This document shows, piece by piece, positions 1 to 64,000 of a stretch of DNA of 64,000 bases. The notes under the pieces are model-generated. The model searched no databases and had not been told where the DNA came from. It worked only from the letters and a program-made list of their open reading frames with translations. The stretch covers positions 170,067-234,066 of IMG/VR virus record IMGVR_UViG_3300042563_003307; one strand, given 5' to 3'. The position numbers and the translations under genes are program-made. The stretch comes from a virus. How positions within the stretch are numbered: position 1 is the stretch's first letter; every line of letters starts with the position of its first letter.

Positions 1-1552
1 GAGTATTATAAACTACGCTTGGCGCAAAATTAGAATTAAGAGCCAGTTTCAGTAATTTCTTACCATATTTTTTAGGTTGAGCATATATTAAAGAAGCAGT
101 CTTTACGATTTGAGTATTATCTGTTTCATTGTAAATTCTTAAATTAACCGATAATAAAAAGTTACTTGATACTGAAGAGTTTAAAATAACCGGGCGAAAT
201 ACAATGGCTTCATCATAATTTGAAGTTTGTGTAAACGTATTATTAAAGGTGTTAATATAATTAAGACCTAATTGTTCTGCAACTTGAACCTCATAAAATA
301 AGGTAATGTCATCTCCAGAAGTTGCGATTCTTCCTGTTATATAATTTTCAAATGCAGGTTGATTTCCATTATAAGTACCATAGATTTTAAAATAATCTCC
401 ATCAGTTGCATGTTCAACATGAACTGCAATATCAGTGTACTCATCCTCTTGAGCCAGCGTTAATGATTTTCCTTCAGCAACATTAATATAATCATAACCT
501 CCGAGAGTAATTACACTATCGATTAATTTAAAATCAAATTCATAATTAGCAGTTGTTGGAATAGAATCAGCCCCAGATACACCAAAGAAAGTATTTTTAA
601 ATTTCTCGTTTGGAATATCTATAGTTGAAAACATTTCCACTAAAGAAGGAACTTTAATTTCAATATACTTAGAATATGAAGATTCTCCTAATATAAATGG
701 GTTTGGATTTTGAATTTCAAAACTTGAAGAGTTTAAATAAACCGTTGAATTAAAATAATTATAGATTCCAGAGTTTCTTTTAATCTTTGTTTGGAATAAG
801 AAACCATCATAACCTCTACCACTAAAAGAATATCCTGTTCTTAAATGTAACTTAATTGTATCATAACATACTGCTTCTACATCAATTGTTGGAACTGGCT
901 GTAAACCAGTAGAATCAGTTCCTAGCCATTCAGTAGAATCTAAATAACTTAAACTATTCTCAAGAAGAGCCATTGTACCTGCAGTATCAGTAGGAACTGC
1001 GTAATATCTTCCAGACTGTCCAGCTCCGGTTCTAATATCATTTCCAGTGTCTGCTAATGGAACTGAAAATAGGGAACTTGCACGGTCTGAAACTTGGATT
1101 TCTCCTCCAGTAAATTCGGTACTTGCTAAATTAGTATATTCATAAGCATATTTTCCATTAGTTGTCGGTGTATAAATATAAGTAGTTCCAGCTCCTGATA
1201 AATAACCATTTCCGCCTGGAATATTAAATCCAGCAGGATTATTAATAGAAACATCGCTCAAGTCAAATTTATAAGTACTTCCATTTTTTAACAATAGCAT
1301 TCTTGAAGCGAAATTATTAATAACTACAAACCCATTAGAAGTTGTAACTACAAACTCTACAACATCTGCTCCTAATTCGTGTATTAAAAATCTTGATGCA
1401 CTATTATCGGCATCAACTGTGTTTAAATACTTAATTTGACTTCCATTATTGTCATTTTCGATTTTGACCAAATCAGCGTTTGATTGGTCATGATACATGA
1501 ATTCTAATAATACGTCGTCGTCTAATTTAACGAATCTTGATGATTTTGCCAT
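1..1552 (-). CDS. Large beta-rich virion protein, C-terminus beyond window edge
   Basis: An open frame of at least 517 codons runs from an ATG at 1550-1552 leftwards off the window with no stop, so the C-terminus is missing. The protein begins MAKSSRFVKLDDDVLLEF and is rich in Asn, Ser, Thr, Gly and aromatic residues, with short alternating hydrophobic stretches typical of beta-sandwich phage structural proteins. No catalytic motif, signal peptide or membrane segment is visible. It is the last visible gene of the tail-fibre block and starts 15 bases after the stop of the membrane-anchored coiled-coil gene upstream. A structural role (fibre, neck or whisker) is inferred from position and composition; I do not recognise the family. 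Confidence 0.75.
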   Translation of the reverse strand, partial: MAKSSRFVKLDDDVLLEFMYHDQSNADLVKIENDNNGSQIKYLNTVDADNSASRFLIHELGADVVEFVVTTSNGFVVINNFASRMLLLKNGSTYKFDLSDVSINNPAGFNIPGGNGYLSGAGTTYIYTPTTNGKYAYEYTNLASTEFTGGEIQVSDRASSLFSVPLADTGNDIRTGAGQSGRYYAVPTDTAGTMALLENSLSYLDSTEWLGTDSTGLQPVPTIDVEAVCYDTIKLHLRTGYSFSGRGYDGFLFQTKIKRNSGIYNYFNSTVYLNSSSFEIQNPNPFILGESSYSKYIEIKVPSLVEMFSTIDIPNEKFKNTFFGVSGADSIPTTANYEFDFKLIDSVITLGGYDYINVAEGKSLTLAQEDEYTDIAVHVEHATDGDYFKIYGTYNGNQPAFENYITGRIATSGDDITLFYEVQVAEQLGLNYINTFNNTFTQTSNYDEAIVFRPVILNSSVSSNFLLSVNLRIYNETDNTQIVKTASLIYAQPKKYGKKLLKLALNSNFAPSVVYNT

Positions 1553-1566
1553 TACTCTATAATTTT

Positions 1567-2382
1567 TTAAAACCTAAGCCATTTTGGAGACCATATAAGT
1601 CCTACATTTAATGAAGGTCCGATACTAACAACTTTATTATTATTTAGGTTAATTCCATAACCAACTCCAACTCCAAGTGACCAACCTGATTTTTTTTCAA
1701 GTTTTTGGTTTAATTTGTCGTTAACTAAATTAATATTTTCAATATTAGTAAATAATACTCCAGGAGAAGGTGATGTAATTTTTAGTTTGTTAACACCTTC
1801 TTCGTTTATAATTGCAGCCTTAAGTTCAATTCCTTGCTCAAAGTTAAATTTATTTGAAAGAACTTTGATATTGTTTGTCTTTTTATTTCTTAAAATGTCA
1901 ACAGTTCCATTGAACTTCCTCCAATTATATTTATCCCAATTTTTTTCATCATTAATAGATATTGTCGCAGTTGAATCACTTGTTTGAACAACTAGACTTT
2001 GGGCATTAATAATAGAATCTTTTATTTTAATTTCAGCTCTTAACAATGAATTTACTCCTTTAAGGTCTTTATTAAGACCCAGAGATTTTTGATAATCGCC
2101 GATAACTTTTTTATTTTCAGCGGTTAAGGTATTAATATCAAACTCATACGCCAATTTAATTGCAACTAATTCTCCATTTTTATTTCTTTCGAATTTAATA
2201 GTATCTTGAGATGCTTTGAGATTGTTATAATTTCTGTTTGAAACCTTTTGCGCAATTTCAGCATCATGTTTGAGCGTTGAATTTCTATCACATTGATGCA
2301 ATAATAATAAAACAATAATCACTAAAACTATGAATTGGATAGTGTTCTTGTTTGTCGGAATGTATTTTTTAAAGTCTATCAT
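1567..2382 (-). CDS. Membrane-anchored coiled-coil protein with C-terminal beta-hairpin (spanin-like candidate)
   Basis: 271 residues. Residues 15-30 form one hydrophobic segment (IQFIVLVIIVLLLL) after a short basic N-terminus, suggesting N-in insertion in the inner membrane. Residues 35-125 are charged and helical with coiled-coil character. The last 40 residues alternate Gly and hydrophobic residues (GWSLGVGVGYGINL, then VSIGPSLNVGLIW) like a two-strand outer-membrane hairpin, and end in an aromatic-rich tail (KWLRF). An inner-membrane anchor, periplasmic coiled coil and outer-membrane-type hairpin is what a one-protein envelope-spanning lysis factor would need, so a spanin-like role is inferred. 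No lipobox is seen (HQC precedes the soluble part). The gene lies between fibre genes. It could instead be a different envelope-associated protein. Confidence 0.7.
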   Translation of the reverse strand: MIDFKKYIPTNKNTIQFIVLVIIVLLLLHQCDRNSTLKHDAEIAQKVSNRNYNNLKASQDTIKFERNKNGELVAIKLAYEFDINTLTAENKKVIGDYQKSLGLNKDLKGVNSLLRAEIKIKDSIINAQSLVVQTSDSTATISINDEKNWDKYNWRKFNGTVDILRNKKTNNIKVLSNKFNFEQGIELKAAIINEEGVNKLKITSPSPGVLFTNIENINLVNDKLNQKLEKKSGWSLGVGVGYGINLNNNKVVSIGPSLNVGLIWSPKWLRF

Positions 2383-2406
2383 AATTAATCGTATTTATAC
2401 TTGGTT

Positions 2407-4650
2407 TTAGTATGGTGCGCAATTATTTGTAATTGTGCTTTCTTGATAGATAATAGTGCCTACAAATGTAGTCACTATATATTGATATCCGGTACCAAAT
2501 TCAGGTTGATTATATTGATCAAAATAATACCAGTTTATATTTTCCGCAGATTCATATGAGTTACTATTGGGATTAAACCACCAATAATATGCCACAGGAC
2601 TAGAACTATTTGTATATATTACGTATGGGTAACCGCATGCTCCTCCTAAACCAGCTTCCATACCTTTTATATATATTTCCGGTAAAGATTCATACGTTCC
2701 AGTATCTGGTATAATTATTGCAGTACCACTCCACATTATAGTAGTAGATCCTCCACTTGGAAAATTAGTATCACTTAACGTTACTTCAATTGTAGTTGAA
2801 TCAACTAAAGTTTTACTAATTATTTGAATTCTACTCGGTGAGCCAGGTTGAAGAGTTAAGTTATCAACTTGAGTTTGTGTAAAATAATATCCACCATTAG
2901 CAGTTATTGTAACTGGAAAGGAATATGTCGATCCTTGAATTTGAGATGCTTGTTTAATGGAATCCAATGTTCCATCAGTTCCATCATCTACTGCAGTTGC
3001 ATACGCAGGGCGGTACTCAGGGGTCGATAATAAATAAGAATGTTGTACTGTTAAAGGACTAATATATGCTGCCGTATTAATATTTAAAGTTGCGGTTTCT
3101 GAAGTGGCAGGATGTGAACTTATATTAATAACTATAGAAATTGTAGTTGGATCGCCCGGAGCTACAGTTATACCTCCTTCTAGAATCGTAGCATATGCTG
3201 GTAATCCGGTAATACTTTCCGGAGTAACAACTGCCGACCAATAATATCCAGCCGGAAGAGTAACGGTCGACGTGAATGAATATGAATCACCAACTACATG
3301 ATCAGTTATTGTATTTAACGGATGTGGATTTGGTACAAGATTTTCCATCGCATCATCCAATAAAAATGTTAGTATAATTGGTGGATTTTGGCTTCCACCT
3401 CCATCGAACCAATATAAATCAGTTTTCCCTAAATAAATAATTTGAGGTAGTTGTTTGATTTTAAAAGTTGTTCCAGTACCAGTACCTACATTACCTGAAG
3501 ATGTATCCACTGTAGAAGTAATATTATAAACTAATGTGGAAACTGAAGTTGCAGTCATATTTATGTTTGAACCTCCGGTGATATGTCTTCTAAAATTTGA
3601 TGTAATTGCACTACCCTGTCCTGCTGGATTTTCAGAAAACGGGTTGTCATCTATAATGTAATTAAATTGACCTATCGAAGGAACTTGATGAGTATCAACT
3701 CCATTTGTCCATTGTTTCCCATGACAAAGATACCATCCTTTGTAGTTTCCTACTCCTTTACCTGCCGATATACGTATCGGACTTGTATCACCTTGTGATG
3801 TTATACTTTCAGTATTTATAAACTTAGTGTTATCCGCAAATATAGAAGGTAAAATTGAAACTATAGTACCAAAAGGAACGGTTCCTCCAAGTTCTTGTAC
3901 ACTTTTAAATGTAACCCTTCCAGTATTATCTGCTGAAATGGCAATTTCATTAATATCTGCACCTTGATTTCCAATAATTAAACCATTTATAATTGAAGCA
4001 GGAGAATCAAATGTTGTTTTAGTTTTAAAGAATGTTCCACTTAAATTAATTAATAAACTATCTGGAGATGAAATTGAACTACGAAAACTAGTGCTTGCAG
4101 ATCTATATGTACTTATTGAATTCTCAATTTCGAGAAATCCCATTGTCATTTGATCTTTTCCACCGAATTTTTCTAATCTAAAATCATAAGCGTTGCCAGG
4201 GATATCCCCATTTAAAAATCTTAAATTAGAAATAGAATACGGTTGTCTATAGATATTCCATTGATACTGTGTTTTTCCTCCAACTAATTCAGATTTTGTC
4301 CCGGATTCCGGATCGCTTTCAACATAACCAATACTTACAACTGGAGCGGGATAGGAGTTGTTTCCAGAATGAATAGGTATTAAAGTATCTGCATCAATAT
4401 TTCCAGGAGCGATCTTTTTCCAATAGTTACTAGAAATTGGACTTTGAGGTCCTTGGAATCCAGCATCTCCTATAGGTCCTTGGAATCCCGGCTGCCCAGT
4501 AGTACCTTGAGTTCCGGTCTGTCCAATAGGACCTTGAGGACCTCGAGGTCCTCCTCCATTTGCAACAAGTTGATCAAAATTATAATTGACATTGTCAAGT
4601 TTAATATTGTCAGAATCTGAAGTGTTTATATGTTTAAGACTAATTGGCAT
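2407..4650 (-). CDS. Collagen-like tail fibre protein with collar-type domain (paralogue 1)
   Basis: 747 residues. An N-terminal cap of about 30 residues (IKLDNVNYNFDQLVANGGG) is shared with two other proteins in this cluster and probably attaches the fibre to the baseplate. Residues 34-69 are Gly-X-Y triplets rich in Pro and Gln (GPRGPQGPIGQTG), a collagen-like trimeric stalk. Around residues 270-400 are segments shared with the paralogues (GTIVSILPSIF, GWYLCHGKQWTNG, LPQIIYLG) that resemble phage tail-collar domains. The C-terminal 300 residues are Ser/Thr/Tyr-rich beta repeats with no counterpart in the 462-residue paralogue and may be the receptor-facing part. Structural role is firm; which fibre it forms is not. 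Confidence 0.85.
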   Translation of the reverse strand: MPISLKHINTSDSDNIKLDNVNYNFDQLVANGGGPRGPQGPIGQTGTQGTTGQPGFQGPIGDAGFQGPQSPISSNYWKKIAPGNIDADTLIPIHSGNNSYPAPVVSIGYVESDPESGTKSELVGGKTQYQWNIYRQPYSISNLRFLNGDIPGNAYDFRLEKFGGKDQMTMGFLEIENSISTYRSASTSFRSSISSPDSLLINLSGTFFKTKTTFDSPASIINGLIIGNQGADINEIAISADNTGRVTFKSVQELGGTVPFGTIVSILPSIFADNTKFINTESITSQGDTSPIRISAGKGVGNYKGWYLCHGKQWTNGVDTHQVPSIGQFNYIIDDNPFSENPAGQGSAITSNFRRHITGGSNINMTATSVSTLVYNITSTVDTSSGNVGTGTGTTFKIKQLPQIIYLGKTDLYWFDGGGSQNPPIILTFLLDDAMENLVPNPHPLNTITDHVVGDSYSFTSTVTLPAGYYWSAVVTPESITGLPAYATILEGGITVAPGDPTTISIVINISSHPATSETATLNINTAAYISPLTVQHSYLLSTPEYRPAYATAVDDGTDGTLDSIKQASQIQGSTYSFPVTITANGGYYFTQTQVDNLTLQPGSPSRIQIISKTLVDSTTIEVTLSDTNFPSGGSTTIMWSGTAIIIPDTGTYESLPEIYIKGMEAGLGGACGYPYVIYTNSSSPVAYYWWFNPNSNSYESAENINWYYFDQYNQPEFGTGYQYIVTTFVGTIIYQESTITNNCAPY

Positions 4651-4698
4651 ACCTATCTATATTTAGATTATATATTCTAATTTTTAGAGAGTATACTA

Positions 4699-5349
4699 TT
4701 ATAGTTTTTGAATAAACAAGGTAACTATAGATGGTTGAGCATTATTATGTGCTGATCCACCGCCTATCGGTCTTGTAGAAAACTCCTTATTAGGCTTTGA
4801 AGTACTTCCGGGCCTATCAGTAAGTTGAACATTTAAAGCAGCAGGAGGTCCGTCTGTATATAGAGGTGGTACATTACTAGAATGCGAATATATATTTCCA
4901 GCCCATCCTCCACCGTCATTACCGTGTGTTGGATATTTATGTCCATGCTCCGGCATTTCACCAGTAGTTAAAATATGTGTTTTTTCACCAAAAGTAACTG
5001 GTACGCCATTAGCATACATATTCGGTTGAGCAATACTAGTACCATTATCGTCGGTAGCTGTAGTTCCCCAACCAACAGAAACTCTACCTGTTCGGTTTTT
5101 TGTTAAACCATTATATCCGTTACAAATCGCCCATCCTAATCTTTCATTAGTTCCTATTCCATTTGCATCGAAGTTATTCGAAATATATGCATCAGTGCAG
5201 TCAATTTCTTTTATGTCTCCGGTTAGCCATTGGCTGTTTGCAAAAGCTAAAATAGCTTCTTCAGCATCTATATGCCTCTCTGCTGTTATATTACTTCCAG
5301 GAGCTAGCTTTTCGGAAATAATTTGTAATACTTCATTATATGTCGCCAT
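4699..5349 (-). CDS. Short tail fibre / collar-domain receptor-binding protein (gp12-like C-terminus)
   Basis: 216 residues. The middle part has the tail-collar pattern (GDIKEIDC, then LGWAICNGYNGL). Residues 130-216 carry the gp12-type signature: a His-rich loop (MPEHGHKYPTHGND) and a terminal GGGSAHNNAQPSIVTLFI motif, comparable to the HNN-x-x-P-x-I ending of T4 short tail fibres and related tail-collar proteins. In T4 gp12 such histidines bind a metal ion inside the trimer. The gene is embedded between collagen-like fibre genes. Likely role is a host-surface-binding distal fibre or its tip, inferred from the family and neighbours. Confidence 0.82.
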   Translation of the reverse strand: MATYNEVLQIISEKLAPGSNITAERHIDAEEAILAFANSQWLTGDIKEIDCTDAYISNNFDANGIGTNERLGWAICNGYNGLTKNRTGRVSVGWGTTATDDNGTSIAQPNMYANGVPVTFGEKTHILTTGEMPEHGHKYPTHGNDGGGWAGNIYSHSSNVPPLYTDGPPAALNVQLTDRPGSTSKPNKEFSTRPIGGGSAHNNAQPSIVTLFIQKL

Positions 5350-5367
5350 AATTTATTTTTATTTTTA

Positions 5368-6756
5368 TTAACCTGCATTATAATCTGATAATGCATAGTC
5401 AGTTTGATTATAGTCTGTTGTTATAAGTTGTCCTTCGCCTAATTGTGACCAATATAAATTACTTACTCCTAAATAAACAATTTGAGGTAGTTTTTTAATT
5501 TTAAATTGTATACCTGAATTATTTGATGAGATTTGTGGATCATTTGAATCATTTGAAAGATCAATATCATACAAAGCGCTACTCTCTCCGGATTCATCTG
5601 CATCCACAAAAATAAGAGCTCCTCCAATTAATTGAATTTCATCATTAGTTACACTTTTATATCCTTGACTATTAGGATCCGCAGACTGTGGATTATTAAT
5701 AATTTGATATGAATATGAATTAAGATCAGGAACTTGCCATTTGTAAAAATCAGGATTATTAGGATCAGTAATAACACCATCTGTCCACCTTTGTCCATTA
5801 CAAACATACCAACCTAGATAATCTCCAATTCCAGCTCCCATTTTTATTTTTATAGGATTATTTAGATCTGAATTTGTATCGATGATTTGACTATAAACAA
5901 ATCTAGACGGGTCACTAAATATTGAAGGTAATATAGAAATAATAGTACCTATTTTAACACTACCTCCTAATTCTTCTGTCGTTTTAAAAGTTACATTACC
6001 AGCACTGTTAATTGCAGTTACTATTTTATTTACATCTGCGCCTTGATTCCCAATACGTAATGCTGCATTAAAAGTAACCTGTTTTTCAAAAAAAGTATTT
6101 CCTAGAGTTGATCCACCAGATGTTGAAATATTAAATAAATCAACTGCAGTATTTCCAGTACTTTTAATAATATGAGATTTTGCTTTTAAATTTAACTGTG
6201 AATTTTGATTATCAATAAAACCTAGATATAATTTAGATAATCCATCAGAATTATCCATGGTAATATCAAACGCATTACCAAAAACACCTGAACTTTTAAA
6301 TCTTAAATTAGAAGCAACATTGCTACTACGTCTATTAACAACCCATTGATATTTTGGTAAACCATTGGGTTGCTGCTGTGCTTCATATCCAGTATCTTCA
6401 TCTGTGTAGCCGGCAGCAATAACAGAAGCATATAATGGAGCAGGATCGATATTGTCAATAGGATGCTTTGAAAACATAGTTGCCATTACATTTCCACCAT
6501 CTATTAAATTCTGAGAAACGACTACCCAATATGAATCAGAACCTCCTACGTCCGGTCCTTTGGTTCCTTGACTTCCTCTACCACCCTGAACTCCTAATGC
6601 TCCTTTAAATCCTTGAGCACCATCATTTCCATTTGATCCTATATAACCTTTAGGACCTCCACCATTTGCAATAAGCTGATCAAAATTATAGTTAATTTTG
6701 TCCAGCTTAATATTATCAGTATCGAGTACTCTTATCTGTTTAAGGTTAATTGTCAT
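5368..6756 (-). CDS. Collagen-like tail fibre protein with collar-type domain (paralogue 2)
   Basis: 462 residues, the shortest of the three collagen-like paralogues. It has the shared N-terminal cap (DNIKLDKINYNFDQLIANGGG), about twelve Gly-X-Y triplets at residues 34-70 (GPKGYIGSNGNDG) and the shared body segments GTIISILPSIF, GWYVCNGQRWTDG and LPQIVYLGVSNLYW. It ends just after the last shared segment with a short YNQTDYALSDYNAG tail, so it lacks the long variable C-terminal domains of the other two. This suggests a minimal fibre or a paralogue that has lost its receptor domain. Confidence 0.85.
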   Translation of the reverse strand: MTINLKQIRVLDTDNIKLDKINYNFDQLIANGGGPKGYIGSNGNDGAQGFKGALGVQGGRGSQGTKGPDVGGSDSYWVVVSQNLIDGGNVMATMFSKHPIDNIDPAPLYASVIAAGYTDEDTGYEAQQQPNGLPKYQWVVNRRSSNVASNLRFKSSGVFGNAFDITMDNSDGLSKLYLGFIDNQNSQLNLKAKSHIIKSTGNTAVDLFNISTSGGSTLGNTFFEKQVTFNAALRIGNQGADVNKIVTAINSAGNVTFKTTEELGGSVKIGTIISILPSIFSDPSRFVYSQIIDTNSDLNNPIKIKMGAGIGDYLGWYVCNGQRWTDGVITDPNNPDFYKWQVPDLNSYSYQIINNPQSADPNSQGYKSVTNDEIQLIGGALIFVDADESGESSALYDIDLSNDSNDPQISSNNSGIQFKIKKLPQIVYLGVSNLYWSQLGEGQLITTDYNQTDYALSDYNAG

Positions 6757-6784
6757 TTAGATTTATATATTATTTTAATTATAA

Positions 6785-9097
6785 CTAACATTCCAATACG
6801 TCTATTATTTGACCAGTTGCCGACGCTCCTCCTACGTTTAATTTTCCATAATCAACAGGAGATTCACCAAAAAGAGGACCATTCAAATATACTTTAGTAT
6901 ATTTACCAATTGTATTTGGTCTGTTTTGGTCTTTTATATTAATTAACGGAGGTGTAGCAGTTAATTCTCCAGTAATTAGTGAATATTCACCTTCATCCCA
7001 TCCAACTGTAACATATAACGCAGATCCATAAGCCATAACATGTTCAGCTAGCGTTGTTCCAGATGGAGGAGGTGTTAACTCAGTATTTGCAGCAACATAT
7101 GTTATGTGAATCATCTGCGTTGCATCACAAACAGATGCCGGTTCTGGCACTAATGGAGTAGGAGTAAGTTGGATTGCGCTATTATAACCCGGGTCATATA
7201 GATTGCCATTGCTTGGTTGGTATATTTCTACTCTACAAACATAATCTCTAGTAAATGAAAAACCAACAAATATACTTCCATTCCAATATCTTCTAACTCC
7301 GGATGTACCTTCACGGTACCATCCTTTAGGTGCATTAGTTCCGACAGGATACTCCGGTTGATCGTCAGACCATTTTAAAGTAGTCGCATTAATAAACAAT
7401 GGTGCATTATACTGAAGATATAAATCACCAACAAAATTGCTAGGTCCATTTAATTCTTCAACAAGTAGGCTAGTTATCAAATTATTAGTTGTTCCTCCGC
7501 CACTACATGTAGCTCCTCTTTGAGTAAAATCAGTTCCATTCCAAAATATTGGATATCCATCAATATTTTTATACCATCCGGATGACACATAATCTGTTGT
7601 TCCATTATTAAACAATTTATATGTTGAAGGAATTGTAAACGTATTCCAATCTGTGTTTCCAGTCCAACTATAATACATATCAACTGGAAGAGAGCACGAC
7701 ATAAGAGCTCCAATAGTTCCTGGTTTCATTATTGGTTCTGTTAGCGTAATTGCATTTGTAGTAATAGGAGGCACATAAACTCCAGTATTCGACCATTTTA
7801 AATCATGATTTTCTAAGTAAACTATATGAATCATTCTACTAGTTTCGTAGAGTCCAGAAGTACCCATAGTAATAGAACTAATTCCAGGAGATGTATTATT
7901 ATTTAGAAATTCATTAGTATATCCTACGGTATATATTCCAGCTGCACTTGGTACTGCTGAAATTCGCATATCATATCCTCCAATTAATATTGGAGCATCT
8001 TCTAGAATTGTAATTGGATTTTGAGCATCACCATTAGCACCTATAGTATAACTAAAGTTATTTAGATTTGGAGTTAAAAATTGATTAAAACCGCCAACTG
8101 TTTCCCATGTCTCTCCATTGCAAAGATACCATCCTTCATAATCAGTACCTGCCTTTCCTCTTCCATAAATATTATTTAATGGAGAACCGGCAGTTACGTT
8201 TATCGAATCATTTAACCAAAAGTGATCAGTGATAAATTCATTTGCTCTAATTGAAACTATAGAACCTATTGGAAATGTTCCAAAAACGTCTTTAACGCTT
8301 TTCCATTCAACATCACCATTAGTATTTGTCGATACAAGAACCCTATCTTCAGCAGCACCTGGTGTAAATCTAAATACATCTTGAGATGTTACTATTGTTC
8401 CAGCTGCACTGCCTAAATTAAATGGCCCACCAATCCCACCATTATTGATAGTAATTTGGGAGTCAGTAATAACGATTGAATTATTTAATAAAGAATTAGT
8501 AATGCTACCTGTTTTGAGCACTATAGTCTGTGCAACATATATAATCTTAAAATTTGAATCTGTTAAATCCGGAGTAATCTCAAAATTTGGATTACTACTA
8601 TTAGATCCAAACTTAAAATTATAACCATTAAAACCTCCGTTATCTTCGACTCTTAGATTAACCCAAGAACTATCTTTAGTTTTTATAACTTGAATCGGCG
8701 TGTCAATTGGATTAACTCCATCATTATATTCGCTATCATTACCTAGAAATCCAATTCTTAAAGCAACTGGCGCTGATTGAATATCAGTAGCAGGGTTTTT
8801 TCTAGGAAATAAATATCCCGGTAAACCATTACCTTCTGGAAAATAATCCCAATCATTTAAACTCTCTGCTCCTTGAGGACCTTGGTAACCTTGAAGACCC
8901 TTATATCCAGTGTCTCCTTGAGCTCCCATATTTCCATCTCCACCATCTGCTCCGATAGTACCCTGAGGCCCTGGCATTCCTCCATTTGAAAGCTGATCAA
9001 AATTATAATTAATCTTATCGATTTTATCTTTAGACCACCAGACTCCACTATTTGGATTAAGATCGGTTACAAAAAGTTCTTTTATATTAATAGCCAT
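6785..9097 (-). CDS. Collagen-like tail fibre protein with collar-type domain (paralogue 3)
   Basis: 770 residues. The N-terminal cap is a longer variant (KIDKINYNFDQLSNGG), followed by collagen-like Gly-X-Y triplets at residues 40-77 (GPQGTIGADGGDG). The collar-like body includes GSIVSIRANEF, GWYLCNGETWE and MIHIVYLENHDLKWS. The C-terminal 330 residues are different from paralogue 1 and contain repeated Trp/Gly/Tyr patterns (GWYKNIDGYPIFWNGTDF, then GWYREGTSGVRRYWNGSIF), which look like tandem copies of a small carbohydrate-binding-like module. It starts 3 bases after the stop of the 1500-residue gene upstream, so the two are cotranscribed. Receptor binding by the C-terminus is inferred. Confidence 0.85.
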   Translation of the reverse strand: MAINIKELFVTDLNPNSGVWWSKDKIDKINYNFDQLSNGGMPGPQGTIGADGGDGNMGAQGDTGYKGLQGYQGPQGAESLNDWDYFPEGNGLPGYLFPRKNPATDIQSAPVALRIGFLGNDSEYNDGVNPIDTPIQVIKTKDSSWVNLRVEDNGGFNGYNFKFGSNSSNPNFEITPDLTDSNFKIIYVAQTIVLKTGSITNSLLNNSIVITDSQITINNGGIGGPFNLGSAAGTIVTSQDVFRFTPGAAEDRVLVSTNTNGDVEWKSVKDVFGTFPIGSIVSIRANEFITDHFWLNDSINVTAGSPLNNIYGRGKAGTDYEGWYLCNGETWETVGGFNQFLTPNLNNFSYTIGANGDAQNPITILEDAPILIGGYDMRISAVPSAAGIYTVGYTNEFLNNNTSPGISSITMGTSGLYETSRMIHIVYLENHDLKWSNTGVYVPPITTNAITLTEPIMKPGTIGALMSCSLPVDMYYSWTGNTDWNTFTIPSTYKLFNNGTTDYVSSGWYKNIDGYPIFWNGTDFTQRGATCSGGGTTNNLITSLLVEELNGPSNFVGDLYLQYNAPLFINATTLKWSDDQPEYPVGTNAPKGWYREGTSGVRRYWNGSIFVGFSFTRDYVCRVEIYQPSNGNLYDPGYNSAIQLTPTPLVPEPASVCDATQMIHITYVAANTELTPPPSGTTLAEHVMAYGSALYVTVGWDEGEYSLITGELTATPPLINIKDQNRPNTIGKYTKVYLNGPLFGESPVDYGKLNVGGASATGQIIDVLEC

Positions 9098-9100
9098 TAA

Positions 9101-12100
9101 TTATGCTTGTATTTTAACATGTATTTTAAAGTTATATGAATATCCATATTTTTTATTATATATTAGTCTAAAACTTAAACCGTCATTTTGATAACTTTGA
9201 ATATTGAAATTAGTTAACTCTACATAATTATCAGCAGTTAATTGTGATGTTTGAGTAACCGACACGAAACTCGTTTCTAATCCCTTACCTTCAATTCCAT
9301 AAATTTTAATTGAATCAATAATAAAACGAGGGGATATATTTGATTTTGAATAGATTTGCAAATCATCTTTTATCGAAGATTTATCTCCATATGAATTTGC
9401 AGCTTTAACGTATCTTCCGAAATATCTTTCAATTCCATCTTCAGTTAATTCATTTAATATTGCAGTTGATAAATAAAAATCTGCAATTACTTGAGATTCA
9501 TCTTCAATCCAATGTATGGATGCTGTATTAGATTGTACAAACCTAATTTTATCTAAAACTTCAATTGAAAGCTCTTGAACATTATCAAATTTAGTTATAT
9601 CATAAGTATCTCTGACCTTCATGATTGTTGATGCCATGAATGTTTTCTTTTCTACAGGACTTAATGTTCCATTTGTTGTTTCAGATTCTCCACCACTAAG
9701 GGCTCTTGTGAAATAATCTTTAGAATACTTAGATTTAAAAACATTAATCTCTTTTTTATCAATTGCAATCTCTCCAATCATCGGATATAATGGTAATTTA
9801 TCAGTTGTTTGAGAAAGTTTTAATATATTTTTCGAGTCTTGCTCATTAACTTTATGATAAAAATAGTTACTAATAAAACCATAGTTGTTTGTATTTTCTT
9901 TAAAAGAATCAAAAGAGATTCCTTTACCATTTAACTTGTTGTACGCAATTAAAACAGATTCTTTTAACGCAGTTGTTGGAACTAATGGATCCTCTTCTAT
10001 TTTAAGTACTTTTTTATCTGAATTAATATCTGAAAAAGTTATAATATCATTAAAAATAGGATTATAATCTCCATTCATTCTTCTCAAAATAGATACATAT
10101 CCTCCATCTTTTCTATCTTCTACGATATTACCAATTTGATTTGAAGATAGTCTAAACGCTTTTGGTCTTTCTGGATCTGAAGTTGGTTGTATAATAGAAG
10201 GTTTAACAACATCGACACCTGATTCTACCGAAAGAACAAAATCATTTTTTGATAGAGTTCCATCTTCAGCAATTGTAACATAGTTTACTTGTCCAAATGA
10301 ATTAAATCTTTTAGAATATTTATAAGCACTAATTGAATCTAATAAATTTGCAAACTCATTTTTACCTCCTTGTGAATAATCAAAAGGTCCAGTTTCAGCT
10401 ACCAAAGACATAAATTGTGGATCTAATCGACCCTCTAGAGGATATGGAGCAATAGGCGGATCATTAGGATTTATTGGTTGCGTCGGATTCGGTACAAATT
10501 TATACGGGTGTCCACTTACTAATATTGAAGTGTCATCAATAACATCGATAACTTTTACTGCGTATGTATCTCCTGTCACTGTGAAATATATCCATGAATA
10601 TTCGCCAATAGAATTTCTCTTAACAAACTCAGTAAACTTCGCAGTGCCATTATTTATTGATATAATCGATGCCTTAATAATAAAAGGAGTATCAGGGTCT
10701 GAATCTGGCTCTGGAGTTGATCCAATAAAATCAATACGAAATGGAATTCTAGTATCTATAATATCACCGCCTAATGTTAAATCGTTTATAGTGTATAGCA
10801 AGTATCTATTAATATCTTCTTCTGTTATGTCATTTTCAATAATCTTTAATTCTATGTTAACACAAATAAATTTAAACTTGTCATTTTTAACACAATTAAA
10901 AACAATTGAATTTGATGGAATAGTATCATCGCTACTGTATGACAGATATGCTCCAAACTTATAATCACTTATGTCAATTCCTTTCAAGAACTCAGTTGGA
11001 ATTTCATTTGTAATTTCTTTTCTTTTTTGGAAAACATATCTAAGACCTCTAAAAACTGCCGATGAATTTTTTTCAAAATTACCTATATCAAATTTAGACC
11101 ATAATCTTTTTGATTTATTATCAAACCACGACTGTGCAGAGTTGCTTGTATCAAAATAACCAGTCCAATTAAAATGTTTATCAAAATAATTAAACGTAGT
11201 ACTTTTTAATTTATCAATGGTTAATCCTCCATCACCTGCAAAATCTAAATAATTATTTAAGTCTTTTCTAGAGCCTAAAATGCTAGTTGGAATTCTATTT
11301 AAGTGAAAATGTTCCATATTCAAGGATTCAATATTTCTTTTTGAATCCAATTCTATATTTGGCGATAAATTATCATCTCCAAACGCCTCGTTTACATTTA
11401 AAACATAAGGTAAATTTCTACCATTTGATGAATTCTTAAGTTCATATTTACAAATAGTCGGAACAACTCTACTTAAAAGAGCAGTTTCCTTAAGACTATT
11501 TTCTTTAAGACGGTCATATTCATTTAAGAGTTGAGTTTTTGCGACTGTTTCTGAAGTTTCCGCGGATAAAATATCTCTAAGACCTGAATAGAATAATGAT
11601 GCAGTAGTTGTTGAAGACTCATCAAAATCATAAACCAAATCTCCTAGGTCTGAGTTTCTTGTTGAGTAAAAATCAAAATCAAAATCTTTAAAATCATATG
11701 CAGCAAATTTACCATGAACCGTTTTATATTCATCATAAACCTCATATACTCTATCATTTGAAAGTTTTGTAGCTCTATCTAAAATAACTCTATAGTAATT
11801 TGTATCAAATGGGTCTTGGTTAATCTCTATAATTCTAACAAATTTATCAGAATCTTTTTGTTTTAAGTATTCTCCAACTTGAACATTTCCAATTTCTGAA
11901 GATTTAACAAGAACTGATTGTCCTTCAGATGATCCAGCAATAGTTGTCCATATATTCCAAACATTTGGAATATTAGCGTTTAGTCCAATATCATCAAATT
12001 CACCATTATCAACATTAATAAAATCAACTAAATTAGTATTGTATACTCCGAATGCGGTTTGTTTTCTTTTATTTCCAGCAACTATCTCTTCAATAATTAT

Positions 12101-13603
12101 CGAAGTGCCAATAACTTTTGTTTTATAAGTTATAATTTCTCCATTGTTAATTGCAGAAGCTAAAGCAATTGCTATTTGTTGTAGACTTCCATCGCTTGAG
12201 AATCTATTTCCTACAGCTCTAGCGACTGGTAAGGTTGGATCTGCAATAACAATATAGTCTCCTAAATTGTATTGTGAAATTTGAATTTCAGTTTTATCTC
12301 CAATAAAAATTCTATCATTAGCACTTGGAATATCTTTTATTGTAATCTTAATAAATCCTTTATAACTTGGCTCTTTAAGATCTGCCGTTATTTTCTTACC
12401 ATTTTTTGCATATCCAATAAAAGATTTTTCATTACTATCATTTTGAGATATTAAAAATTTATAAGACCAAACTTCTGGTATAGATAGTCCAGGATTTCCA
12501 GCATTTATTAATTTACTTGATGCATTTTTGATATTATAAAAAGTACCTGATTTATCTTTAACATATTGTAAGGTTGGAATTTGAAATTGGTCACTTCCAG
12601 GAAACATATCAATATCAACCAAAGGAATTGGAGCTTGAGATATATCATAAAAAGTTTTATAACTATTGTATTCGGCATTTAATTGACTATTCGTAAGTCC
12701 AATAGAACCAAAACTACCTTCATCAATATCATCGGCATAAATACCAAAGTATCTATAGATTTTATAGTTTTCTGCAGTATAATCATCGAACAAAAATTCT
12801 AAATTAATTATATTAGCAGAAACAATACCATTCCTTTCAAATCCATTAGTTATGGTTTGATTGCTAAAAATCTCAGGATAATCAACTTGAACATAATCTC
12901 TGTCTAATTGTTCTGTTTTAACTGTAAATCCACCGTTAACGATATCAATACCATTAAATGTTGATTGAGAACCTTCTTTAAAGTTTATAGTAAGCGCTGA
13001 GTTTGGAAATCTTTTATCGTTAACATGAGTATTTAAGTACTCTCCAATTTTTGAAGATTTACCCAAATCAAACGTTTTAATTATTGTAGCATTTTTAAGA
13101 AGTTCTAAAATCCTAGAATTTTGTCCAGTAGTATTTTCAGTATAATCTGTGTTATAATCAACATCTTCAATTCTATAAATTACAAATTTAGAAGGTACTT
13201 GTTTTTCAAGCCAAATTGGAGCAAATATTTTATATTGCTCATCATATAATTTAGTAATATTTTGGATTGCGCCATATTGATACTGATCTTCATATTGAAA
13301 TTCATAATCAGAAAATAGAGCAATATCAGAAGATGCTCTAAGAGTTTCGTATCTTTGCGTTAGCGGAAGCTGTTTATAAAAATTAGCAATATCGATAGAA
13401 TATATCCCGGAAGATTTAATCTCATATTTTTGAAATTCAATTTTAGAAAGTTCTTTGTTTGCTCTAAAAGAACTTAAAAACAAGTCGCCATTTGAGTTAA
13501 CAAGCAACTTTGAATTACTCGTTAACTTTGGATTTGTTCTTAATAAAGCAAAAGATTTATTATCTATTGAATTGTTTACAGCATCAGTATTAATTATAGC
13601 CAT
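9101..13603 (-). CDS. Giant virion structural protein, tail or baseplate associated
   Basis: 1500 residues, the largest gene in the window. It has no signal peptide or membrane segment and no enzymatic motif that I can see. It is Asn/Asp/Ser/Tyr-rich, with many short beta-prone stretches. It sits between another very large structural gene and the collagen-like fibres, in the same direction as the gp6 and gp7-position genes. That position matches where T4-like phages encode outer wedge and fibre-attachment proteins, so it may link baseplate and fibres. I do not recognise the family. The ATG is preceded by an AT-rich leader and 79 bases of non-coding sequence. Confidence 0.8.
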   Translation of the reverse strand: MAIINTDAVNNSIDNKSFALLRTNPKLTSNSKLLVNSNGDLFLSSFRANKELSKIEFQKYEIKSSGIYSIDIANFYKQLPLTQRYETLRASSDIALFSDYEFQYEDQYQYGAIQNITKLYDEQYKIFAPIWLEKQVPSKFVIYRIEDVDYNTDYTENTTGQNSRILELLKNATIIKTFDLGKSSKIGEYLNTHVNDKRFPNSALTINFKEGSQSTFNGIDIVNGGFTVKTEQLDRDYVQVDYPEIFSNQTITNGFERNGIVSANIINLEFLFDDYTAENYKIYRYFGIYADDIDEGSFGSIGLTNSQLNAEYNSYKTFYDISQAPIPLVDIDMFPGSDQFQIPTLQYVKDKSGTFYNIKNASSKLINAGNPGLSIPEVWSYKFLISQNDSNEKSFIGYAKNGKKITADLKEPSYKGFIKITIKDIPSANDRIFIGDKTEIQISQYNLGDYIVIADPTLPVARAVGNRFSSDGSLQQIAIALASAINNGEIITYKTKVIGTSIIIEEIVAGNKRKQTAFGVYNTNLVDFINVDNGEFDDIGLNANIPNVWNIWTTIAGSSEGQSVLVKSSEIGNVQVGEYLKQKDSDKFVRIIEINQDPFDTNYYRVILDRATKLSNDRVYEVYDEYKTVHGKFAAYDFKDFDFDFYSTRNSDLGDLVYDFDESSTTTASLFYSGLRDILSAETSETVAKTQLLNEYDRLKENSLKETALLSRVVPTICKYELKNSSNGRNLPYVLNVNEAFGDDNLSPNIELDSKRNIESLNMEHFHLNRIPTSILGSRKDLNNYLDFAGDGGLTIDKLKSTTFNYFDKHFNWTGYFDTSNSAQSWFDNKSKRLWSKFDIGNFEKNSSAVFRGLRYVFQKRKEITNEIPTEFLKGIDISDYKFGAYLSYSSDDTIPSNSIVFNCVKNDKFKFICVNIELKIIENDITEEDINRYLLYTINDLTLGGDIIDTRIPFRIDFIGSTPEPDSDPDTPFIIKASIISINNGTAKFTEFVKRNSIGEYSWIYFTVTGDTYAVKVIDVIDDTSILVSGHPYKFVPNPTQPINPNDPPIAPYPLEGRLDPQFMSLVAETGPFDYSQGGKNEFANLLDSISAYKYSKRFNSFGQVNYVTIAEDGTLSKNDFVLSVESGVDVVKPSIIQPTSDPERPKAFRLSSNQIGNIVEDRKDGGYVSILRRMNGDYNPIFNDIITFSDINSDKKVLKIEEDPLVPTTALKESVLIAYNKLNGKGISFDSFKENTNNYGFISNYFYHKVNEQDSKNILKLSQTTDKLPLYPMIGEIAIDKKEINVFKSKYSKDYFTRALSGGESETTNGTLSPVEKKTFMASTIMKVRDTYDITKFDNVQELSIEVLDKIRFVQSNTASIHWIEDESQVIADFYLSTAILNELTEDGIERYFGRYVKAANSYGDKSSIKDDLQIYSKSNISPRFIIDSIKIYGIEGKGLETSFVSVTQTSQLTADNYVELTNFNIQSYQNDGLSFRLIYNKKYGYSYNFKIHVKIQA

Positions 13604-13682
13604 CTAGGACACCTCTTTTTATTTATATTATATATCCCAGATTATGGAACAATATAAAGAGTATATGCCTTAGTAGAACTAA

Positions 13683-16600
13683 TTAATAATTATTAATATC
13701 TGGAAAGGAAAGATTTAAGAAGTCATCAGATAAATATCTACGTCTTCCTCTTCCCGGTTGATAATTATTTTGATATTTAGTTAACATAGTACTTGTTACA
13801 TTGTTAATATTTCTACCTTCAGCCGCATATTTAGATGTTACTTCAATATCAAATTTAAAATCATTACTTCCAAAATCAATTATATCAATACCTATTTTTT
13901 TAGCATAACTTAAGTTTGTAAAAGTATTATCTAAAACTCCACCAACTCTACCAGTTCCAGTAGCCTTAGGTCCATAATAATCAGTCATACGGTACTGATA
14001 AACCAAATCAACTGACACAGCATTTGCACTTCCACCTGGAATTAGCTTTTTACCACTTTTATTAGAAGCATCTACCACTAACGAATTAGTGTTTAGTGGA
14101 GAAATATAAAGGAATGAACCGCATGATCGACCGCCTAATAAGTATTGGTCTTCTGGAGAGAATCCTGCTTTACCAGTTTGTCGTAGACCTGCAATATTGG
14201 TATTACTTATAGTATCAATTATTCTAAGAGGTGTTTGTTTTTTACCATTTAGATCTGTTGCTCTTAGAGAAGCTGTTTTTGGCATTCCAACCGTTCCATT
14301 ACTTGCAATATTTCCTAAAGATGGAGAATTTGTACCACTCTGTAAAAGAGGGTGATCGACATGCAAATAAATACCATTTGTATATTGTAAATATGACATC
14401 GTGGTTGGAACTCCAATTGCAATTTTTTCAGGAATTCCTGTTGATGCTGCATAGCTTCCAGACCAAACAAAATCATTTGGACTAGAAGATAATGGAGCAA
14501 ATGGAGTTCCATTTATACCATTAAAGTTTTTAAATCCATTAGTTCCAGATGGAGGAACTGTAGGAAATGTATATGAAATTCCATATTCATATAAATCATA
14601 TGCACTATTAGTACCTGAATCTATTGCAGTATTAATATTACCGTCAACTCCTTCAGTGATTACATACAAATTATCATCATTTGCGATATTTCTAAATCTA
14701 GAGTAAATAAATTGCCCTTTTAACTGAGAAGACTGATCAGGACCACTATTAAGATAGTCTTTGGTAAGATCAGTGATATTTTGATACATTACCGGAACTA
14801 AATCATATCGACCTTCTACTGTATAATACGAGTTACTACCATATATTGGATCGATTGATGCAATTCCAGTTCCAAGTCCAAATTTTGTATTACTCGAAGA
14901 AACTGGAGCGGGAAGAGTAGTGTCTCCTACAATTCTAGATATTAACTCAAGATCAGTTGCTTTAGTATTTGATAATTCAATTTTAAAGTTTTTAGTAACA
15001 ATTGCTCCTTTTCCATTAACCGCTGGAATTTCTTGGCTATAATAACCTGCAAACAACTGTACTGTTGAGTTATTTGTTACTGGTGTAACGTTTCCGTTTT
15101 CATCAATAATTCTTACAAGTAATTCTCCAGTTGTTTTCTCAATAACCGCTCTTAAGCTCAGAACCTCATTTTGAAGAGCTAATAACTTTTCATAAACAGT
15201 AATCGGTGCTTGGGTGTCTGTTATAAATCCAGAAGCTATTGTATTTGCACTATGGGCAAATGTTTGGCTGCCGACTGTAAAAGATTCTCCAACATGTTTG
15301 TATACACCTGCAGATTCTAAGTCTTGCTGAATTTGTACTTTTAATAAGTCAAGCTCATTAGCTTTAATAACATTTCCTAAATTGTCAGTATTAATTTCAC
15401 CTTGTGGAAATTCTATTTTTTGAATTTCCGACCAGTCAGATTCTAAAGGATTCGCAGGGAATCCAGCTTCTGAAATTGATTTAATCATAAACTCAACGAC
15501 TTCTCCAGGGTTAATTGAGATATCGAAAGAGTTAAAGTTTACTGCATTAGCATCCTCTTCGCTCTCTAGAATCCAACCATATTTTCCATTAGCATCCATT
15601 GCTCTCTTTCTAACAGGTCCACTAACTTCTACCCAATTTGAAAAAGCAGCTGTTTTTTCAGTTTGATTTGTAGCATCTACAAATTTTATTTGATCGATTG
15701 TTGAAGTTTTTCCTGAAGTAGAAACATATCTGTATCTAATTTTAAATTGTACAACTTCTTGCGATACTTGGTTTCCAATTGTTTTTGGTTCTGGTACCGC
15801 CCAAAATCCTCTAACTTTATACTTTGGAGATGCTGTTTGTAAATCTGCAGATTCTGCTGAAGATTTAATTTCACTAACAGTTGATGAAAAAAGTTTTGAT
15901 TCAGATTCTCTTTGAGAAATTAATGAACTTAATTCATTTTTATGAGTATCACTTTCTGCTTGAGAAGCAAATTTCTTAGTATTAATTAAAGATTTTTTCT
16001 GTTTGATAGATTCATCAAGTTGTTTTAATGATTGCTCTGTAGATGATTTATCAGACTTTAATTGTTTAATTTTATCGGTTGTAGTATTGTCAGTTAAGTG
16101 TTTATTAATTTGAACAACTTTAAAGTTTTCAACATTAATAACAGGGGGTGTTGGAGTAATTCCAGACGCTGCAGGTGGAATATAATCTACCTTTAGCGAT
16201 TTAAGGAATTGTCCAAAATCCGCAACTTCATTTTTATAATATTCAGCCAAGGTCATTTTATTACCGGCTTCATCATTCATTTCTAAACTATTAGAATAGA
16301 ATCCAACTCCTGGTGAGAAATTCTCAGCAGGTATTTTTGAAATAGGATCGATTGGTTTAACAAAGATAACTTGTCTTTCATTAAATGCGACATTGATTTC
16401 GATATTCAAATCAGTATCAACTGCTTTATAAATTCCAAGCGAGTTAACTCCAAGCTTAATAGATTCAGAACCTTCGAGTAATAGTAACTCAACTTGTGTT
16501 GTTGAAGTATCTATAGAAAGAATTTGGTATCTTGTTCTATAATTACCAGAGTTAACAATAAGAGAATCTCCAGTCTTTAGCGTTTCAGTATCTTTAAGGG

Positions 16601-17357
16601 TTTTAGTTGAATCAGTAAACGTTAATTTGTTAAGCGTAAATAATTTAACAGTTTTAGTTTGGGTTGTTCCATCAATAACAACATTCTTTTGAGCATTGTC
16701 TATTTTAATAACATCAAAAAACCCAGTGTATTGGATCTTTCTAATAGGCATATCAATAACTTGAGAATCTAAATAGTACACAAAGTTATTATTGGTCAAT
16801 TGCGTTTTAAAATCAGAGTAAACAAGTTCACTTCCTCCTTTATAAAGTTCATCAAATGCAGTGATTGAAGCCAGATCATTTTCATTGAATATGAATCTTT
16901 CAACATATACCTTTTCAGTTTCTACTGGAATTTGTTTGCTTACATCTAAATTAATTGTAAGTAATGGATTTAAAAAGTTTTCAAAGAAATCATTTAACTT
17001 AGTTGAAAACTGGGTAGGAGATGCAAGAGTTGTAATAGAAGGAGATGGTCCTTTTAATCTAGAAGTATGGATAGTTCTAAAAGAACCGTCTTTTAATCTA
17101 ACATTTGCATTTGAACCTTCAAGCCCACTAATTGAACTCAAATTACTATTCAAACGATCAATTTCTCTTTTCAAGTACCCAAATGCAGGTATTTGAATAG
17201 TTTCCATTGTATTCGTTTTACTATTGAAAAGGTCAATACTAACAGTTTCCTTATCAGTAGTTATAGCTTCATTAATTCTTTTAAATGTTTCTAGTGAGTT
17301 AGTGTTTAACTCAAGAAACTGTTCAAGTAATTGTGATATTGAATTGCTAGCGCTCAT
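13683..17357 (-). CDS. Giant virion structural protein with central coiled coil
   Basis: 1224 residues. The N-terminal 100 residues are helical (ISQLLEQFLELNTNSLETFKRI). Around residues 410-500 is a strongly charged Lys/Ser/Glu/Gln helix (IKQLKSDKSSTEQSLKQLDE) expected to form a coiled coil. A following segment (YKVRGFWAVPEPK ... VVQFKIRYRYVS) has the strand pattern of a fibronectin-like beta-sandwich. The C-terminal half is Asn/Gly/Ser/Thr-rich. The stop codon is separated from the next gene by 79 bases, and the start lies 1 base after the stop of the 650-residue gene upstream. A baseplate or tail-appendage role is inferred from position only. Confidence 0.8.
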   Translation of the reverse strand: MSASNSISQLLEQFLELNTNSLETFKRINEAITTDKETVSIDLFNSKTNTMETIQIPAFGYLKREIDRLNSNLSSISGLEGSNANVRLKDGSFRTIHTSRLKGPSPSITTLASPTQFSTKLNDFFENFLNPLLTINLDVSKQIPVETEKVYVERFIFNENDLASITAFDELYKGGSELVYSDFKTQLTNNNFVYYLDSQVIDMPIRKIQYTGFFDVIKIDNAQKNVVIDGTTQTKTVKLFTLNKLTFTDSTKTLKDTETLKTGDSLIVNSGNYRTRYQILSIDTSTTQVELLLLEGSESIKLGVNSLGIYKAVDTDLNIEINVAFNERQVIFVKPIDPISKIPAENFSPGVGFYSNSLEMNDEAGNKMTLAEYYKNEVADFGQFLKSLKVDYIPPAASGITPTPPVINVENFKVVQINKHLTDNTTTDKIKQLKSDKSSTEQSLKQLDESIKQKKSLINTKKFASQAESDTHKNELSSLISQRESESKLFSSTVSEIKSSAESADLQTASPKYKVRGFWAVPEPKTIGNQVSQEVVQFKIRYRYVSTSGKTSTIDQIKFVDATNQTEKTAAFSNWVEVSGPVRKRAMDANGKYGWILESEEDANAVNFNSFDISINPGEVVEFMIKSISEAGFPANPLESDWSEIQKIEFPQGEINTDNLGNVIKANELDLLKVQIQQDLESAGVYKHVGESFTVGSQTFAHSANTIASGFITDTQAPITVYEKLLALQNEVLSLRAVIEKTTGELLVRIIDENGNVTPVTNNSTVQLFAGYYSQEIPAVNGKGAIVTKNFKIELSNTKATDLELISRIVGDTTLPAPVSSSNTKFGLGTGIASIDPIYGSNSYYTVEGRYDLVPVMYQNITDLTKDYLNSGPDQSSQLKGQFIYSRFRNIANDDNLYVITEGVDGNINTAIDSGTNSAYDLYEYGISYTFPTVPPSGTNGFKNFNGINGTPFAPLSSSPNDFVWSGSYAASTGIPEKIAIGVPTTMSYLQYTNGIYLHVDHPLLQSGTNSPSLGNIASNGTVGMPKTASLRATDLNGKKQTPLRIIDTISNTNIAGLRQTGKAGFSPEDQYLLGGRSCGSFLYISPLNTNSLVVDASNKSGKKLIPGGSANAVSVDLVYQYRMTDYYGPKATGTGRVGGVLDNTFTNLSYAKKIGIDIIDFGSNDFKFDIEVTSKYAAEGRNINNVTSTMLTKYQNNYQPGRGRRRYLSDDFLNLSFPDINNY

Positions 17358-17358
17358 A

Positions 17359-19311
17359 TTATCTTATTATTTCAAGTTCAAATGTCTTGTTTATTTCATC
17401 TACACATATTAATTCAAAGTAAGGTTTTTGGCTTAAAATATTACTACTATCTATAGAAGCCTTTAAAACATAACTATTGTTTTTATCCGTGTATATATTT
17501 ATTTTGTAATTTCCTAAAGTTGGAATTCCAATCGGTATTTGATTTTTAAAAGAAAACTTAATAGTTTGCCCATTTTTCCAAGTATTAATACTATCATCTA
17601 GGTATATATTCAAGTCTCCGGTCATTGTATTATTATCCGTATTAATTCTAATTAGATTCTCAAATGGTCGTATTCTTGTAATTAAACCAGTAGATGCAGC
17701 AAGATTTAAGTTAAATAAATTACTTGGAGCAATTAAAGAACCAGATATTCCTGGGATAAATTCATAATTAAAAATAGAATTTAATGTATATCCATTATTG
17801 TCATTAACTATCTTAATCATACTAGGGTTTGATTTGTCGATTTTTACCCCATCACCTGCTGCAAGTACATTAGTATTATATTGTATTTCGGTTGGAATAA
17901 CTCCACTAATCATTTGATTCAACCTAGTGTTTACCGAAGTAATCATATCTAAGATTGAAGTTGACGATGCATAATTTAAAGATGCATTTTCAATTGTAGT
18001 TTCAAGTGATGAGATTCTTTCAGAAAAATCAGTTGAAGTGCTATATGCCATTAAATTTTCTAGTTCAGCCACTCTTTGTGCAATTGCAGCATAAGAATTT
18101 CCAGCATCAACCAGTAATTTAGCAGCATTTTCAAGAGCAGTTGTCGTATCCAAGAAAATATCCATGGAAAACGTAGAATAGTCATTTATATTCATTTCAA
18201 CTCCTACATTATCTAATGAAGAGTTAAATTTTACATTTAACTTAAGAGCAAACGCATTTCCATTTAAACCAGTAACATCGTTTGGTTTGTATTTAGAAAG
18301 TTCAGGTATGTACATGCCTGAACTTGCTGGATCGTCTTTAAAGTTATCTAATATTAATATACCATAAAGATTTGTAGACTTATTAGAAATATTTGATTTT
18401 GAATATAGGTCATAATAAACTAATATTGCATTAAATCTAAAGTCTCCTCCTCTTTTAGAAAATTCTTGAAAATTATTTAATTTAGGGTCATTTGCAATTT
18501 TAGAATATACTGTTGAATTCCATTCAATACCATAATTGTATAAGTCAACCGGATCTATATTGATTTTGCCATTTGCATTATCAGCAAGAGCATCTAAATT
18601 TAAGAAAGCATCAGGATGTGTTTGTCCACCTCTTCCATTAATAACACCGGTTCCTAAACTAACATCATATGATGTTGCAGTTGTATTATAAGGAGTTGAT
18701 TTGAATAATATTTCTGGAGTATATCCTACTGAAGATGGTACATTTACAAATATTTCATTGTACGTATTTCCTTGATAATTTTTATCATTTGAAACATCGA
18801 TATTTCCAATATACTTTACAACTCTAGAATAACTATTACCAGTATCTGTTGTATCTTCATTTTCTATAGCTCTAGAATACCCACTTACAACTTGCTGTGA
18901 ATTCGCAGTTTTAACTTCGAATGCACCTAAATGATGCAACCACTTAAATAATATCTTTTCAGCATCGGTAGAATAAATTGCACTATCAAAATCATCATCC
19001 GTTAGGATAAAATTCTCAAAATTAAGTGCATAGTTTTGTAAAGTTTGCGCGAAATGAACATTTGCATCTGAAGATGTTACTGGAGTATTATACGGATCTC
19101 CGGAAGCTTGATATAAGTTTTCAAATTGAATAAAGTTTGCTCCGGTGACTCCAGGATCTGATACAACTGGGATATCTATCAATGCAAACTTAGAGTACTC
19201 AAAATTTATATCAGGATTATAATAAGCCCTTGTTAAATCTCGAGCAGCACTTGAAAATGCATACATAGTACCTCCCTGTTCTTGGGGTATTCTTATTAAT
19301 GGTGTTGCCAT
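17359..19311 (-). CDS. Virion structural protein, baseplate/fibre block
   Basis: 650 residues, starting MATPLIRIPQEQGG. No enzymatic motif is visible. The first 380 residues are mixed alpha/beta with many aromatic residues (FKWLHHLGAFEVKTANSQQ). Residues 395-470 are Ala/Ser/Leu-rich and probably helical (LENAAKLLVDAGNSYAAIAQRVAELENLM), suggesting an oligomerising coiled coil in mid-protein. The C-terminal 150 residues return to beta-type composition. It lies in a tight series of structural genes with spacers of 1-20 bases. Function beyond a structural part is not recognisable. Confidence 0.78.
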   Translation of the reverse strand: MATPLIRIPQEQGGTMYAFSSAARDLTRAYYNPDINFEYSKFALIDIPVVSDPGVTGANFIQFENLYQASGDPYNTPVTSSDANVHFAQTLQNYALNFENFILTDDDFDSAIYSTDAEKILFKWLHHLGAFEVKTANSQQVVSGYSRAIENEDTTDTGNSYSRVVKYIGNIDVSNDKNYQGNTYNEIFVNVPSSVGYTPEILFKSTPYNTTATSYDVSLGTGVINGRGGQTHPDAFLNLDALADNANGKINIDPVDLYNYGIEWNSTVYSKIANDPKLNNFQEFSKRGGDFRFNAILVYYDLYSKSNISNKSTNLYGILILDNFKDDPASSGMYIPELSKYKPNDVTGLNGNAFALKLNVKFNSSLDNVGVEMNINDYSTFSMDIFLDTTTALENAAKLLVDAGNSYAAIAQRVAELENLMAYSTSTDFSERISSLETTIENASLNYASSTSILDMITSVNTRLNQMISGVIPTEIQYNTNVLAAGDGVKIDKSNPSMIKIVNDNNGYTLNSIFNYEFIPGISGSLIAPSNLFNLNLAASTGLITRIRPFENLIRINTDNNTMTGDLNIYLDDSINTWKNGQTIKFSFKNQIPIGIPTLGNYKINIYTDKNNSYVLKASIDSSNILSQKPYFELICVDEINKTFELEIIR

Positions 19312-19330
19312 TTAAGCGATTTTGTTTTTA

Positions 19331-19894
19331 TTAGTATGTTATAGTGCAACGAACAGCAGATACTATGTAGAAATTTCCACTTATATATCTTAAAGTAATT
19401 GAACCATTTTGTAATATCACAACATTCTGAGAAGGTCCAACTATATTAGTCTTGTCAAGCGTAATACTTCCTCCCTCTGCAATTAAGGTAATTTCTTGAC
19501 CTTCATCTGCTGCTGCTAAAAGAATAGTAGTACTAAGCACAATTGCATTTAATACATAAGTTGTTTTATCATATGCAAGGGCAAGAGGAAGAGATATTGC
19601 ATTATCATAAACAGAATGGATCAAGGCATTTCCAAGAACAACCTCTTTTGTAAACGTAGCTGATACGTTTGATATAACTTCTGTATTATTTACTTTAAAT
19701 GCTTCTATACCACTATTAGTAATACTTAAACTACCGCCTGTAATTTGTCCTGTTAATGAAAGAGTTTGTGATGTTGTATTAAATAACGAAGCAATATTTG
19801 CCAATTCTCCATTAAGGGCAGCAAAATTATTATTTAATACGATTCTAGATGAAGAAACGCTGTCGGTTCCTAAGATTGTTGTTATACTTGCCAT
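19331..19894 (-). CDS. Small beta-rich fibre-like structural protein
   Basis: 187 residues. It starts MASITTILGTDSVSSSRIVLNNNFAAL, a pattern seen at the attachment end of phage fibres, where a strand is followed by a helix with NNNF. The remainder alternates Ser/Thr/Val/Ile/Leu (LTGQITGGSLSITNSG, then EGGSITLDKTNIVGPSQNVVILQNGSI) as expected for a beta-helix or triple-stranded fibre. It begins 1 base after the stop of the 987-residue wedge candidate, so the two are translated from one message. Probably a short fibre or decoration on the baseplate; this is inference from composition. Confidence 0.72.
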   Translation of the reverse strand: MASITTILGTDSVSSSRIVLNNNFAALNGELANIASLFNTTSQTLSLTGQITGGSLSITNSGIEAFKVNNTEVISNVSATFTKEVVLGNALIHSVYDNAISLPLALAYDKTTYVLNAIVLSTTILLAAADEGQEITLIAEGGSITLDKTNIVGPSQNVVILQNGSITLRYISGNFYIVSAVRCTITY

Positions 19895-19895
19895 T

Positions 19896-22859
19896 TTAAA
19901 TGATTTTTAATATATTTTTATTTATTGTGTTTTTATTTCCATTCACGTCGGTCAATTCCAATTCAACAGTATAATCACCTTTGTGTTTAAATAGATATGT
20001 CAGCCATGTATTACTATAATATATATCATTTACATTCTCGTTATTATTTTTAAGTGTCCATTTCTGGGCAACGATTCCTGGCATATTCGTAGTATCGTAT
20101 GAGAATGTAACGTGATTTAATCTTTTAACTTCCATGTGAGTATCAATAACGCATAGGTCTTGATAATTAGGATTAAAACTTTCAAAATGAATTTCAGAAT
20201 CTGGAAGTATTTCACCACCTAACGGATTATTAAAGCCAACACTAAAATAGTCATGCGTTCTTGAAGGTTCTTCAGATACTACTAACATATAGTTACATAC
20301 ATCTTCGGTACCATTAACATCAACATCAACTAATATTGGGTTGTAATTAAATTTAGTTAATATTGGATGCACTACTGGGTCTAATTGAGAAAGCTCATTT
20401 GCGATAGCATTCCACGCGGTTAAATTTGTATTTGATGTAGGATATGCTGCTTGGATTTCATATGAATCAGTAATTAATAGATTTGAATTAACATCATATT
20501 GAGTTATATAAAAATTGTAACCATTTGTGTATCCGTTAGATTGCAATAAATCCATCTTAAATGATGAGTTTATGTCGGCTCCAACTCTCGTCATATTCCA
20601 ATTAATCTCGTCTCCATCTTCCCATAGTTGGGTTCTTAATTCTCTCCATTGATATGGCCCTGGAGTTTCAGCAAACCCAGATGTAGTAGTCGGATCGACA
20701 TATCTTCTTACTGTAGAAAATTCCGGACCATCTTCTTCGTCGTGAACATAGTTTGCTCGGTCTAGAGTTAAATAATATGTTGCGATAACACTATCAACAT
20801 CGATTGTATTCTCCCTAGCCCAATCCCAGTCACTACCTGCAACATTATAAGAGTACTTGTACTCATTCCAGTTTAATTGAGGTAACATTTTTTGGAATAT
20901 TCCGTAAACTTCAACATTTTTGTTTTTAACTTCAAAGTAGTCAGGTTTTCTATAAGAGCTTCGAACATTATATAGGTCAAATATAGACAATTCAACGGAA
21001 TAGGTTCCAGCGTATGGAAGTACTATAGGAAACTGTTGATATTGAGGGTGCCAAATATTTTCTTCGATAGGACCATTAAATACAGTTTCATAGTAACCGA
21101 CAGGTCCTCTGAAGGATTTTGAATAACCTCTAGGTCCAAGTATTGTCCATTCTAATTCATAAATTCCCTGTCTCCACCAGTTATCCCATGTTAATAAGTT
21201 ATATTGCTCATTTGCATATAAATAATCATAATTAGTAAAGTTTATGGTTGGAGGTGTACCTACAGGTACGCCAGTAGGGCATGAATTTCCAAGACATGTT
21301 GTATTAGGTCTAACTCCAGTAGCATTTGTAGGATGCGGTGGAAAATCTTCGAAAAAATTATATCCAACAGCACCGCCTACGTAATCTTTACCTGAATCTA
21401 ACCATGTAAATTCCGCAGAATCCCAACTTCCTATAAATGAGTCCGCATTTAAAATAATAGGACAACCTACTGGAATTCCAACAAGAGTATTAAAACTTGA
21501 TAGTTCATCAATATAATATCCATTATAGAAATTTATTATAGATTCCGAAATGATTTCTCTATCATCAATACCAATAGCACTAAAGTCTTGATTAATTCCT
21601 GTTAATTGCCAATCAACCTTTCTTAAGTCTTCAATATACAACTGTCTATCCTCAGGGTATCTACTAAAGTCAACCTTCTGTCCAGCGGTTTGGTCTTTAA
21701 TAACATGCTGATTATTCCAAACGTTTAAATTAAATTGTGCAAAGTAATCACCTTCTCCAGTAATATCTACGATTTTAGCTTGAAGAGGTAAATATGTCGC
21801 TTGCAGTTTATTCTTAAGTCCATATAGTTTTATAAGTACTTCATCTGGGCTATAATCAACAGACTCAACTACAGTTGGAATATCCCACTCGTCGACATTA
21901 CCATCAGCCTCATTTAATCGGTAGACAAGAGAAAATCTGCTAGTCTTTTTTAAATTTGAACTTGGTAATTGGTTTCCATTATTTTTATTTGCAAGAAATC
22001 CAACAGTATCTTGATTTGGAAGGGCAACTGCTTGCAGTTTTCCAAAGTTTTCTGCTTGTTCATTAATATTCAACCAATATTCTTTGATTGTTATTTTATT
22101 GTAACCGTAAAAATCGATAGCATTTAAGAGAGCTTTATAAGTACCGACAAATGGTTGTATTTGAGATGCTTGTAATAGGAGTTCTTTTCTTTTTTGATTC
22201 ATTAAAATCCAGTCTGGAGACATCTCCAAAATGTTTGAATCTTTAAGTATGATATACTCTTCCTCGGATAGGGACATTCCCATATTTGATAAAAGAACCG
22301 ATAATCTTTCGTCTTCAGATTCCGTCTCTCCATAGATTCTTATGCTTGCAATTAATACTTCTGGATCGCCATCTGCTATTTCATAAATATCAAGGATTCT
22401 TGTATGGTAATTATCTTCCTCACTCATAAGAGCAATGTTACACTTAACGGGAATCATTGGAATATTACTACTAATAATTTTAAAACCATCAGAGTTTGTT
22501 CCTACTGCAGTATTTGCGTTTAATATAGTATGAGTTTGAATATCATCTTTTTGAATTTCAAGAACTCCATTATTATTTTTAGCACTGTACATAAATATGT
22601 CCTCGCTAAATTCATAACCGCTAAAAAATTTGAATTTAAAAGTACTGGTAGTATTTCCAGTTCCGATTGGAGTAATAAACTTATCGCCTCCTAATTCACC
22701 TTGAACCTGCTCTAATATGTATATTGTTAGGGTTTCATATAGTCCAGTAGACACTTTCGGTAAATAACAAACTCCCTCCCATATATTCGTATCTGAATTA
22801 TATAGGAGGTTTAGGTCATTTGATTCACTATCAAAAAATCTTAAATTTTGATTTGCCAT
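19896..22859 (-). CDS. Baseplate wedge protein, gp7 position, with tail-protein-I-like segment
   Basis: 987 residues, close to T4 gp7 (about 1030). It lies one small gene downstream of the gp6-like gene, as gp7 follows gp6 in T4. Around residues 180-270 a helical segment (DERLSVLLSNMGMSLSEEEY, ILEMSPDWILMNQKRKELLL, FVGTYKALLNAIDFYGY) resembles the phage tail protein I fold that gp7 shares with P2 gpI. Around residues 590-640 a PKD/Ig-like stretch (YAGTYSVELSIFDLYNV) recurs near the C-terminus (HKGDYTVELELTDVNG). The wedge assignment rests on order, size and this segment; sequence identity to T4 gp7 is not obvious by eye. Confidence 0.6.
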   Translation of the reverse strand: MANQNLRFFDSESNDLNLLYNSDTNIWEGVCYLPKVSTGLYETLTIYILEQVQGELGGDKFITPIGTGNTTSTFKFKFFSGYEFSEDIFMYSAKNNNGVLEIQKDDIQTHTILNANTAVGTNSDGFKIISSNIPMIPVKCNIALMSEEDNYHTRILDIYEIADGDPEVLIASIRIYGETESEDERLSVLLSNMGMSLSEEEYIILKDSNILEMSPDWILMNQKRKELLLQASQIQPFVGTYKALLNAIDFYGYNKITIKEYWLNINEQAENFGKLQAVALPNQDTVGFLANKNNGNQLPSSNLKKTSRFSLVYRLNEADGNVDEWDIPTVVESVDYSPDEVLIKLYGLKNKLQATYLPLQAKIVDITGEGDYFAQFNLNVWNNQHVIKDQTAGQKVDFSRYPEDRQLYIEDLRKVDWQLTGINQDFSAIGIDDREIISESIINFYNGYYIDELSSFNTLVGIPVGCPIILNADSFIGSWDSAEFTWLDSGKDYVGGAVGYNFFEDFPPHPTNATGVRPNTTCLGNSCPTGVPVGTPPTINFTNYDYLYANEQYNLLTWDNWWRQGIYELEWTILGPRGYSKSFRGPVGYYETVFNGPIEENIWHPQYQQFPIVLPYAGTYSVELSIFDLYNVRSSYRKPDYFEVKNKNVEVYGIFQKMLPQLNWNEYKYSYNVAGSDWDWARENTIDVDSVIATYYLTLDRANYVHDEEDGPEFSTVRRYVDPTTTSGFAETPGPYQWRELRTQLWEDGDEINWNMTRVGADINSSFKMDLLQSNGYTNGYNFYITQYDVNSNLLITDSYEIQAAYPTSNTNLTAWNAIANELSQLDPVVHPILTKFNYNPILVDVDVNGTEDVCNYMLVVSEEPSRTHDYFSVGFNNPLGGEILPDSEIHFESFNPNYQDLCVIDTHMEVKRLNHVTFSYDTTNMPGIVAQKWTLKNNNENVNDIYYSNTWLTYLFKHKGDYTVELELTDVNGNKNTINKNILKII

Positions 22860-22861
22860 TC

Positions 22862-23131
22862 TTATTTAACTTTTTTATCGTCTTTTCTAATTGTGTATGA
22901 TTTATATGCCTTTAAATACGTTACAGAATCAACCCAATCAGCGACAACATGTTGCATCATCACTATAAAATCATACATTGTATTATTTCGTTGTATGTAT
23001 TTTGATAACGAATTACTTAATATATTTGTTCGATAATCATTACCTTCATGTAATCTTTTGTCCATTGCTGAAAGTCGAGTATCATAACTTTTTACTTTAC
23101 GAACTTTAAATAAATTACTTAAAATACCCAT
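22862..23131 (-). CDS. Small basic protein between wedge genes
   Basis: 89 residues, basic (MGILSNLFKVRKVKSYDTRL at the start, KDDKKVK at the end). A central hydrophobic helix (NTMYDFIVMMQHVVADWVDS) could be amphipathic and need not span a membrane. Its ATG overlaps the stop of the gp6-like gene by one base (23131), and its own stop is 2 bases from the next start, so it is translationally coupled inside the wedge operon. It might be a wedge accessory or assembly chaperone. I do not recognise a family. Confidence 0.7.
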   Translation of the reverse strand: MGILSNLFKVRKVKSYDTRLSAMDKRLHEGNDYRTNILSNSLSKYIQRNNTMYDFIVMMQHVVADWVDSVTYLKAYKSYTIRKDDKKVK

Positions 23132-24951
23132 TACAATGCTTTTCTATTTTGAGCTTGAATTCTACTGAAAACAGTGTTTGGAACTGCAGGTTCATCAAAA
23201 TAAACCGATAGTGCTGCCATCTCTCCAACTTTAGCATCATCTAAAACTGGTGCACCATCTCGATCTACCCATCCTCCTCTGAATAGAGCAACTTCTTCTT
23301 TCTCTAAAAGAATATCTCCAAAAGAGTCTAAATTAATTACATTTTCTGGAAGTGCGGCATTTGGTTCAAAGTTAACCAATGTTGTTTTTACATTTCTTTT
23401 AAAGAAAACGTATTTTTGTTTTCCATTTCCAATATCCTCAAGAGTTGTAGTTGATGGAGTTACCGTAACCGTGTCACTTACATAATATCCTAGTCTTCTA
23501 GCTGTCTCCTCCTTTTCAGAAACAAATCTAACATTCACTGAGTCGATTCCTTCAATTCCTTCTAATAGGGCAATAATGTCCGATTTTGGTAAACGGTCTC
23601 TTCGCGTGATACTAATTAAGTATTGAGATATTTTAGTTCTTATTTCTCCAAATAGGTTAATCTTATTAAATCCTTCAAAATATCTTACCTTAACATCCAT
23701 TCTAAAATATTGAACTTTAGGTTCTACAATTTTAACTTCAGTAGTTACCATTTGTCTACCTGAATTTTCTAAAGTTCTAAGAATTCCATTCTTTTCCTCT
23801 TCTGAGAAAAAGAACTCCTCTTTATGCAGATTAAAATAGTCATTATTTTTAGTTAACTTTCTTTTTGTATCTGGCAACATGAATAGGTAAATCACATTGT
23901 CGTCATCAATATATCCGTCATCCGTAGTATTGTAAGCATCTAGGTATGAGAACATACCATATTTCGATAGAAATGACTCATAATTGTCTGGAGTTGCCAA
24001 TACAAATGAGTGACTTTGTAAAGGTGCAATTAATTTTGTAAGTTCTATACTTTCAGGGTCAGAGCCCATTGTAGGTGAAACTGTAAATGAAGACTCTAAT
24101 AATTTATTTAAGTCACACGAATTTCCAAGAGAATCAAACCCTTCAGTTTGAAATTTAAAATTAAGGTCTTTAGAACCTGTTAAATTACCTTTGATACCGT
24201 CTGAGACAATATATTCAACATCAATAGAAGAGCCTAGAGGTGGAATCATTCCAAATGAACCATTACCAAAATAAATATCTAGACCTCCAGTGATTCCTGT
24301 TTTAACAAGATACCCCTTAGTGCCGACTTGCATGTCATATAGTGAATCATATTTACTCCACAATTCGCTATTAACGCTAATTCGAACAGAGTCATTGTCT
24401 GTGTTCTTTTTGATAATTACATTAAACGATTGTAGTTTTTCACCGGAACCTGTTAGAGTTTGTTTTTCAATTTTACCCTGGATAACCGGTATGTATATAT
24501 AATCAGGACTACTTTTTTGAATTATAAACTGATCATTGTTTGTTCTTAAGATATATTCCAGACCGTTTTTACTTGCCTTAATTACTGAATTTGCAGGAAT
24601 ATTTAAAGTATCTCCTTCAATATCATTAAATGCGCTAGTATTTAATCTTATTTTTAATTCACCTAAGGCAGATGAACCTCTAAATGCATCATGTCCTGCA
24701 AGTCTTGCAAGTCCATATATAGATTCTGGGTCTTGAGCGGTTAATATGTTTTGTTCAACAGTAGCATCTTCAATATAAAAGAATACTAAATTAGTAATTT
24801 CGGCTAGTACTTCAAGTATTTGAGAATATGGCGAAGCTGTTGTAAATAAATCGCTTGATCGCCCATATACTCTCGAAATATATGTTCGAGTATCGGCAAT
24901 CATTTCAGTAGCCTTAATTCTGGCCTTTGATAAAAATTTTAATTCAGTCAT
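23131..24951 (-). CDS. Baseplate wedge protein, gp6 / baseplate J-like
   Basis: 606 residues, compared with 660 for T4 gp6. N-terminal residues 1-60 are helical with the typical start of J-like proteins (LKFLSKARIKATEMIADTR, SQILEVLAEITNLVFFYIED). Then come YGLARLAGHDAFRGSSALGEL and a beta-rich middle with FGNGSFGMIPPLGSSIDVEY, a hallmark of baseplate J family proteins (a GDG-F-G-x-x-P-like turn). The C-terminal third contains KSDIIALLEGIEGIDSVNVRF, the conserved helix-strand of the J/gp6 dimerisation domain. In T4-like phages gp6 forms the iris-like ring that holds wedges together. The gp25-like gene is immediately upstream, with 13 bases between them. Confidence 0.88.
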   Translation of the reverse strand: MTELKFLSKARIKATEMIADTRTYISRVYGRSSDLFTTASPYSQILEVLAEITNLVFFYIEDATVEQNILTAQDPESIYGLARLAGHDAFRGSSALGELKIRLNTSAFNDIEGDTLNIPANSVIKASKNGLEYILRTNNDQFIIQKSSPDYIYIPVIQGKIEKQTLTGSGEKLQSFNVIIKKNTDNDSVRISVNSELWSKYDSLYDMQVGTKGYLVKTGITGGLDIYFGNGSFGMIPPLGSSIDVEYIVSDGIKGNLTGSKDLNFKFQTEGFDSLGNSCDLNKLLESSFTVSPTMGSDPESIELTKLIAPLQSHSFVLATPDNYESFLSKYGMFSYLDAYNTTDDGYIDDDNVIYLFMLPDTKRKLTKNNDYFNLHKEEFFFSEEEKNGILRTLENSGRQMVTTEVKIVEPKVQYFRMDVKVRYFEGFNKINLFGEIRTKISQYLISITRRDRLPKSDIIALLEGIEGIDSVNVRFVSEKEETARRLGYYVSDTVTVTPSTTTLEDIGNGKQKYVFFKRNVKTTLVNFEPNAALPENVINLDSFGDILLEKEEVALFRGGWVDRDGAPVLDDAKVGEMAALSVYFDEPAVPNTVFSRIQAQNRKAL

Positions 24952-24964
24952 CTCATTTATTTTT

Positions 24965-25318
24965 TTATATAGCGATTGTTATTCCAAACCTATAGTCAAT
25001 AGATATATCTATAAAAACCATATTTTTTTCGGTTAATTCGGCAAATTCAACAGTAACATGAACTGGTATTTTTGCAGCTAGTGGAATATATCGCGAAATA
25101 GCACTTTGAACTACCCCTTGTAACATTGTATCATTATACATAAAAGAATATACATAATCTTCAAGATTAAGGCCAAATTCAGGGTCTCCCATCACATCGC
25201 CTTTTTCGGTAAATACCAATGTTTCGATTTGAGATATTATTAATGCAATATCTTCGTCGATCTGTAATTGGTCTTCGTCGTAATTAGGGTCTTCTAGTGA
25301 TTTTATGTACAATTCCAT
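24965..25318 (-). CDS. Baseplate wedge protein, gp25-like (GPW/gp25 family)
   Basis: 117 residues from ATG 25316-25318; T4 gp25 has 132. The family signature is visible: an N-terminal helix (IALIISQIETLVFTEKGDVM), then the GDPEFGLNLEDYVY motif corresponding to the conserved G-x-x-x-x-x-P-x-F-G turn, and a C-terminal strand pair. gp25 is part of the inner wedge core with gp6 and gp53. An upstream in-frame ATG at 25384 would give 139 residues but overlaps the previous gene by 50 bases. The 25318 start lies 16 bases after that gene's stop behind an A/T-rich leader, so I prefer it. Confidence 0.87.
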   Translation of the reverse strand: MELYIKSLEDPNYDEDQLQIDEDIALIISQIETLVFTEKGDVMGDPEFGLNLEDYVYSFMYNDTMLQGVVQSAISRYIPLAAKIPVHVTVEFAELTEKNMVFIDISIDYRFGITIAI

Positions 25319-25334
25319 AATAGTATATATTTGT

Positions 25335-26165
25335 TTAAGAATGGAACATCCAGTCGGTACCTTCGTCGCTTTTAATTTCTTCAATTAGTGAAGATAGTTC
25401 ATCTTCACCGAGCCCTTTAATTAGGTCAGGATTAATTTGAATATTTCCAGGAAGAGAGAATCCAAATATTCCAAGTTTTTGTCCTAGCGAAATTTTAATC
25501 TTTGCAGAACAATATCTAAAAAATGCCTCATCTCCAAATAAAGCACATTCTGGAATTGTTTGATAAACTTTTAGAATTGTATCTTTTTTAGGAGTTTCTC
25601 CTGTGAATTTTAATTCATGCGTAAGTTGACTATAATGAAAACTATAAGGATTGTTAAAAATCTGTCGTGCTAAATCAAAAAACGATTCGTTGATTACGTA
25701 GTATTGTAAATTTTCTGCAGCCTGTCCCGTTTTAGAACCTCCATAAATTCCACCCATTAACATTCTTTCAATTGCAAAATCTCCTTGCGTAAAGTTAATA
25801 TCCATACTTCCACCCCAAGAACTTCCTCTTTCCATGATTGCAAATACTGAAAATACTTCACCACCACCCGATGTAAGGTCCATTCCTGGAAGAGTAAAAC
25901 TTCTAGTTAATTTAAAATGAGGGGATTGAAACATCGCCGCTGGAATTACCAAGAAGTTTTCTTGAACTGAATACTCGTAATTTTTATAAAACCATTTCTT
26001 TGCTCTTTTAACTATATTCTGAACCTCTGTTTTTGGAAGATTCATTGGAATCATACATGAACCTGTTATGTCAGCCGCAAGTTCATCTACAAATTTATTA
26101 AAACAGTCCGTATCCCATGTCGGATCTAGTAGACTTGAATTTCCAATCGCTGTTATATTACTCAT
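25335..26165 (-). CDS. Virion structural protein upstream of gp25 (unassigned)
   Basis: 276 residues, no membrane segment. The N-terminal part is helical (DCFNKFVDELAADITG, VQNIVKRAKKWFYKNYEYSV). The middle has Gly/Ser-rich strands (LPGMDLTSGGGEVFSVFAIMERG). The C-terminus is a charged helix (GEDELSSLIEEIKSDEGTDW). Pattern and position suggest a structural protein of the neck or baseplate. I recall similar-looking proteins in large myoviruses but cannot name the family. The start lies in a tract of A and T 16 bases from the amidoligase-like gene stop. Confidence 0.78.
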   Translation of the reverse strand: MSNITAIGNSSLLDPTWDTDCFNKFVDELAADITGSCMIPMNLPKTEVQNIVKRAKKWFYKNYEYSVQENFLVIPAAMFQSPHFKLTRSFTLPGMDLTSGGGEVFSVFAIMERGSSWGGSMDINFTQGDFAIERMLMGGIYGGSKTGQAAENLQYYVINESFFDLARQIFNNPYSFHYSQLTHELKFTGETPKKDTILKVYQTIPECALFGDEAFFRYCSAKIKISLGQKLGIFGFSLPGNIQINPDLIKGLGEDELSSLIEEIKSDEGTDWMFHS

Positions 26166-26180
26166 CTTTTTATTTTATTT

Positions 26181-27473
26181 TTATATTGCTCTAGATTTAA
26201 CGATTTCAACATCATTAAATTTAGCTAGTTTTTTATCGAATGAACCTTCTCTAAAGATTCCTCCATTCATTGTTCCTTTAAAGGTTCCTTTTCCATAAAC
26301 ATAACAATCATTTGCAGTGCACGTACCATGTACATATGAACCATCTAATTTAGAACTATTAAGCTGTGTTGATTGGTAGAAATTACAATAATGAATATCA
26401 GAACCATTAACGTCGCATCCATACATATCACATTCAGTAAATTCTCCTCGTAAAAAACAACTTACAAACTCATATCCTCTAAGGTCAACACAATATTCTA
26501 GACGACCTCCATTAACTTGAATTTTACCAGCATCGGTGTCATAATTAATATGTCCTTTGCTAAGGTCTCCATGTGTAAATAATTTCATAACTCTTTCTTT
26601 AACAGAAGGCCAGTATAGGTCAACTACCTTAGGATCGTCATTCATGTCGACGGTGAACTTAACATTTTTCCAATTATCTTTAATTGTCTTCCAGTCCTTT
26701 CTAGCATCGATTATTCTTTGGTTATCTGCAACTATTTTTTTTAATTCAATTGCATTTAACTCTGTGAAGTCTGGGTTTTCGGTTGATTTCCATAATTGAA
26801 GTAAAAAACGGTCGACTAAATAAAGAATCGTAGTTGTTTTCTTTTCCCAGTCCTCTCCTCCAATATAACGAAATTCAAGATAATTTTTATGTCTTTTGTC
26901 AAAATTTATTCCGTAGTATTTTGTATCTGGGTAGATAAAATTCTGTTGATTGATATGCTTTCCATCAAAGAAGTATGTGTCCTCTTTTGGTAGGACAAAT
27001 TTGATAGATTTTGCGTATGCTGAGTTTTCTCTTTTAGGAAAGAATTTGAATACTTGTTCTTCATTAAAATCCAAAATGAATTTAAGAACGTTCATTTTAG
27101 AGATACGATACTTGTTTTCAATTTTTGATTTATCAAATGAAAGATTTAAGTGAATCGAAGACCTATCATTTGTATATCCATTCTCTTGAATCCATTGACA
27201 AACATTAATTATCATTAGACGAGCTGCAGTATATGGAAGGGCTCCAGTAACTAACTCAAGAAGTTTAGCTCCACCCGACATGTCAGGTTCTATTTTAAAT
27301 TCATCGCGAGTTACTTCAAAATCGCTATGTGCTTTATCCTCGACGTGAATCTTTTTGCCAAGCAGTTTTTCAAGTTTTTTTGCAGTATCTTCAGCACTAA
27401 AATTTGAGTAGAACTCAAACTCTACGCCTACTAGAGCATTTTGCAAAATTTTAGATTCATTTAGATTATTCAT
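26181..27473 (-). CDS. Amidoligase-like protein with C-terminal pentapeptide-like repeat domain
   Basis: 430 residues. The N-terminal 250 residues show the order of motifs of the amidoligase_2 / COOH-NH2 ligase group: GVEFEF at 16-21, EPDMSGGAKLLELVTG at 62-77 (an Asp-Gly-rich turn followed by E and V-T), then SSIHLNLSFD at 106-114 (a His-x-Asn strand). Such enzymes join a carboxylate to an amine using ATP. From about residue 325 a run of roughly five-residue steps (CFLRGEFTECDMYGCDVNGS and onward) looks like pentapeptide or related right-handed beta-helix repeats, ending near 415. The fusion is unusual. The gene sits in the baseplate block behind a 10-bp hairpin. Substrate unknown; a peptide or protein ligation is possible. 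Confidence 0.65.
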   Translation of the reverse strand: MNNLNESKILQNALVGVEFEFYSNFSAEDTAKKLEKLLGKKIHVEDKAHSDFEVTRDEFKIEPDMSGGAKLLELVTGALPYTAARLMIINVCQWIQENGYTNDRSSIHLNLSFDKSKIENKYRISKMNVLKFILDFNEEQVFKFFPKRENSAYAKSIKFVLPKEDTYFFDGKHINQQNFIYPDTKYYGINFDKRHKNYLEFRYIGGEDWEKKTTTILYLVDRFLLQLWKSTENPDFTELNAIELKKIVADNQRIIDARKDWKTIKDNWKNVKFTVDMNDDPKVVDLYWPSVKERVMKLFTHGDLSKGHINYDTDAGKIQVNGGRLEYCVDLRGYEFVSCFLRGEFTECDMYGCDVNGSDIHYCNFYQSTQLNSSKLDGSYVHGTCTANDCYVYGKGTFKGTMNGGIFREGSFDKKLAKFNDVEIVKSRAI

Positions 27474-27478
27474 TCAAT

Positions 27479-27514
27479 TTGGATATATTAACTTAAGTTA
27501 AAGTATATATCCAA
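27479..27514 (-). promoter_or_regulatory. Hairpin at the start of the amidoligase-like gene
   Basis: TTGGATATAT at 27479-27488 pairs with ATATATCCAA at 27505-27514, a perfect 10-bp inverted repeat. The stretch between and into the arms contains the 14-base palindrome TTAACTTAAGTTAA. On the minus strand the structure ends about 5 bases before the ATG (27471-27473) and no U-run follows, so it looks more like a translational or transcriptional control element than an intrinsic terminator. Confidence 0.45.
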
Positions 27515-27525
27515 GTAAAAAATAA

Positions 27526-28314
27526 CTATACCATAGAATCTCTTTTCGCTATAAGTTTTTGAAGTGATTTGTTAACACTTACTAACCATGTTTGTATTGA
27601 AGTAACATTAATTCGTTTCCAACTATCGATTTGAGCTTGGATGCTTCTTTCTTGTTCTTGATAGTAGTATGCTTCGTCATTATTATAATTTTTAGCAGCA
27701 TCTCTCTTTACAATTTCTTTCCAAGTCGGCCATACATAATCACTTTTTGCCTTAATCTCATCATCTGTTAATTTAGAGTTAACTTCAAGTTTTTCTTGTT
27801 CTGTTTTAATACGTTGCTTGTAACTATTTATTTCTTTATTAATTTGTTCAAGCTTAGACATTTTCTTAATTTTGTCTGCATATTCTTTAGCAATTTCGGT
27901 AGCTCCAGTTTTTGGAATGCTGGTCTTAACAATATATCTATAGTGAAGTCTCTGAATGTTATGTCCTCCTGCATAAATCGCTTCAGTTTGGAAACTATAA
28001 GTGTTTTCTCCTCTTTGGATTTGAGCATCAATTTGAATATTTCCTTTAACGCTCTTACGCACGTTCATTGATAATAGTGAATCGGTTGGTAAGGTATACA
28101 TTTCAATAGATTTAACCATATCGTATGTTAAATTGATTCTAGCATACTCTCTGTCGTATTTAGTGAACTCCTGTTTAAAGGTCTCAACAAACCATTTTTC
28201 TGTTGCAGCTAGCATTTCAACAATTGTAGGTTCTAACGAATCTAAAATAACATTAACAATATTATCTTGATTTGACTCATTTAAGAATTGTCCGTATGTT
28301 TTAAATTTGTTCAT
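27526..28314 (-). CDS. Protein with possible capsid-targeting-like N-terminus
   Basis: 262 residues. The start MNKFKTYGQFLNES resembles the T4 capsid-targeting sequence (MKTYQEFIAEA), including a [LIV]-x-E site where the T4 prohead protease would cut. Two other proteins in the window begin similarly (41371-41853 and 41880-42281). The body is soluble, with helix-rich charged segments around residues 145-180 and 210-262 (YADKIKKMSKLEQINKEINS, NKSLQKLIAKRDS) likely to form coiled coils. The gene has its own copy of the phage promoter at 28342-28373, unlike the neighbouring baseplate genes. Role as an internal head protein is inference; the family is not recognised. Confidence 0.7.
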   Translation of the reverse strand: MNKFKTYGQFLNESNQDNIVNVILDSLEPTIVEMLAATEKWFVETFKQEFTKYDREYARINLTYDMVKSIEMYTLPTDSLLSMNVRKSVKGNIQIDAQIQRGENTYSFQTEAIYAGGHNIQRLHYRYIVKTSIPKTGATEIAKEYADKIKKMSKLEQINKEINSYKQRIKTEQEKLEVNSKLTDDEIKAKSDYVWPTWKEIVKRDAAKNYNNDEAYYYQEQERSIQAQIDSWKRINVTSIQTWLVSVNKSLQKLIAKRDSMV

Positions 28315-28341
28315 GTTTTATATATCTGTTTTAATTATAAT

Positions 28342-28373
28342 GTAAATATAAACAAAAAAACCCAGATCCGAAA
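28342..28373 (-). promoter_or_regulatory. Phage promoter (TTTC-N19-TATATTTAC), overlapping a terminator hairpin
   Basis: On the minus strand TTTC (28370-28373) is followed after exactly 19 bases by TATATTTAC (28342-28350), then an AT-rich leader with AATTAAAACA and the ATG of the 262-residue gene. The TTTC box lies in the loop of the hairpin at 28359-28382. Confidence 0.75.
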
Positions 28374-28382
28374 ATCTGGGTT
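28359..28382 (-). terminator. Intrinsic terminator of the S1-like gene
   Basis: AACCCAGAT and ATCTGGGTT form a perfect 9-bp stem with a 6-base loop. On the minus strand it is followed by a run of T. It lies 28 bases after the S1-like stop codon and is almost identical to the hairpin at 44642-44665. Confidence 0.85.
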
Positions 28383-28410
28383 GTTAATTTTATGTTAAAG
28401 TTATTAACAA

Positions 28411-29625
28411 TTATAGTTTCAAGAAAACCTTTCTAGTAGCTACGTCCATTCTTGTTATTTGAACGGTAATATTATCGTTCTTTGTAAGTGAATCAACCTT
28501 AACATTATCAGGAAGTTCGGATACGTGAAGTAATCCAACAATTCCATCTCCAACATCTACGAACACTCCATAATCTTTAACAGATTTTATTGTCCCTTTA
28601 ACTTCAACTGGAAAACTTTTATACTTAGTAGCAACATCAGTCCATGGGTCAACAATTTCAACATGCTCTAATTGAGTCAACGTTATTTTATCGTTATTGA
28701 TTATCTCTTTAATCTTAAATTCAATAACATCGCCTGGATTAATTTCTCTAGCCTTATGTTTTCTTGCCATTTCTGTGTTTAAATCATTTGCATGAATCAT
28801 TCCAGTTAAACAATTATCAAATTCAACAAATACTCCGTATTTTGTAGAACCTGTTACGTTACCTTCTTTGGTTTCTCCAGGGGTATTTCTAAGGTCTTCA
28901 ATAGCATTTGGAATAAGCGCTTGAAGATATTTTCTATGGGATACTATTACTGTTCCTTTTTCCGGAGAGAAACTCATCGGTACTACGTACATTTGTGTGT
29001 TAATTACAGAACCAAAGTCTGCAAGTTTATTAATACCAGCTAGGGATCCTGGCATAAAGCAATCAACTCCTTGAACATTAACAAAGTAACCTCCACCTGG
29101 AATCATACTTGTTACAGTTCCCATATATGCAGTATTTCCAGTTTCAGCAGATGCTAAAATTTCTCTTAATGTAGCAGCTTTGATACCAGCTTCAACAGAA
29201 CCTAATACAAATCCTCTAGTACTTTTACTTTTTTCTGCTGTAATTTCAACAGATATTTCAGTTCCAGGAATTAATTTTGCTCTTGAGATTGTAGATTCTT
29301 TTGACAATTGAACATACACCATTTCACGATATCCAATATCGATAGATGCCCATTCCATGTCTACTGCATAAACTTTACCAGTATGCGTTTCTCCAGCATG
29401 TATTACATGTGTTTGATTATTTTCACTCCAGTGACTTTCCATTAAATTAAGAAGTTCTTGAGCATATGGTTCTCTAGAATAAACCTTAACACCATCTGGC
29501 GCTTTTACATGCTGGTTTATTTTTCTAAGAGTAGATGGGCAATCTGCAGAATATGCTTCCCAATCGAAGTTAGAGATATCGTTTGATAAATTCTCTGTTT
29601 GTTTAGTTAAAACGTCTTGTGACAT
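28411..29625 (-). CDS. Ribosomal protein S1-like RNA-binding protein, four S1 domains
   Basis: 404 residues. Four OB-fold S1 motifs can be read: about 77-145 (GETHTGKVYAVDMEWASIDI), 163-232 (NTAYMGTVTSMIPGGGYFVNV), 252-320 (ETKEGNVTGSTKYGVFVEFD) and 338-404 (VEVKGTIKSVKDYGVFVDVG). Domains 3 and 4 are canonical (KYGVFVEF, DYGVFVDV, GLLHVSEL); 1 and 2 are more diverged. Cellular S1 usually has about six domains and more than 550 residues, so this is a shorter version. S1 helps unstructured mRNA onto the 30S subunit. A phage copy may direct ribosomes to phage messages or protect RNA. It ends at a strong terminator and sits among baseplate genes, so late expression is likely. Confidence 0.9.
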   Translation of the reverse strand: MSQDVLTKQTENLSNDISNFDWEAYSADCPSTLRKINQHVKAPDGVKVYSREPYAQELLNLMESHWSENNQTHVIHAGETHTGKVYAVDMEWASIDIGYREMVYVQLSKESTISRAKLIPGTEISVEITAEKSKSTRGFVLGSVEAGIKAATLREILASAETGNTAYMGTVTSMIPGGGYFVNVQGVDCFMPGSLAGINKLADFGSVINTQMYVVPMSFSPEKGTVIVSHRKYLQALIPNAIEDLRNTPGETKEGNVTGSTKYGVFVEFDNCLTGMIHANDLNTEMARKHKAREINPGDVIEFKIKEIINNDKITLTQLEHVEIVDPWTDVATKYKSFPVEVKGTIKSVKDYGVFVDVGDGIVGLLHVSELPDNVKVDSLTKNDNITVQITRMDVATRKVFLKL

Positions 29626-29668
29626 TGTTTTTATTTTTAAAAGGTTAATAAATTATATATTTGTTTTT

Positions 29669-31834
29669 TTAGAATGCTAGCGGTGAAAATCCTATCATAG
29701 GTGCAGTACTTGTACCTACTGGTATTTTTCCATTGTATATGAATTTTAGGTCTAAAAGATGTTTTGAGCATGCAACTGCAACCGCAGTTGCAACTGCTTT
29801 AGTAGCTGTTTTTAATGTTGGTTCAATTTTAAATCTTTTACCAGTATTCCATGCTCTTCTTAAGTCTGCTCCTAGTTTTGCCTCATCTCCGTAATATATT
29901 GGAATGTAACTTCCAGGTTGGGGTATTAAACAAGGTAATATTGGAGGTGACGTTGCAAATGGTTGAGCTGCTGTAGATTTCCAATAATCAAGTATACATT
30001 TTGACATTACGCAATATGCATCATCCGCACCGCATGCATTTCCAGCTTTTTTGTTATCTTCTGCTATTTGATTAATATGACGGATTTTTAGGTTTCTATA
30101 TCTAACCTTTTCAATATCATATTTAGCTAGTTTTGCCTTTAAACGAATTGGTTCGGTTTTCATAGACCATTGTTTAAACGTTTCATTTTTTGTACTTGAT
30201 GCGGTCGCTGCAACTATTGGGTTTTTGGCTGGAGCTCCTGCTTGATCGTTGTCAATCCCTTTAACATAAGTAAATATGCAAATAAAAGTTGAAGTTATCC
30301 ATTTTGGAATACTATTAGGCCTATCATCGTACTCTTCTTGGAATAATCTATCATTAGTTGCTACTTCTTTTTTAATCTTATTCTTAATCTTTATTACACG
30401 AAGAGATTGCACAGTTAACTCTCTATTTAATGTATCTATTTTTTTATCATCTTTTTTGAACTTTGCAATTGCTAATTCATTTTGGTATAACCTAATTTTT
30501 GCCATTATATAATCAATTGAATCAACTTCTTTAATTTCATTGATATTTTTTTTAACAATATCGATGTTAATTAACTGTAATTCTACTGTAAGTTTCTGAT
30601 TCAACCTTTCAATTTTATCAGATACTGAAGTAGCACTTCCATTATAATTATTAAAATTTTTATATGCTAATTCAATTTTTTCTAGCGAAATTTCTGATTG
30701 AAGTAATTCAACATATGCATATCTTTTTTCAATTGATTTGAGATTAATTTTTGTATTTAATTTATCATACTTTTCTTTCGCTTTTCTAATAGATTCACGA
30801 GCTGAATCATATTGATTTCGATAATTATATCTAGTAACATTCGTTGAGTTATCGGCGTTTGTTTGAGGCAATCCATTAATTCCAGTATTAGTTTTTATAG
30901 ATTCAGCTTCTTTGTCAAAAAATTCTAAAACCTTCTTACTTACTTTTTTGGCGAAATCTCCATGATATGGAAGTCTTTCAACCCAATCTAAATATTCTTC
31001 TGTTCCATCATTTTCATGTATTACTTTATTTGTAAGTTCATCAACTTGTTGAGCCTCTGTCATAGGTTTTACAAGTTGAAAAACAATAGGTGGATCCACT
31101 TTAATTTCAACTGCCTTTGTATCTTCTTTTATTTCTATTGAAGCGCTTCTATCTATATTTTTAATTTCTGCCTTTTTAGATGCATCCATTGCACTAATAA
31201 AAACATACTCATATTTACCAGGATCTGTAGGAGCCAAAAACTTTACAATTCCTGCGCTATCAGATGTCAATGCAGGTTGTATTAATCCATTTAATGAATA
31301 TGTAAATTCATATGGAGAAGTTCCATCCCCGCCAACAACTGACATTGTTACATATCGAAGTTCTGGTTGATTGTCTACATTTTCAGAAGTTATATCAATA
31401 TCTCCAAAAAGATTAGTTAATGGAACTATTGGTTTTGGAATTATACACGTAGTAGGAAACAATGGGTAAAATTCAAAAGGGTCTATTGTTTCCTTATTCT
31501 TAAGGGTCCACTCTTCAAATTCACAATCTGGATTCATGCTTAAATCTACTCCAGGAAGTTTTTCAAACATATCTTCATATAATGAGTTTCCAAATTTATC
31601 TTCTAATTGAGGTTCAAGAGATTTGAATAGCATATTGAATGCTTTTTTAAATCCTTCTTCAAGTATTGGTTTTTGTCCAGATTTATGGATATTTCCAAAT
31701 GGAGTTTGTGAGGTTTTAACAGCATTAAAATATTCATTAGCAACAAACATACCGAAATCGTCTGGACCTTTAGAAGTTCTACTGGCCAGTTTTTTGGAAA
31801 CGTTATTAATAAATATTGGCCACTGTGCAGGCAT
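29669..31834 (-). CDS. Large structural protein with central coiled coil, next to the spike gene
   Basis: 721 residues. The N-terminal 130 residues are mixed. Around 175-250 is an Ig-like beta segment (VVGGDGTSPYEFTYSLNG, PTDPGKYEYVFISA). Residues 340-520 are highly charged and helical (YDSARESIRKAKEKYDKL, IRLYQNELAIAKFKKDDKKI), predicted coiled coil. The C-terminal 120 residues contain several Cys (NACGADDAYCVMSKCILDYW) and end GFSPLAF. It lies between the gp5-type spike gene and the S1-like gene. A tail or baseplate role is inferred from context; a tape-measure function is unlikely given the length and Ig-like part. Confidence 0.72.
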   Translation of the reverse strand: MPAQWPIFINNVSKKLASRTSKGPDDFGMFVANEYFNAVKTSQTPFGNIHKSGQKPILEEGFKKAFNMLFKSLEPQLEDKFGNSLYEDMFEKLPGVDLSMNPDCEFEEWTLKNKETIDPFEFYPLFPTTCIIPKPIVPLTNLFGDIDITSENVDNQPELRYVTMSVVGGDGTSPYEFTYSLNGLIQPALTSDSAGIVKFLAPTDPGKYEYVFISAMDASKKAEIKNIDRSASIEIKEDTKAVEIKVDPPIVFQLVKPMTEAQQVDELTNKVIHENDGTEEYLDWVERLPYHGDFAKKVSKKVLEFFDKEAESIKTNTGINGLPQTNADNSTNVTRYNYRNQYDSARESIRKAKEKYDKLNTKINLKSIEKRYAYVELLQSEISLEKIELAYKNFNNYNGSATSVSDKIERLNQKLTVELQLINIDIVKKNINEIKEVDSIDYIMAKIRLYQNELAIAKFKKDDKKIDTLNRELTVQSLRVIKIKNKIKKEVATNDRLFQEEYDDRPNSIPKWITSTFICIFTYVKGIDNDQAGAPAKNPIVAATASSTKNETFKQWSMKTEPIRLKAKLAKYDIEKVRYRNLKIRHINQIAEDNKKAGNACGADDAYCVMSKCILDYWKSTAAQPFATSPPILPCLIPQPGSYIPIYYGDEAKLGADLRRAWNTGKRFKIEPTLKTATKAVATAVAVACSKHLLDLKFIYNGKIPVGTSTAPMIGFSPLAF

Positions 31835-31865
31835 ATTGTGTTAATTTATAGGATATTTATCCCAA

Positions 31866-32585
31866 TTATTTATTCTTTTGCTGATATGTTATATGCGAAC
31901 TTTTAAGACTTGAAATTGTCGAAGGAGTCGGTGGTGAAGGAGGTCCTGAAGGTCCTGTTGGAGTTGGATGGATATGTGCTTTATAATCATCCAATAGTTT
32001 ATTTAACCATTTTTCTAAAGAGACTCCACGAACTGTAGGTTCATCTTCATTTTCACTTCCCTCTCCAGTATTACTTAAGAATACATTTCCAGAGTCTAGG
32101 AATATCTTGTCTTTAGTTGAAATTTTAATAAATCCCTTCTCATCAATTTGAATTAATGGACGTTCTTTAGCTCCAGTTCCTCTGGTAATTACCAATCCAT
32201 CTTCAGGAGAATGATAGATTCTTATATTTCTTACTTCATCATATATTAATGAAACAACATCATGTGCGGCTCCCGACTTATCAAGAACATCTGCTTTAAG
32301 AGCTTTACTTTGATTGACTTGAAACCAATATTCAGGGTGATAGATATTACCATTATCAAAACGAACAGCAACTATAGTTCCAATATTTGGAGTATTATGA
32401 GAACCAACTAAATCTCTATTCATTGGTGTTGCCCATGGAATAGCATCATTGGGAAGTTTATCAAACTTCCCATATACTTTAACTCTGCATCTTCCCCAAT
32501 TCTTAGGATCCGCATTATCTACAACCTCACCTATCCAATGGGTCTCCCTAATGTTATCCTTTTCTAATTCAGTATCTGTTGCCAT
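31866..32585 (-). CDS. Baseplate spike protein with gp5-type OB fold, no lysozyme domain
   Basis: 239 residues. Residues 15-110 match the gp5/VgrG OB-fold pattern: HWIGEVVDNADPKNWGRCRVKVYG, then IPWATPM and PNIGTIVAVRFDNGN. Residues 120-190 are beta-rich, probably the shaft. Residues 205-225 are a Pro/Gly/Ser-rich tail with HIHPTPTGPSGPP, reminiscent of the His/Pro tails before spike tips. T4 gp5 has a lysozyme domain between OB fold and helix; none is present here. The start overlaps the upstream stop at 32585 and the gene belongs to the hub operon with the gp27-type gene. Confidence 0.85.
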   Translation of the reverse strand: MATDTELEKDNIRETHWIGEVVDNADPKNWGRCRVKVYGKFDKLPNDAIPWATPMNRDLVGSHNTPNIGTIVAVRFDNGNIYHPEYWFQVNQSKALKADVLDKSGAAHDVVSLIYDEVRNIRIYHSPEDGLVITRGTGAKERPLIQIDEKGFIKISTKDKIFLDSGNVFLSNTGEGSENEDEPTVRGVSLEKWLNKLLDDYKAHIHPTPTGPSGPPSPPTPSTISSLKSSHITYQQKNK

Positions 32586-33790
32586 TATTTATTATAAATG
32601 TTACCTAAGTTATTAATCGCCGCTTTATTAAGTCCTTGTCCTATTGTAGAACCTGGTAAGATTCCATACACATTAGCTTGAATGGCAGCTCCTATATTTC
32701 TTCCCGCAATTACATCATTTGCGGCACTTGTGACTGCTTGGTCTGCTCTTCTTATAACATTCGAAAATACATTTTCGAATTTAGGAATTCTGTTAAGCGT
32801 CTCATCCTTTAACCTTTGTAGAGCTTCTGCTTTCTTTTTTTCTGCAAGAGCTTTTAAGTCTCGTGCGGCACTTTCCTTTACTTTATCAACTTTACCTTTA
32901 AGTTTATCTTTAGCAAATTCAATAGGAGTTTTTGATGAGGATGAAAACATTTCTTGGTCAGGCGCGGGAGACAATTGAGCCTCTGCGTAACTTTGTTTAA
33001 TGATTCCGTTTAACACTCTTGCTTCAACCTTTTCGATTTTTTCATATTTTATCGTAAGAGCTTCTTTTGCCATTTCAGGGTTTTTACTAAGATCTGCAAA
33101 AACAGTAGTTCCTGATGCTAAATCAAACTCACAGTATTTTGCACCTATTAAAAAGTAGGGACGACCTTCTGGTCCAGAAATACCTGCATTTTTATTTTCG
33201 GTATCAATTTTTGGTTTCATATTATCTGGAAATCCGGCAATAGCACTTTTATCTAGTTTTTTGGGAATCCCATTTACCTTTACATCTTCTACAATTGCAA
33301 TCGATCGTACTTCAGTAACATATATCCACATTCTAAACTTTCTTAAGTTAGCAGGGATTATGTAACTCCACTTTCTCTCGTCAAATATTGCTCTTCTATA
33401 TAAGTGCATTAAACCAGAAATTGTAAGATTTAAAGATTCTAATGTTTCAATTTCAAATTTTGCATCATCACCTCCAATGTATGCATTTTGAGGATTATAT
33501 TGTTGCAGTCTTTCTAGTCCCTTAAATGATTGCCAAAACCATGGCAATTCTTTATTAATAGTTTCTAGTGTTTTTATAAAATTTTGTAAGTCATTGAGTC
33601 TTTCTGCATAAAAAGAGTCTTGCGCTGCCAATGGTTTTAAAAAATTAACAGCCCCACCTGCAAGAAGTGGAGAGCTTTCTATATCATAAAAATCGAATAA
33701 TAAAGCAAAAGAAAGATACGTCGGATCTTGGTAAGGGTATTTCCTGTAGGAACCTTTTCTAAAATCCATTGGTGTTTTAAAATCTGACAT
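32585..33790 (-). CDS. Baseplate hub/tail-tube-like protein (unassigned, possible gp54-type)
   Basis: 401 residues. Residues 120-250 contain a pattern like tail-tube-fold proteins: LNLTISGLMHLYRRAIFDERK, LRKFRMWIYVTEVRSI, then GAKYCEFDLASGTTVF and EALTIKYEKIEK. The C-terminal 120 residues are Ala/Lys/Glu-rich helix (FAKDKLKGKVDKVKESAARD). T4 gp54 and gp48 at the tube-baseplate junction use a tube-like fold, and the gene lies between the spike and hub genes, so a junction role is possible. The identification is by pattern only. Confidence 0.55.
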   Translation of the reverse strand: MSDFKTPMDFRKGSYRKYPYQDPTYLSFALLFDFYDIESSPLLAGGAVNFLKPLAAQDSFYAERLNDLQNFIKTLETINKELPWFWQSFKGLERLQQYNPQNAYIGGDDAKFEIETLESLNLTISGLMHLYRRAIFDERKWSYIIPANLRKFRMWIYVTEVRSIAIVEDVKVNGIPKKLDKSAIAGFPDNMKPKIDTENKNAGISGPEGRPYFLIGAKYCEFDLASGTTVFADLSKNPEMAKEALTIKYEKIEKVEARVLNGIIKQSYAEAQLSPAPDQEMFSSSSKTPIEFAKDKLKGKVDKVKESAARDLKALAEKKKAEALQRLKDETLNRIPKFENVFSNVIRRADQAVTSAANDVIAGRNIGAAIQANVYGILPGSTIGQGLNKAAINNLGNIYNK

Positions 33791-33811
33791 GTATTATATA
33801 TTATTTTTATT

Positions 33812-35977
33812 TTAACCTTTCATTAATTCAGCTTCATTCGCTGCTTCTGTATCCTTTAAAACATCTTCAAGTTTTTCACCTTCCACTTTACCATTTTTAG
33901 GAGGACTTGAATTCTTTTTCTGAGCATCAGAGCTTAATGTATATGAACCTACAAATGTTCCATAATCAGGTCCGTATTTAACATCCCATATATAAACTTT
34001 CTTACTTTCAGAAGAGGTAATTCCACTTTGATTAATAATATCTCCAGTTTTCCATGGATTCCATTTAAACTTAACATCTTTTTCAACCTTCTGCTCCTTA
34101 TATGTTAATGTCACTTTTATAGTATACGCACCTTCTTTATCTTTAAACGTTGCTTTAGGGACTTCAAATATAGCATTGTATTTGTCCCCTGGATCTCCTT
34201 GGTCTTCTAATGTAACGTTAGCATCATATTCTTTTTCAAGAGGTCCTACAAATTTAACCTTAATTTTAGGAGTTTCTGTAACTAGCGTTTTATCATCAGC
34301 AGTCCACTTGAATCTTGGTTTAAATTCATACCAAGAACCTAACCTATCCGCGTATTTAAAGTAACTTAAGTCCAAATCTAATACTGGTTCTTTTGGTGGT
34401 TCTGGTGGTGGTGGCGGTTCAACAGGTTCTGGAGTAGGTGGTGGTACAGGAGGAGTAGGCGCAGGTGTAGCAGGTGTTGGTGCCGCGGCAACAGTCTCTG
34501 GATTAATATTATTAATTCTACTTGGCCATTCTCTTCTTAGCAATTTTAATTTTTGTTTAACAGAAGGATCCCCTGTCTTAAAGGTATATTCAATACCTCC
34601 AACAACATAATATGACGATAAAAATTCGTCTAGTACATATTTACCAGGTTCTACTGTTGATGCATCCGGATCTACTGTAGTATCGAACCCTTTTTCTTTT
34701 TTAGCATCTTTAATAACTTTATCTGCTCCTAATTTGTCCTGTTGATTTGTATAAATAGCAACCGGTATTTTTTGGTATAAATGGATCGCAGGATTAAAAG
34801 ATGCCAATGAAACTTCCAATGACATTTTTTTAACCTCATCTAAGTTTTGAGCATTGCTTATTGCAGAATACTCGTAATTTAGATGAGTATGTGATGTTTC
34901 TGGATCTGCGTTTTTTCTACCAGTATATTTTGTCTTTGTTTCACCTTTATAACGATCTTCATCTCTTCGACCCTTCATAGGTTCCTCAATATCCGACATT
35001 TTCTTGCTTGCAAGAGGTTCAATTTCATGACTTACTAGTCCCTCATCTGAATCATCTTCAAAATATTGAAGAGTTCTTTTGTAACCATTTTTTTTGGTTT
35101 TACTTCCAGCACTATTTGCTAGAGACTGTGCCTCAATAAATAGGTTGGTACCTGCATCTCTTTTATGATTGGTTAATATAAGTGGTTTTTTAGTTTGATT
35201 TGCTGAATCATCTGATCCATTTCCAGGCATATCATTAAGTTCTCTATCATAAGAAGCAATAATGTCGTCAATAGATTCTTCTGATTCTAATAAAGTATTT
35301 AAGTTAACATAATTAACATAGTAGTATTGATCGATACAATACGTCTGGAAACTATCCTCATCAATGTACGAGTGTTTTACCAAATCTTCCAATGTATCAA
35401 ATCTACTATTATAAGGTAAAACCAGGGTACATGAATCATCAGCAGAATCAATATTGGTTGCAACTCCAAGCTTTAAATCATTAGCAATTGCTTCAAGATG
35501 GTCTAGAGAAGTACCTTTCCCATAAGATTTGCATTCATCAGCATATAAACCGGGAACTTTAATCCTTCCTGAAAAATTATATTTTCCTCCTTTGACATTT
35601 GAGTTTTGTCTAGGTTGGTCAGCACTTGTAATATCGAAATCGATTCTAATATCTTTATACGATGTTTTGTCAAGGGTACCCATTCTAAAGTTAATAACAT
35701 CACCATCTCTAGGGAATGTGTCAATTGTAAATAGACCTTGAGTATCTGCAAGAGTAAGGTCTATTGTTGGGAGAGACCCATTACAATCTAATACCATTTT
35801 CAAAACGTCTCGGTCACTAAAAACATATCCATTGATAGAAACCATTAGTATATAACCTTTACTAGTGTTAGCTTTAGTTGCATCACCTTCACCTTCACCG
35901 AACGATTCAAAAGTAACCTTGTCTAACTTAATAGTAGGCTCTGTTATTGTAAGAATATGATTATTAATTGATGCCAT
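33812..35977 (-). CDS. Baseplate hub protein, gp27 / tail protein D-like
   Basis: 721 residues. The N-terminal 250 residues have hub features: VSINGYVFSDRDVLKMVLDC, IDLTLADTQGLFTIDTFPRDGD, and LDHLEAIANDLKLGVATNID followed by DLVKHSYIDEDSFQTYCID, the conserved helix-strand of gp27 and phage D-like proteins. Around 490-530 is a Pro-rich linker (TPAPTPPVPPPTPEPVEPPP), then a C-terminal beta domain absent from T4 gp27 (391 residues), making this protein nearly twice as long. The hub forms the trimeric ring to which the gp5-type spike binds. It is directly downstream of the LysM-like gene, sharing one base (35977). Confidence 0.83.
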   Translation of the reverse strand: MASINNHILTITEPTIKLDKVTFESFGEGEGDATKANTSKGYILMVSINGYVFSDRDVLKMVLDCNGSLPTIDLTLADTQGLFTIDTFPRDGDVINFRMGTLDKTSYKDIRIDFDITSADQPRQNSNVKGGKYNFSGRIKVPGLYADECKSYGKGTSLDHLEAIANDLKLGVATNIDSADDSCTLVLPYNSRFDTLEDLVKHSYIDEDSFQTYCIDQYYYVNYVNLNTLLESEESIDDIIASYDRELNDMPGNGSDDSANQTKKPLILTNHKRDAGTNLFIEAQSLANSAGSKTKKNGYKRTLQYFEDDSDEGLVSHEIEPLASKKMSDIEEPMKGRRDEDRYKGETKTKYTGRKNADPETSHTHLNYEYSAISNAQNLDEVKKMSLEVSLASFNPAIHLYQKIPVAIYTNQQDKLGADKVIKDAKKEKGFDTTVDPDASTVEPGKYVLDEFLSSYYVVGGIEYTFKTGDPSVKQKLKLLRREWPSRINNINPETVAAAPTPATPAPTPPVPPPTPEPVEPPPPPEPPKEPVLDLDLSYFKYADRLGSWYEFKPRFKWTADDKTLVTETPKIKVKFVGPLEKEYDANVTLEDQGDPGDKYNAIFEVPKATFKDKEGAYTIKVTLTYKEQKVEKDVKFKWNPWKTGDIINQSGITSSESKKVYIWDVKYGPDYGTFVGSYTLSSDAQKKNSSPPKNGKVEGEKLEDVLKDTEAANEAELMKG

Positions 35978-36468
35978 TAAATTACTATTTTACCGTTACC
36001 GATTTTAATATTAGTATCTCCTTCTTTTAAGATATTTGGAGGTAAAATTTGTTTTGCTCCATTTGGTTTTTGTGCTGCTTTTCTTTGTAAATATTCAAGT
36101 CGTTTAGCATCTTTAATTGGAAGTCTTTTAGTATCGACAAACTGGTCTCTAATTGAAGGTTCATTTGTTGTATTTAAAATTTTAATTTCTTTGACAACTT
36201 TAAGAGCTTCTCTATGGTTTGGAATATTAAGAACATCTCCTAATTTTATAGAAAATGGATTTGAAATGCCATTCCATTTTAATATGTAATCACAGTAGTT
36301 TGCATTTCTATAATATAGTAATGAAATTAAATCAATTCTACCAACCTGATCCTCAGTAACAGTATGTTCATTTATTGTTTCATTGTTTTCAATAAATACA
36401 AGAGTAGGCTTGGTAAATTTATATCTACCATCTACTAATTTCTTTTTATTTAGTGTATCAAACTGCAT
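35977..36468 (-). CDS. LysM-containing baseplate protein, gp53-like
   Basis: 163 residues. Residues 40-95 (DLISLLYYRNANYCDYILKW, then NPFSIKLGDVLNIP) follow the LysM-like pattern used by T4 gp53 and related contractile-tail proteins, in which a helix and strands precede G-x-x-L-x-I-P. The C-terminus is Lys/Pro-rich and unstructured. The gene overlaps its neighbours by one base on both sides (36468 and 35977), showing tight coupling with the tube-cap and hub genes. gp53 clamps the wedge core to the hub in T4. Confidence 0.75.
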   Translation of the reverse strand: MQFDTLNKKKLVDGRYKFTKPTLVFIENNETINEHTVTEDQVGRIDLISLLYYRNANYCDYILKWNGISNPFSIKLGDVLNIPNHREALKVVKEIKILNTTNEPSIRDQFVDTKRLPIKDAKRLEYLQRKAAQKPNGAKQILPPNILKEGDTNIKIGNGKIVI

Positions 36469-38315
36469 TATCCGTTACTTAATTTTCTAAAGTTATTTAC
36501 AAAGGTATCTTTACCTGCTCCTTTTCTATCCTTGTTTCCATATTCATTAACATCAACTGTTTTGTTAATATCTGCAACATCATCAGGTTGAACATAGAAT
36601 CGTCCCCTTCCTGAGTTAAACATTGATTCAATTTCTGCTTTATCTCTTGGTCGGCCTGGTTTTAACTTAATAACTGCAGTCATGTGTTCTGGAAAATCTT
36701 GAATTCCCATACCACCTTCAAATGTTATCTCACAGTCAGTCATACATAGGTTACCAATTACCATTATTGGATTAAGCGGATTCCCTACAGTTAAGTGCCA
36801 GTTTCCAGTAGGATCCCCTGTAAGTAATGAAGCTGCTGCCTGTCCTCCCTGTGGAGTATTAAACATATCCATCGCCATACCTCCAATAAGATTATTTAAA
36901 AACTTATTATCTTTAAGAGCTCCTAATGCACCTCCAATATCTCCGCTCATTAACGCTCCTGCAGCACCTGCCATTCCGGTTCCTGCTCCTTTGAACATTT
37001 TACCCATATCATCAACAATACTTCCTGCAAATCCAAGATAATCTCCTTCTCGAAGTTTACTTAAATTACCTAAAGGTTTTGCAACTGACCCATCTCCAAT
37101 GTATCTAACAGAGCCTCCCCAAAAAGGAGCATTATTATATGTTAACGCTAGAATATTTGCAAGTTGGTCTAACATCATGATTTTAGGATTTGCTCCTTCA
37201 AATGCTCTAAGTTCATATTCAAACTTAATAGTAAATTCTTGTTCAAATTTAAGACCCTGTTCTCTAACTAATACGTTCTTAATAACATTCATTGGACCGA
37301 AAACATGGTTAGGATATGTAGCACTGAATGAATCAAATCCAGCATTTTGTTTATTTGCGTTTGCAGCAACTGCGTCTCTACCTGCTCCTCCATTTGCCAT
37401 GGCAGAAAGAATTTTATTCCCTTCAACAATACTACCAAATTTTGCAGAAGCAGCTCCTTGCTGTGAATTTAATGTTTGCACTGTTGATTCTGCATCTTTC
37501 CATCCGTATCCATTTGTGAATTTTAATATATCTCCCATGTTATTTCCAGGAGTTTCGCCAAGCCAAGTTACTGCACGGGCAATATCCGGTTGTTGTATGC
37601 TTTCCATAGTTTTTCCATCTTGGGCAAGAGCCTGTGGAGTTACAATATCATCAGCAGCTGGATATGAGAATCTACGAAGTGTAATAAGCATATTGTTAGG
37701 GATTTTACCATAATATTTTGCCAATGCAAAATCTGAGTATTGGTATCTATATGCATAATTATCAGTAAGAGCCGAAGTTCTTTCTATAATCTGAGTTACT
37801 GTTGGATTTTTAAGGTCATTAATATTTATTTTTTGATAAACAGTATTTCCATCAATGTTAGATATAAATCCGTTTTTAGAAGAATCTAATGGATTTCCTC
37901 TATAATTAATTAGCGAATACTTATTAAAAGCAGAATATGGTCTTGCACCAACTGTTATCTTTTTACCTTCATTTCCAGGTTGAGTTGACTTATATACTTC
38001 AGAATCTACAATATCACTATAGTATTTGGACTTTCCGGTTTCGGCACCTAATATTGTAAAGGGTTGATCAGATGAAGCAGCTCTTTTTTGCGTTTGATCC
38101 TCTGTTTTTGGATCTTTTGCAACAGGTTTTCCGCTGCCCTTTGAACCCGAATGTACACCATCTGGATTTGAACCTTCAATATTTGCAGCATCTAATCCAG
38201 CTACATTTTTAACAGCACTAATAAATCCTTTTCCTATCGAGGATTCTTTAGTAGTTTTAAATGCAGATCCAGCCTTTTCCGTTACTTTATCAAACCAGCC
38301 TTTTTCTCCAGCCAT
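36468..38315 (-). CDS. Baseplate tube cap/initiator, gp48/gp54-like
   Basis: 615 residues. The C-terminal 120 residues (GNWHLTVGNPLNPIMVIGNL, then CEITFEGGMGIQDFPEHMTA and LKPGRPRDKAEIESMF) resemble the conserved end of myovirus tube-baseplate junction proteins. The centre has LVREQGLKFEQEFTIKFEYE and a Gly/Ala-rich stretch (GAGTGMAGAAGALMSGD), which could be a hydrophobic hinge. The N-terminal 100 residues are Lys/Ser/Gly-rich and probably flexible. In T4 gp48 and gp54 start tail-tube assembly on the baseplate. The first gene of the hub operon, it follows the 195-residue gene after 43 bases. Confidence 0.65.
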   Translation of the reverse strand: MAGEKGWFDKVTEKAGSAFKTTKESSIGKGFISAVKNVAGLDAANIEGSNPDGVHSGSKGSGKPVAKDPKTEDQTQKRAASSDQPFTILGAETGKSKYYSDIVDSEVYKSTQPGNEGKKITVGARPYSAFNKYSLINYRGNPLDSSKNGFISNIDGNTVYQKININDLKNPTVTQIIERTSALTDNYAYRYQYSDFALAKYYGKIPNNMLITLRRFSYPAADDIVTPQALAQDGKTMESIQQPDIARAVTWLGETPGNNMGDILKFTNGYGWKDAESTVQTLNSQQGAASAKFGSIVEGNKILSAMANGGAGRDAVAANANKQNAGFDSFSATYPNHVFGPMNVIKNVLVREQGLKFEQEFTIKFEYELRAFEGANPKIMMLDQLANILALTYNNAPFWGGSVRYIGDGSVAKPLGNLSKLREGDYLGFAGSIVDDMGKMFKGAGTGMAGAAGALMSGDIGGALGALKDNKFLNNLIGGMAMDMFNTPQGGQAAASLLTGDPTGNWHLTVGNPLNPIMVIGNLCMTDCEITFEGGMGIQDFPEHMTAVIKLKPGRPRDKAEIESMFNSGRGRFYVQPDDVADINKTVDVNEYGNKDRKGAGKDTFVNNFRKLSNG

Positions 38316-38358
38316 TCCTATTAAATATATTTGTTTAGGTATATATCATCGAAACTGG

Positions 38359-38946
38359 CTATTCTAAATTATCATAGTCAATAGATAGAGGTCTATACAA
38401 TAATTTATCAAAGTAATCTTTTTGAGTTCCTGCTCTTTTGTCTAAGAACTTTTTAATATGAGCTTCAAATACTCCTCGACTTTCATAATAATATGTGCCC
38501 TTTGAATATGCTGACCTTGTAGTAAGTTCATAAAGGTCTCTAATAGATTTTTCAACTAAGAAGTCTTGGATATTGTTCTGTAACTCATTAAGTTCATCGT
38601 ATGTTCTAACGCACATTACCGAGTCAACAACAATCAAAAAAGTTTCCCATTTTGAATCAATATAGTTCTGAAGTTCTTTTACGTTTGGTATGTTTGTTCT
38701 AGAAATTCTGAAAATAGTATTCCCTCCCTCAAATGAGCGATCAAATTTCATATCAAACATATATCTTTTAAGAAAGTCTATGTCATCATAAAATTTAACA
38801 ATTCTGATCTGGTATCTAGGCATTTTATCGTTAAACTCAATATCGTGGATTATTGCTTTAACAGGAAAAACAATATTGCTATATCTATTATTAGTTATTA
38901 GTACATTGATATATTCACCTTTTGAAAAAAGTTTATGTCTAATCAT
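38359..38946 (-). CDS. Conserved-looking phage protein, unknown function
   Basis: 195 residues, mixed alpha/beta, basic, no membrane segment (MIRHKLFSKGEYINVLITNN at the start, DYFDKLLYRPLSIDY at the end). It has no recognisable motif. It overlaps the upstream 135-residue gene by 8 bases and lies next to the tube-cap gene, so it may be a tail assembly factor, but this is position only. Confidence 0.7.
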   Translation of the reverse strand: MIRHKLFSKGEYINVLITNNRYSNIVFPVKAIIHDIEFNDKMPRYQIRIVKFYDDIDFLKRYMFDMKFDRSFEGGNTIFRISRTNIPNVKELQNYIDSKWETFLIVVDSVMCVRTYDELNELQNNIQDFLVEKSIRDLYELTTRSAYSKGTYYYESRGVFEAHIKKFLDKRAGTQKDYFDKLLYRPLSIDYDNLE

Positions 38947-39346
38947 TTGGAATTAATTTAACACTGTCAAATTGAGAGAGTATCGTCTCGTCAATCTTTT
39001 TATATTTATCGATAATTATTAAAGAGATTAAGAGTTCTCTTTCAGTATTAGTTTGAATTAATTTTTTGAAGTTACTTACAATGTCAGAATCGAGGCTTCT
39101 AAATACATAAATTACGCGATCTACGTCCTTTGTGTCAGAGCGTAAGCATCGCGTAATTTCATTTATTATAGTTAATCCAATTATTGAGTCATTCGGGTCC
39201 CCACAATATGGGTCAGCTTTAATAAGTTTATTTTTAATACTAAAAAAGTCGATTATTTTAGTCGATTCTTTTATTGTACCTTTAATAAACTTGTTAAAAT
39301 CTCTTCGTGACGGACACCAAACGCAATCAATTTGTAAGTTATTCAT
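38939..39346 (-). CDS. Small phage protein, unknown function
   Basis: 135 residues (MNNLQIDCVWCPSRRDFNKF). The sequence alternates helices and strands in a pattern compatible with a small Rossmann-like fold (VDRVIYVFRSLDSDIVSNFK, LLISLIIIDKYKK). A CxxC at residues 8-11 lies near the N-terminus but there is no second pair. It overlaps the downstream gene by 8 bases and the upstream gene by 8 bases, so it is part of a translationally coupled run. Confidence 0.68.
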   Translation of the reverse strand: MNNLQIDCVWCPSRRDFNKFIKGTIKESTKIIDFFSIKNKLIKADPYCGDPNDSIIGLTIINEITRCLRSDTKDVDRVIYVFRSLDSDIVSNFKKLIQTNTERELLISLIIIDKYKKIDETILSQFDSVKLIPND

Positions 39347-39662
39347 TAACTGTTAGCTTTCCACCCGATAATCTTTTAAGATCGGATTTGATAGCTTCTA
39401 TTTTTTCATTTTTATCTTTATCATTTGGAATATAATCATTTCCCCATGACTCGATAATTTTGATTTGGTTTTTACTTTTGGAATTACCAAAAGAAAGACC
39501 TATGTCGATGCAAAGGTCTTCAATGAATTTAATTTTGGAAATTTGGTCAGAAAAATCATATACTACTGTTGATTCATAACTTTCTCCTCCAGCATTAATA
39601 TTATCATCTACTACCGTTTTAATAACACCGTTATCTGCTAGTGTTATCTTAACTGTTTGCAT
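39339..39662 (-). CDS. Small phage protein, unknown function
   Basis: 107 residues, acidic and Lys-rich, soluble (MQTVKITLADNGVIKTVVDD). The first half is beta-type, the second charged helix (KDKNEKIEAIKSDLKRLSGG). It overlaps the upstream 130-residue gene by 14 bases and the downstream gene by 8. No known motif. Confidence 0.68.
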   Translation of the reverse strand: MQTVKITLADNGVIKTVVDDNINAGGESYESTVVYDFSDQISKIKFIEDLCIDIGLSFGNSKSKNQIKIIESWGNDYIPNDKDKNEKIEAIKSDLKRLSGGKLTVNE

Positions 39663-40041
39663 TAAATCTCTCTATTAGTGAATCTTTAGCGTCCTTCATT
39701 AATTTTCTAGCAGCTTTTTTATCTTCTCTAAGAGTTTGTTTATTTTTAACAGCTAGTGTAAAAAATGCCTCGCTTAACATTTCAATTTCTGCGTCATTAT
39801 ATCCTATCTGTTTCCAAGTCTCTTTTAAACTTTCAGCTTTTTGAGCTAATTGTTCTTCTAATTGGTCCATGATTCTTTTTTCATGGGCTTCTTGTGCTGC
39901 TTTAGAACTTGCACGCAGACTTTCTCTTAGTTGAATACCTTCAGCAGAAAGTGGACTTAACATGTTTTTGATTTTTAAATAACCCATTGCGCTCAATTGA
40001 GCTCTTCTTTGTCTTCTAGAGACAGTTGCTGTTTTAGCCAT
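39649..40041 (-). CDS. Helical basic protein, possible assembly factor
   Basis: 130 residues, almost entirely helical and highly charged (VSRRQRRAQLSAMGYLKIKN, EKRIMDQLEEQLAQKAESLK, KAARKLMKDAKDS). A coiled coil at about 45-75 is likely. Overlaps on both sides (8 and 14 bases) place it in the same coupled run. Small helical baseplate chaperones occur at such positions in T4-like phages, but identity is not shown by sequence. Confidence 0.68.
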   Translation of the reverse strand: MAKTATVSRRQRRAQLSAMGYLKIKNMLSPLSAEGIQLRESLRASSKAAQEAHEKRIMDQLEEQLAQKAESLKETWKQIGYNDAEIEMLSEAFFTLAVKNKQTLREDKKAARKLMKDAKDSLIERFNANS

Positions 40042-40549
40042 TATAGTAATTGTTTATAAAAATTGATACTTCTTCAGTTAAATATTCTTGTAGTTTATTT
40101 ATCTCAATTTGAGACACTGCTACTTTTGCAATAGTTTTGATTAGTTCTTCTCTGTCCTCGTCTGCATTATCTATTAACATATCAAATACCTTTTTATTTG
40201 GTATATTTAGATTAATTTTAGCTTCGAAAGGCTCAACATTTTTTTTGGAAAGTTTGTTAATCAATTGTTCTAATGGAGATTCCTTAGGTGCAATATATGC
40301 TGCTTTAGGTTCTTCATTTTTTATTACATTAATTCCTTTTGCTATACTAGATAATTGATCAGCTCCCGGAAATGGAATTTCACCATTTATAATCTCTTCT
40401 AAAAATTCAGGTAAAACTTCATTGTATATCTGAGATCCGTCTGTAAAATATGTAAATTCAGAATCTCTTTCTTTTACTTCAACTATTTTACCGAAGTTAT
40501 CTCCGGCTTTCCATTGGTATTTTTTTACATCTTCTTTCACTAGTTCCAT
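40034..40549 (-). CDS. Phage protein of unknown function
   Basis: 171 residues from ATG 40547-40549 (MELVKEDVKKYQWKAGDNFG). The part GDNFGKIVEVKERDSEFTYF then DGSQIYNEVLPEFLEEI looks like a small N-terminal domain, followed by a helical acidic C-terminus. An in-frame ATG at 40630 would add 27 basic residues and overlap the upstream gene by 35 bases; the internal start has an A-rich leader and no overlap, so it is preferred, though the longer form cannot be excluded. No family recognised. Confidence 0.65.
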   Translation of the reverse strand: MELVKEDVKKYQWKAGDNFGKIVEVKERDSEFTYFTDGSQIYNEVLPEFLEEIINGEIPFPGADQLSSIAKGINVIKNEEPKAAYIAPKESPLEQLINKLSKKNVEPFEAKINLNIPNKKVFDMLIDNADEDREELIKTIAKVAVSQIEINKLQEYLTEEVSIFINNYYNG

Positions 40550-40595
40550 TTTTAATGTATTTTTATAATTATATTGTTTTTTGAAAAAATGTTTC

Positions 40596-40796
40596 TTAGT
40601 CCAATTCAAAAAAGACTGAATCACTTTCATTTCGATATTTATTTTTAAATTTATCTATGTAATCTACAGACTTTGAACTTCCTATTAATACATCTGCGTT
40701 TCTAACGTATTTTCTAAAAAAAGAAATACTTCCTTTACATTTAAGAAATTCTTTAAGAGCCTTTTTTTCAGGCACAAATATTTTATTAATACTCAT
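40596..40796 (-). CDS. Small basic phage protein
   Basis: 66 residues, Lys-rich (MSINKIFVPEKKALKEFLKC, SSKSVDYIDKFKNKYRNESD). Its start overlaps the end of the dCMP deaminase gene by 11 bases, indicating coupled translation. No motif recognised. Confidence 0.62.
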   Translation of the reverse strand: MSINKIFVPEKKALKEFLKCKGSISFFRKYVRNADVLIGSSKSVDYIDKFKNKYRNESDSVFFELD

Positions 40797-41301
40797 TCCA
40801 CGCTATTACTTGTTCAACTTCAATTTCTGCTTTTTTAAGTAGTTCAACACCGCTCATATCTCTATAATCTTCAGTGTAGTATACTTTTTTGATTCCGGCT
40901 TGTATGATTAATTTTGCACAATCAAAGCATGGACACGTTGTAGTATATAAATCGGCTCCTTCGCAACTCATTGTAGATTTTGCAACTTTCATAATTGCAT
41001 TAGATTCTGCGTGTAAGACTTCTCGTTTGGTAACATGTCGATGAGCACAACATGAATTATCATTTGAAAGGGTCCATCCATTATCTTCTAAAAGTTCAGC
41101 GTTGTCAGGATTATCCCAATAAGTTGTTTCCACCATCTCGCATTCATTTTCGAACCCGTGGGGAGTACCATTGTAGCCAAATGAAATTACTTGTTTGTCT
41201 TTAACAATAACACATCCTACCTTTCTACGTTCAGCATAACTAAGTTTTGCGAACTGATATGCAACTTGCATATAAATTATCTCTGTCGGAATTTTGGGCA
41301 T
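40786..41301 (-). CDS. Deoxycytidylate (dCMP) deaminase
   Basis: 171 residues. The zinc-dependent deaminase motifs are complete: HAE at 97-99 (VLHAESNAI) and PCxxC at 124-128 (CPCFDC), with an inserted Cys/His segment (NSCCAHRHV, 82-90) as in T4-type dCMP deaminases that bind a second zinc. FGYNGTPHGFEN at 41-52 is the substrate-loop motif of the family. The enzyme converts dCMP to dUMP for dTMP synthesis and would compete for dCMP with the dCMP-type synthase at 53911-54765. The start codon lies directly after the T-run of the hairpin at 41306-41339, so the gene has almost no leader after that structure. Confidence 0.93.
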   Translation of the reverse strand: MPKIPTEIIYMQVAYQFAKLSYAERRKVGCVIVKDKQVISFGYNGTPHGFENECEMVETTYWDNPDNAELLEDNGWTLSNDNSCCAHRHVTKREVLHAESNAIMKVAKSTMSCEGADLYTTTCPCFDCAKLIIQAGIKKVYYTEDYRDMSGVELLKKAEIEVEQVIAWNEY

Positions 41302-41305
41302 AAAA

Positions 41306-41339
41306 AAAGTCTATATATGTTATATTATATATAGACTTT
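41306..41339. terminator. Bidirectional terminator-like hairpin
   Basis: AAAGTCTATATAT (41306-41318) and ATATATAGACTTT (41327-41339) form a perfect 13-bp stem with an 8-base loop. An A-run on the left and T-run on the right give T-tracts on both strands. It terminates the acidic-protein gene and touches the ATG of the dCMP deaminase gene. Confidence 0.75.
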
Positions 41340-41370
41340 TTATTTAGTTTACCGGTTGGACCGGATTTCT

Positions 41371-41853
41371 TTATTTTATATCTTCAGCGTCAGTAGCAAC
41401 AGTAGCTTCTTTACTTTCATTAATTTTCTTACTGAAAGCCTCGCTCATTTTATTTAAACATGCTTCGTATGCTTCAGATTCCATGTCTTTTTTCATTTCT
41501 TTTACACAATTAGATGCCATACTAGCAACAAGTGATGCATTTTCAGCCATATATGTTTCTACAGTATGCTCATCATGCGCATCTTCTTCCCATGTTTTAG
41601 CTTCTGCAATAACTGCTTCATAACACTCTTTTAATAATTCAGAAACAGGTTTTGTCTCTTCTTTAATTTCTTCAGCCTCATCTCCGATGTTTGCTTCGCC
41701 AGCTTCGTCTAGTCCTTGAACCTCTTCTGCTTCCTCTTCTGTTTCTTCTTCAGATTTAACATCAGGAGTTCCTTTAGCAACAACGTCTGCTTCTATTTCT
41801 TCGGCTCTGTCCATTTCTGAGACAAATTCTTCGAATTTTTTAATACTTGCCAT
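41371..41853 (-). CDS. Very acidic protein with capsid-targeting-like start
   Basis: 160 residues. It begins MASIKKFEEFVSEM, resembling the T4 capsid-targeting sequence with a V-x-E potential protease site. Residues 20-70 are an extremely Glu/Asp-rich low-complexity segment (SEEETEEEAEEVQGLDEAGE). The rest is helical with three Cys. Acidic, helical and packaged is what scaffold-core or internal head proteins look like in T4-like phages; the assignment is inference. It is followed by a smaller hairpin (CCGGT-TGG-ACCGG type near 41350-41363) and the 13-bp terminator. Confidence 0.7.
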   Translation of the reverse strand: MASIKKFEEFVSEMDRAEEIEADVVAKGTPDVKSEEETEEEAEEVQGLDEAGEANIGDEAEEIKEETKPVSELLKECYEAVIAEAKTWEEDAHDEHTVETYMAENASLVASMASNCVKEMKKDMESEAYEACLNKMSEAFSKKINESKEATVATDAEDIK

Positions 41854-41879
41854 AATATATTTGTATTTTTATTTAATAA

Positions 41880-42281
41880 TTAATTTTGTGTTGGAGAATT
41901 AGAACTATTTGATTTTAAAGTTTTTATTAATGTAGCAATTGCTGCATCTTGTCTTTTCCATGCTGTAGTTTTTTCAACTTCTTCTCCTACTCTTGGTCTA
42001 TCCGGATTGTTAGGGTCAAGTCCAACTTTTTGAAATCTACCTTTAGAGGATACACCAATCATAGAACTAGTGTCATTATCTTCTCCTTCTCTCCAATAAA
42101 TTTGTACCGCATAATCAAATGTAATTCCGTCTGACCCATTTTTTTCAATAGTAGTTTCGCTAGTAACTTCTGCCCATGGGCATTTTTTAGCAACAGTATC
42201 GATTACATACTTTCTAAATTCTTCAGAAGTTTGAACTTGTTTTTCGTTTACAAATTGTTCAAATAGTTTAATATGTTTCAT
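41880..42281 (-). CDS. Protein with capsid-targeting-like start, unknown function
   Basis: 133 residues. It begins MKHIKLFEQFVNEK, the third window protein with a K-x-[FY]-x-[QE]-F-[LV]-x-E start. The body is a small alpha/beta domain (FRKYVIDTVAKKCPWAEVTS, ITFDYAVQIYWREGEDND). It lies 26 bases before the acidic protein above, suggesting that the two function together. No enzymatic motif is visible. Confidence 0.7.
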   Translation of the reverse strand: MKHIKLFEQFVNEKQVQTSEEFRKYVIDTVAKKCPWAEVTSETTIEKNGSDGITFDYAVQIYWREGEDNDTSSMIGVSSKGRFQKVGLDPNNPDRPRVGEEVEKTTAWKRQDAAIATLIKTLKSNSSNSPTQN

Positions 42282-42303
42282 TGTTTAGATTTTTATTTAG
42301 ATT

Positions 42304-42621
42304 TTATATATCTTTATTTTTTAAATAACTGAAACTGTCTGATAAAAAGTAGTCTCGGAGTTTTAGATAGTGTATCAATATAAAGAATATTGAACCTCCT
42401 GGCATTACAACTATTGTTGCTAGACCTAATGTCTTAACCAGATTTATTAATTGTTTTGCAAACTTTTTACCCTCTTCGTCAGTTAAAGGTCTACGTTCTA
42501 TAACGCATGTTGTTAAAAGTTTAGACATTGATTTTGTTTCAACGCCCTCTTTTTTAAGAGCCTCTAAAAATAGGTTAACATCCTTTTTTATCTTTTCTAA
42601 CTCAATTGTTTTATTTTTCAC
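42304..42621 (-). CDS. LETM1-like small membrane protein
   Basis: 105 residues. Residues 55-90 (LTDEEGKKFAKQLINLVKTL, GLATIVVMPGGSIFFILIHY) match the core of the LETM1-like domain, in which a helix leads into a membrane segment with the P-G-G-S turn. There is one hydrophobic segment. Eukaryotic LETM1 proteins bind ribosomes or transport ions; the role of short phage versions is unknown. It overlaps the start of the gene below by 11 bases. Confidence 0.6.
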   Translation of the reverse strand: MKNKTIELEKIKKDVNLFLEALKKEGVETKSMSKLLTTCVIERRPLTDEEGKKFAKQLINLVKTLGLATIVVMPGGSIFFILIHYLKLRDYFLSDSFSYLKNKDI

Positions 42622-43528
42622 AGAGTATAAATTCTTTTTGGTATTTTTGAAGAGCCAATTCTTTTGCTTTGGCCTCTATTTCTATATCTATTTCCATTCC
42701 ATAGGTATCAATAAATTCATATAGATAATCGGCGTGTGCTCGTATAATAACACTAGGGTCTTCGTGTAGTTTTTTGGCACTTGAATAGTGACACAATTGG
42801 CGAATACCTTTAGGCCACGTACGAGCTGCTAAAAGAAGAGCATCTTGTTCGGACATCGGGTCTTCATAGCATCTATGGTGATGGTAGTCGAATGTGATTG
42901 GAGTACCAATTGCTTCGTAAATTCGGTAAAGGTCATTTACAGAGTATTGTGCAGGTTTATCGTCGTTTTCGAGGATTAAACGGGACTGTGCAGAAGGTGA
43001 TAACAATTTAAAGTTTTCGATGAACCTTAGGATTGCTGATTCTTTGTCACCATACGAACCTCCAACATGAATATTCATCGAATAATATGGATTTGCCGGA
43101 AGACCCATCATATCTAATATAAATGCATGTTGATTAAGTTCTTTGATAGAATTATCGACAGTTTTTTGATTTGGACTAGGCAATACACAAAACTGACCAG
43201 GATGGAATCCAATTCGCTGACCGTATTTTTGTACAAGAGAACCCGCGCCTTTTAGTAAATTTGAAATTGTTGGCCAATTTGGCAAATCAGTAAGCTCATA
43301 TTCGGACATCCATGGGAACATACTAGACGACATACGGTACAAAGTAACGCCGTTTTTATGATTCCATTTAATGATTTCTATCATGTCGCGGATATTTGCC
43401 TCTGCAAGTTCTCCAGCGTATTTGATACCTTTTGCGTCAAAGGTTTTTTTAATCATTGAACGCCCGATTTTAATACCACTCTTGTCAAGAGTCAAATTTA
43501 TGCAACAATATCCGTAGTTAGCTCCCAT
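42611..43528 (-). CDS. uvsE: UV-damage endonuclease (UvsE/UVDE family)
   Basis: 305 residues, the usual UvsE length. Family segments are clear: GYCCINLTL near the start, IIKWNHKNGVTLYRMSSSMF, GQRIGFHPGQFCVL, MNIHVGGSYGDK, RLILENDDK and PITFDYHHHRCY. These hold the His and Glu/Asp metal ligands of the TIM-barrel. The enzyme nicks DNA 5' of pyrimidine dimers and other lesions, starting repair without photolyase or UvrABC. It is probably part of a phage DNA maintenance set with the RNase HII, exonuclease and RadA-like protein in this window. Confidence 0.93.
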   Translation of the reverse strand: MGANYGYCCINLTLDKSGIKIGRSMIKKTFDAKGIKYAGELAEANIRDMIEIIKWNHKNGVTLYRMSSSMFPWMSEYELTDLPNWPTISNLLKGAGSLVQKYGQRIGFHPGQFCVLPSPNQKTVDNSIKELNQHAFILDMMGLPANPYYSMNIHVGGSYGDKESAILRFIENFKLLSPSAQSRLILENDDKPAQYSVNDLYRIYEAIGTPITFDYHHHRCYEDPMSEQDALLLAARTWPKGIRQLCHYSSAKKLHEDPSVIIRAHADYLYEFIDTYGMEIDIEIEAKAKELALQKYQKEFILCEK

Positions 43529-43557
43529 GTATATTATATTAAGTTAATTTCAAAAGT

Positions 43558-44085
43558 TTATAGAGATACAAATATTGCCTCATCCTCATTAGGAGCCGAT
43601 TCTAATCCAATACCATATCGATACATTAGAGTATCATATCTTCTCCAGTTTTTAACAAAAGCTAGTCCCATTGTATGCGCAGAAGGTTCAATATTTAAAA
43701 ATCCACAATAATCAGGATGAGATTTGTTAAATTGATAATCTTCCGCAATTGTTTTGATAAATTGTTCCATGTCATCTAACGGTTCCTCATCGAAATAGGG
43801 CATCCCAACGTTATACATTAATTGACAGTAGAATTTAAGAGCCTTTACATTAATATTGTCTGCATTTGCAAATGCTCTTTGCAAATCATTATCTACCACA
43901 GCTTGGACAAAACCACCACCGACATATCCAATTTGCCATTTGGTACATAGGATTGATGTTCCTATTTGAATGATATGATTTGCATCACCATCCGCTAATT
44001 CTTTTAGTCCGGCATGCAAACCATTTACTGCAAGATAATTTACAACGAGTTCTTTTACAACTTCTATTTTTTTGAAAGTGTCCAT
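43558..44085 (-). CDS. Phage protein of unknown function
   Basis: 175 residues, soluble, acidic (MDTFKKIEVVKELVVNYLAV, ANADNINVKALKFYCQLMYN). No signal peptide, zinc motif or nucleotide-binding loop is seen. One base separates it from the next gene, so both are expressed from the promoter region near 44374. Not recognised. Confidence 0.68.
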   Translation of the reverse strand: MDTFKKIEVVKELVVNYLAVNGLHAGLKELADGDANHIIQIGTSILCTKWQIGYVGGGFVQAVVDNDLQRAFANADNINVKALKFYCQLMYNVGMPYFDEEPLDDMEQFIKTIAEDYQFNKSHPDYCGFLNIEPSAHTMGLAFVKNWRRYDTLMYRYGIGLESAPNEDEAIFVSL

Positions 44086-44086
44086 C

Positions 44087-44347
44087 TTAATAATTTGTTT
44101 GAGGTTCGTATTTAGGGTAACGGTTACAGATATCGAAGATTCGCATAACTTTTGAAGCTAATTCGGTAGGTAATTGAAGGGCTTCAATTTGAATTTCAGC
44201 ATATAAATACCCATCAAATAAACCGTACATCATGTTTTCTAAGTTTCTAGAGTAATCATTGTCTCCAATTTCTCTAATGATTTTCATAATTTCGGTTCTA
44301 GTTTCTGCAACCATGTTTTCTTGTCTATCAAATCTTGTGTAACTCAT
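44087..44347 (-). CDS. Small protein with its own phage promoter
   Basis: 86 residues (MSYTRFDRQENMVAETRTEI, EIQIEALQLPTELASKVMRI), helical and soluble. It is the first gene behind the TTTC-N19-TATATTTAC promoter at 44374-44405 and has the conserved AATTAAAACAAAGAA leader. It heads a short transcription unit with the 175-residue protein. Function unknown; the promoter suggests a regulatory or early role. Confidence 0.72.
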   Translation of the reverse strand: MSYTRFDRQENMVAETRTEIMKIIREIGDNDYSRNLENMMYGLFDGYLYAEIQIEALQLPTELASKVMRIFDICNRYPKYEPQTNY

Positions 44348-44373
44348 AATATTTCTTTGTTTTAATTAGATAT

Positions 44374-44405
44374 GTAAATATAATCAATATTGTTGAAAGG
44401 GGAAA
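44374..44405 (-). promoter_or_regulatory. Phage promoter (TTTC-N19-TATATTTAC)
   Basis: On the minus strand TTTC (44402-44405) is separated by 19 bases from TATATTTAC (44374-44382), followed by the leader ATATCTAATTAAAACAAAGA and the 86-residue gene. A TTAACA-type repeat lies upstream near 44419-44432. Confidence 0.8.
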
Positions 44406-44426
44406 ATCCGAAGTGTTAATTTTTTG

Positions 44427-44600
44427 TTAAAAATAAACTTCTGCAGTTTGTTCATAATGCTGGATTTCATTTAAACATTCATCGTAATTAGTAAACGTTA
44501 AATCAAAAGGTTCTCTACCATCGTAGTCTACTACTGTGATTGTAACTTCTCCATTACTTTTCATTTGTCTGTGTAAATCGATTTCTCTGTAAGTTGTCAT
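44427..44600 (-). CDS. Small 57-residue protein with its own promoter
   Basis: 57 residues from ATG 44598-44600 to TAA 44427-44429: it starts MTTYREIDLHRQMKSNGEVT and ends HYEQTAEVYF, with VTITVVDYDG in the middle. It is acidic and looks like a beta-alpha fold. The reading frame is open, the start directly follows the conserved leader AATTAAAACAAAGAA, and promoters flank it at 44374-44405 (downstream unit) and 44625-44656 (its own). That makes it a real gene despite its size. Function unknown. Confidence 0.75.
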   Translation of the reverse strand: MTTYREIDLHRQMKSNGEVTITVVDYDGREPFDLTFTNYDECLNEIQHYEQTAEVYF

Positions 44601-44624
44601 TTTTTCTTTGTTTTAATTAGATAT

Positions 44625-44656
44625 GTAAATATAATCAAAAAAACCCAGATTCGAAA
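44625..44656 (-). promoter_or_regulatory. Phage promoter embedded in a terminator
   Basis: On the minus strand TTTC (44653-44656) and TATATTTAC (44625-44633) are 19 bases apart. The TTTC box is in the loop of the terminator at 44642-44665 and the T-run of that terminator forms the spacer. It drives the 57-residue gene. Confidence 0.8.
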
Positions 44657-44665
44657 ATCTGGGTT
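44642..44665 (-). terminator. Intrinsic terminator of the small membrane-protein gene
   Basis: AACCCAGATT (44642-44651) and AATCTGGGTT (44656-44665) form a perfect 10-bp stem with a 4-base loop, followed on the minus strand by seven T. It lies 18 bases after the stop at 44683 and is nearly identical to the one at 28359-28382. Confidence 0.88.
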
Positions 44666-44682
44666 GTTAAAGTTTTGTTAAA

Positions 44683-45027
44683 TTATTTCCAGAATAGCTG
44701 GACACATATTATAATAAATGAAAGTATTAAACAAGTTATTGTCTTTGCATTTAGAGATTCATCCATCATAAAATATGTTAGGATAGAGAACGAAATCATA
44801 CCCATTGCAAATCCAATAAATCTTCCTGGCCAAAGTTGACCATCGTAATATTCTGCAATCATTCTAGTTGCTTCTATAAAAACATATGATATTGTAGAAC
44901 CTCCTATTACAGCAACTAGCAATGGGTTTCTTTTAAACCACGGCCACATGAACTGACCATTTGTTTGGAACCATATAAACGATTGTCCAAATAGAAACAA
45001 AAGAATTCCATATATTAATGCTCTCAA
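44683..45027 (-). CDS. Small integral membrane protein, about four TM segments
   Basis: 114 residues. Hydrophobic stretches at about 3-18, 36-54, 66-86 and 95-112 (LIYGILLFLFGQSF, LVAVIGGSTISYVFIEA, FIGFAMGMISFSILTYFM, TITCLILSFIIICVQLFW) suggest four membrane helices. The start shares four bases with the rnhB stop (ATGA overlap region 45024-45027). It could be a holin-like or host-membrane protein; nothing in the sequence decides. A strong terminator follows. Confidence 0.72.
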   Translation of the reverse strand: MRALIYGILLFLFGQSFIWFQTNGQFMWPWFKRNPLLVAVIGGSTISYVFIEATRMIAEYYDGQLWPGRFIGFAMGMISFSILTYFMMDESLNAKTITCLILSFIIICVQLFWK

Positions 45028-45656
45028 AATAAGGTTCCTGTTTCGGTCAGTAGGTGAGAAATAAAACTCATTCGATGTTGCTTACTCGGACCTAATGATT
45101 TAATTGCATCAATATGTGCTTTAGTACCATATCCTTTGTTTGAATTCCAACCATATCCAGGAATCTCAATATCCAAATCTTTCATAACAGCATCTCTTTC
45201 AGTTTTAGCTAGAATACTTGCAGCCGCTATTGAAATATATTTATTGTCTCCTCCGATTATAGTTTCAAAAGGAATTCCTTCAAATCCATGGAACTGGTCT
45301 CCATCAACTAATATAAAGTCAAATTGGGCATTTTTTTGAACTCCTTCTAAGCATCGTTGCATTCCAATTAAAGTTGCTTTTAAGATATTAGTTGATTCAA
45401 TATCTTCCGGAGATATATGTACAATGCAATATGCAATTGCATTTTCCTCAACAATTCTACGAGCCTCTTTTCGTTGTTGTTCATTTAATAATTTTGAATC
45501 TTTGATTAAGGGGTTTTCAAAGCCAAATGGCATTATGCATGCGGCAACCGTAACAGGTCCACTTAGTGAACCTCGGCCAGCCTCATCAATGCCAATTTCT
45601 ATAATTGATTCATCTCCAGAATAGGAGTGTTTAAGTAGTATTTGTCTGGTTTCCAT
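45024..45656 (-). CDS. rnhB: Ribonuclease HII
   Basis: 210 residues. The RNase HII signature is intact: GIDEAGRGSLSGP at 22-34 with acidic residues D24 and E25, then LVDGD near 117-120 (D118), and SIAAASILAKTERD with a later catalytic Asp. It cleaves the RNA strand of RNA-DNA hybrids and single ribonucleotides in DNA, so it may remove primers during phage replication. It precedes the small membrane-protein gene with a four-base overlap. Confidence 0.94.
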   Translation of the reverse strand: METRQILLKHSYSGDESIIEIGIDEAGRGSLSGPVTVAACIMPFGFENPLIKDSKLLNEQQRKEARRIVEENAIAYCIVHISPEDIESTNILKATLIGMQRCLEGVQKNAQFDFILVDGDQFHGFEGIPFETIIGGDNKYISIAAASILAKTERDAVMKDLDIEIPGYGWNSNKGYGTKAHIDAIKSLGPSKQHRMSFISHLLTETGTLF

Positions 45657-45701
45657 CTATATGTTTTATACTTATTATATAGATGGATTCCAGATAGTTT
45701 C

Positions 45702-46454
45702 TTATTTCTCAGGGTTTTCAACTCTCCATTTGTCGTAACGATCTACCACGTCTTGAAGTATTTTAGCTCTTACAATATCTTTATTCTCAAAAACATGGAC
45801 TCCAGTTCCTTTAATTCCGCTCATCAACTTCATAAATCCTGGAAGACCAGCACTAACCTTTGGTATATCATATTGACTAATATCACCAGTAACTAGAACC
45901 TTAGAATTTTTACCCATACGGGTTGTGAATAACATTAATTGTTTAAATGATGCATTTTGAGCCTCATCTAGAATCATAAATGAATCATCAAAGGTATCTC
46001 CTCGCATAAAGGCAAGTGGTTTAAATTCAATAGCACCTGAAGCGATCAGCCCTTCGGTTAATTCATCACCTACTATTTTTTTAAAATTTGAAATATATGA
46101 TTGCATGTACGGATCAACTTTGTCTGCAATATCTCCAGGTAGGAATCCAAGTTTTTCTCCTGATTCTTGAATTGGTTTACATAGGATAATTTTTGAAACT
46201 CCTTTTGTTGCTAGCAACCATAGGGAAGTATAGCATGCAGTAAATGTTTTTGAGGTACCTGCTGGACCTGAACAGAACGTTATTTCATTTTTTTTGATTT
46301 TTTCAAAATAATCATATTGAGATGGTTTTAATTGTACTCCTACTAAATCTAATTCTTTTACTACTGTTTTTTTAGGACGTCCAATTGGAGCTTTTGTAGT
46401 CGTAGGTTTTGCCTTAGTTGTTTTTGATTTACTTTCCACTGTTCTTTTTTGCAT
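45702..46454 (-). CDS. phoH: PhoH-like P-loop ATPase with basic AT-hook-like N-terminus
   Basis: 250 residues. The PhoH core is complete: GPAGTSKT Walker A at 63-70 (the usual GTGK is GTSK), KIILCKPIQESGEKLGFLPG, then FMILDEAQNASFKQLMLFTT Walker B and KVLVTGDISQYD sensor. The N-terminal 35 residues are Lys/Thr-rich with KAPIGRPKKT, an AT-hook-like GRP core that could touch DNA. PhoH proteins are widespread in large phages; a role in RNA or nucleic-acid metabolism is suspected but unproved. It follows the 85-residue UVR-like gene by 17 bases. Confidence 0.9.
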   Translation of the reverse strand: MQKRTVESKSKTTKAKPTTTKAPIGRPKKTVVKELDLVGVQLKPSQYDYFEKIKKNEITFCSGPAGTSKTFTACYTSLWLLATKGVSKIILCKPIQESGEKLGFLPGDIADKVDPYMQSYISNFKKIVGDELTEGLIASGAIEFKPLAFMRGDTFDDSFMILDEAQNASFKQLMLFTTRMGKNSKVLVTGDISQYDIPKVSAGLPGFMKLMSGIKGTGVHVFENKDIVRAKILQDVVDRYDKWRVENPEK

Positions 46455-46471
46455 ACAATTTTTGTATATAT

Positions 46472-46729
46472 TTAATCACCAGTCATCATGACAAGTTCTT
46501 TTAATTTCTTGAGTGATTCACATTTTTCATATTCCTCTAACTCAACAAAATATTCTATTAGGACATCTACGAATTTACTTCGCTGTCCAATTCCATGTGG
46601 AATATCTATCGTGTGACTTCCGTCGTTATAAACAATAAATCTATTAATGGTTTTTGTAAAATTTCTAGTAAGTATGTAATAGCTGGACCTCATCAGAGAA
46701 TCTCTTTCCTCCCCTGTTATATCTCCCAT
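46472..46729 (-). CDS. Small UVR-like motif protein (YEKC family member 1)
   Basis: 85 residues, ending LIEYFVELEEYEKCESLKKL-KE. The C-terminal helix shares the pattern E-x-Y-E-[KR]-C-x-x-[LI]-x-K with three other small proteins here (46819-47082, 48164-48457, 53612-53914). The pattern resembles UVR motifs of UvrB, UvrC, McsA and ClpC. The N-terminal part is a beta-type domain (FIVYNDGSHTIDIPHGIGQR). It may be an adaptor or regulator for a Clp-type ATPase, as McsA is for ClpC in Gram-positive bacteria; this is inference. Confidence 0.72.
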   Translation of the reverse strand: MGDITGEERDSLMRSSYYILTRNFTKTINRFIVYNDGSHTIDIPHGIGQRSKFVDVLIEYFVELEEYEKCESLKKLKELVMMTGD

Positions 46730-46750
46730 CTTTCAGTGGTGTTTTTAAAA

Positions 46751-46764
46751 GTGGCTATAGCCAC
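46751..46764 (-). terminator. Short intrinsic terminator
   Basis: GTGGC and GCCAC around a TATA loop, a perfect palindrome, followed on the minus strand by TTTT then AAAA. It lies about 55 bases after the stop of the 87-residue YEKC gene. Weak because the stem has only five pairs. Confidence 0.5.
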
Positions 46765-46818
46765 ATATAGTATATATTTTAACCAGTAGAATTAAAGATA
46801 TCCGGGCTAAAAAGGTTA

Positions 46819-47082
46819 CTATATTATATTGCTTGATAACATTTCAATTATCTTTTTAAGTTCTTTACATTTTTCATAATCTTCATTATCTTTAAAAAAC
46901 TTAAGAACCGTTTGCACTCCTTCTATTTTCTCTTCAATAGTTCCATCGTGCTTTAAGGCACCCATTTTACCATTAACAATAGAAGAGTACATTGCCTCCA
47001 TCATATCTTCTTTAGAGGCTTCGTGTAGTCTTTTTATAAATTTTCTTGATTCCTCCGGGCTTTCTTCTTCAATACTGCTCAT
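46819..47082 (-). CDS. Small UVR-like motif protein (YEKC family member 2)
   Basis: 87 residues. The N-terminus is acidic (MSSIEEESPEESRKFIKRLH), the middle helical, and the C-terminus reads TVLKFFKDNEDYEKCKELKK, close to UVR motifs where E-D-Y-E-x-A-A-x-L-R-D is usual. Its start overlaps the dnaJ stop by 14 bases, coupling it to a chaperone gene. It probably belongs to the same family as the other three YEKC proteins; function unknown. Confidence 0.74.
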   Translation of the reverse strand: MSSIEEESPEESRKFIKRLHEASKEDMMEAMYSSIVNGKMGALKHDGTIEEKIEGVQTVLKFFKDNEDYEKCKELKKIIEMLSSNII

Positions 47083-47902
47083 TTGGATTTTTTATCTTTT
47101 TAAGTAATTCTATTTCAGTTTCAGTTAAAGTTATAGGAAGAGTTCTAAGTTTCACCATAAGATTTCCGAATCCTTCTGCGTTATATATTGGCATTCCTTG
47201 TCCAACAACTCGTAGAAGTTGTGAATCATGAGAACCTTGAGGAACTTTGATTTTAATAGAATTTAGTTTGGTGTGGATTTCAAATTCTCCTCCGAGTAGA
47301 AGGTCAATCCAGTTTAGGGTTAATTCAACATAGATATCACTGCCATTAACAATAAGTTCAGGGTCTGGTAAAACATTGACAGTTAATATGATATCGCCAG
47401 GAGGCGCAGATGAATTTACAGGGTGATTTGCTCCTTTACCTGGGACTTTAAGTTTTGTTCCAGTTTGGATTCCTCGAGGTATATTGATATTAAATCCACC
47501 AGTACCGACATCAATATATTTTCTGACACCTTCATATGATTCCTCAACTGTTATATTTAATGTAACTCTAACATCATATCCTCTTGCTTGACCGCCAAAG
47601 GATTGATTAAACATGTCGGTAAAATCACCTCCAAAACCATGGAAAGCGTGTTGCCATGCAGATGTGGTGTCCTGGTTTCTTTGGAAATTTCCAAATGGAT
47701 TATGTCCTCTAGATGGATTATCATACTGTTCTTTTTTGACAGGGTCAGAAAGAGTTTCGTATGCTTCAGATATTTTTTTGAATTGCGAGTCGTCTCCTCC
47801 TGTTTTGTCAGGATGGTGTTCTTTTACAAGCTTTCTATAAGATTTTTTAATCTCTTCTGGAGTAGCACCCTTTGAAACGTTAAGAGTTTCGTAATAATTC
47901 AT
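47069..47902 (-). CDS. dnaJ: DnaJ/CbpA-type co-chaperone
   Basis: 277 residues. Residues 1-60 are a J domain with the HPD motif at 30-32 (KEHHPDKTGG). Residues 65-105 are a Gly/Phe-rich linker (GHNPFGNFQRNQDTT, FGGDFTDMFNQSFGG). There is no zinc-finger region, and residues 110-265 form the C-terminal substrate-binding domains (YDVRVTLNITVEESYEGVRK, GGEFEIHTKLNSIKIKVPQG). This is the CbpA-like class. No DnaK is in the window, so it presumably recruits host DnaK. It overlaps the YEKC gene downstream. Confidence 0.93.
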   Translation of the reverse strand: MNYYETLNVSKGATPEEIKKSYRKLVKEHHPDKTGGDDSQFKKISEAYETLSDPVKKEQYDNPSRGHNPFGNFQRNQDTTSAWQHAFHGFGGDFTDMFNQSFGGQARGYDVRVTLNITVEESYEGVRKYIDVGTGGFNINIPRGIQTGTKLKVPGKGANHPVNSSAPPGDIILTVNVLPDPELIVNGSDIYVELTLNWIDLLLGGEFEIHTKLNSIKIKVPQGSHDSQLLRVVGQGMPIYNAEGFGNLMVKLRTLPITLTETEIELLKKIKNPNEQY

Positions 47903-47908
47903 TAGAGT

Positions 47909-48118
47909 CTATTTTTTGGAATTTCTAACTCTAACTGTTTGTTTCATTACTGGAATTGGTGCAGATTTAACTTGTTTAATGCTATCTGCTTTTTTCTCGG
48001 CAACTAGAGCTGCTTGACCTTTTTTATAAGTTGCAATTTCTCTTAGTTGTTTGTTTTCCATACAGATTGCAATTCTTTCTAGACTATCTGCAATCTTTTT
48101 TAAATATTCTTCGTTCAT
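47909..48118 (-). CDS. Small basic helical protein, unknown function
   Basis: 69 residues. An N-terminal amphipathic helix (MNEEYLKKIADSLERIAICM) is followed by a Lys/Arg-rich tail (KQTVRVRNSKK). It is 6 bases upstream of dnaJ and just after the terminator at 48157-48176. It may bind nucleic acid; not recognised. Confidence 0.68.
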   Translation of the reverse strand: MNEEYLKKIADSLERIAICMENKQLREIATYKKGQAALVAEKKADSIKQVKSAPIPVMKQTVRVRNSKK

Positions 48119-48156
48119 ATCGATATACTTTATTAGTACATTATATATTAAAGAAA

Positions 48157-48176
48157 AAAGGTCCTATAGGACCTTT
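48157..48176 (-). terminator. Intrinsic terminator overlapping a stop codon
   Basis: AAAGGTCC (48157-48164) and GGACCTTT (48169-48176) form a perfect 8-bp stem around TATA, followed on the minus strand by T-rich sequence. The stop codon of the 97-residue gene (48164-48166) lies at the stem-loop junction, so a terminating ribosome would sit on the hairpin. Confidence 0.75.
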
Positions 48177-48457
48177 GCTTTCTTAAGTATCTTATTTATT
48201 TGGGCGCATTTTTCGTACTCTTCAAGCTCTTCAAAAAGCTCTAACATATCTCCTAGAATTTTAACAATAGGTTTAATATCAAGTTCTTGTTTTTCCATTA
48301 ATTTAAAATCAACTCCTTTAGAAATTATTTCAGCATAATTTTCATTTGCAAGCTTGATTTTTAAATCATACATTACGTTATTCATTTCGGCTTCTTTTTT
48401 AATAGTGTCGATTTCGTCTTCTTGTTCTTCAAATAAATTGTTAAAGTCTTCGTCCAT
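48164..48457 (-). CDS. Small UVR-like motif protein (YEKC family member 3)
   Basis: 97 residues, acidic at the N-terminus (MDEDFNNLFEEQEDEIDTIK). The C-terminus reads MLELFEELEEYEKCAQINKI, the same UVR-like pattern as the other three. It has its own copy of the phage promoter (48482-48512) with an AATTAAAACC leader, and it ends within a terminator, so it is a single-gene transcription unit. That arrangement suggests independent, probably early control. Function unknown. Confidence 0.75.
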   Translation of the reverse strand: MDEDFNNLFEEQEDEIDTIKKEAEMNNVMYDLKIKLANENYAEIISKGVDFKLMEKQELDIKPIVKILGDMLELFEELEEYEKCAQINKILKKAKVL

Positions 48458-48481
48458 AATTATAAGGTTTTAATTTGATAT

Positions 48482-48512
48482 GTAAATATAATACAAATTC
48501 CTGACACAGAAA
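48482..48512 (-). promoter_or_regulatory. Phage promoter, one-base-shorter spacer
   Basis: On the minus strand TTTC (48509-48512) is 18 bases from TATATTTAC (48482-48490), the only member of the set with a spacer of 18 instead of 19. A TTTT at the 19-base position may partly substitute. It drives the 97-residue YEKC gene. Confidence 0.65.
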
Positions 48513-48531
48513 AACTTTTTATCAAAAAGTT
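48513..48531 (-). terminator. AT-only hairpin after the exonuclease gene
   Basis: AACTTTTT (48513-48520) and AAAAAGTT (48524-48531) pair perfectly around a three-base loop. It lies 9 bases after the exonuclease stop and abuts the promoter at 48482-48512. Weak as a terminator because the stem contains only one G-C pair. Confidence 0.4.
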
Positions 48532-48540
48532 ATTAACAAT

Positions 48541-49272
48541 TTAAAATGGTACCTCATCTACCATATCCATTCCTGATATTTTAAGCATCACATTCATAGT
48601 GGCTTTAACATCTCCTTCACAATATGTTTTTATTCTTTCAATACTACCATTCCAATACTCTTCAGTTGTACTACTTGCTTCCATTATAGTTTTAGGAGAT
48701 GGAATATTAAGAGTGTTACAAATTAAATCTAGTGATGCACTATTCCAACCTGCAAATTTCCAAATTTCATAAGTATCTACTAGACAGTTTTCCCAAGGTT
48801 TTTTCTTTTGTAAATGAAATTGATGAGGTATTGCTACTCCGTTTACAATGGATCTTTTTATTAGATATGGAAAATCAAAGTTTTTAATATTATGTCCAGT
48901 AAATTGAACTGAAGGACTTTGATTAAAAACAGCTTGAGCTGTACCCATAAACTCTTTAAGAATTTCTATTTCGCTACCTTTATAGAAAGAACGAATTTTT
49001 GAGGTTGTAATACCATCTTGGAATTTAATTTGTCCCATAGAAATTACAATAACTTTGCTAAATTCTGGACTAAGCGCCGACATATGAGTATACATTTCCG
49101 CATCAGTAAGTTTTGCCAAATGAGATTCAGTATTTCTATGCTGTTCTGCTTTTTTTGCCCAATGCTTTATTCCGCCTGGTCTTTTAATACAGAATTCTTC
49201 GTAATTCGGATATTCTGAAGATGTTTCAATGTCAATAAATAACATTGACTTTAGTTCGGTAGTATTATACAT
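48541..49272 (-). CDS. 3'-5' exonuclease, DnaQ-like (DNA polymerase B exo2 type)
   Basis: 243 residues. ExoI: FIDIET at 12-17 with Asp and Glu. ExoII: FTGHNIKNFDFPYLI with Asp. ExoIII: YCEGDVKATMNV with Asp. This D-E-D-D arrangement and the size match stand-alone exonucleases related to the B-family polymerase exonuclease domain. It presumably proofreads or degrades DNA or RNA; no polymerase domain is fused. It overlaps the 82-residue gene upstream by 8 bases. Confidence 0.88.
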   Translation of the reverse strand: MYNTTELKSMLFIDIETSSEYPNYEEFCIKRPGGIKHWAKKAEQHRNTESHLAKLTDAEMYTHMSALSPEFSKVIVISMGQIKFQDGITTSKIRSFYKGSEIEILKEFMGTAQAVFNQSPSVQFTGHNIKNFDFPYLIKRSIVNGVAIPHQFHLQKKKPWENCLVDTYEIWKFAGWNSASLDLICNTLNIPSPKTIMEASSTTEEYWNGSIERIKTYCEGDVKATMNVMLKISGMDMVDEVPF

Positions 49273-49513
49273 TCTTTGAGTCGTTTAAATCTTTAAAAAT
49301 CTTATAAATTGATATTGGGTATACACATTTTTTTACACTTCTATCTGACTTTTCATTCATCCAATAATATGGGACTCCATGTAATTTAGTCAGTGAATCA
49401 ATTAAAGAAACTAATTGACCATACATAAGAATCCCTGCAAATTTAAAATAGTAATTCTCACCAATCTTTGGTTTAACTACGTAAATTTTAGGTTCTTTTT
49501 TATCTTTTGCCAT
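49265..49513 (-). CDS. Small basic protein upstream of the exonuclease
   Basis: 82 residues, Lys-rich (MAKDKKEPKIYVVKPKIGEN, DRSVKKCVYPISIYKIFKDL). The middle is hydrophobic but not long enough for a confident membrane helix. It overlaps the exonuclease start by 8 bases. Not recognised. Confidence 0.65.
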   Translation of the reverse strand: MAKDKKEPKIYVVKPKIGENYYFKFAGILMYGQLVSLIDSLTKLHGVPYYWMNEKSDRSVKKCVYPISIYKIFKDLNDSKNV

Positions 49514-49544
49514 ATACTAATTATACACAAAAAAATAAAAAAGT

Positions 49545-49763
49545 TTAAAGATGTGTAGTGTCAACGTGGTCATGTGACTGTCGAAGTATCATATATCGAT
49601 CATATGATATACTCATTTCGATCCATCCTCCAGTAATAGATTTGGGTACTTCGTGATGGTCAATTATATAGTTTGGTGGGGTAGTAACTCTTTCTAATAA
49701 AAAGTCCATCATCAAATCTGATTCTCTATTATGAACCCATATTTTTACAAATGTATTATTCAT
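49545..49763 (-). CDS. Small phage protein, unknown function
   Basis: 72 residues (MNNTFVKIWVHNRESDLMMD, YDRYMILRQSHDHVDTTHL), His-rich at the C-terminus (HDHVDTTH). It starts inside the end of the glycosyltransferase gene (8-base overlap). No motif beyond the His cluster. Confidence 0.65.
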   Translation of the reverse strand: MNNTFVKIWVHNRESDLMMDFLLERVTTPPNYIIDHHEVPKSITGGWIEMSISYDRYMILRQSHDHVDTTHL

Positions 49764-51606
49764 GTTCGTTATATATTATATTTGCCGCCATCTCTTCTTG
49801 ATTAAATCTTGACACTGTATTTAACGGTGCACCTGGATTTTCGTCATACGCCCAATCTTTTAATCCTAACTCTTCAAACCTGTTTTTGATTTGCTCGTTA
49901 TAATAATAACCTATTGTACGTACTCGTCTTTGAATATCTGCTCTTGATAGATTATGAGTATTCTGTCCATTTGCATTATTATATAAGAATTGAATATACC
50001 CTAATTTTGGTATTTTGCAAGTTATTGCTTTTAAGAAAGTTCTTACAACCAACTCATAATCATCGGCTATTACAAGACTTCTATTATGTCCTCCTATTTC
50101 AAAATAAGTAGATCGTCTCCATGCTCTTACGTGATTTGGTACACCAACTATATGTCTAATTGTTTTAGGATTAATATTCTGTTGATTAGAAACATTTAGT
50201 GTCTTTCCAGCATACTCTTCTTTTCTATATGATCCGTATCCAAGCGCAAATCCTTCGCTATATGTTAAAGAATTCCAGTTTTCATCAACTTCAACAGTGT
50301 CATTAAAAAAGAATCCGGCTTCTGGATGTTTTTTAGCTGCTTTATAAAGGTCTTCAGTACACCATGGAACTAATAAATCGTCATGGTCTAATTCAGCTAA
50401 AATAAAACCTTTAGCCATTGAGCAACATCTCCATTTAACCTCACCAATATTTCCACCGCTTTTTTCTCTAAAATCATAAAGGCGTACTCTTGGGTCTTTT
50501 GCTGCAATAGATTCTGCTATTTTTAATGTTTTACCACCATCAGTAGAGTCATTTACTAGTACCCATTCCCAATTGTTGTATGTTTGGTCTAGCAGCGATT
50601 GATATGTATTAAATAGTTTTTCACCAGTATTATATATTGGGGTAAAATATGATATCATTGAACTATCTTCTAATCCATCTGGGTTCAACAGACTTTCCAT
50701 TAAACACTGATACGCGATTTGTCCAGCATCTCTAGTGGAAACTTCTTTGTCAAGATTTAACCATTTTCGTCTAAATTGAAGTGGCATGCTTGCCATTTCT
50801 GGAAAGTTTTCCCAAGATTCTCCTCTAGTTATAATAACGTCTGGTTTAAATGAGGCTAGGGATATTGTGATGTCTTTGTCATTTTTTAAATACTTAATCT
50901 CCAAACTATCATCTTCATAGTCAAGTATTTTAAGTGATTTTAATTCAGGCTCATCATGCCCAATATACAATACTTTAGGAACTTTTGCAGTTGATTTTTT
51001 CTGTAAGTAATTGTAGTGTGATAGTACTCTTCCCGTAAATGTAAACCATTCAGGATGTTCGGCATGAACGGAACTTATAAAGATTCCATCAGCTTGATAA
51101 TCAGGCAAATATGAATATTCATATTCATTATAAACATCAATACTAACAATATATTGAGCTAAATCAACTCCCTGCACTTTCATAAATTTAGGATATGCTT
51201 TTCTATATGTTAAGTTTGTAAAATCTCTTCCGGCAACATGTTGTGAAACTACATGGATTTTTTTGTCTGGATTCTTTAAAGAAGATTGCAAAACATATTC
51301 ATAGAAACCTTCATGCATGATATTATCATCATCTAAAAAATAAACCCAACCATCTGATAATTTTGAAATTATGGCAGAACATTGAGGATATAACATTCCT
51401 ATAGCATCTCCTTTTTCAAAATGGTATGTTGTTAGATCGTCTTTTAAATCACATAGTAATTCTGCATCAATATCTTTAAGATTTGTAGTGTCAAATACTA
51501 TGTGCCAATTTATTTCGCATCCATTTGGTATATTGTTAAAGACAGATTCTTTAACAGTCTTTAAATTCTGTAGGCGCGTTGCTCGAGTTATTATACTAAT
51601 TTTCAT
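49756..51606 (-). CDS. Tandem-domain glycosyltransferase
   Basis: 616 residues. The N-terminal 200 residues form one GT-A-like domain with a DDD at 92-94 (YFLDDDNIM). A middle part (KVLYIGHDEPELKSLKILDY, KPDVIITRGESWENF) is Rossmann-like. From about residue 316 a second, canonical GT2 domain begins (YFTPIYNTGEKLFNTYQSLL, WVLVNDSTDGG) with AELDHDDLLVPW, the DxD motif, and GVPNHVRAWRRSTYFEIGGH. Such proteins transfer sugars to lipids, polysaccharides, proteins or modified bases. The acceptor is not evident: modified cytosine, fibre proteins and host surface glycans are all possible. Confidence 0.83.
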   Translation of the reverse strand: MKISIITRATRLQNLKTVKESVFNNIPNGCEINWHIVFDTTNLKDIDAELLCDLKDDLTTYHFEKGDAIGMLYPQCSAIISKLSDGWVYFLDDDNIMHEGFYEYVLQSSLKNPDKKIHVVSQHVAGRDFTNLTYRKAYPKFMKVQGVDLAQYIVSIDVYNEYEYSYLPDYQADGIFISSVHAEHPEWFTFTGRVLSHYNYLQKKSTAKVPKVLYIGHDEPELKSLKILDYEDDSLEIKYLKNDKDITISLASFKPDVIITRGESWENFPEMASMPLQFRRKWLNLDKEVSTRDAGQIAYQCLMESLLNPDGLEDSSMISYFTPIYNTGEKLFNTYQSLLDQTYNNWEWVLVNDSTDGGKTLKIAESIAAKDPRVRLYDFREKSGGNIGEVKWRCCSMAKGFILAELDHDDLLVPWCTEDLYKAAKKHPEAGFFFNDTVEVDENWNSLTYSEGFALGYGSYRKEEYAGKTLNVSNQQNINPKTIRHIVGVPNHVRAWRRSTYFEIGGHNRSLVIADDYELVVRTFLKAITCKIPKLGYIQFLYNNANGQNTHNLSRADIQRRVRTIGYYYNEQIKNRFEELGLKDWAYDENPGAPLNTVSRFNQEEMAANIIYNEHE

Positions 51607-51656
51607 ATTATTTATATAATAAAAATGAAATTAGTTTATATTTTTTTGGGATTTAT

Positions 51657-52358
51657 CTAGATACCATGCTTGATTCGGTTAAAAAGCATGCTCTTCATAA
51701 TTGGTAACATACAATCAGCGTAAGGAGGTGGTGTTGTTTTAAATTTTGCATCAAATCTAAAAAATCTATAAGAAGTACTTTCTAATTCTGTTCTTTTAAT
51801 AAACTCAGAAATCTCTTTGATTGAATTTTCTAACTCTTCAACTTTCTTTAAATTAAACTCGCTCCAATTTATTTTAAAAGATGAAGGTTCTATATAAGAA
51901 TAGACGTGAATTTTTTGATTTACAATATCGATATAAAAAATGTACCCTTTGGTATTGAGATGCTTTTTCTCTGGAATCTCAGTAATTGTGCACTGTGATT
52001 CTACAATTCTCCATTTATCTCTAATAGTTCGATATAAATCTTCTAGTTTTTCTATTGCAACATCGCAAATATCATACATTGAATTGATACCATTAGTTTC
52101 TTCTGGATAATCATACTTTAAAGACATAGTATCAACATCAATTCCAGTAATTATTCTGGTTTTGCTTTCAATTTCGTCTCTTCCGTATTTAATATTATAT
52201 AGTCTTTCGAGTTCTGTCTCTACTTCTAAAATAGCAGAATACAAGTTATTAGCAGAAATCATTTTTTTAATTTTATCGATTCCGGCTAGTAGCTTGTAAT
52301 ATTTTAACTCATAGTCATGAGGTGGCTCTATTAGCCAATTTGTTTCAAAGACGTTCAT
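51657..52358 (-). CDS. Phage protein of unknown function
   Basis: 233 residues, helical N-terminal half (YKLLAGIDKIKKMISANNLY, ICDVAIEKLEDLYRTIRDKW), beta-type middle (GYIFYIDIVNQKIHVYSYIE), helical C-terminus. No catalytic motif. It is separated from neighbours by about 50-60 bases on both sides. Not recognised. Confidence 0.67.
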   Translation of the reverse strand: MNVFETNWLIEPPHDYELKYYKLLAGIDKIKKMISANNLYSAILEVETELERLYNIKYGRDEIESKTRIITGIDVDTMSLKYDYPEETNGINSMYDICDVAIEKLEDLYRTIRDKWRIVESQCTITEIPEKKHLNTKGYIFYIDIVNQKIHVYSYIEPSSFKINWSEFNLKKVEELENSIKEISEFIKRTELESTSYRFFRFDAKFKTTPPPYADCMLPIMKSMLFNRIKHGI

Positions 52359-52419
52359 ACCTATATCTATCTTAAGTATAATAAATTATATAGGTATTTT
52401 TGTTTTATATTACTATAAT

Positions 52420-52731
52420 CTAGGACTTAGTTCTTTTAGTAATGGTGCTTTGAACTCTGTTTGGAGTTTTTCTAGGATTAACGGTAGTTAGTCCCCATTG
52501 TAGAATAAACCAACTTGCCTCTTTTTCAGCGGCTGCTTTTGAAATTTTAAGCACTTCTCGTATTCTTTCAACAGAATATTTAATAAATGTCTCTTCTTTC
52601 TCTGGAGTAGTTTTATAATCCATGTACCATGACGGGTTTGTTTTAACATCTTCGTATGTTACTCCATGGTCCTTAAGCTGATGGTTAATCAATTCAACAA
52701 AAAGCTCTCTTTGTTTTTCTCGGTTTGTCAT
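52420..52731 (-). CDS. Small helical phage protein
   Basis: 103 residues (MTNREKQRELFVELINHQLK, VERIREVLKISKAAAEKEAS), basic C-terminus (RKTPNRVQSTITKRTKS). Its ATG overlaps the upstream stop by four bases (52728-52731), showing coupling. Not recognised; a DNA- or RNA-binding role is conceivable from charge only. Confidence 0.65.
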   Translation of the reverse strand: MTNREKQRELFVELINHQLKDHGVTYEDVKTNPSWYMDYKTTPEKEETFIKYSVERIREVLKISKAAAEKEASWFILQWGLTTVNPRKTPNRVQSTITKRTKS

Positions 52732-52925
52732 AATGAAATTAATGAAATAAATGTATTTTTATCGTTTAGTCTTACAAAATCAGAATATGATATATCCACT
52801 AGGAATGAATCTTTAAAGTATGTCGGAGATATTGTAATTGGATACGTTTCTGCATCTAATTTTCCTTTAATTATTTTATCCAAATATTCAAGCTCGCCAG
52901 AATGTACGTAAAAATAGATTTTCAT
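52728..52925 (-). CDS. Small phage protein between ClpP and helical protein
   Basis: 65 residues (MKIYFYVHSGELEYLDKIIK, YSDFVRLNDKNTFISLISL), alternating strand and helix. It directly abuts the clpP stop (52926) and overlaps the next gene by four bases. Not recognised. Confidence 0.65.
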   Translation of the reverse strand: MKIYFYVHSGELEYLDKIIKGKLDAETYPITISPTYFKDSFLVDISYSDFVRLNDKNTFISLISL

Positions 52926-53612
52926 TTATTTTCTAGATTTTGATTTAACTGGATTAATAATCTCGTCGATTATACCGTACTTAAGTGCCTCTTCTGCGCT
53001 TAACCATAAATCTCGGGTAGCATCAGACATAACCTGCTCTGGTTTCTTGTCACAATATGAACCTAACAAATTAAATAGTTCTTTGTTGACTTTTTGCCAT
53101 TCTGCCCAGTCTATTTCGGCATCTTGGATATTCCCACTGAATCCTCCTGAGGATTGGTGTAACATAGTAGTCGAGTGTCTTAGTGAACTTCTCTTGCCTT
53201 TAGTTCCAGCTCCTAATAGTACTGAACCCATCGAAGCTGCCATTCCTGTATTTACTGTTTTGATATCAGATTTAATCCATTCCATAACGTCAATCATAGA
53301 AAGCCCTGATTTTACAGAACCTCCTGGACTATCAATATGCATTGTTATATCTCGGTCATCTGTGCTATCTAAAAACATTAATTGAGCTTGTACAATAGTT
53401 GACATATTGTCATTAACAGGCCCTGCAACCCACAATAATCGATCGATCATCAACCTTGAAAATATATCCATTTGAGTAGCTCTTAATTGTCTCTCTTCTA
53501 GAATATAAGGTGTCATTGATGATTCAATTTGATTTTTATAGTAGTGCATGTTCATTGAACTTATGCCCTTGTCTAGCATTGCGTATCTTTCGAATTCTTT
53601 TCCGTGATTCAT
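52926..53612 (-). CDS. clpP: ClpP-like serine protease
   Basis: 228 residues with an N-terminal extension of about 40 residues beyond typical ClpP. Catalytic triad: S127 in MAASMGSVLLGAGTKGKR, H152 in TTMLHQSSGG, D201 in DATRDLWLSAEEAL. The family turn MHIDSPGGSV is at 91-100. ClpP forms a two-ring barrel that degrades proteins unfolded by a Clp ATPase; a ClpC-type ATPase is encoded 2.1 kb upstream. The gene overlaps the YERC-motif gene by one base (TAATG at 53610-53614). Confidence 0.93.
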   Translation of the reverse strand: MNHGKEFERYAMLDKGISSMNMHYYKNQIESSMTPYILEERQLRATQMDIFSRLMIDRLLWVAGPVNDNMSTIVQAQLMFLDSTDDRDITMHIDSPGGSVKSGLSMIDVMEWIKSDIKTVNTGMAASMGSVLLGAGTKGKRSSLRHSTTMLHQSSGGFSGNIQDAEIDWAEWQKVNKELFNLLGSYCDKKPEQVMSDATRDLWLSAEEALKYGIIDEIINPVKSKSRK

Positions 53613-53914
53613 TATAGTTTCTTTAATAGTTTTTTAATTTGAGTACATCTTTCGTATTTTTCATGGAATGTATAGAAGTCCAGGCTTTTTAATATTGATT
53701 GCTTATAAGAACTTTTAGGAAGATCTGCATACTGTATATCTCCATTTTCATGGACAAAATAACATAATAATGTTTCTCTATCTTCTTTGTTAATATTTGC
53801 TTCGATAAAATCTACAATTCTGTCGTGAAATTCGCAATCGTTTGTAATTGAATTAAACCCATCTCCATCTATGTAGAATTCAGGGATATCTGTTCCTTTC
53901 ATGCACTCAATCAT
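53612..53914 (-). CDS. Small UVR-like motif protein (YERC, family member 4), coupled to ClpP
   Basis: 100 residues. The N-terminal part is a small beta/alpha domain (PEFYIDGDGFNSITNDCEFH); the C-terminus reads YTFHEKYERCTQIKKLLKKL, the fourth copy of the UVR-like pattern. Its stop overlaps the clpP ATG by one base and its start overlaps the TS-fold gene by four bases. Placement directly before clpP makes it the best candidate in the family for a Clp adaptor, by analogy with McsA-type UVR adaptors. This is inference. Confidence 0.77.
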   Translation of the reverse strand: MIECMKGTDIPEFYIDGDGFNSITNDCEFHDRIVDFIEANINKEDRETLLCYFVHENGDIQYADLPKSSYKQSILKSLDFYTFHEKYERCTQIKKLLKKL

Positions 53915-54765
53915 ATCTCTTTTATATTAAGATACCCTGATAATAAATTATAATATGTTTCTTTGGTCAACACATTATCTATCGTGGTATTTATATTATT
54001 TATCATCGAAATTCCTGAAGGGGTTAAACTCATAACTCCATTTTCAATATTAAAAATAGGTTCTAATAATTCCATTAAGTATTGTTTCTCGTGAAGAGGC
54101 TCGTGAACGATCCTTTCGGCTAATTCAAAATGTCTTTCGTAAAAGTGGATGTTATCAGCGTAATGATGGTATACTCCAAGTTCTAATTCTGGGTAAGTTG
54201 ACTTTAACCAAAGGTAAACATGTTGTTGGACGAATGCAAAGAATGGAGCATCAAATGTAAGTCCATAAAAAATATCATTAGATCGCATTTGAACTTTCAT
54301 ATCTAGCTTATTGTGTCTGATTGAAAAGTTTAGGTACATAGTACATACAAAATCTTTATTACCTTCAAACTGGTATTTTGGCTGATTTAAGAAAGCAATT
54401 GCTTGTCTAGTGTTCTTGTCTGCTTTAAGAGAATCGACTACCCATTGTAATTGTTCTCCGAAAAGAAGAGAACCGTAATTTGAATTAATTTCGTTTGTTC
54501 CAGGATTTGTTATGTTTTTCCAGAATCCAGAAAATTTATTAATGTAGTCAATATTGGTATCTTTATTAAGGTACCATGCTAATTCGCCGGCAAAATACTT
54601 CCAATTAAACTCTCTACTATTAAAATTAGCAAATGGTTCTTTTGGATTAATTGGATATCCGGCATAAAGTAATTCGGTAACTTCAAGGTCTCTTGGTTTA
54701 GAGACCTCTCCGTGTATTTTTATATCTGAAATTATGTGTTTAAATTGGTGTGAGAATGTTTTCAT
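53911..54765 (-). CDS. Thymidylate synthase-fold enzyme, predicted dCMP (hydroxy)methylase type
   Basis: 284 residues. The TS fold is clear: ELAWYLNKDTNIDYI at 61-75, Cys141 (DFVCTMYLNF) as nucleophile, R161-S162 (QMRSNDIFYG) as phosphate and Arg-Ser site, and H207-x-Y209 (IHFYER). In E. coli thymidylate synthase the substrate-base residue after G-L-P-F is Asn177; here G-L-T-F is followed by Asp172. T4 dCMP hydroxymethylase has Asp at this place, and Asp there favours dCMP. The enzyme may therefore make methyl- or hydroxymethyl-dCMP. Divergent from ThyA in the PCH-like motif. Substrate is inferred. Confidence 0.82.
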   Translation of the reverse strand: MKTFSHQFKHIISDIKIHGEVSKPRDLEVTELLYAGYPINPKEPFANFNSREFNWKYFAGELAWYLNKDTNIDYINKFSGFWKNITNPGTNEINSNYGSLLFGEQLQWVVDSLKADKNTRQAIAFLNQPKYQFEGNKDFVCTMYLNFSIRHNKLDMKVQMRSNDIFYGLTFDAPFFAFVQQHVYLWLKSTYPELELGVYHHYADNIHFYERHFELAERIVHEPLHEKQYLMELLEPIFNIENGVMSLTPSGISMINNINTTIDNVLTKETYYNLLSGYLNIKEI

Positions 54766-54778
54766 GTTTATAATTTTA

Positions 54779-55702
54779 TTATATTACGTCAAAAAAGAAC
54801 ATGTGAAAGAATCTTGCGTTCTCAATAGCATCGCCAAAATATTTACTTGGCGCATGAATTTGTTTAGAATCGAATAGAACTAAACGGTTGTATACATTAC
54901 CAACCTCATCGATTTTATCAAAATTAGTTGAATCATAAAAATTTGCTTGAGCATTCTTGCCTTTAAATGTATCTTCAAACACAGAATAGTCTTCAAAATT
55001 ATCAAATCTTTTTTTACCAGTATTTTTACCAGAATAGAAAGATGTACCTGTTTCGAATGGAGCATCTTTAGTTAAGAATACCATTCCTGCATACATCTGA
55101 CTGTCAACATGAAATACGGGTAGATCGCTTGCTACACAATATTGGAATACTCCATTTGCATAACTTTCATAATTCCAGTTTATAATTTCGCGGCCAATTA
55201 TCTTTTCTAATTTCTCTTTAGTGCCATCTAGAATAAACCTAGTTTGACTTCTTTTACCTTTGTGATAATCAGAGGGGTTGTATTCTAGATTATTCATTGC
55301 AAAATCTCTAATAAAGTCAGGATCTGCATAAAAATTATCAACTACAATTAGACTTTTATTTTCATTATAGAATCCAGAATAATAAGCAATAAAATTATCA
55401 ATGCTTCCTGGATTATAAATAAGTTCTCCAAATTTAACTTGAATCTTTGCGCCTTTAGAGATATTAAAAACTAATCCAACACTATCATCTTCTAAAGGAT
55501 AATATTTAGAAACATCTGGACGACTAATAACTGTTAATGGTATTTCAATATCATCGACTATCAATGAACTAACTGGTTTAAAGGAATCACCGTCTTTTAC
55601 TAGAATCCAACCAGTTGCATTATAGTTATTATCGGATACTTTGGTAATTGAATCAAAAAACCAAAAAACGTTTGGATCTTTTGTAAAAGTGTTATAAATC
55701 AT
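54779..55702 (-). CDS. 2OG-Fe(II) oxygenase-like protein (DUF6445-like)
   Basis: 307 residues. The N-terminal 100 residues are a beta domain (ATGWILVKDGDSFKPVSSLI, VISRPDVSKYYPLEDDSVGL) also seen beside glycosyltransferases. From about 117 (LIVVDNFYADPDFIRDFAMN) a double-stranded beta-helix is suggested by H198-x-D200 (PVFHVDSQMYAGMVFL), H283 (SKQIHAPSKYFG) and R297 (ENARFFHMF), the iron- and 2-oxoglutarate-binding pattern. Candidate substrates are modified cytosine made by the enzyme downstream, or prolines in the collagen-like fibres. Neither is shown. It is 13 bases from the TS-fold gene start. Confidence 0.72.
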   Translation of the reverse strand: MIYNTFTKDPNVFWFFDSITKVSDNNYNATGWILVKDGDSFKPVSSLIVDDIEIPLTVISRPDVSKYYPLEDDSVGLVFNISKGAKIQVKFGELIYNPGSIDNFIAYYSGFYNENKSLIVVDNFYADPDFIRDFAMNNLEYNPSDYHKGKRSQTRFILDGTKEKLEKIIGREIINWNYESYANGVFQYCVASDLPVFHVDSQMYAGMVFLTKDAPFETGTSFYSGKNTGKKRFDNFEDYSVFEDTFKGKNAQANFYDSTNFDKIDEVGNVYNRLVLFDSKQIHAPSKYFGDAIENARFFHMFFFDVI

Positions 55703-55728
55703 ATGTTTGTTTTTTGTTTATTATACAA

Positions 55729-57702
55729 TTATTTAAAAGAAAGTTTCTCATCTCCTTTTTTATATGAAATCGTGTACGTTTTATTTCCTTTAACAATTTC
55801 TTTAGCTAAAATACCATCTGCTAATAAGTCTTCAACATACGTTTGAATTGCTCTTTTAAGAGGTCTAGCTCCATATTGAGCATCATACCCACGTTCTGCT
55901 AAAAATACTATCGCCGTTTTTGCAACTTTAATAATATATTCTTGTTCAACCATTCTTTCAATTACTTTTTGAATTTCGATTTCTGCAATTTTAGCAACAT
56001 CTTCTTGTTTTAATCCATCAAACAATACTATTTCATCCAATCTATTTAAGAATTCCGGAGCAAATTTGTTTTTAAGCTCTTTTCTGATAACAGTTTCCAT
56101 TTCCATTTTGTGGGTGGCCGTAGAACTTGAACTTGAGAATCCGATTCCAGCCCCAAATTCTGCAACTCTTTTTGCTCCAACATTACTTGTCATAATAATG
56201 ATAGTATTCGTAAAGTCAATAGTTCTACCAAGAGTATCTGTTAAACGACCCTCATCTAAAACCTGTAACAAGATATTGAAAATATCTGGGTGGGCCTTTT
56301 CAACTTCATCAAATAATACTACTGAATATGGTTTACGTCGGACTTGTTCTGTTAACTGTCCACCATCCTCATGTCCTTCATATCCCGGAGGAGAACCAAT
56401 AAGTCTACTTACGTTAAACTTTTCTTGGTATTCTGACATGTCGATTCTGATTAAAGAATCCTCGCTTCCGAAATAATATTCAGAAAGGGCTTTAACAGTT
56501 TCAGTTTTACCAACTCCAGTAGGTCCAATAAACATAAATGAACCGATAGGTTTTTTAGATGAACTTACTCCAGTTCGGCTTCTTTTAATAACTCTACATA
56601 GACCTTCAACCGCAGTATCTTGCCCGATAATCATCGCTTTTAATTCATTTTCCATATCAATAACAATTCTGCTCTCGTCATCGGTCATTCTTGTTACCGG
56701 AATTCCAGTAGATTCAGAAATTACTTCAGCAATATCTTCATAAGTTACTGCCTTCTTATTTAGTCTAAGCGTCTCCTCCCATTCTTTGGTTCTTTTTGTT
56801 ATCTCTTCTCGCTTACTAATTTCAAGGTCTCTTAAATTTCCGGCTTTTTCATAATTAGTAGCATCTGCTGCTTTTAACTTTGCGGCTTTTAATTTATCAG
56901 CTTCAATTTCAAGTTCTTTAATAATTTCTGGAATTTTTACCTCTTTTAAATGTACTTTTGCTCCAGCCTCGTCCATAACATCAATTGCTTTGTCCGGTAA
57001 TTCTCTTTGAGTAATATATCGGTCAGATAATACTACACAGGCTTTAATAGCGTCAGGAGTATATGATACTGAATGGAAGTCTTCGTAATTTGGTTTAATT
57101 CTGTCTAGAATTTCGATTGCATCTTCAAGGGATGGTGGGTCTATAAAGATTTCTTGGAATCTTCTGGTAAGAGCTCCATCGGTTTCAATATTTTCACGAT
57201 ACTCATCGATTGTCGTAGCACCAATACATTGTACTTGTCCTCTTGCCAATGCCGGTTTTAAGATATTACTAGCATCTAATGAACCACTTACACCACCAGC
57301 GCCTACAATTGTGTGAATCTCATCAATAAAGACAATAACATCTGGGTTCTCTTTAAGTTCATCAACAATGTTTTTCATTCGTTCCTCAAATTCTCCACGG
57401 TATTTTGTACCTGCAACTACGTTTGCAATATTAAGAGCAATTATACGTTTATTAAGAAGAGTCATTGCAACTTTCTTTTCAACAATACGTTGCGCAATTG
57501 CTTCAACTAGTGCAGTTTTACCAACCCCAGGATCCCCTAAAATAATTGGATTGTTTTTCTTTCTACGAGAAAGGATTTGACATATTCTATGGACCTCTTT
57601 TTCTCTTCCGATGATAGGGTCAAGTTTCCCATCTGCCGCTAGTTTAGTTAAGTCCTCTCCGAATTGGTCAATGAATGGAGTATTTGTTTTCTTACTGGTC
57701 AT
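55729..57702 (-). CDS. ClpC-type AAA+ ATPase lacking the N-domain
   Basis: 657 residues; full ClpC has about 810-850. It starts directly before the first AAA module (FGEDLTKLAADGKLDPIIGR), so the N-terminal Clp-repeat domain is absent. Walker A1 GDPGVGKT at 56-63, Walker B1 VFIDEIHT, middle domain with a UVR-like stretch at 277-295 (LKAADATNYEKAGNLRDLE), Walker A2 GPTGVGKT at 393-400, and Walker B2 VVLFDEVEKA. The ClpP-docking tripeptide IGF is at 520-522 (FGAGIGFSSS). It should unfold substrates for the phage ClpP. Without the N-domain, substrate or adaptor recognition must rely on the middle domain. Confidence 0.93.
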   Translation of the reverse strand: MTSKKTNTPFIDQFGEDLTKLAADGKLDPIIGREKEVHRICQILSRRKKNNPIILGDPGVGKTALVEAIAQRIVEKKVAMTLLNKRIIALNIANVVAGTKYRGEFEERMKNIVDELKENPDVIVFIDEIHTIVGAGGVSGSLDASNILKPALARGQVQCIGATTIDEYRENIETDGALTRRFQEIFIDPPSLEDAIEILDRIKPNYEDFHSVSYTPDAIKACVVLSDRYITQRELPDKAIDVMDEAGAKVHLKEVKIPEIIKELEIEADKLKAAKLKAADATNYEKAGNLRDLEISKREEITKRTKEWEETLRLNKKAVTYEDIAEVISESTGIPVTRMTDDESRIVIDMENELKAMIIGQDTAVEGLCRVIKRSRTGVSSSKKPIGSFMFIGPTGVGKTETVKALSEYYFGSEDSLIRIDMSEYQEKFNVSRLIGSPPGYEGHEDGGQLTEQVRRKPYSVVLFDEVEKAHPDIFNILLQVLDEGRLTDTLGRTIDFTNTIIIMTSNVGAKRVAEFGAGIGFSSSSSTATHKMEMETVIRKELKNKFAPEFLNRLDEIVLFDGLKQEDVAKIAEIEIQKVIERMVEQEYIIKVAKTAIVFLAERGYDAQYGARPLKRAIQTYVEDLLADGILAKEIVKGNKTYTISYKKGDEKLSFK

Positions 57703-57753
57703 ATTGTGTATATTAATTTATTATGGTAGTATTATAATATGTGCGGATCCCTG

Positions 57754-57966
57754 TTATGAATGGGTACCTTTTAAATTGTTAACCGAACGTTGAACACATT
57801 CAGGACATAGAGATGCAGTGGCTTCGGCTCCTACAACAGTCCAGTTCTCGCATGGTCCATCTTCAGGCCCATATTCTGCCCATTTACTCTTTTCCGGTTC
57901 TGAATTCTGACAAATCATCGATACGACCTTACGGCCTTTAACTTCAGTTTCTTTAGTTTTCCACAT
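57754..57966 (-). CDS. Small Cys-containing protein, possible zinc ribbon
   Basis: 70 residues (MWKTKETEVKGRKVVSMICQ, WTVVGAEATASLCPECVQRS). Cysteines at 19, 39, 54 and 57 include one CPEC pair near the C-terminus, compatible with a small zinc-binding fold. It is the last gene before the non-coding GC-rich island when read rightwards, and lies 51 bases upstream of the ClpC-type gene. Function unknown. Confidence 0.68.
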   Translation of the reverse strand: MWKTKETEVKGRKVVSMICQNSEPEKSKWAEYGPEDGPCENWTVVGAEATASLCPECVQRSVNNLKGTHS

Positions 57967-59415
57967 AGTATATTTATTTTAGATTTATATTGAGTTATTC
58001 CAATTTGTTTCAGGGTAAACTTAAAGAACCTTTGAGTTAAGTGAAAAATTTTTATTCTGTAATTCAGACCGGGTGCACCCTCCTATTGCGTGGGAAAATT
58101 TGGGTTTCAATCATCAAAAAAATGAAATAATCTACCAGAACGATTGAACCGTTGAGGCCGTTTGAAATACATAAAGTCACATTGAGGGACTATTGGGCGG
58201 CCCTCCCCTAGCCCTATTAATACCTATTGGCACATCGGTCGTCACAGTATACTGAGCACTCTATTGGAGGTATCAGAATGGGTGTGTCCTTCCTGTAGAT
58301 ACTCTATATAATAACGGATGTACACTATAGGGGTTTTTAAATATCGTATACTATTAGATAGAATAGTTCTCTTTTTAATTAGAATCCCTACAGCACGCCC
58401 CCACCCCGCCCCTTTGGGACTCTATGGGATAGAGGTCAATTTTATTTTTTTCTATAGGATTTTTTTGAGAGCTTAGAGACTTGGAGTACCTCAGAGAGGT
58501 GAGAGAGCGGTGAGTCACCCTACCTTTCACCTTTGAGACTTGGATACTTCTTATATCCTCATAGGACCTATTAGTTTCAACGGGTTACTCTTTATTTCAC
58601 AGTACACTTCGTGCCTGACACAGTACCCTCAGGTCAATCTGAGCCAACCATCGGTAATTGGTAACGGTCTTATTGGTTAATTATAGGTTCTTTATGTTTC
58701 TAGTAACGGTGATATCCATTCTATCGGTCTCAATTGGTCTTTGGTCACCTTCCGGACCTGGGTAATTTTTTGGGTAGGGCAACATTGAAGTACTCTGAGG
58801 GTGGGATGGACCATTGGCTACCATCGGAGGACCATCAGAGGACCATTGACGCTGGGAGGGTCTCTCAACATTGAGGTATTGATATTCCCGGACGGGGATA
58901 ATTCGTCCACTTCTATGAAACACATTTATCAAAGGTCTATATTAGTTAGGAAGTCTAGAGCTTTGATCCTACAGTCCTTTGAGAACCTCTAGACCTGGCT
59001 TTTATAAGGATCCACCCTGGGTGCTGACCGCTCCGTAGACCTGCCCAACCGGTATTGAGGGTCAATGCACACGTGCCCTAGAGTCCAGTGGTGACTGGAA
59101 GAGTCCTGCTCTACCCTAGTTACCCTGTGTCTGTAGTGAACTATTAGTATTATTGTCATTCTTGTGCAGAGCACACCTGCATTGTGCAGGCATTGACCTG
59201 CATTGCCTATTGCAACAGTTGATCAGTGCACTACAGGTAGATAGGTCTATTGCCCTTACAACAATATTGAGCCTATTGAGCATATTGAACCTTTGAGGAC
59301 ATTGAGTAATCATTGAATTGCATTGATTATTGCTACAGGGCATTGAGCCGGGCATTGCTACAGGACATTGATCCTGGACATTGCGCCGGGCATTGATCTG
59401 GGGACATTGATCCTC
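57967..59415. other. GC-rich, largely non-coding island of about 1.45 kb
   Basis: No convincing gene fills this stretch. Its base composition is unlike the rest: counted lines 59041-59100 and 59341-59400 hold 34 and 33 G+C of 60, against clearly lower values in coding DNA around it. ATTG/CAATG words recur throughout and become an array at the right end. Short palindromes include GGGTGCACCC (58071-58080) and the GGTGA-G-TCACC repeat near 58510. An AT-rich patch lies near 58300-58380. It may be a replication origin, a packaging-related region or a source of structured RNA; none is proven. Confidence 0.7.
58681..58932 (-). CDS. Possible 83-residue Pro-rich protein, doubtful
   Basis: An ATG-started frame inside the island encodes a Pro/Gln/Ser-rich sequence (MINVFHRSGRIIPVREYQYL, SSDGPPMVANGPSHPQSTSM) without hydrophobic core. 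Composition is similar to the disordered 234-residue protein upstream, which supports coding. Against it, CAATG-type repeats run through the frame (GGTCC-TC[TC]GATGG twice), and no A-rich leader or promoter was found. I list it as an unproven candidate. Confidence 0.25.
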   Translation of the reverse strand: MINVFHRSGRIIPVREYQYLNVERPSQRQWSSDGPPMVANGPSHPQSTSMLPYPKNYPGPEGDQRPIETDRMDITVTRNIKNL

Positions 59416-59460
59416 CTATTTGAATCTGGGAGTATTGATCCTGGGAGAGTTGAAACGGAG
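59181..59460. repeat. Iterated ATTG (CAATG) array, units of about 12-13 bp
   Basis: ATTG occurs at 59181, 59192, 59202, 59209, 59249, 59266, 59275, 59284, 59301, 59312, 59322, 59329, 59342, 59354, 59367, 59380, 59392, 59406 and 59434. From 59342 the spacing settles at 12-14 bases with a degenerate unit GGRCATTGATCC. On the minus strand the unit reads GGATCAATGTCC. It begins inside the last codons of the 234-residue gene and continues past its stop. Confidence 0.75.
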
Positions 59461-60120
59461 ATTAGGCGCGGAGATACTCTTCTGTTTATAAGCTGGGCCT
59501 AGGTCCCTTTCTGGTGCCTTATAAGGGGACATTGTATTTGTCTTGTCAAAACTTGTTATAGGGAATGGGGCTGGTTCCGATACCTTATTATTAGATGGGT
59601 CATATTGTTTTTGGCTAGTACGTTTTATAGGTGCACTATCTGGTTGTTTATTAACATTTGCGTTAGGGTCTCCATTATCGTGCCCGAAGTCACTATCTAT
59701 AGAACCTCTATCTCCACCTGTATTGTTTGCTATCATATTACCCATTTGTGCATCTATAAGAGATTCTTTAAACCCCTTAGAACGAGGTTGAGGTGTTTGA
59801 GCTATATCGGTTTCCTTAGTTGGTGTTTGGGCCTGATCGCTTGACGATAGTGTTTGTTTATCGTATTGGACATTTTGATTGGCTGGATTATTTTGCTTTC
59901 GGGCAGTATCTGAGGTTGCCTTATTACCCTGTTGGGTTTGAGCATTAACATCACTTCCAGCCTTATTTATACCCGTTGCATCTATAGGAGATATTGAACT
60001 GTCTCCTGGGGATGGATTTAAACTACTAGGAACTGATGAGGTATCTGTCTTATTAGAGGTTTGAGTCTTAGCAGCATTTACCCTATCGCTTATACTAATT
60101 TGAGTTAGACCTATCTTCAT
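59416..60120 (-). CDS. Intrinsically disordered Ser/Asn/Gln/Pro-rich protein
   Basis: 234 residues, low in hydrophobic residues and rich in Ser, Asn, Gln, Pro and Thr (KTDTSSVPSSLNPSPGDSSI, QTPTKETDIAQTPQPRSKGF). No fold is expected along most of its length. A hydrophobic segment near 120-133 (ESLIDAQMGNMIANN) may be a short binding helix. The C-terminus carries repeats RFNSPRINTPRF, encoded by the first copies of the CAATG-type array that follows. Its start overlaps the 46-residue coiled-coil gene by 26 bases. Function unknown. Confidence 0.7.
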   Translation of the reverse strand: MKIGLTQISISDRVNAAKTQTSNKTDTSSVPSSLNPSPGDSSISPIDATGINKAGSDVNAQTQQGNKATSDTARKQNNPANQNVQYDKQTLSSSDQAQTPTKETDIAQTPQPRSKGFKESLIDAQMGNMIANNTGGDRGSIDSDFGHDNGDPNANVNKQPDSAPIKRTSQKQYDPSNNKVSEPAPFPITSFDKTNTMSPYKAPERDLGPAYKQKSISAPNLRFNSPRINTPRFK

Positions 60121-60235
60121 ATAGTTTTTCTAGTTCCATTTGGAGCTTTCTGATTTTTAGGAAGTTATTTGGATCCGTCATTTTAGTTTCCAATATCTCC
60201 TTGTTAAGTTGAGCAATACGTAATCTGTTTTCCAT
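60095..60235 (-). CDS. 46-residue coiled-coil protein overlapping the disordered protein
   Basis: ATG at 60233-60235, TAG at 60095-60097, 46 residues: it starts MENRLRIAQLNKEILETKMT and continues NFLKIRKLQMELEKLYED. Heptad-like spacing of Leu and Ile makes a short coiled coil likely. It overlaps the start of the 234-residue gene by 26 bases in another frame, so both would be translated from one message. It is too short for certainty, but the start is placed between two real genes and the frame is open throughout. Confidence 0.55.
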   Translation of the reverse strand: MENRLRIAQLNKEILETKMTDPNNFLKIRKLQMELEKLYEDRSNSN

Positions 60236-60266
60236 GATGATATGTGTTTAGGTTATACTCTATATA

Positions 60267-60698
60267 TTATGCTTCCATTGGAACTTGGTAAGGAACGTAT
60301 GCTCTATCAGCCCAAGTTTTAGCTCCTACTGCGCTATATTGTGCTTGGTTATAAAGGTTTGTATTTCTATATAGTTGATTAATCGTACCTACTGTTAGGT
60401 TACCCATTATTAACTCATCCATTAAGACTATTTTGTTCCCTTTACGGGCGAATAATGTTAGGTAATAATCTCCACCATCTGGGCAGAATTCAACTGTTTG
60501 TAAGGCACTTTTATTATAACCTGTGATGATTGATTCTGGGTAGGTCATGAAATATTCGTTTTCATAGTCTTTAGCATCTACTATGGTCATCCAACCCGCT
60601 TTACATTTTGTTATGAAACGGAATTTACCTTTTGTGTTTGGAAAGGCTCCTAATACGTTTACTGTTCGTACGTCTGTTGTGTTTACTAAATTTGTCAT
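60267..60698 (-). CDS. Phage protein under divergent promoter control
   Basis: 143 residues (MTNLVNTTDVRTVNVLGAFP, FRFITKCKAGWMTIVDAKDY), soluble with beta-strand character. It is the first minus-strand gene of the divergent control region, preceded by the promoter at 60722-60753 and the conserved AATTAAAACA leader. Early expression is likely from the promoter type. Function not recognised. Confidence 0.76.
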   Translation of the reverse strand: MTNLVNTTDVRTVNVLGAFPNTKGKFRFITKCKAGWMTIVDAKDYENEYFMTYPESIITGYNKSALQTVEFCPDGGDYYLTLFARKGNKIVLMDELIMGNLTVGTINQLYRNTNLYNQAQYSAVGAKTWADRAYVPYQVPMEA

Positions 60699-60721
60699 AA
60701 TGGTGTGTTTTAATTAGATAT

Positions 60722-60753
60722 GTAAATATAATCATTATTTGTGATTCCGGAAA
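60722..60753 (-). promoter_or_regulatory. Phage promoter, leftward, divergent region
   Basis: On the minus strand TTTC (60750-60753) and TATATTTAC (60722-60730) are 19 bases apart. The flank of the TTTC box reads AAACAGTTTCCGGAATC, closely matching AAACTGTTTCGGGATTC of the opposing promoter at 60819. Confidence 0.85.
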
Positions 60754-60784
60754 CTGTTTGCGCAAGTATTTTCAGAAAGTTATT

Positions 60785-60794
60785 AACAATTGTT
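60785..60794. promoter_or_regulatory. Palindrome midway between divergent promoters
   Basis: AACAATTGTT is a perfect 10-base palindrome, 32 bases from one TTTC box (60753) and 25 from the other (60819). It overlaps the TTAACA-type upstream words. It could be an operator for both promoters; no regulator is identified. Confidence 0.35.
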
Positions 60795-60818
60795 GTTCAT
60801 AAGTTTTTTGAGAAACTG

Positions 60819-60850
60819 TTTCGGGATTCATATAAATTGATTATATTTAC
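60819..60850 (+). promoter_or_regulatory. Phage promoter, rightward, upstream of a non-coding transcript
   Basis: TTTC (60819-60822), 19 bases, TATATTTAC (60842-60850), then CATATGAAAAATAG. Unlike the other members, no start codon with a long frame follows: the first ATG opens only 7 codons. The transcript therefore appears to be RNA only. Confidence 0.8.
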
Positions 60851-60855
60851 ATATG

Positions 60856-61015
60856 AAAAATAGCAAAATGACATAACGGGTTCGTATAGCACAAAGAATC
60901 GAGAGATTCGACACGGGCGGTCCTTTAAACCAGGGGAGGAAGAGTAGACTCCAGCTCGTCTTCTATTTAGAGGTCTGAAACGCCACTAGAAACTTTAACA
61001 AAAAATTAACATAAA
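60856..61015 (+). ncRNA. Probable structured non-coding RNA
   Basis: About 160 bases after the promoter at 60819-60850 and before the hairpin at 61016. Visible structure: GAATC-GAGA-GATTC (stem with a GNRA loop) near 60896-60909; UCCUUU and AGGGGA around AAACC near 60921-60937; GAAGA and UCUUC around 60940-60964; and GGGCG near 60915 can pair with CGCC near 60981. No ORF above 7 codons. I do not recognise a family; tRNA and hammerhead patterns do not fit. It may be a phage regulatory RNA. Confidence 0.6.
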
Positions 61016-61038
61016 ATAGTTTCGGTTCTTGAAACTAT
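61016..61038 (+). terminator. Hairpin ending the RNA transcript and carrying the next promoter box
   Basis: ATAGTTTC (61016-61023) and GAAACTAT (61031-61038) form a perfect 8-bp stem with a 7-base loop, followed by TTGATTATATTT. Its left arm holds the TTTC box of the promoter at 61020-61051, so stopping the RNA and starting the next transcript use the same bases. Confidence 0.5.
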
Positions 61039-61051
61039 TGATTATATTTAC
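61020..61051 (+). promoter_or_regulatory. Phage promoter of the 64-residue membrane-protein gene
   Basis: TTTC (61020-61023), 19 bases, TATATTTAC (61043-61051), then CATATCTAATTAAAACAAAG and the ATG at 61075. TTTAACA and TTAACA words lie upstream at about 60994-61011. Confidence 0.85.
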
Positions 61052-61074
61052 ATATCTAATTAAAACAAAGAACT

Positions 61075-61269
61075 ATGAAAATCACCATCAACATCCTTCC
61101 AGCCTTAGGTTCCCTAATCGCGTTCGGGCTTACGTATTCCTTATTAACTGGAACTCTTCAAAAATTCATACCATTCCATGGTACCCTTAATGAAATGACA
61201 ACTACAATATGTCTATTTTGGATAGGTACTCTTTTATTGTTCTGCTCATTCGAAAAATTTAACAAATAA
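61075..61269 (+). CDS. Small membrane protein, two TM segments
   Basis: 64 residues. Hydrophobic segments at 7-27 (ILPALGSLIAFGLTYSLLTG) and 44-58 (TTTICLFWIGTLLLFCSF) suggest two membrane helices with a short loop. It is the first protein gene on the plus strand, with a strong promoter and the conserved leader, so early high expression is likely. Two TM segments and small size suit a holin, antiholin or host-membrane effector; sequence does not decide. Confidence 0.72.
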   Translation: MKITINILPALGSLIAFGLTYSLLTGTLQKFIPFHGTLNEMTTTICLFWIGTLLLFCSFEKFNK

Positions 61270-61318
61270 TACTGAAACAAAACCAATTTTTAATATATAA
61301 ATCTAAAATCTTATAACT

Positions 61319-62455
61319 ATGGCAATTGCAACTCTTTCTAACACCTTAATTGAACAACGTAAAGTAGCTACATTGGAGGCTCAAAACCTTCGTAAAGTAG
61401 TACCATTCCGCGATATCAATTTAATAGATGGTGAATCTATCGAATATAATGGTCAAAAAATTAACCTTACACCTACTGCATTCAAAAATCTTTTAGGTCT
61501 ATTAGGTATGAGTAACCAATTTGCTCAGAAATTCGAATCTCTCTTTACTAAAGAGGCTAAATCTCAGTTTATCAACACTATGAAAAATGCAATGGCATCT
61601 AATAGTGGTAAACTTTCTGAAGTAACCCTTGTACTTAACCCTATTAGTAAATCGGTAGTGGCTATCACCAAGAAAGATCAATTTGGTATATCTAACCAAC
61701 AATTCATGGGAGTTGCTGAGAATATCATAGATAACCACGGTATGAACGTAACAAACTGGTCAGTAGACCCAGGAACTGGTATTGTAACTATTAATGCATT
61801 TAATCCTAAAGCGAATTTCGCAGTTCAAGGTTTATCTGATGAGGTATTTACTGGAGGTGTTACTTTCAAAAATTCACCTAAAGATGGTTTCCAAGTTCTT
61901 CCTTATGTTAATCGTCAGTTTTGTACTAATGGTTTAACTACTGCGTTTGCTGAGGAGTCTTATACTCTTCAATCTTTGGACCAAGGTTCTATGGAAAAGT
62001 TCTTTGAAAATATGAACGAATTACGTAAGAATAACTTTGCTCCTACTGGTTTTGCTGACCGTGTAAGAATGGCTCATAACACTCCTGCTTCCCTAAGCGA
62101 ATTACAGTTTGCACATAACCTTATTGAACCATATGCTGGAGAACGTTCTAACACTTGGATTCCTTATGCTGAAAACATGAATGCATTCTATAATGCTGGT
62201 TTTGATAACATATCTGGTCAACAGATGAAACATGCTAAATCAAATACTTCTGTATGGGATGTTATCAATGGTGTTACTCACTTTGCAACCCATGGTGCTG
62301 GTATTATCGATACAGACATGCAAGACTATAATGCATCTGAATTAATGGTAAAATCTGGTAACCTATTCGGTAAAAAAGCTTTTGACCACGAAAATACTAT
62401 GCCAGACCTTTTTAGAGGTAGAGACTTAGTACGTAGTGGTTCATTATTAAACTAA
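61319..62455 (+). CDS. DUF932-like phage protein
   Basis: 378 residues. The layout fits DUF932-type phage and plasmid proteins: an N-terminal region with VVPFRDINLIDGESIEYNGQ, a middle with MSNQFAQKFESLF and VVAITKKDQFGISNQQFMG, and the conserved QVLPYVNRQFCTNGLTTAF, where C and N-G are typical. The C-terminus contains ITNGVTHFATHG-like His residues (WDVINGVTHFATHGAG). Function of the family is not known; it is often found near replication genes. Followed by a clear terminator, so it ends a transcription unit. Confidence 0.78.
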   Translation: MAIATLSNTLIEQRKVATLEAQNLRKVVPFRDINLIDGESIEYNGQKINLTPTAFKNLLGLLGMSNQFAQKFESLFTKEAKSQFINTMKNAMASNSGKLSEVTLVLNPISKSVVAITKKDQFGISNQQFMGVAENIIDNHGMNVTNWSVDPGTGIVTINAFNPKANFAVQGLSDEVFTGGVTFKNSPKDGFQVLPYVNRQFCTNGLTTAFAEESYTLQSLDQGSMEKFFENMNELRKNNFAPTGFADRVRMAHNTPASLSELQFAHNLIEPYAGERSNTWIPYAENMNAFYNAGFDNISGQQMKHAKSNTSVWDVINGVTHFATHGAGIIDTDMQDYNASELMVKSGNLFGKKAFDHENTMPDLFRGRDLVRSGSLLN

Positions 62456-62481
62456 TATTTGGTAGTCTGCATATCGGAATT

Positions 62482-62513
62482 AAAGGGACCATTCTCACAT
62501 AGGTCCCTTTTTT
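62482..62513 (+). terminator. Intrinsic terminator of the DUF932-like gene
   Basis: AAAGGGACC (62482-62490) and GGTCCCTTT (62502-62510) form a perfect 9-bp stem with an 11-base loop, followed by a T-run to 62513. It lies about 27 bases after the stop codon. Confidence 0.9.
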
Positions 62514-62557
62514 ATGTGAAATTGTTAATAACTTTTTGAAAATAATTTGAAAAACTG

Positions 62558-62589
62558 TTTCCAGTGTCGTGGATATTGATTATATTTAC
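62558..62589 (+). promoter_or_regulatory. Phage promoter of the 157-residue gene
   Basis: TTTC (62558-62561), 19 bases, TATATTTAC (62581-62589), then ATATCTAATTTTAACAAAGA before the ATG at 62616. TTGTTAATAAC lies upstream near 62522-62532. Confidence 0.85.
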
Positions 62590-62615
62590 ATATCTAATTT
62601 TAACAAAGAAACACC

Positions 62616-63089
62616 ATGATGACTCAAGCACAAATCACCGAACAAAACGAAATCGAATCTAAATTGGCTCATAACTACGAGTTGACTCACAGAGAGAATA
62701 TGATTTTACTATATTCTGATTTTCATAAGGATGCCTACGGTTTCCGTCCTCGTACTATTAATGTATATGCCTTAACCACTGAGGAACTGGAGGCTGATTT
62801 TGACCGTTTCGAAGCGACATGTAAGATTAATAGACACGAAGAGGAAATGGCCGAAATGGAGGCTGATATCGCGTTCCGTGCCCTTATAACTAATACAATC
62901 GCTATAGGTGCAAACGATGAGGTTACTGCATTACGTTGGATCGCTGAAGGTGCTGTAGAAGATTATGGTTATGACTATGAGCATTTCCTTTGGAACCAAG
63001 GTATAGCATACTCTGCCTACGGTAAGGAGTTGGCTAAGAGATTTGCTCCTATCTGGGGTAAAGCTCTTCAAACCCAGAAAGTTGCATAA
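62616..63089 (+). CDS. Acidic phage protein, unknown function
   Basis: 157 residues (MMTQAQITEQNEIESKLAHN), helical, with repeated Glu/Met segments (CKINRHEEEMAEMEADIAFR). A second ATG immediately follows the first, so the true start may be 62619. It is bracketed by promoters on both sides, making it a single-gene unit. No motif recognised. Plus-strand position and promoter suggest early expression. Confidence 0.75.
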   Translation: MMTQAQITEQNEIESKLAHNYELTHRENMILLYSDFHKDAYGFRPRTINVYALTTEELEADFDRFEATCKINRHEEEMAEMEADIAFRALITNTIAIGANDEVTALRWIAEGAVEDYGYDYEHFLWNQGIAYSAYGKELAKRFAPIWGKALQTQKVA

Positions 63090-63117
63090 ACTTTAACAAA
63101 CTTTTAACATTTAAAAG

Positions 63118-63149
63118 TTTCCGGTTTCCACAATATTGATTATATTTAC
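63118..63149 (+). promoter_or_regulatory. Phage promoter of the RadA/RecA-like gene
   Basis: TTTC (63118-63121), 19 bases, TATATTTAC (63141-63149), then CATATCTAATTAAAACACCA and the ATG at 63173. TTTAACA appears twice upstream at about 63092-63109. Confidence 0.85.
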
Positions 63150-63172
63150 ATATCTAATTAAAACACCACATT

Positions 63173-64000
63173 ATGAACAGACAATCTTACTTAATCCGCA
63201 CACAACCTAACGAATTCATCGTTTTAGTAAACACGAAAAACCCAATTGACACAATCTTAATCGAGCCTGGTCATTCAAAATACACTTGGTTACAGAACCA
63301 AGACGCTAACCGTATTATCAACATCACCGAAACTGGTAGATGGACAAGTAACAAAGACTATAATAACGATTACGGAACTACAACATCCGTACAATCTGAA
63401 AACAAATGCGCTCCAGTTGAGGTAACATTAACCAAATTGGACGACTTAAATATCGATGATTCCCTATTTACCAGTCTTCCAACTGGAACTATCTTTGACC
63501 AATTTTGTTCAACTGAAGGTGGATTCCTACCTGGAACTAATATAATGGCTGCTGGAGCTCCTGGTGTCGGTAAGACTACAGTGTTATTAGAACTTCTATC
63601 TAAATTATCTGCCCAAGGTAAGCGAGTCTTATTTATATCTGCCGAAATGAACCAGATAGATATGGCCCGTTACCTTAAAAGATTCCCACATTGGGGACAA
63701 TTACCTATTCTTTTCCTATCTGACTATACCGAGTCTTGTCCAAAAGGAGTTATTGAAGGCGTACTTAACCAAGGATGGGACGTTGTACTGACCGATTCAT
63801 ATACCGAAGTAAATGACACCATCAAGGAGGAATGTAACATGACAAGAGGTAAAACCGAAAAATGGTTCCTAGACCTAATGACTCAGCATAATAAAGGTGG
63901 TAACAGTACGAAAACCTATACAACCTTCGTAACTATCCTGCAATTATCTAAAGGTGGTAATTTCGTTGGTTCTAATAAACTGAAACACATGACAACTGCG
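63173..64000 (+). CDS. RadA/RecA-fold ATPase, cut by the window edge
   Basis: At least 276 codons from ATG 63173-63175 with no stop before 64000. N-terminal 90 residues have no clear match. The ATPase part has Walker A GAPGVGKTT at 128-136 and VLFISAEMNQIDMARYLKRF, as in RadA/Sms and DnaB-type enzymes. Near the edge GGNFVGSNKLKHMTT resembles the conserved RadA G-x-x-x-G-P-x-x-L-E-H segment. It could be a recombination mediator or a replicative helicase-like protein. The N-terminal zinc finger of RadA is not visible. Confidence 0.82.
   Translation, partial: MNRQSYLIRTQPNEFIVLVNTKNPIDTILIEPGHSKYTWLQNQDANRIINITETGRWTSNKDYNNDYGTTTSVQSENKCAPVEVTLTKLDDLNIDDSLFTSLPTGTIFDQFCSTEGGFLPGTNIMAAGAPGVGKTTVLLELLSKLSAQGKRVLFISAEMNQIDMARYLKRFPHWGQLPILFLSDYTESCPKGVIEGVLNQGWDVVLTDSYTEVNDTIKEECNMTRGKTEKWFLDLMTQHNKGGNSTKTYTTFVTILQLSKGGNFVGSNKLKHMTTA

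Follow-up and report, generated by a model that had tools for sequence, protein, structure and literature searches.

Four small phage proteins share a C-terminal UVR-like hairpin, and one of them is encoded beside the phage Clp genes

The window, a stretch of 64,000 nucleotides from the 234-kb IMG/VR record IMGVR_UViG_3300042563_003307, contains four minus-strand open reading frames (ORFs), P1 to P4, which have the C-terminal segment F-x3-E-x-Y-E-[KR]-C-x2-[LI] in common (Table 1); the plus-strand reading of these coordinates is interrupted by many stops. A first-pass annotation had assigned a common C-terminal motif to these ORFs. Indeed, E-x-Y-E-[KR]-C-x-x-[LI] was present in all four and in no other ORF among the 68 of the window, and its Cys was located 10-15 residues from the C-terminus. 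When the ORFs were shuffled 2000 times, the mean number of motif proteins was 0.0015 and the maximum was 1. A YEKC in the ORF at 52488-52649 was considered as a fifth member and rejected as a chance occurrence in another frame inside the gene at 52420-52731. The search of the whole record with a core profile retrieved exactly P1-P4, and all six pairwise local alignments among them were matched by only 0-2 of 1000 shuffles, in agreement with the earlier proposal of a paralogous family.

Table 1. Features of the window discussed in the text. Coordinates of P1-P4 include the stop codon.
Feature	Position	Strand	Description
PhoH-like ATPase	45702..46454	-	directly after P1 in cassette
P1	46472..46729	-	85 aa; helix and beta hairpin in N-terminal part, followed by UVR-like helical hairpin at C-terminus (ELEEYEKCESLKKL)
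P1 UVR-like hairpin	46484..46585	-	residues 49-82; AlphaFold secondary structure H49-63, H67-82
P2	46819..47082	-	87 aa; module of P1-P4 family at C-terminus (DNEDYEKCKELKKI); 14-base overlap with dnaJ
P2 module core	46834..46938	-	from sequence alignment
DnaJ	47069..47902	-	J domain plus C-terminal domain; flanked by P3 and P2 in cassette
Terminator-like stem-loop	48157..48176	-	at P3 end; consensus match only
P3	48164..48457	-	97 aa; module of P1-P4 family (EELEEYEKCAQINKIL); orthologues score against UVR models
P3 module core	48173..48277	-	from sequence alignment
Promoter-like site	48459..48486	-	upstream of P3; TTTACA-16-TATAAT, sigma-70-like, 11/12; consensus match only
Predicted 3'-5' exonuclease (DNA_pol_B_exo2)	48541..49272	-	before P3 in cassette
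ClpP	52926..53612	-	Ser/His/Asp motifs (ASMG, LHQSSGG, DATRD); NCBIfam best match, ClpP peptidase
P4	53612..53914	-	100 aa; module KYERCTQIKKLL; immediately before clpP, 1-base overlap
P4 UVR-like hairpin	53618..53716	-	residues 67-99; AlphaFold secondary structure H67-83, H87-99
Thymidylate synthase family protein	53911..54765	-	located between clpC and P4 in every lineage compared
ClpC-type AAA+ ATPase	55729..57702	-	without ClpC N-domain; two Walker A motifs; GIGF candidate ClpP-binding loop
UVR motif in ClpC M-domain (NYEKAGNLRD)	56809..56904	-	only Pfam UVR match in the record; candidate docking site

P1-P3 belong to a cassette with the conserved order exonuclease-P3-DnaJ-P2-P1-PhoH, which is separate from clpP and clpC and about 5-30 kb away from them. 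The reported adjacency of one ORF to dnaJ was found for P2, whose gene overlaps dnaJ, and the ORF described as having its own promoter and terminator was P3, for which both signals were recovered as consensus matches. Four phages (G035, G036, G037, and G043) appeared to carry the cassette without clp; this reading is unsupported because their contigs end approximately 6-14 kb past the cassette, on the side where others carry clp.

The AlphaFold models of P1 (pLDDT 85.4) and P4 (pLDDT 82.5) both ended in a two-helix hairpin, the second helix of which was opened by the aromatic residue and Glu of the motif (YEKC at 67-70 in P1 and YERC at 87-90 in P4). The N-terminal part was variable across P1-P4 and was predicted to form a helix and a beta hairpin in the two models. 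Foldseek searches with both models gave no significant match in the PDB. When the P1 model was searched against BFVD, the top matches were uncharacterised phage proteins (E values of 0.008-0.1 with a probability close to 1), and a weak match, aligned over 36 columns at 1.3 A, bore the name 'UVR domain-containing protein [uncultured marine phage]'.

The shared segment had been likened to the UVR motif (PF02151), which occurs in UvrB/UvrC, McsA, the ClpC M-domain, and DUF151 nucleases. Profile searches and the predicted hairpin support this resemblance, with P1-P4 themselves all unmatched at the curated Pfam UVR cut-off of 21.5 bits. When the module was aligned with UVR by hhalign, all 35 core columns were aligned without a gap at a score of 20.06, which was reached by none of 300 shuffles (0/150 column shuffles and 0/150 hydrophobicity-preserving shuffles; maximum 15.8). 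The best-scoring kind of UVR was the Tyr-type, with a score of 21.9. Furthermore, when an HMM made solely from UVR motifs of bacterial chromosomes was searched against 2342 phage ORFs, ranks 1-43 were occupied by phage ClpC and motif proteins; the E values of a distant relative, L117, and of the P3 orthologue L046 were 5.1e-7 and 4.8e-5, respectively. L117 also passed the Pfam cut-off (21.6 bits) and matched positions 140-174, the C-terminus, of the McsA model in NCBIfam (E 6e-4). Another P3 orthologue, L116, scored 17.5 bits, and L113 and L041 scored 13.7 bits, below the cut-off.

The module resembles UVR in the helical hairpin, the aromatic-Glu pair starting the second helix, the small residue at +3, the Leu/Ile at +6, and the hydrophobic spacing of the first helix. 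It differs from the UVR pattern of Ala-Ala followed by [LI]-R-D, in that the first Ala is Cys in all cores, the Ala at -6 is F or Y, and R-D at +7/+8 is kept in a minority only (+8 is K or R in 50/90 and D or E in 19/90). The earlier description of Ala-Ala as replaced by C-x was correct for the Cys and needs refinement for the following position; Ala is frequent there, in 42 of the 90 non-redundant cores, so that 'C-A' and the other 'C-x' pairs take the place of 'AA' with about equal frequency. The Y-E of UVR (the aromatic tip and the next Glu) is kept, the invariant Cys appears to be faced by a bulky F/Y, and R-D is usually changed to K-K or similar.

Masking Y-E-K-C lowered the profile score to 11.85, and hence the relation to UVR depends heavily on this segment. 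Such a drop might be expected if the hairpin were a convergent, E/K-rich helix-turn-helix merely resembling UVR; the proteins would then have a phage fold of their own, consisting of a helix, a beta hairpin, and two helices, and unrelated roles. The sub-threshold scores of P1-P4, the non-UVR features (the conserved Cys, bulky F/Y at -6, and K at +8), and the PDB fold search without a match point in the same direction. However, the shuffle controls, the ranking by the bacterial HMM, and the Pfam and McsA matches of L117 argue against convergence, which would also require a gapless match over 35 columns. We regard it as unlikely.

P1-P4 belong to a large family almost confined to uncultured phage contigs. 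Searches of Pfam, PHROGs, NCBIfam, and PDB sequences with P1-P4 and a 46-member alignment gave no family for these proteins. The core pattern was found in at least 600 stretches of viral contigs, 54 of which were confirmed, and P1 had 155 related places. Bacterial and archaeal genomes (257 billion bases) yielded 71 stretches of a similar, not identical, pattern, with one confirmed case. When 50,697 phage records were searched by tblastn, P1, P2, P3, and an architecture of about 140 aa gave no convincing match, and a query of 80-90 aa with some manual editing yielded a single weak match in a podovirus (E 0.02). Genomes in the lineage of the window carry three to five copies of the module each. 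It was also found in two or more other architectures, namely a family of about 140 aa whose neighbours include an HD-domain protein and a sigma-like protein, and a family of 80-110 aa often near terminase. On these searches, the module appears to be a virus-enriched UVR variant for which the databases have neither a model nor an assigned role. Whether or not Clp proves to be its partner, it provides a concrete entry point to many unannotated genes beside those for packaging, sigma-like, PhoH, DnaJ, and exonuclease proteins.

In all the lineages examined that carry clp, P4 came immediately before clpP, except that in a single case one gene separated the two. A match to the core module lay just upstream of clpP in 16 of 16 clpP-bearing contigs, and the order clpC-thymidylate synthase-P4-clpP was read out in eight of these. 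In the window, P4 overlaps the thymidylate synthase gene by 4 bases and, as noted in the first-pass annotation, also overlaps clpP. P4 thus shows genetic linkage to clpC and clpP; gene order alone is insufficient proof of function. The top PHROGs match of the phage ClpP was a head-maturation protease, a reading that was rejected because NCBIfam ranked ClpP peptidases far higher. The overlap with clpP, or adjacency to it in other lineages, suggests translational coupling and matched amounts of the two proteins. Such an arrangement would suit a protein that regulates the phage ClpP or helps it to assemble without touching the M-domain of the ATPase, be it as an inhibitor, as a propeptide-like chaperone, or as a self-degrading timer. 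A ClpP-specific role fails to explain the conserved hairpin, however, because the module is also present in P1-P3 and in phage contigs without clpP; this role for P4 is thus quite improbable.

The phage ClpC has two AAA+ domains and a UVR-type M-domain, and its residues 2-645 were aligned to residues 154-794 of Staphylococcus aureus ClpC. Since the alignment begins at residue 154 of the latter, the phage protein is without the N-domain; likewise, a Clp_N domain was absent at E 1e-6. Relatives with an intact clpC gene had open frames of about 655-682 aa. The phage M-domain keeps the tip residues Y, R, and D. In Staphylococcus ClpC, F436, R443, and D444 of the M-domain form the repressive head-to-head contact of the resting state, F436 is contacted by MecA, and the repression persists after deletion of the N-domain unless the M-domain is mutated (PMC5699869). 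Mycobacterial ClpC1 with its N-domain deleted is inhibited by ClpS via residues near the Uvr motif (PMC6274998).

Our proposal is that the hairpin docks onto UVR-type coiled coils and that Clp ATPases are the target of P4, probably together with the others; we give this reading a probability of roughly 0.4. P1-P4 may be switches or adaptors for the phage Clp protease because P4 is always encoded beside it, and such a role is plausible. Because the phage ClpC is without the N-domain, MecA-type adaptors would have no place to bind. We infer that the UVR-like hairpin would instead compete for the head-to-head contact of the M-domain and open the resting state, and that the N-terminal part of each protein would bring a substrate or partner. 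The idea of a phage Clp adaptor family is supported for P4 by the strict gene order and gains plausibility from the N-domain-less ClpC keeping its M-domain, but it is weakened as a general rule: among 35 contigs with other module architectures, many of them short fragments, a Clp-type (AAA_2) ATPase was found in one. The module is therefore not specific to the phage Clp, and a Clp ATPase of the phage is not its usual partner, whereas the host ClpC is still a possible one.

This distribution leaves room for another possible reading, in which the module does derive from UVR but serves many unrelated small phage proteins as a general docking or dimerisation hairpin. It would let these proteins bind to copies of themselves, to one another, or to a UVR protein of the host (UvrB, UvrC, a DUF151 nuclease, or a McsA-like protein), and the adjacency to clpP would be one context among several. 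The two or more further architectures and the 34 of 35 contigs without a Clp-type ATPase favour this reading, although many of these contigs are short fragments. Host partners exist, since up to five UVR matches per genome were found in a sample of genomes of a single bacterial phylum. What this reading by itself leaves unexplained is the strict P4-clpP-clpC order across divergent lineages and the absence of the N-domain with the M-domain kept in the phage ClpC.

In its broadest form, the Clp docking proposal becomes rather doubtful. It would hold that a virus-specific UVR variant serves as a shared docking code in uncultured phages, probably those of Bacteroidota, and that several small proteins per genome, with different heads, switch the N-domain-less phage ClpCP (and host ClpC) by disrupting the head-to-head contacts of the M-domain and feed it chosen substrates. 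If true, the docking idea would show how a phage ClpC is controlled without the usual adaptor platform and would add a layer of protein degradation to phage takeover.

From its gene content, the window is probably of the Moraphage lineage. Moraphages are T4-related large aquatic phages of Bacteroidota whose common genes include Clp ATPase, PhoH, and often DnaJ, and the main text of the paper describing them contains no mention of UVR (PMC12619734). P1-P4 resemble McsA, the activator of the arginine kinase McsB, in having a UVR-type hairpin at the C-terminus. They differ in being half as long and without the zinc-finger part; CxxC pairs are absent from their sequences, no neighbouring mcsB was seen, and they gave no match to McsA in NCBIfam. 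In plants, UVR-DUF151 proteins are trapped on CLPC1 and CLPF is listed as an adaptor (PMC8889267). CLPF, EXECUTER, and the UVR-DUF151 proteins are likewise UVR proteins recovered in trapped complexes of a ClpC chaperone (PMC8889267); their N-terminal domains are different, they are chloroplast proteins, and the likeness considered here is that of the hairpin. Gp53 of phage SPO1 is a ClpC adaptor-like protein that modulates the ClpCP protease (PMC6873191). It is a 25-kDa protein acting on the host Bacillus ClpC, and is set beside P1-P4 by role, not by sequence. No MecA family match was obtained in the searches run, and MecA requires the ClpC N-domain, which is missing in the phage ClpC. The likeness of MecA is to the proposed role: it works on the M-domain tip (F436) and breaks the head-to-head contacts (PMC5699869).

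The first-pass annotation had described four small proteins (P1 to P4) sharing a C-terminal segment, the module, that resembles UVR, the Pfam helical hairpin motif of UvrB/UvrC, McsA and the ClpC M-domain. All four ORFs were confirmed as real, and E-x-Y-E-[KR]-C-x-x-[LI] was present in each, with its Cys 10-15 residues before the C-terminus. This motif was absent from the remaining 64 ORFs examined in the window; the number of motif proteins expected by chance averaged 0.0015 (2000 shuffles). When the core profile was compared with the whole 234-kb virus record, exactly four matches were obtained, every one inside the window.

Positions of the module proteins and other features in the window and in compared stretches
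Feature	Sequence	Position	Strand	Remark
S1-like protein	window	28411-29625	-	404 aa; S1 RNA-binding domains, similar to ribosomal protein S1
UvdE	window	42611-43528	-	UV-endonuclease, DNA-repair gene; Pfam E 2.4e-60
P1	window	46472-46729	-	
P2	window	46819-47082	-	
P3	window	48164-48457	-	
Glycosyltransferase	window	49756-51606	-	616 aa; family 2 domain
clpP	window	52926-53612		
P4	window	53612-53914	-	
Thymidylate synthase	window	53911-54765		
DUF6445 protein	window	54779-55702	-	
clpC	window	55729-57702		
Module protein	L112	4875-5141		Bacteroidales
Split clpC	L236 (G031)	1765-5380		first half 431 aa + second frame
Split clpC	L232 (G024)	2343-4356		overlapping frames, 524 + 153 aa

Relatives in viral contigs were found at 155 places for P1, 17 for P3 and 14 for P4. 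The gene order exonuclease-P3-(69-aa gene)-DnaJ-P2-P1-PhoH-(RNase H) was observed in about 20 contigs, among which exonuclease identity falls to 40%. All cassette genes assigned to P1, P2 or P3 by BLAST, for which the motif was not used for selection, encoded E-x-[YF]-E-x-C. BLAST identified no P2 in three cassette contigs (L051, L047 and L116), two of which (L047 and L116) had yielded a P2-like protein in a scan for the motif. Furthermore, the P1-P4 clusters connect at BLAST E values of 1e-6 to 1e-10, and the predicted models of P1 and P4 (pLDDT 85.4 and 82.5) share one succession of structural elements (helix, beta hairpin, helix, turn, helix), indicating that these lines are alike beyond the motif. 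The proposed paralogy was thus upheld, and we consider P1-P4 a real family with a probability of about 0.97.

For the relation to UVR, 30 UVR segments from genomes of one bacterial phylum were compared as a profile with 89 non-redundant phage cores. The alignment covered 35 columns without gaps and scored 20.06, a value reached by none of 300 shuffled controls (maximum 15.8); the best-fitting UVR subset was the Tyr-type. Masking Y-E-K-C lowered the score to 11.85, which places much of the UVR signal in these residues. In a blind UVR HMM search of 2342 phage ORFs, with ClpC as the positive control, the first 43 places were occupied by ClpC and motif proteins only. A distant module relative, L117, was above the Pfam UVR cut-off and matched the McsA C-terminus. 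Most core collections were gathered using the motif itself, which makes it look more invariant than it is. The UVR-like character was borne out by the profile score and the blind ranking, although P1-P4 themselves are not formal UVR members. On these results, a divergent UVR is the most probable identity of the module, and derivation of the hairpin from UVR is rated as likely.

A core alignment search of viral contigs gave more than 600 stretches among the matches listed (54 confirmed), and that of archaeal and bacterial genomes totalling 257 Gb gave 71 (one confirmed, L112, which is chromosomal); the search patterns differed slightly, so the viral/chromosomal contrast is only rough. The L112 module protein adjoins a putative WYL-type regulator and a KWG-repeat-like protein, both judged by eye. 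The module C-terminus is also carried on other N-termini, in an 80-110-aa family often close to terminase and in a family of about 140 aa with a common gene row including an HD-domain protein and an apparent sigma-type protein (the latter by eye). In stretches L130, L132, L142, L143, L166 and others, the ~140-aa protein is first in a conserved row with HD-domain phosphohydrolase-like and sigma-factor-like proteins. The module is not specific for phage Clp, as an AAA_2 ATPase was encoded in only 1 of 35 contigs that carried its other architectures; many of these contigs are short, and their target could be host ClpC.

The presence of T4-like structure genes, PhoH, DnaJ and a Clp ATPase suggests that this phage may belong to the moraphages or their relatives, a recently described group whose predicted hosts are mostly Bacteroidota (PMC12619734).

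Among 24 large contigs examined, 16 contained clpP; the same 16 had a ClpC match covering most of the protein, and a module protein was located just upstream of every clpP. The order clpC-thymidylate synthase-P4-clpP was read out in eight stretches, in one of which (L233) a family 25 glycosyltransferase gene lies between P4 and clpP. Although identity among P4 orthologues falls to 24%, all of them keep E, Y-E and C. In the window, a DUF6445 gene separates clpC from the gene for thymidylate synthase; the other lineages compared have none at this place. The clpC of L236 is split, and immediately ahead of the AAA_2 domain its second frame shows a match to intein splicing, weak and below cut-off at 19.6 bits; an intein is therefore probable in this gene. 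The clpC of L232 contains a frameshift, either real or a sequencing error. Action of P4 on ClpC is a possibility of slightly less than even odds, and that of P1-P3 is rather unlikely.

Staphylococcus ClpC is kept in an inactive, head-to-head form by F436, R443 and D444 of the M-domain motif; MecA requires the N-domain, and repression persists after N-domain deletion until the M-domain is mutated (PMC5699869). Considered with the shape of the phage enzyme, these data lead us to expect that phage ClpC would need an activator aimed at the M-domain, for which proteins with a UVR-like tip would be candidates. Module position +8 is equivalent to D444; of 90 modules, 50 have K or R there and 19 an acidic residue. 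This distribution suggests that the position may pair heterotypically with D444, which is acidic, in ClpC. The alignment of phage ClpC to Staphylococcus ClpC begins at residue 154; the phage protein thus lacks the N-domain present in Staphylococcus, whereas the M-domain is intact and its motif is retained in both (YEKAGNLRD in the phage, FENAANLRD in Staphylococcus).
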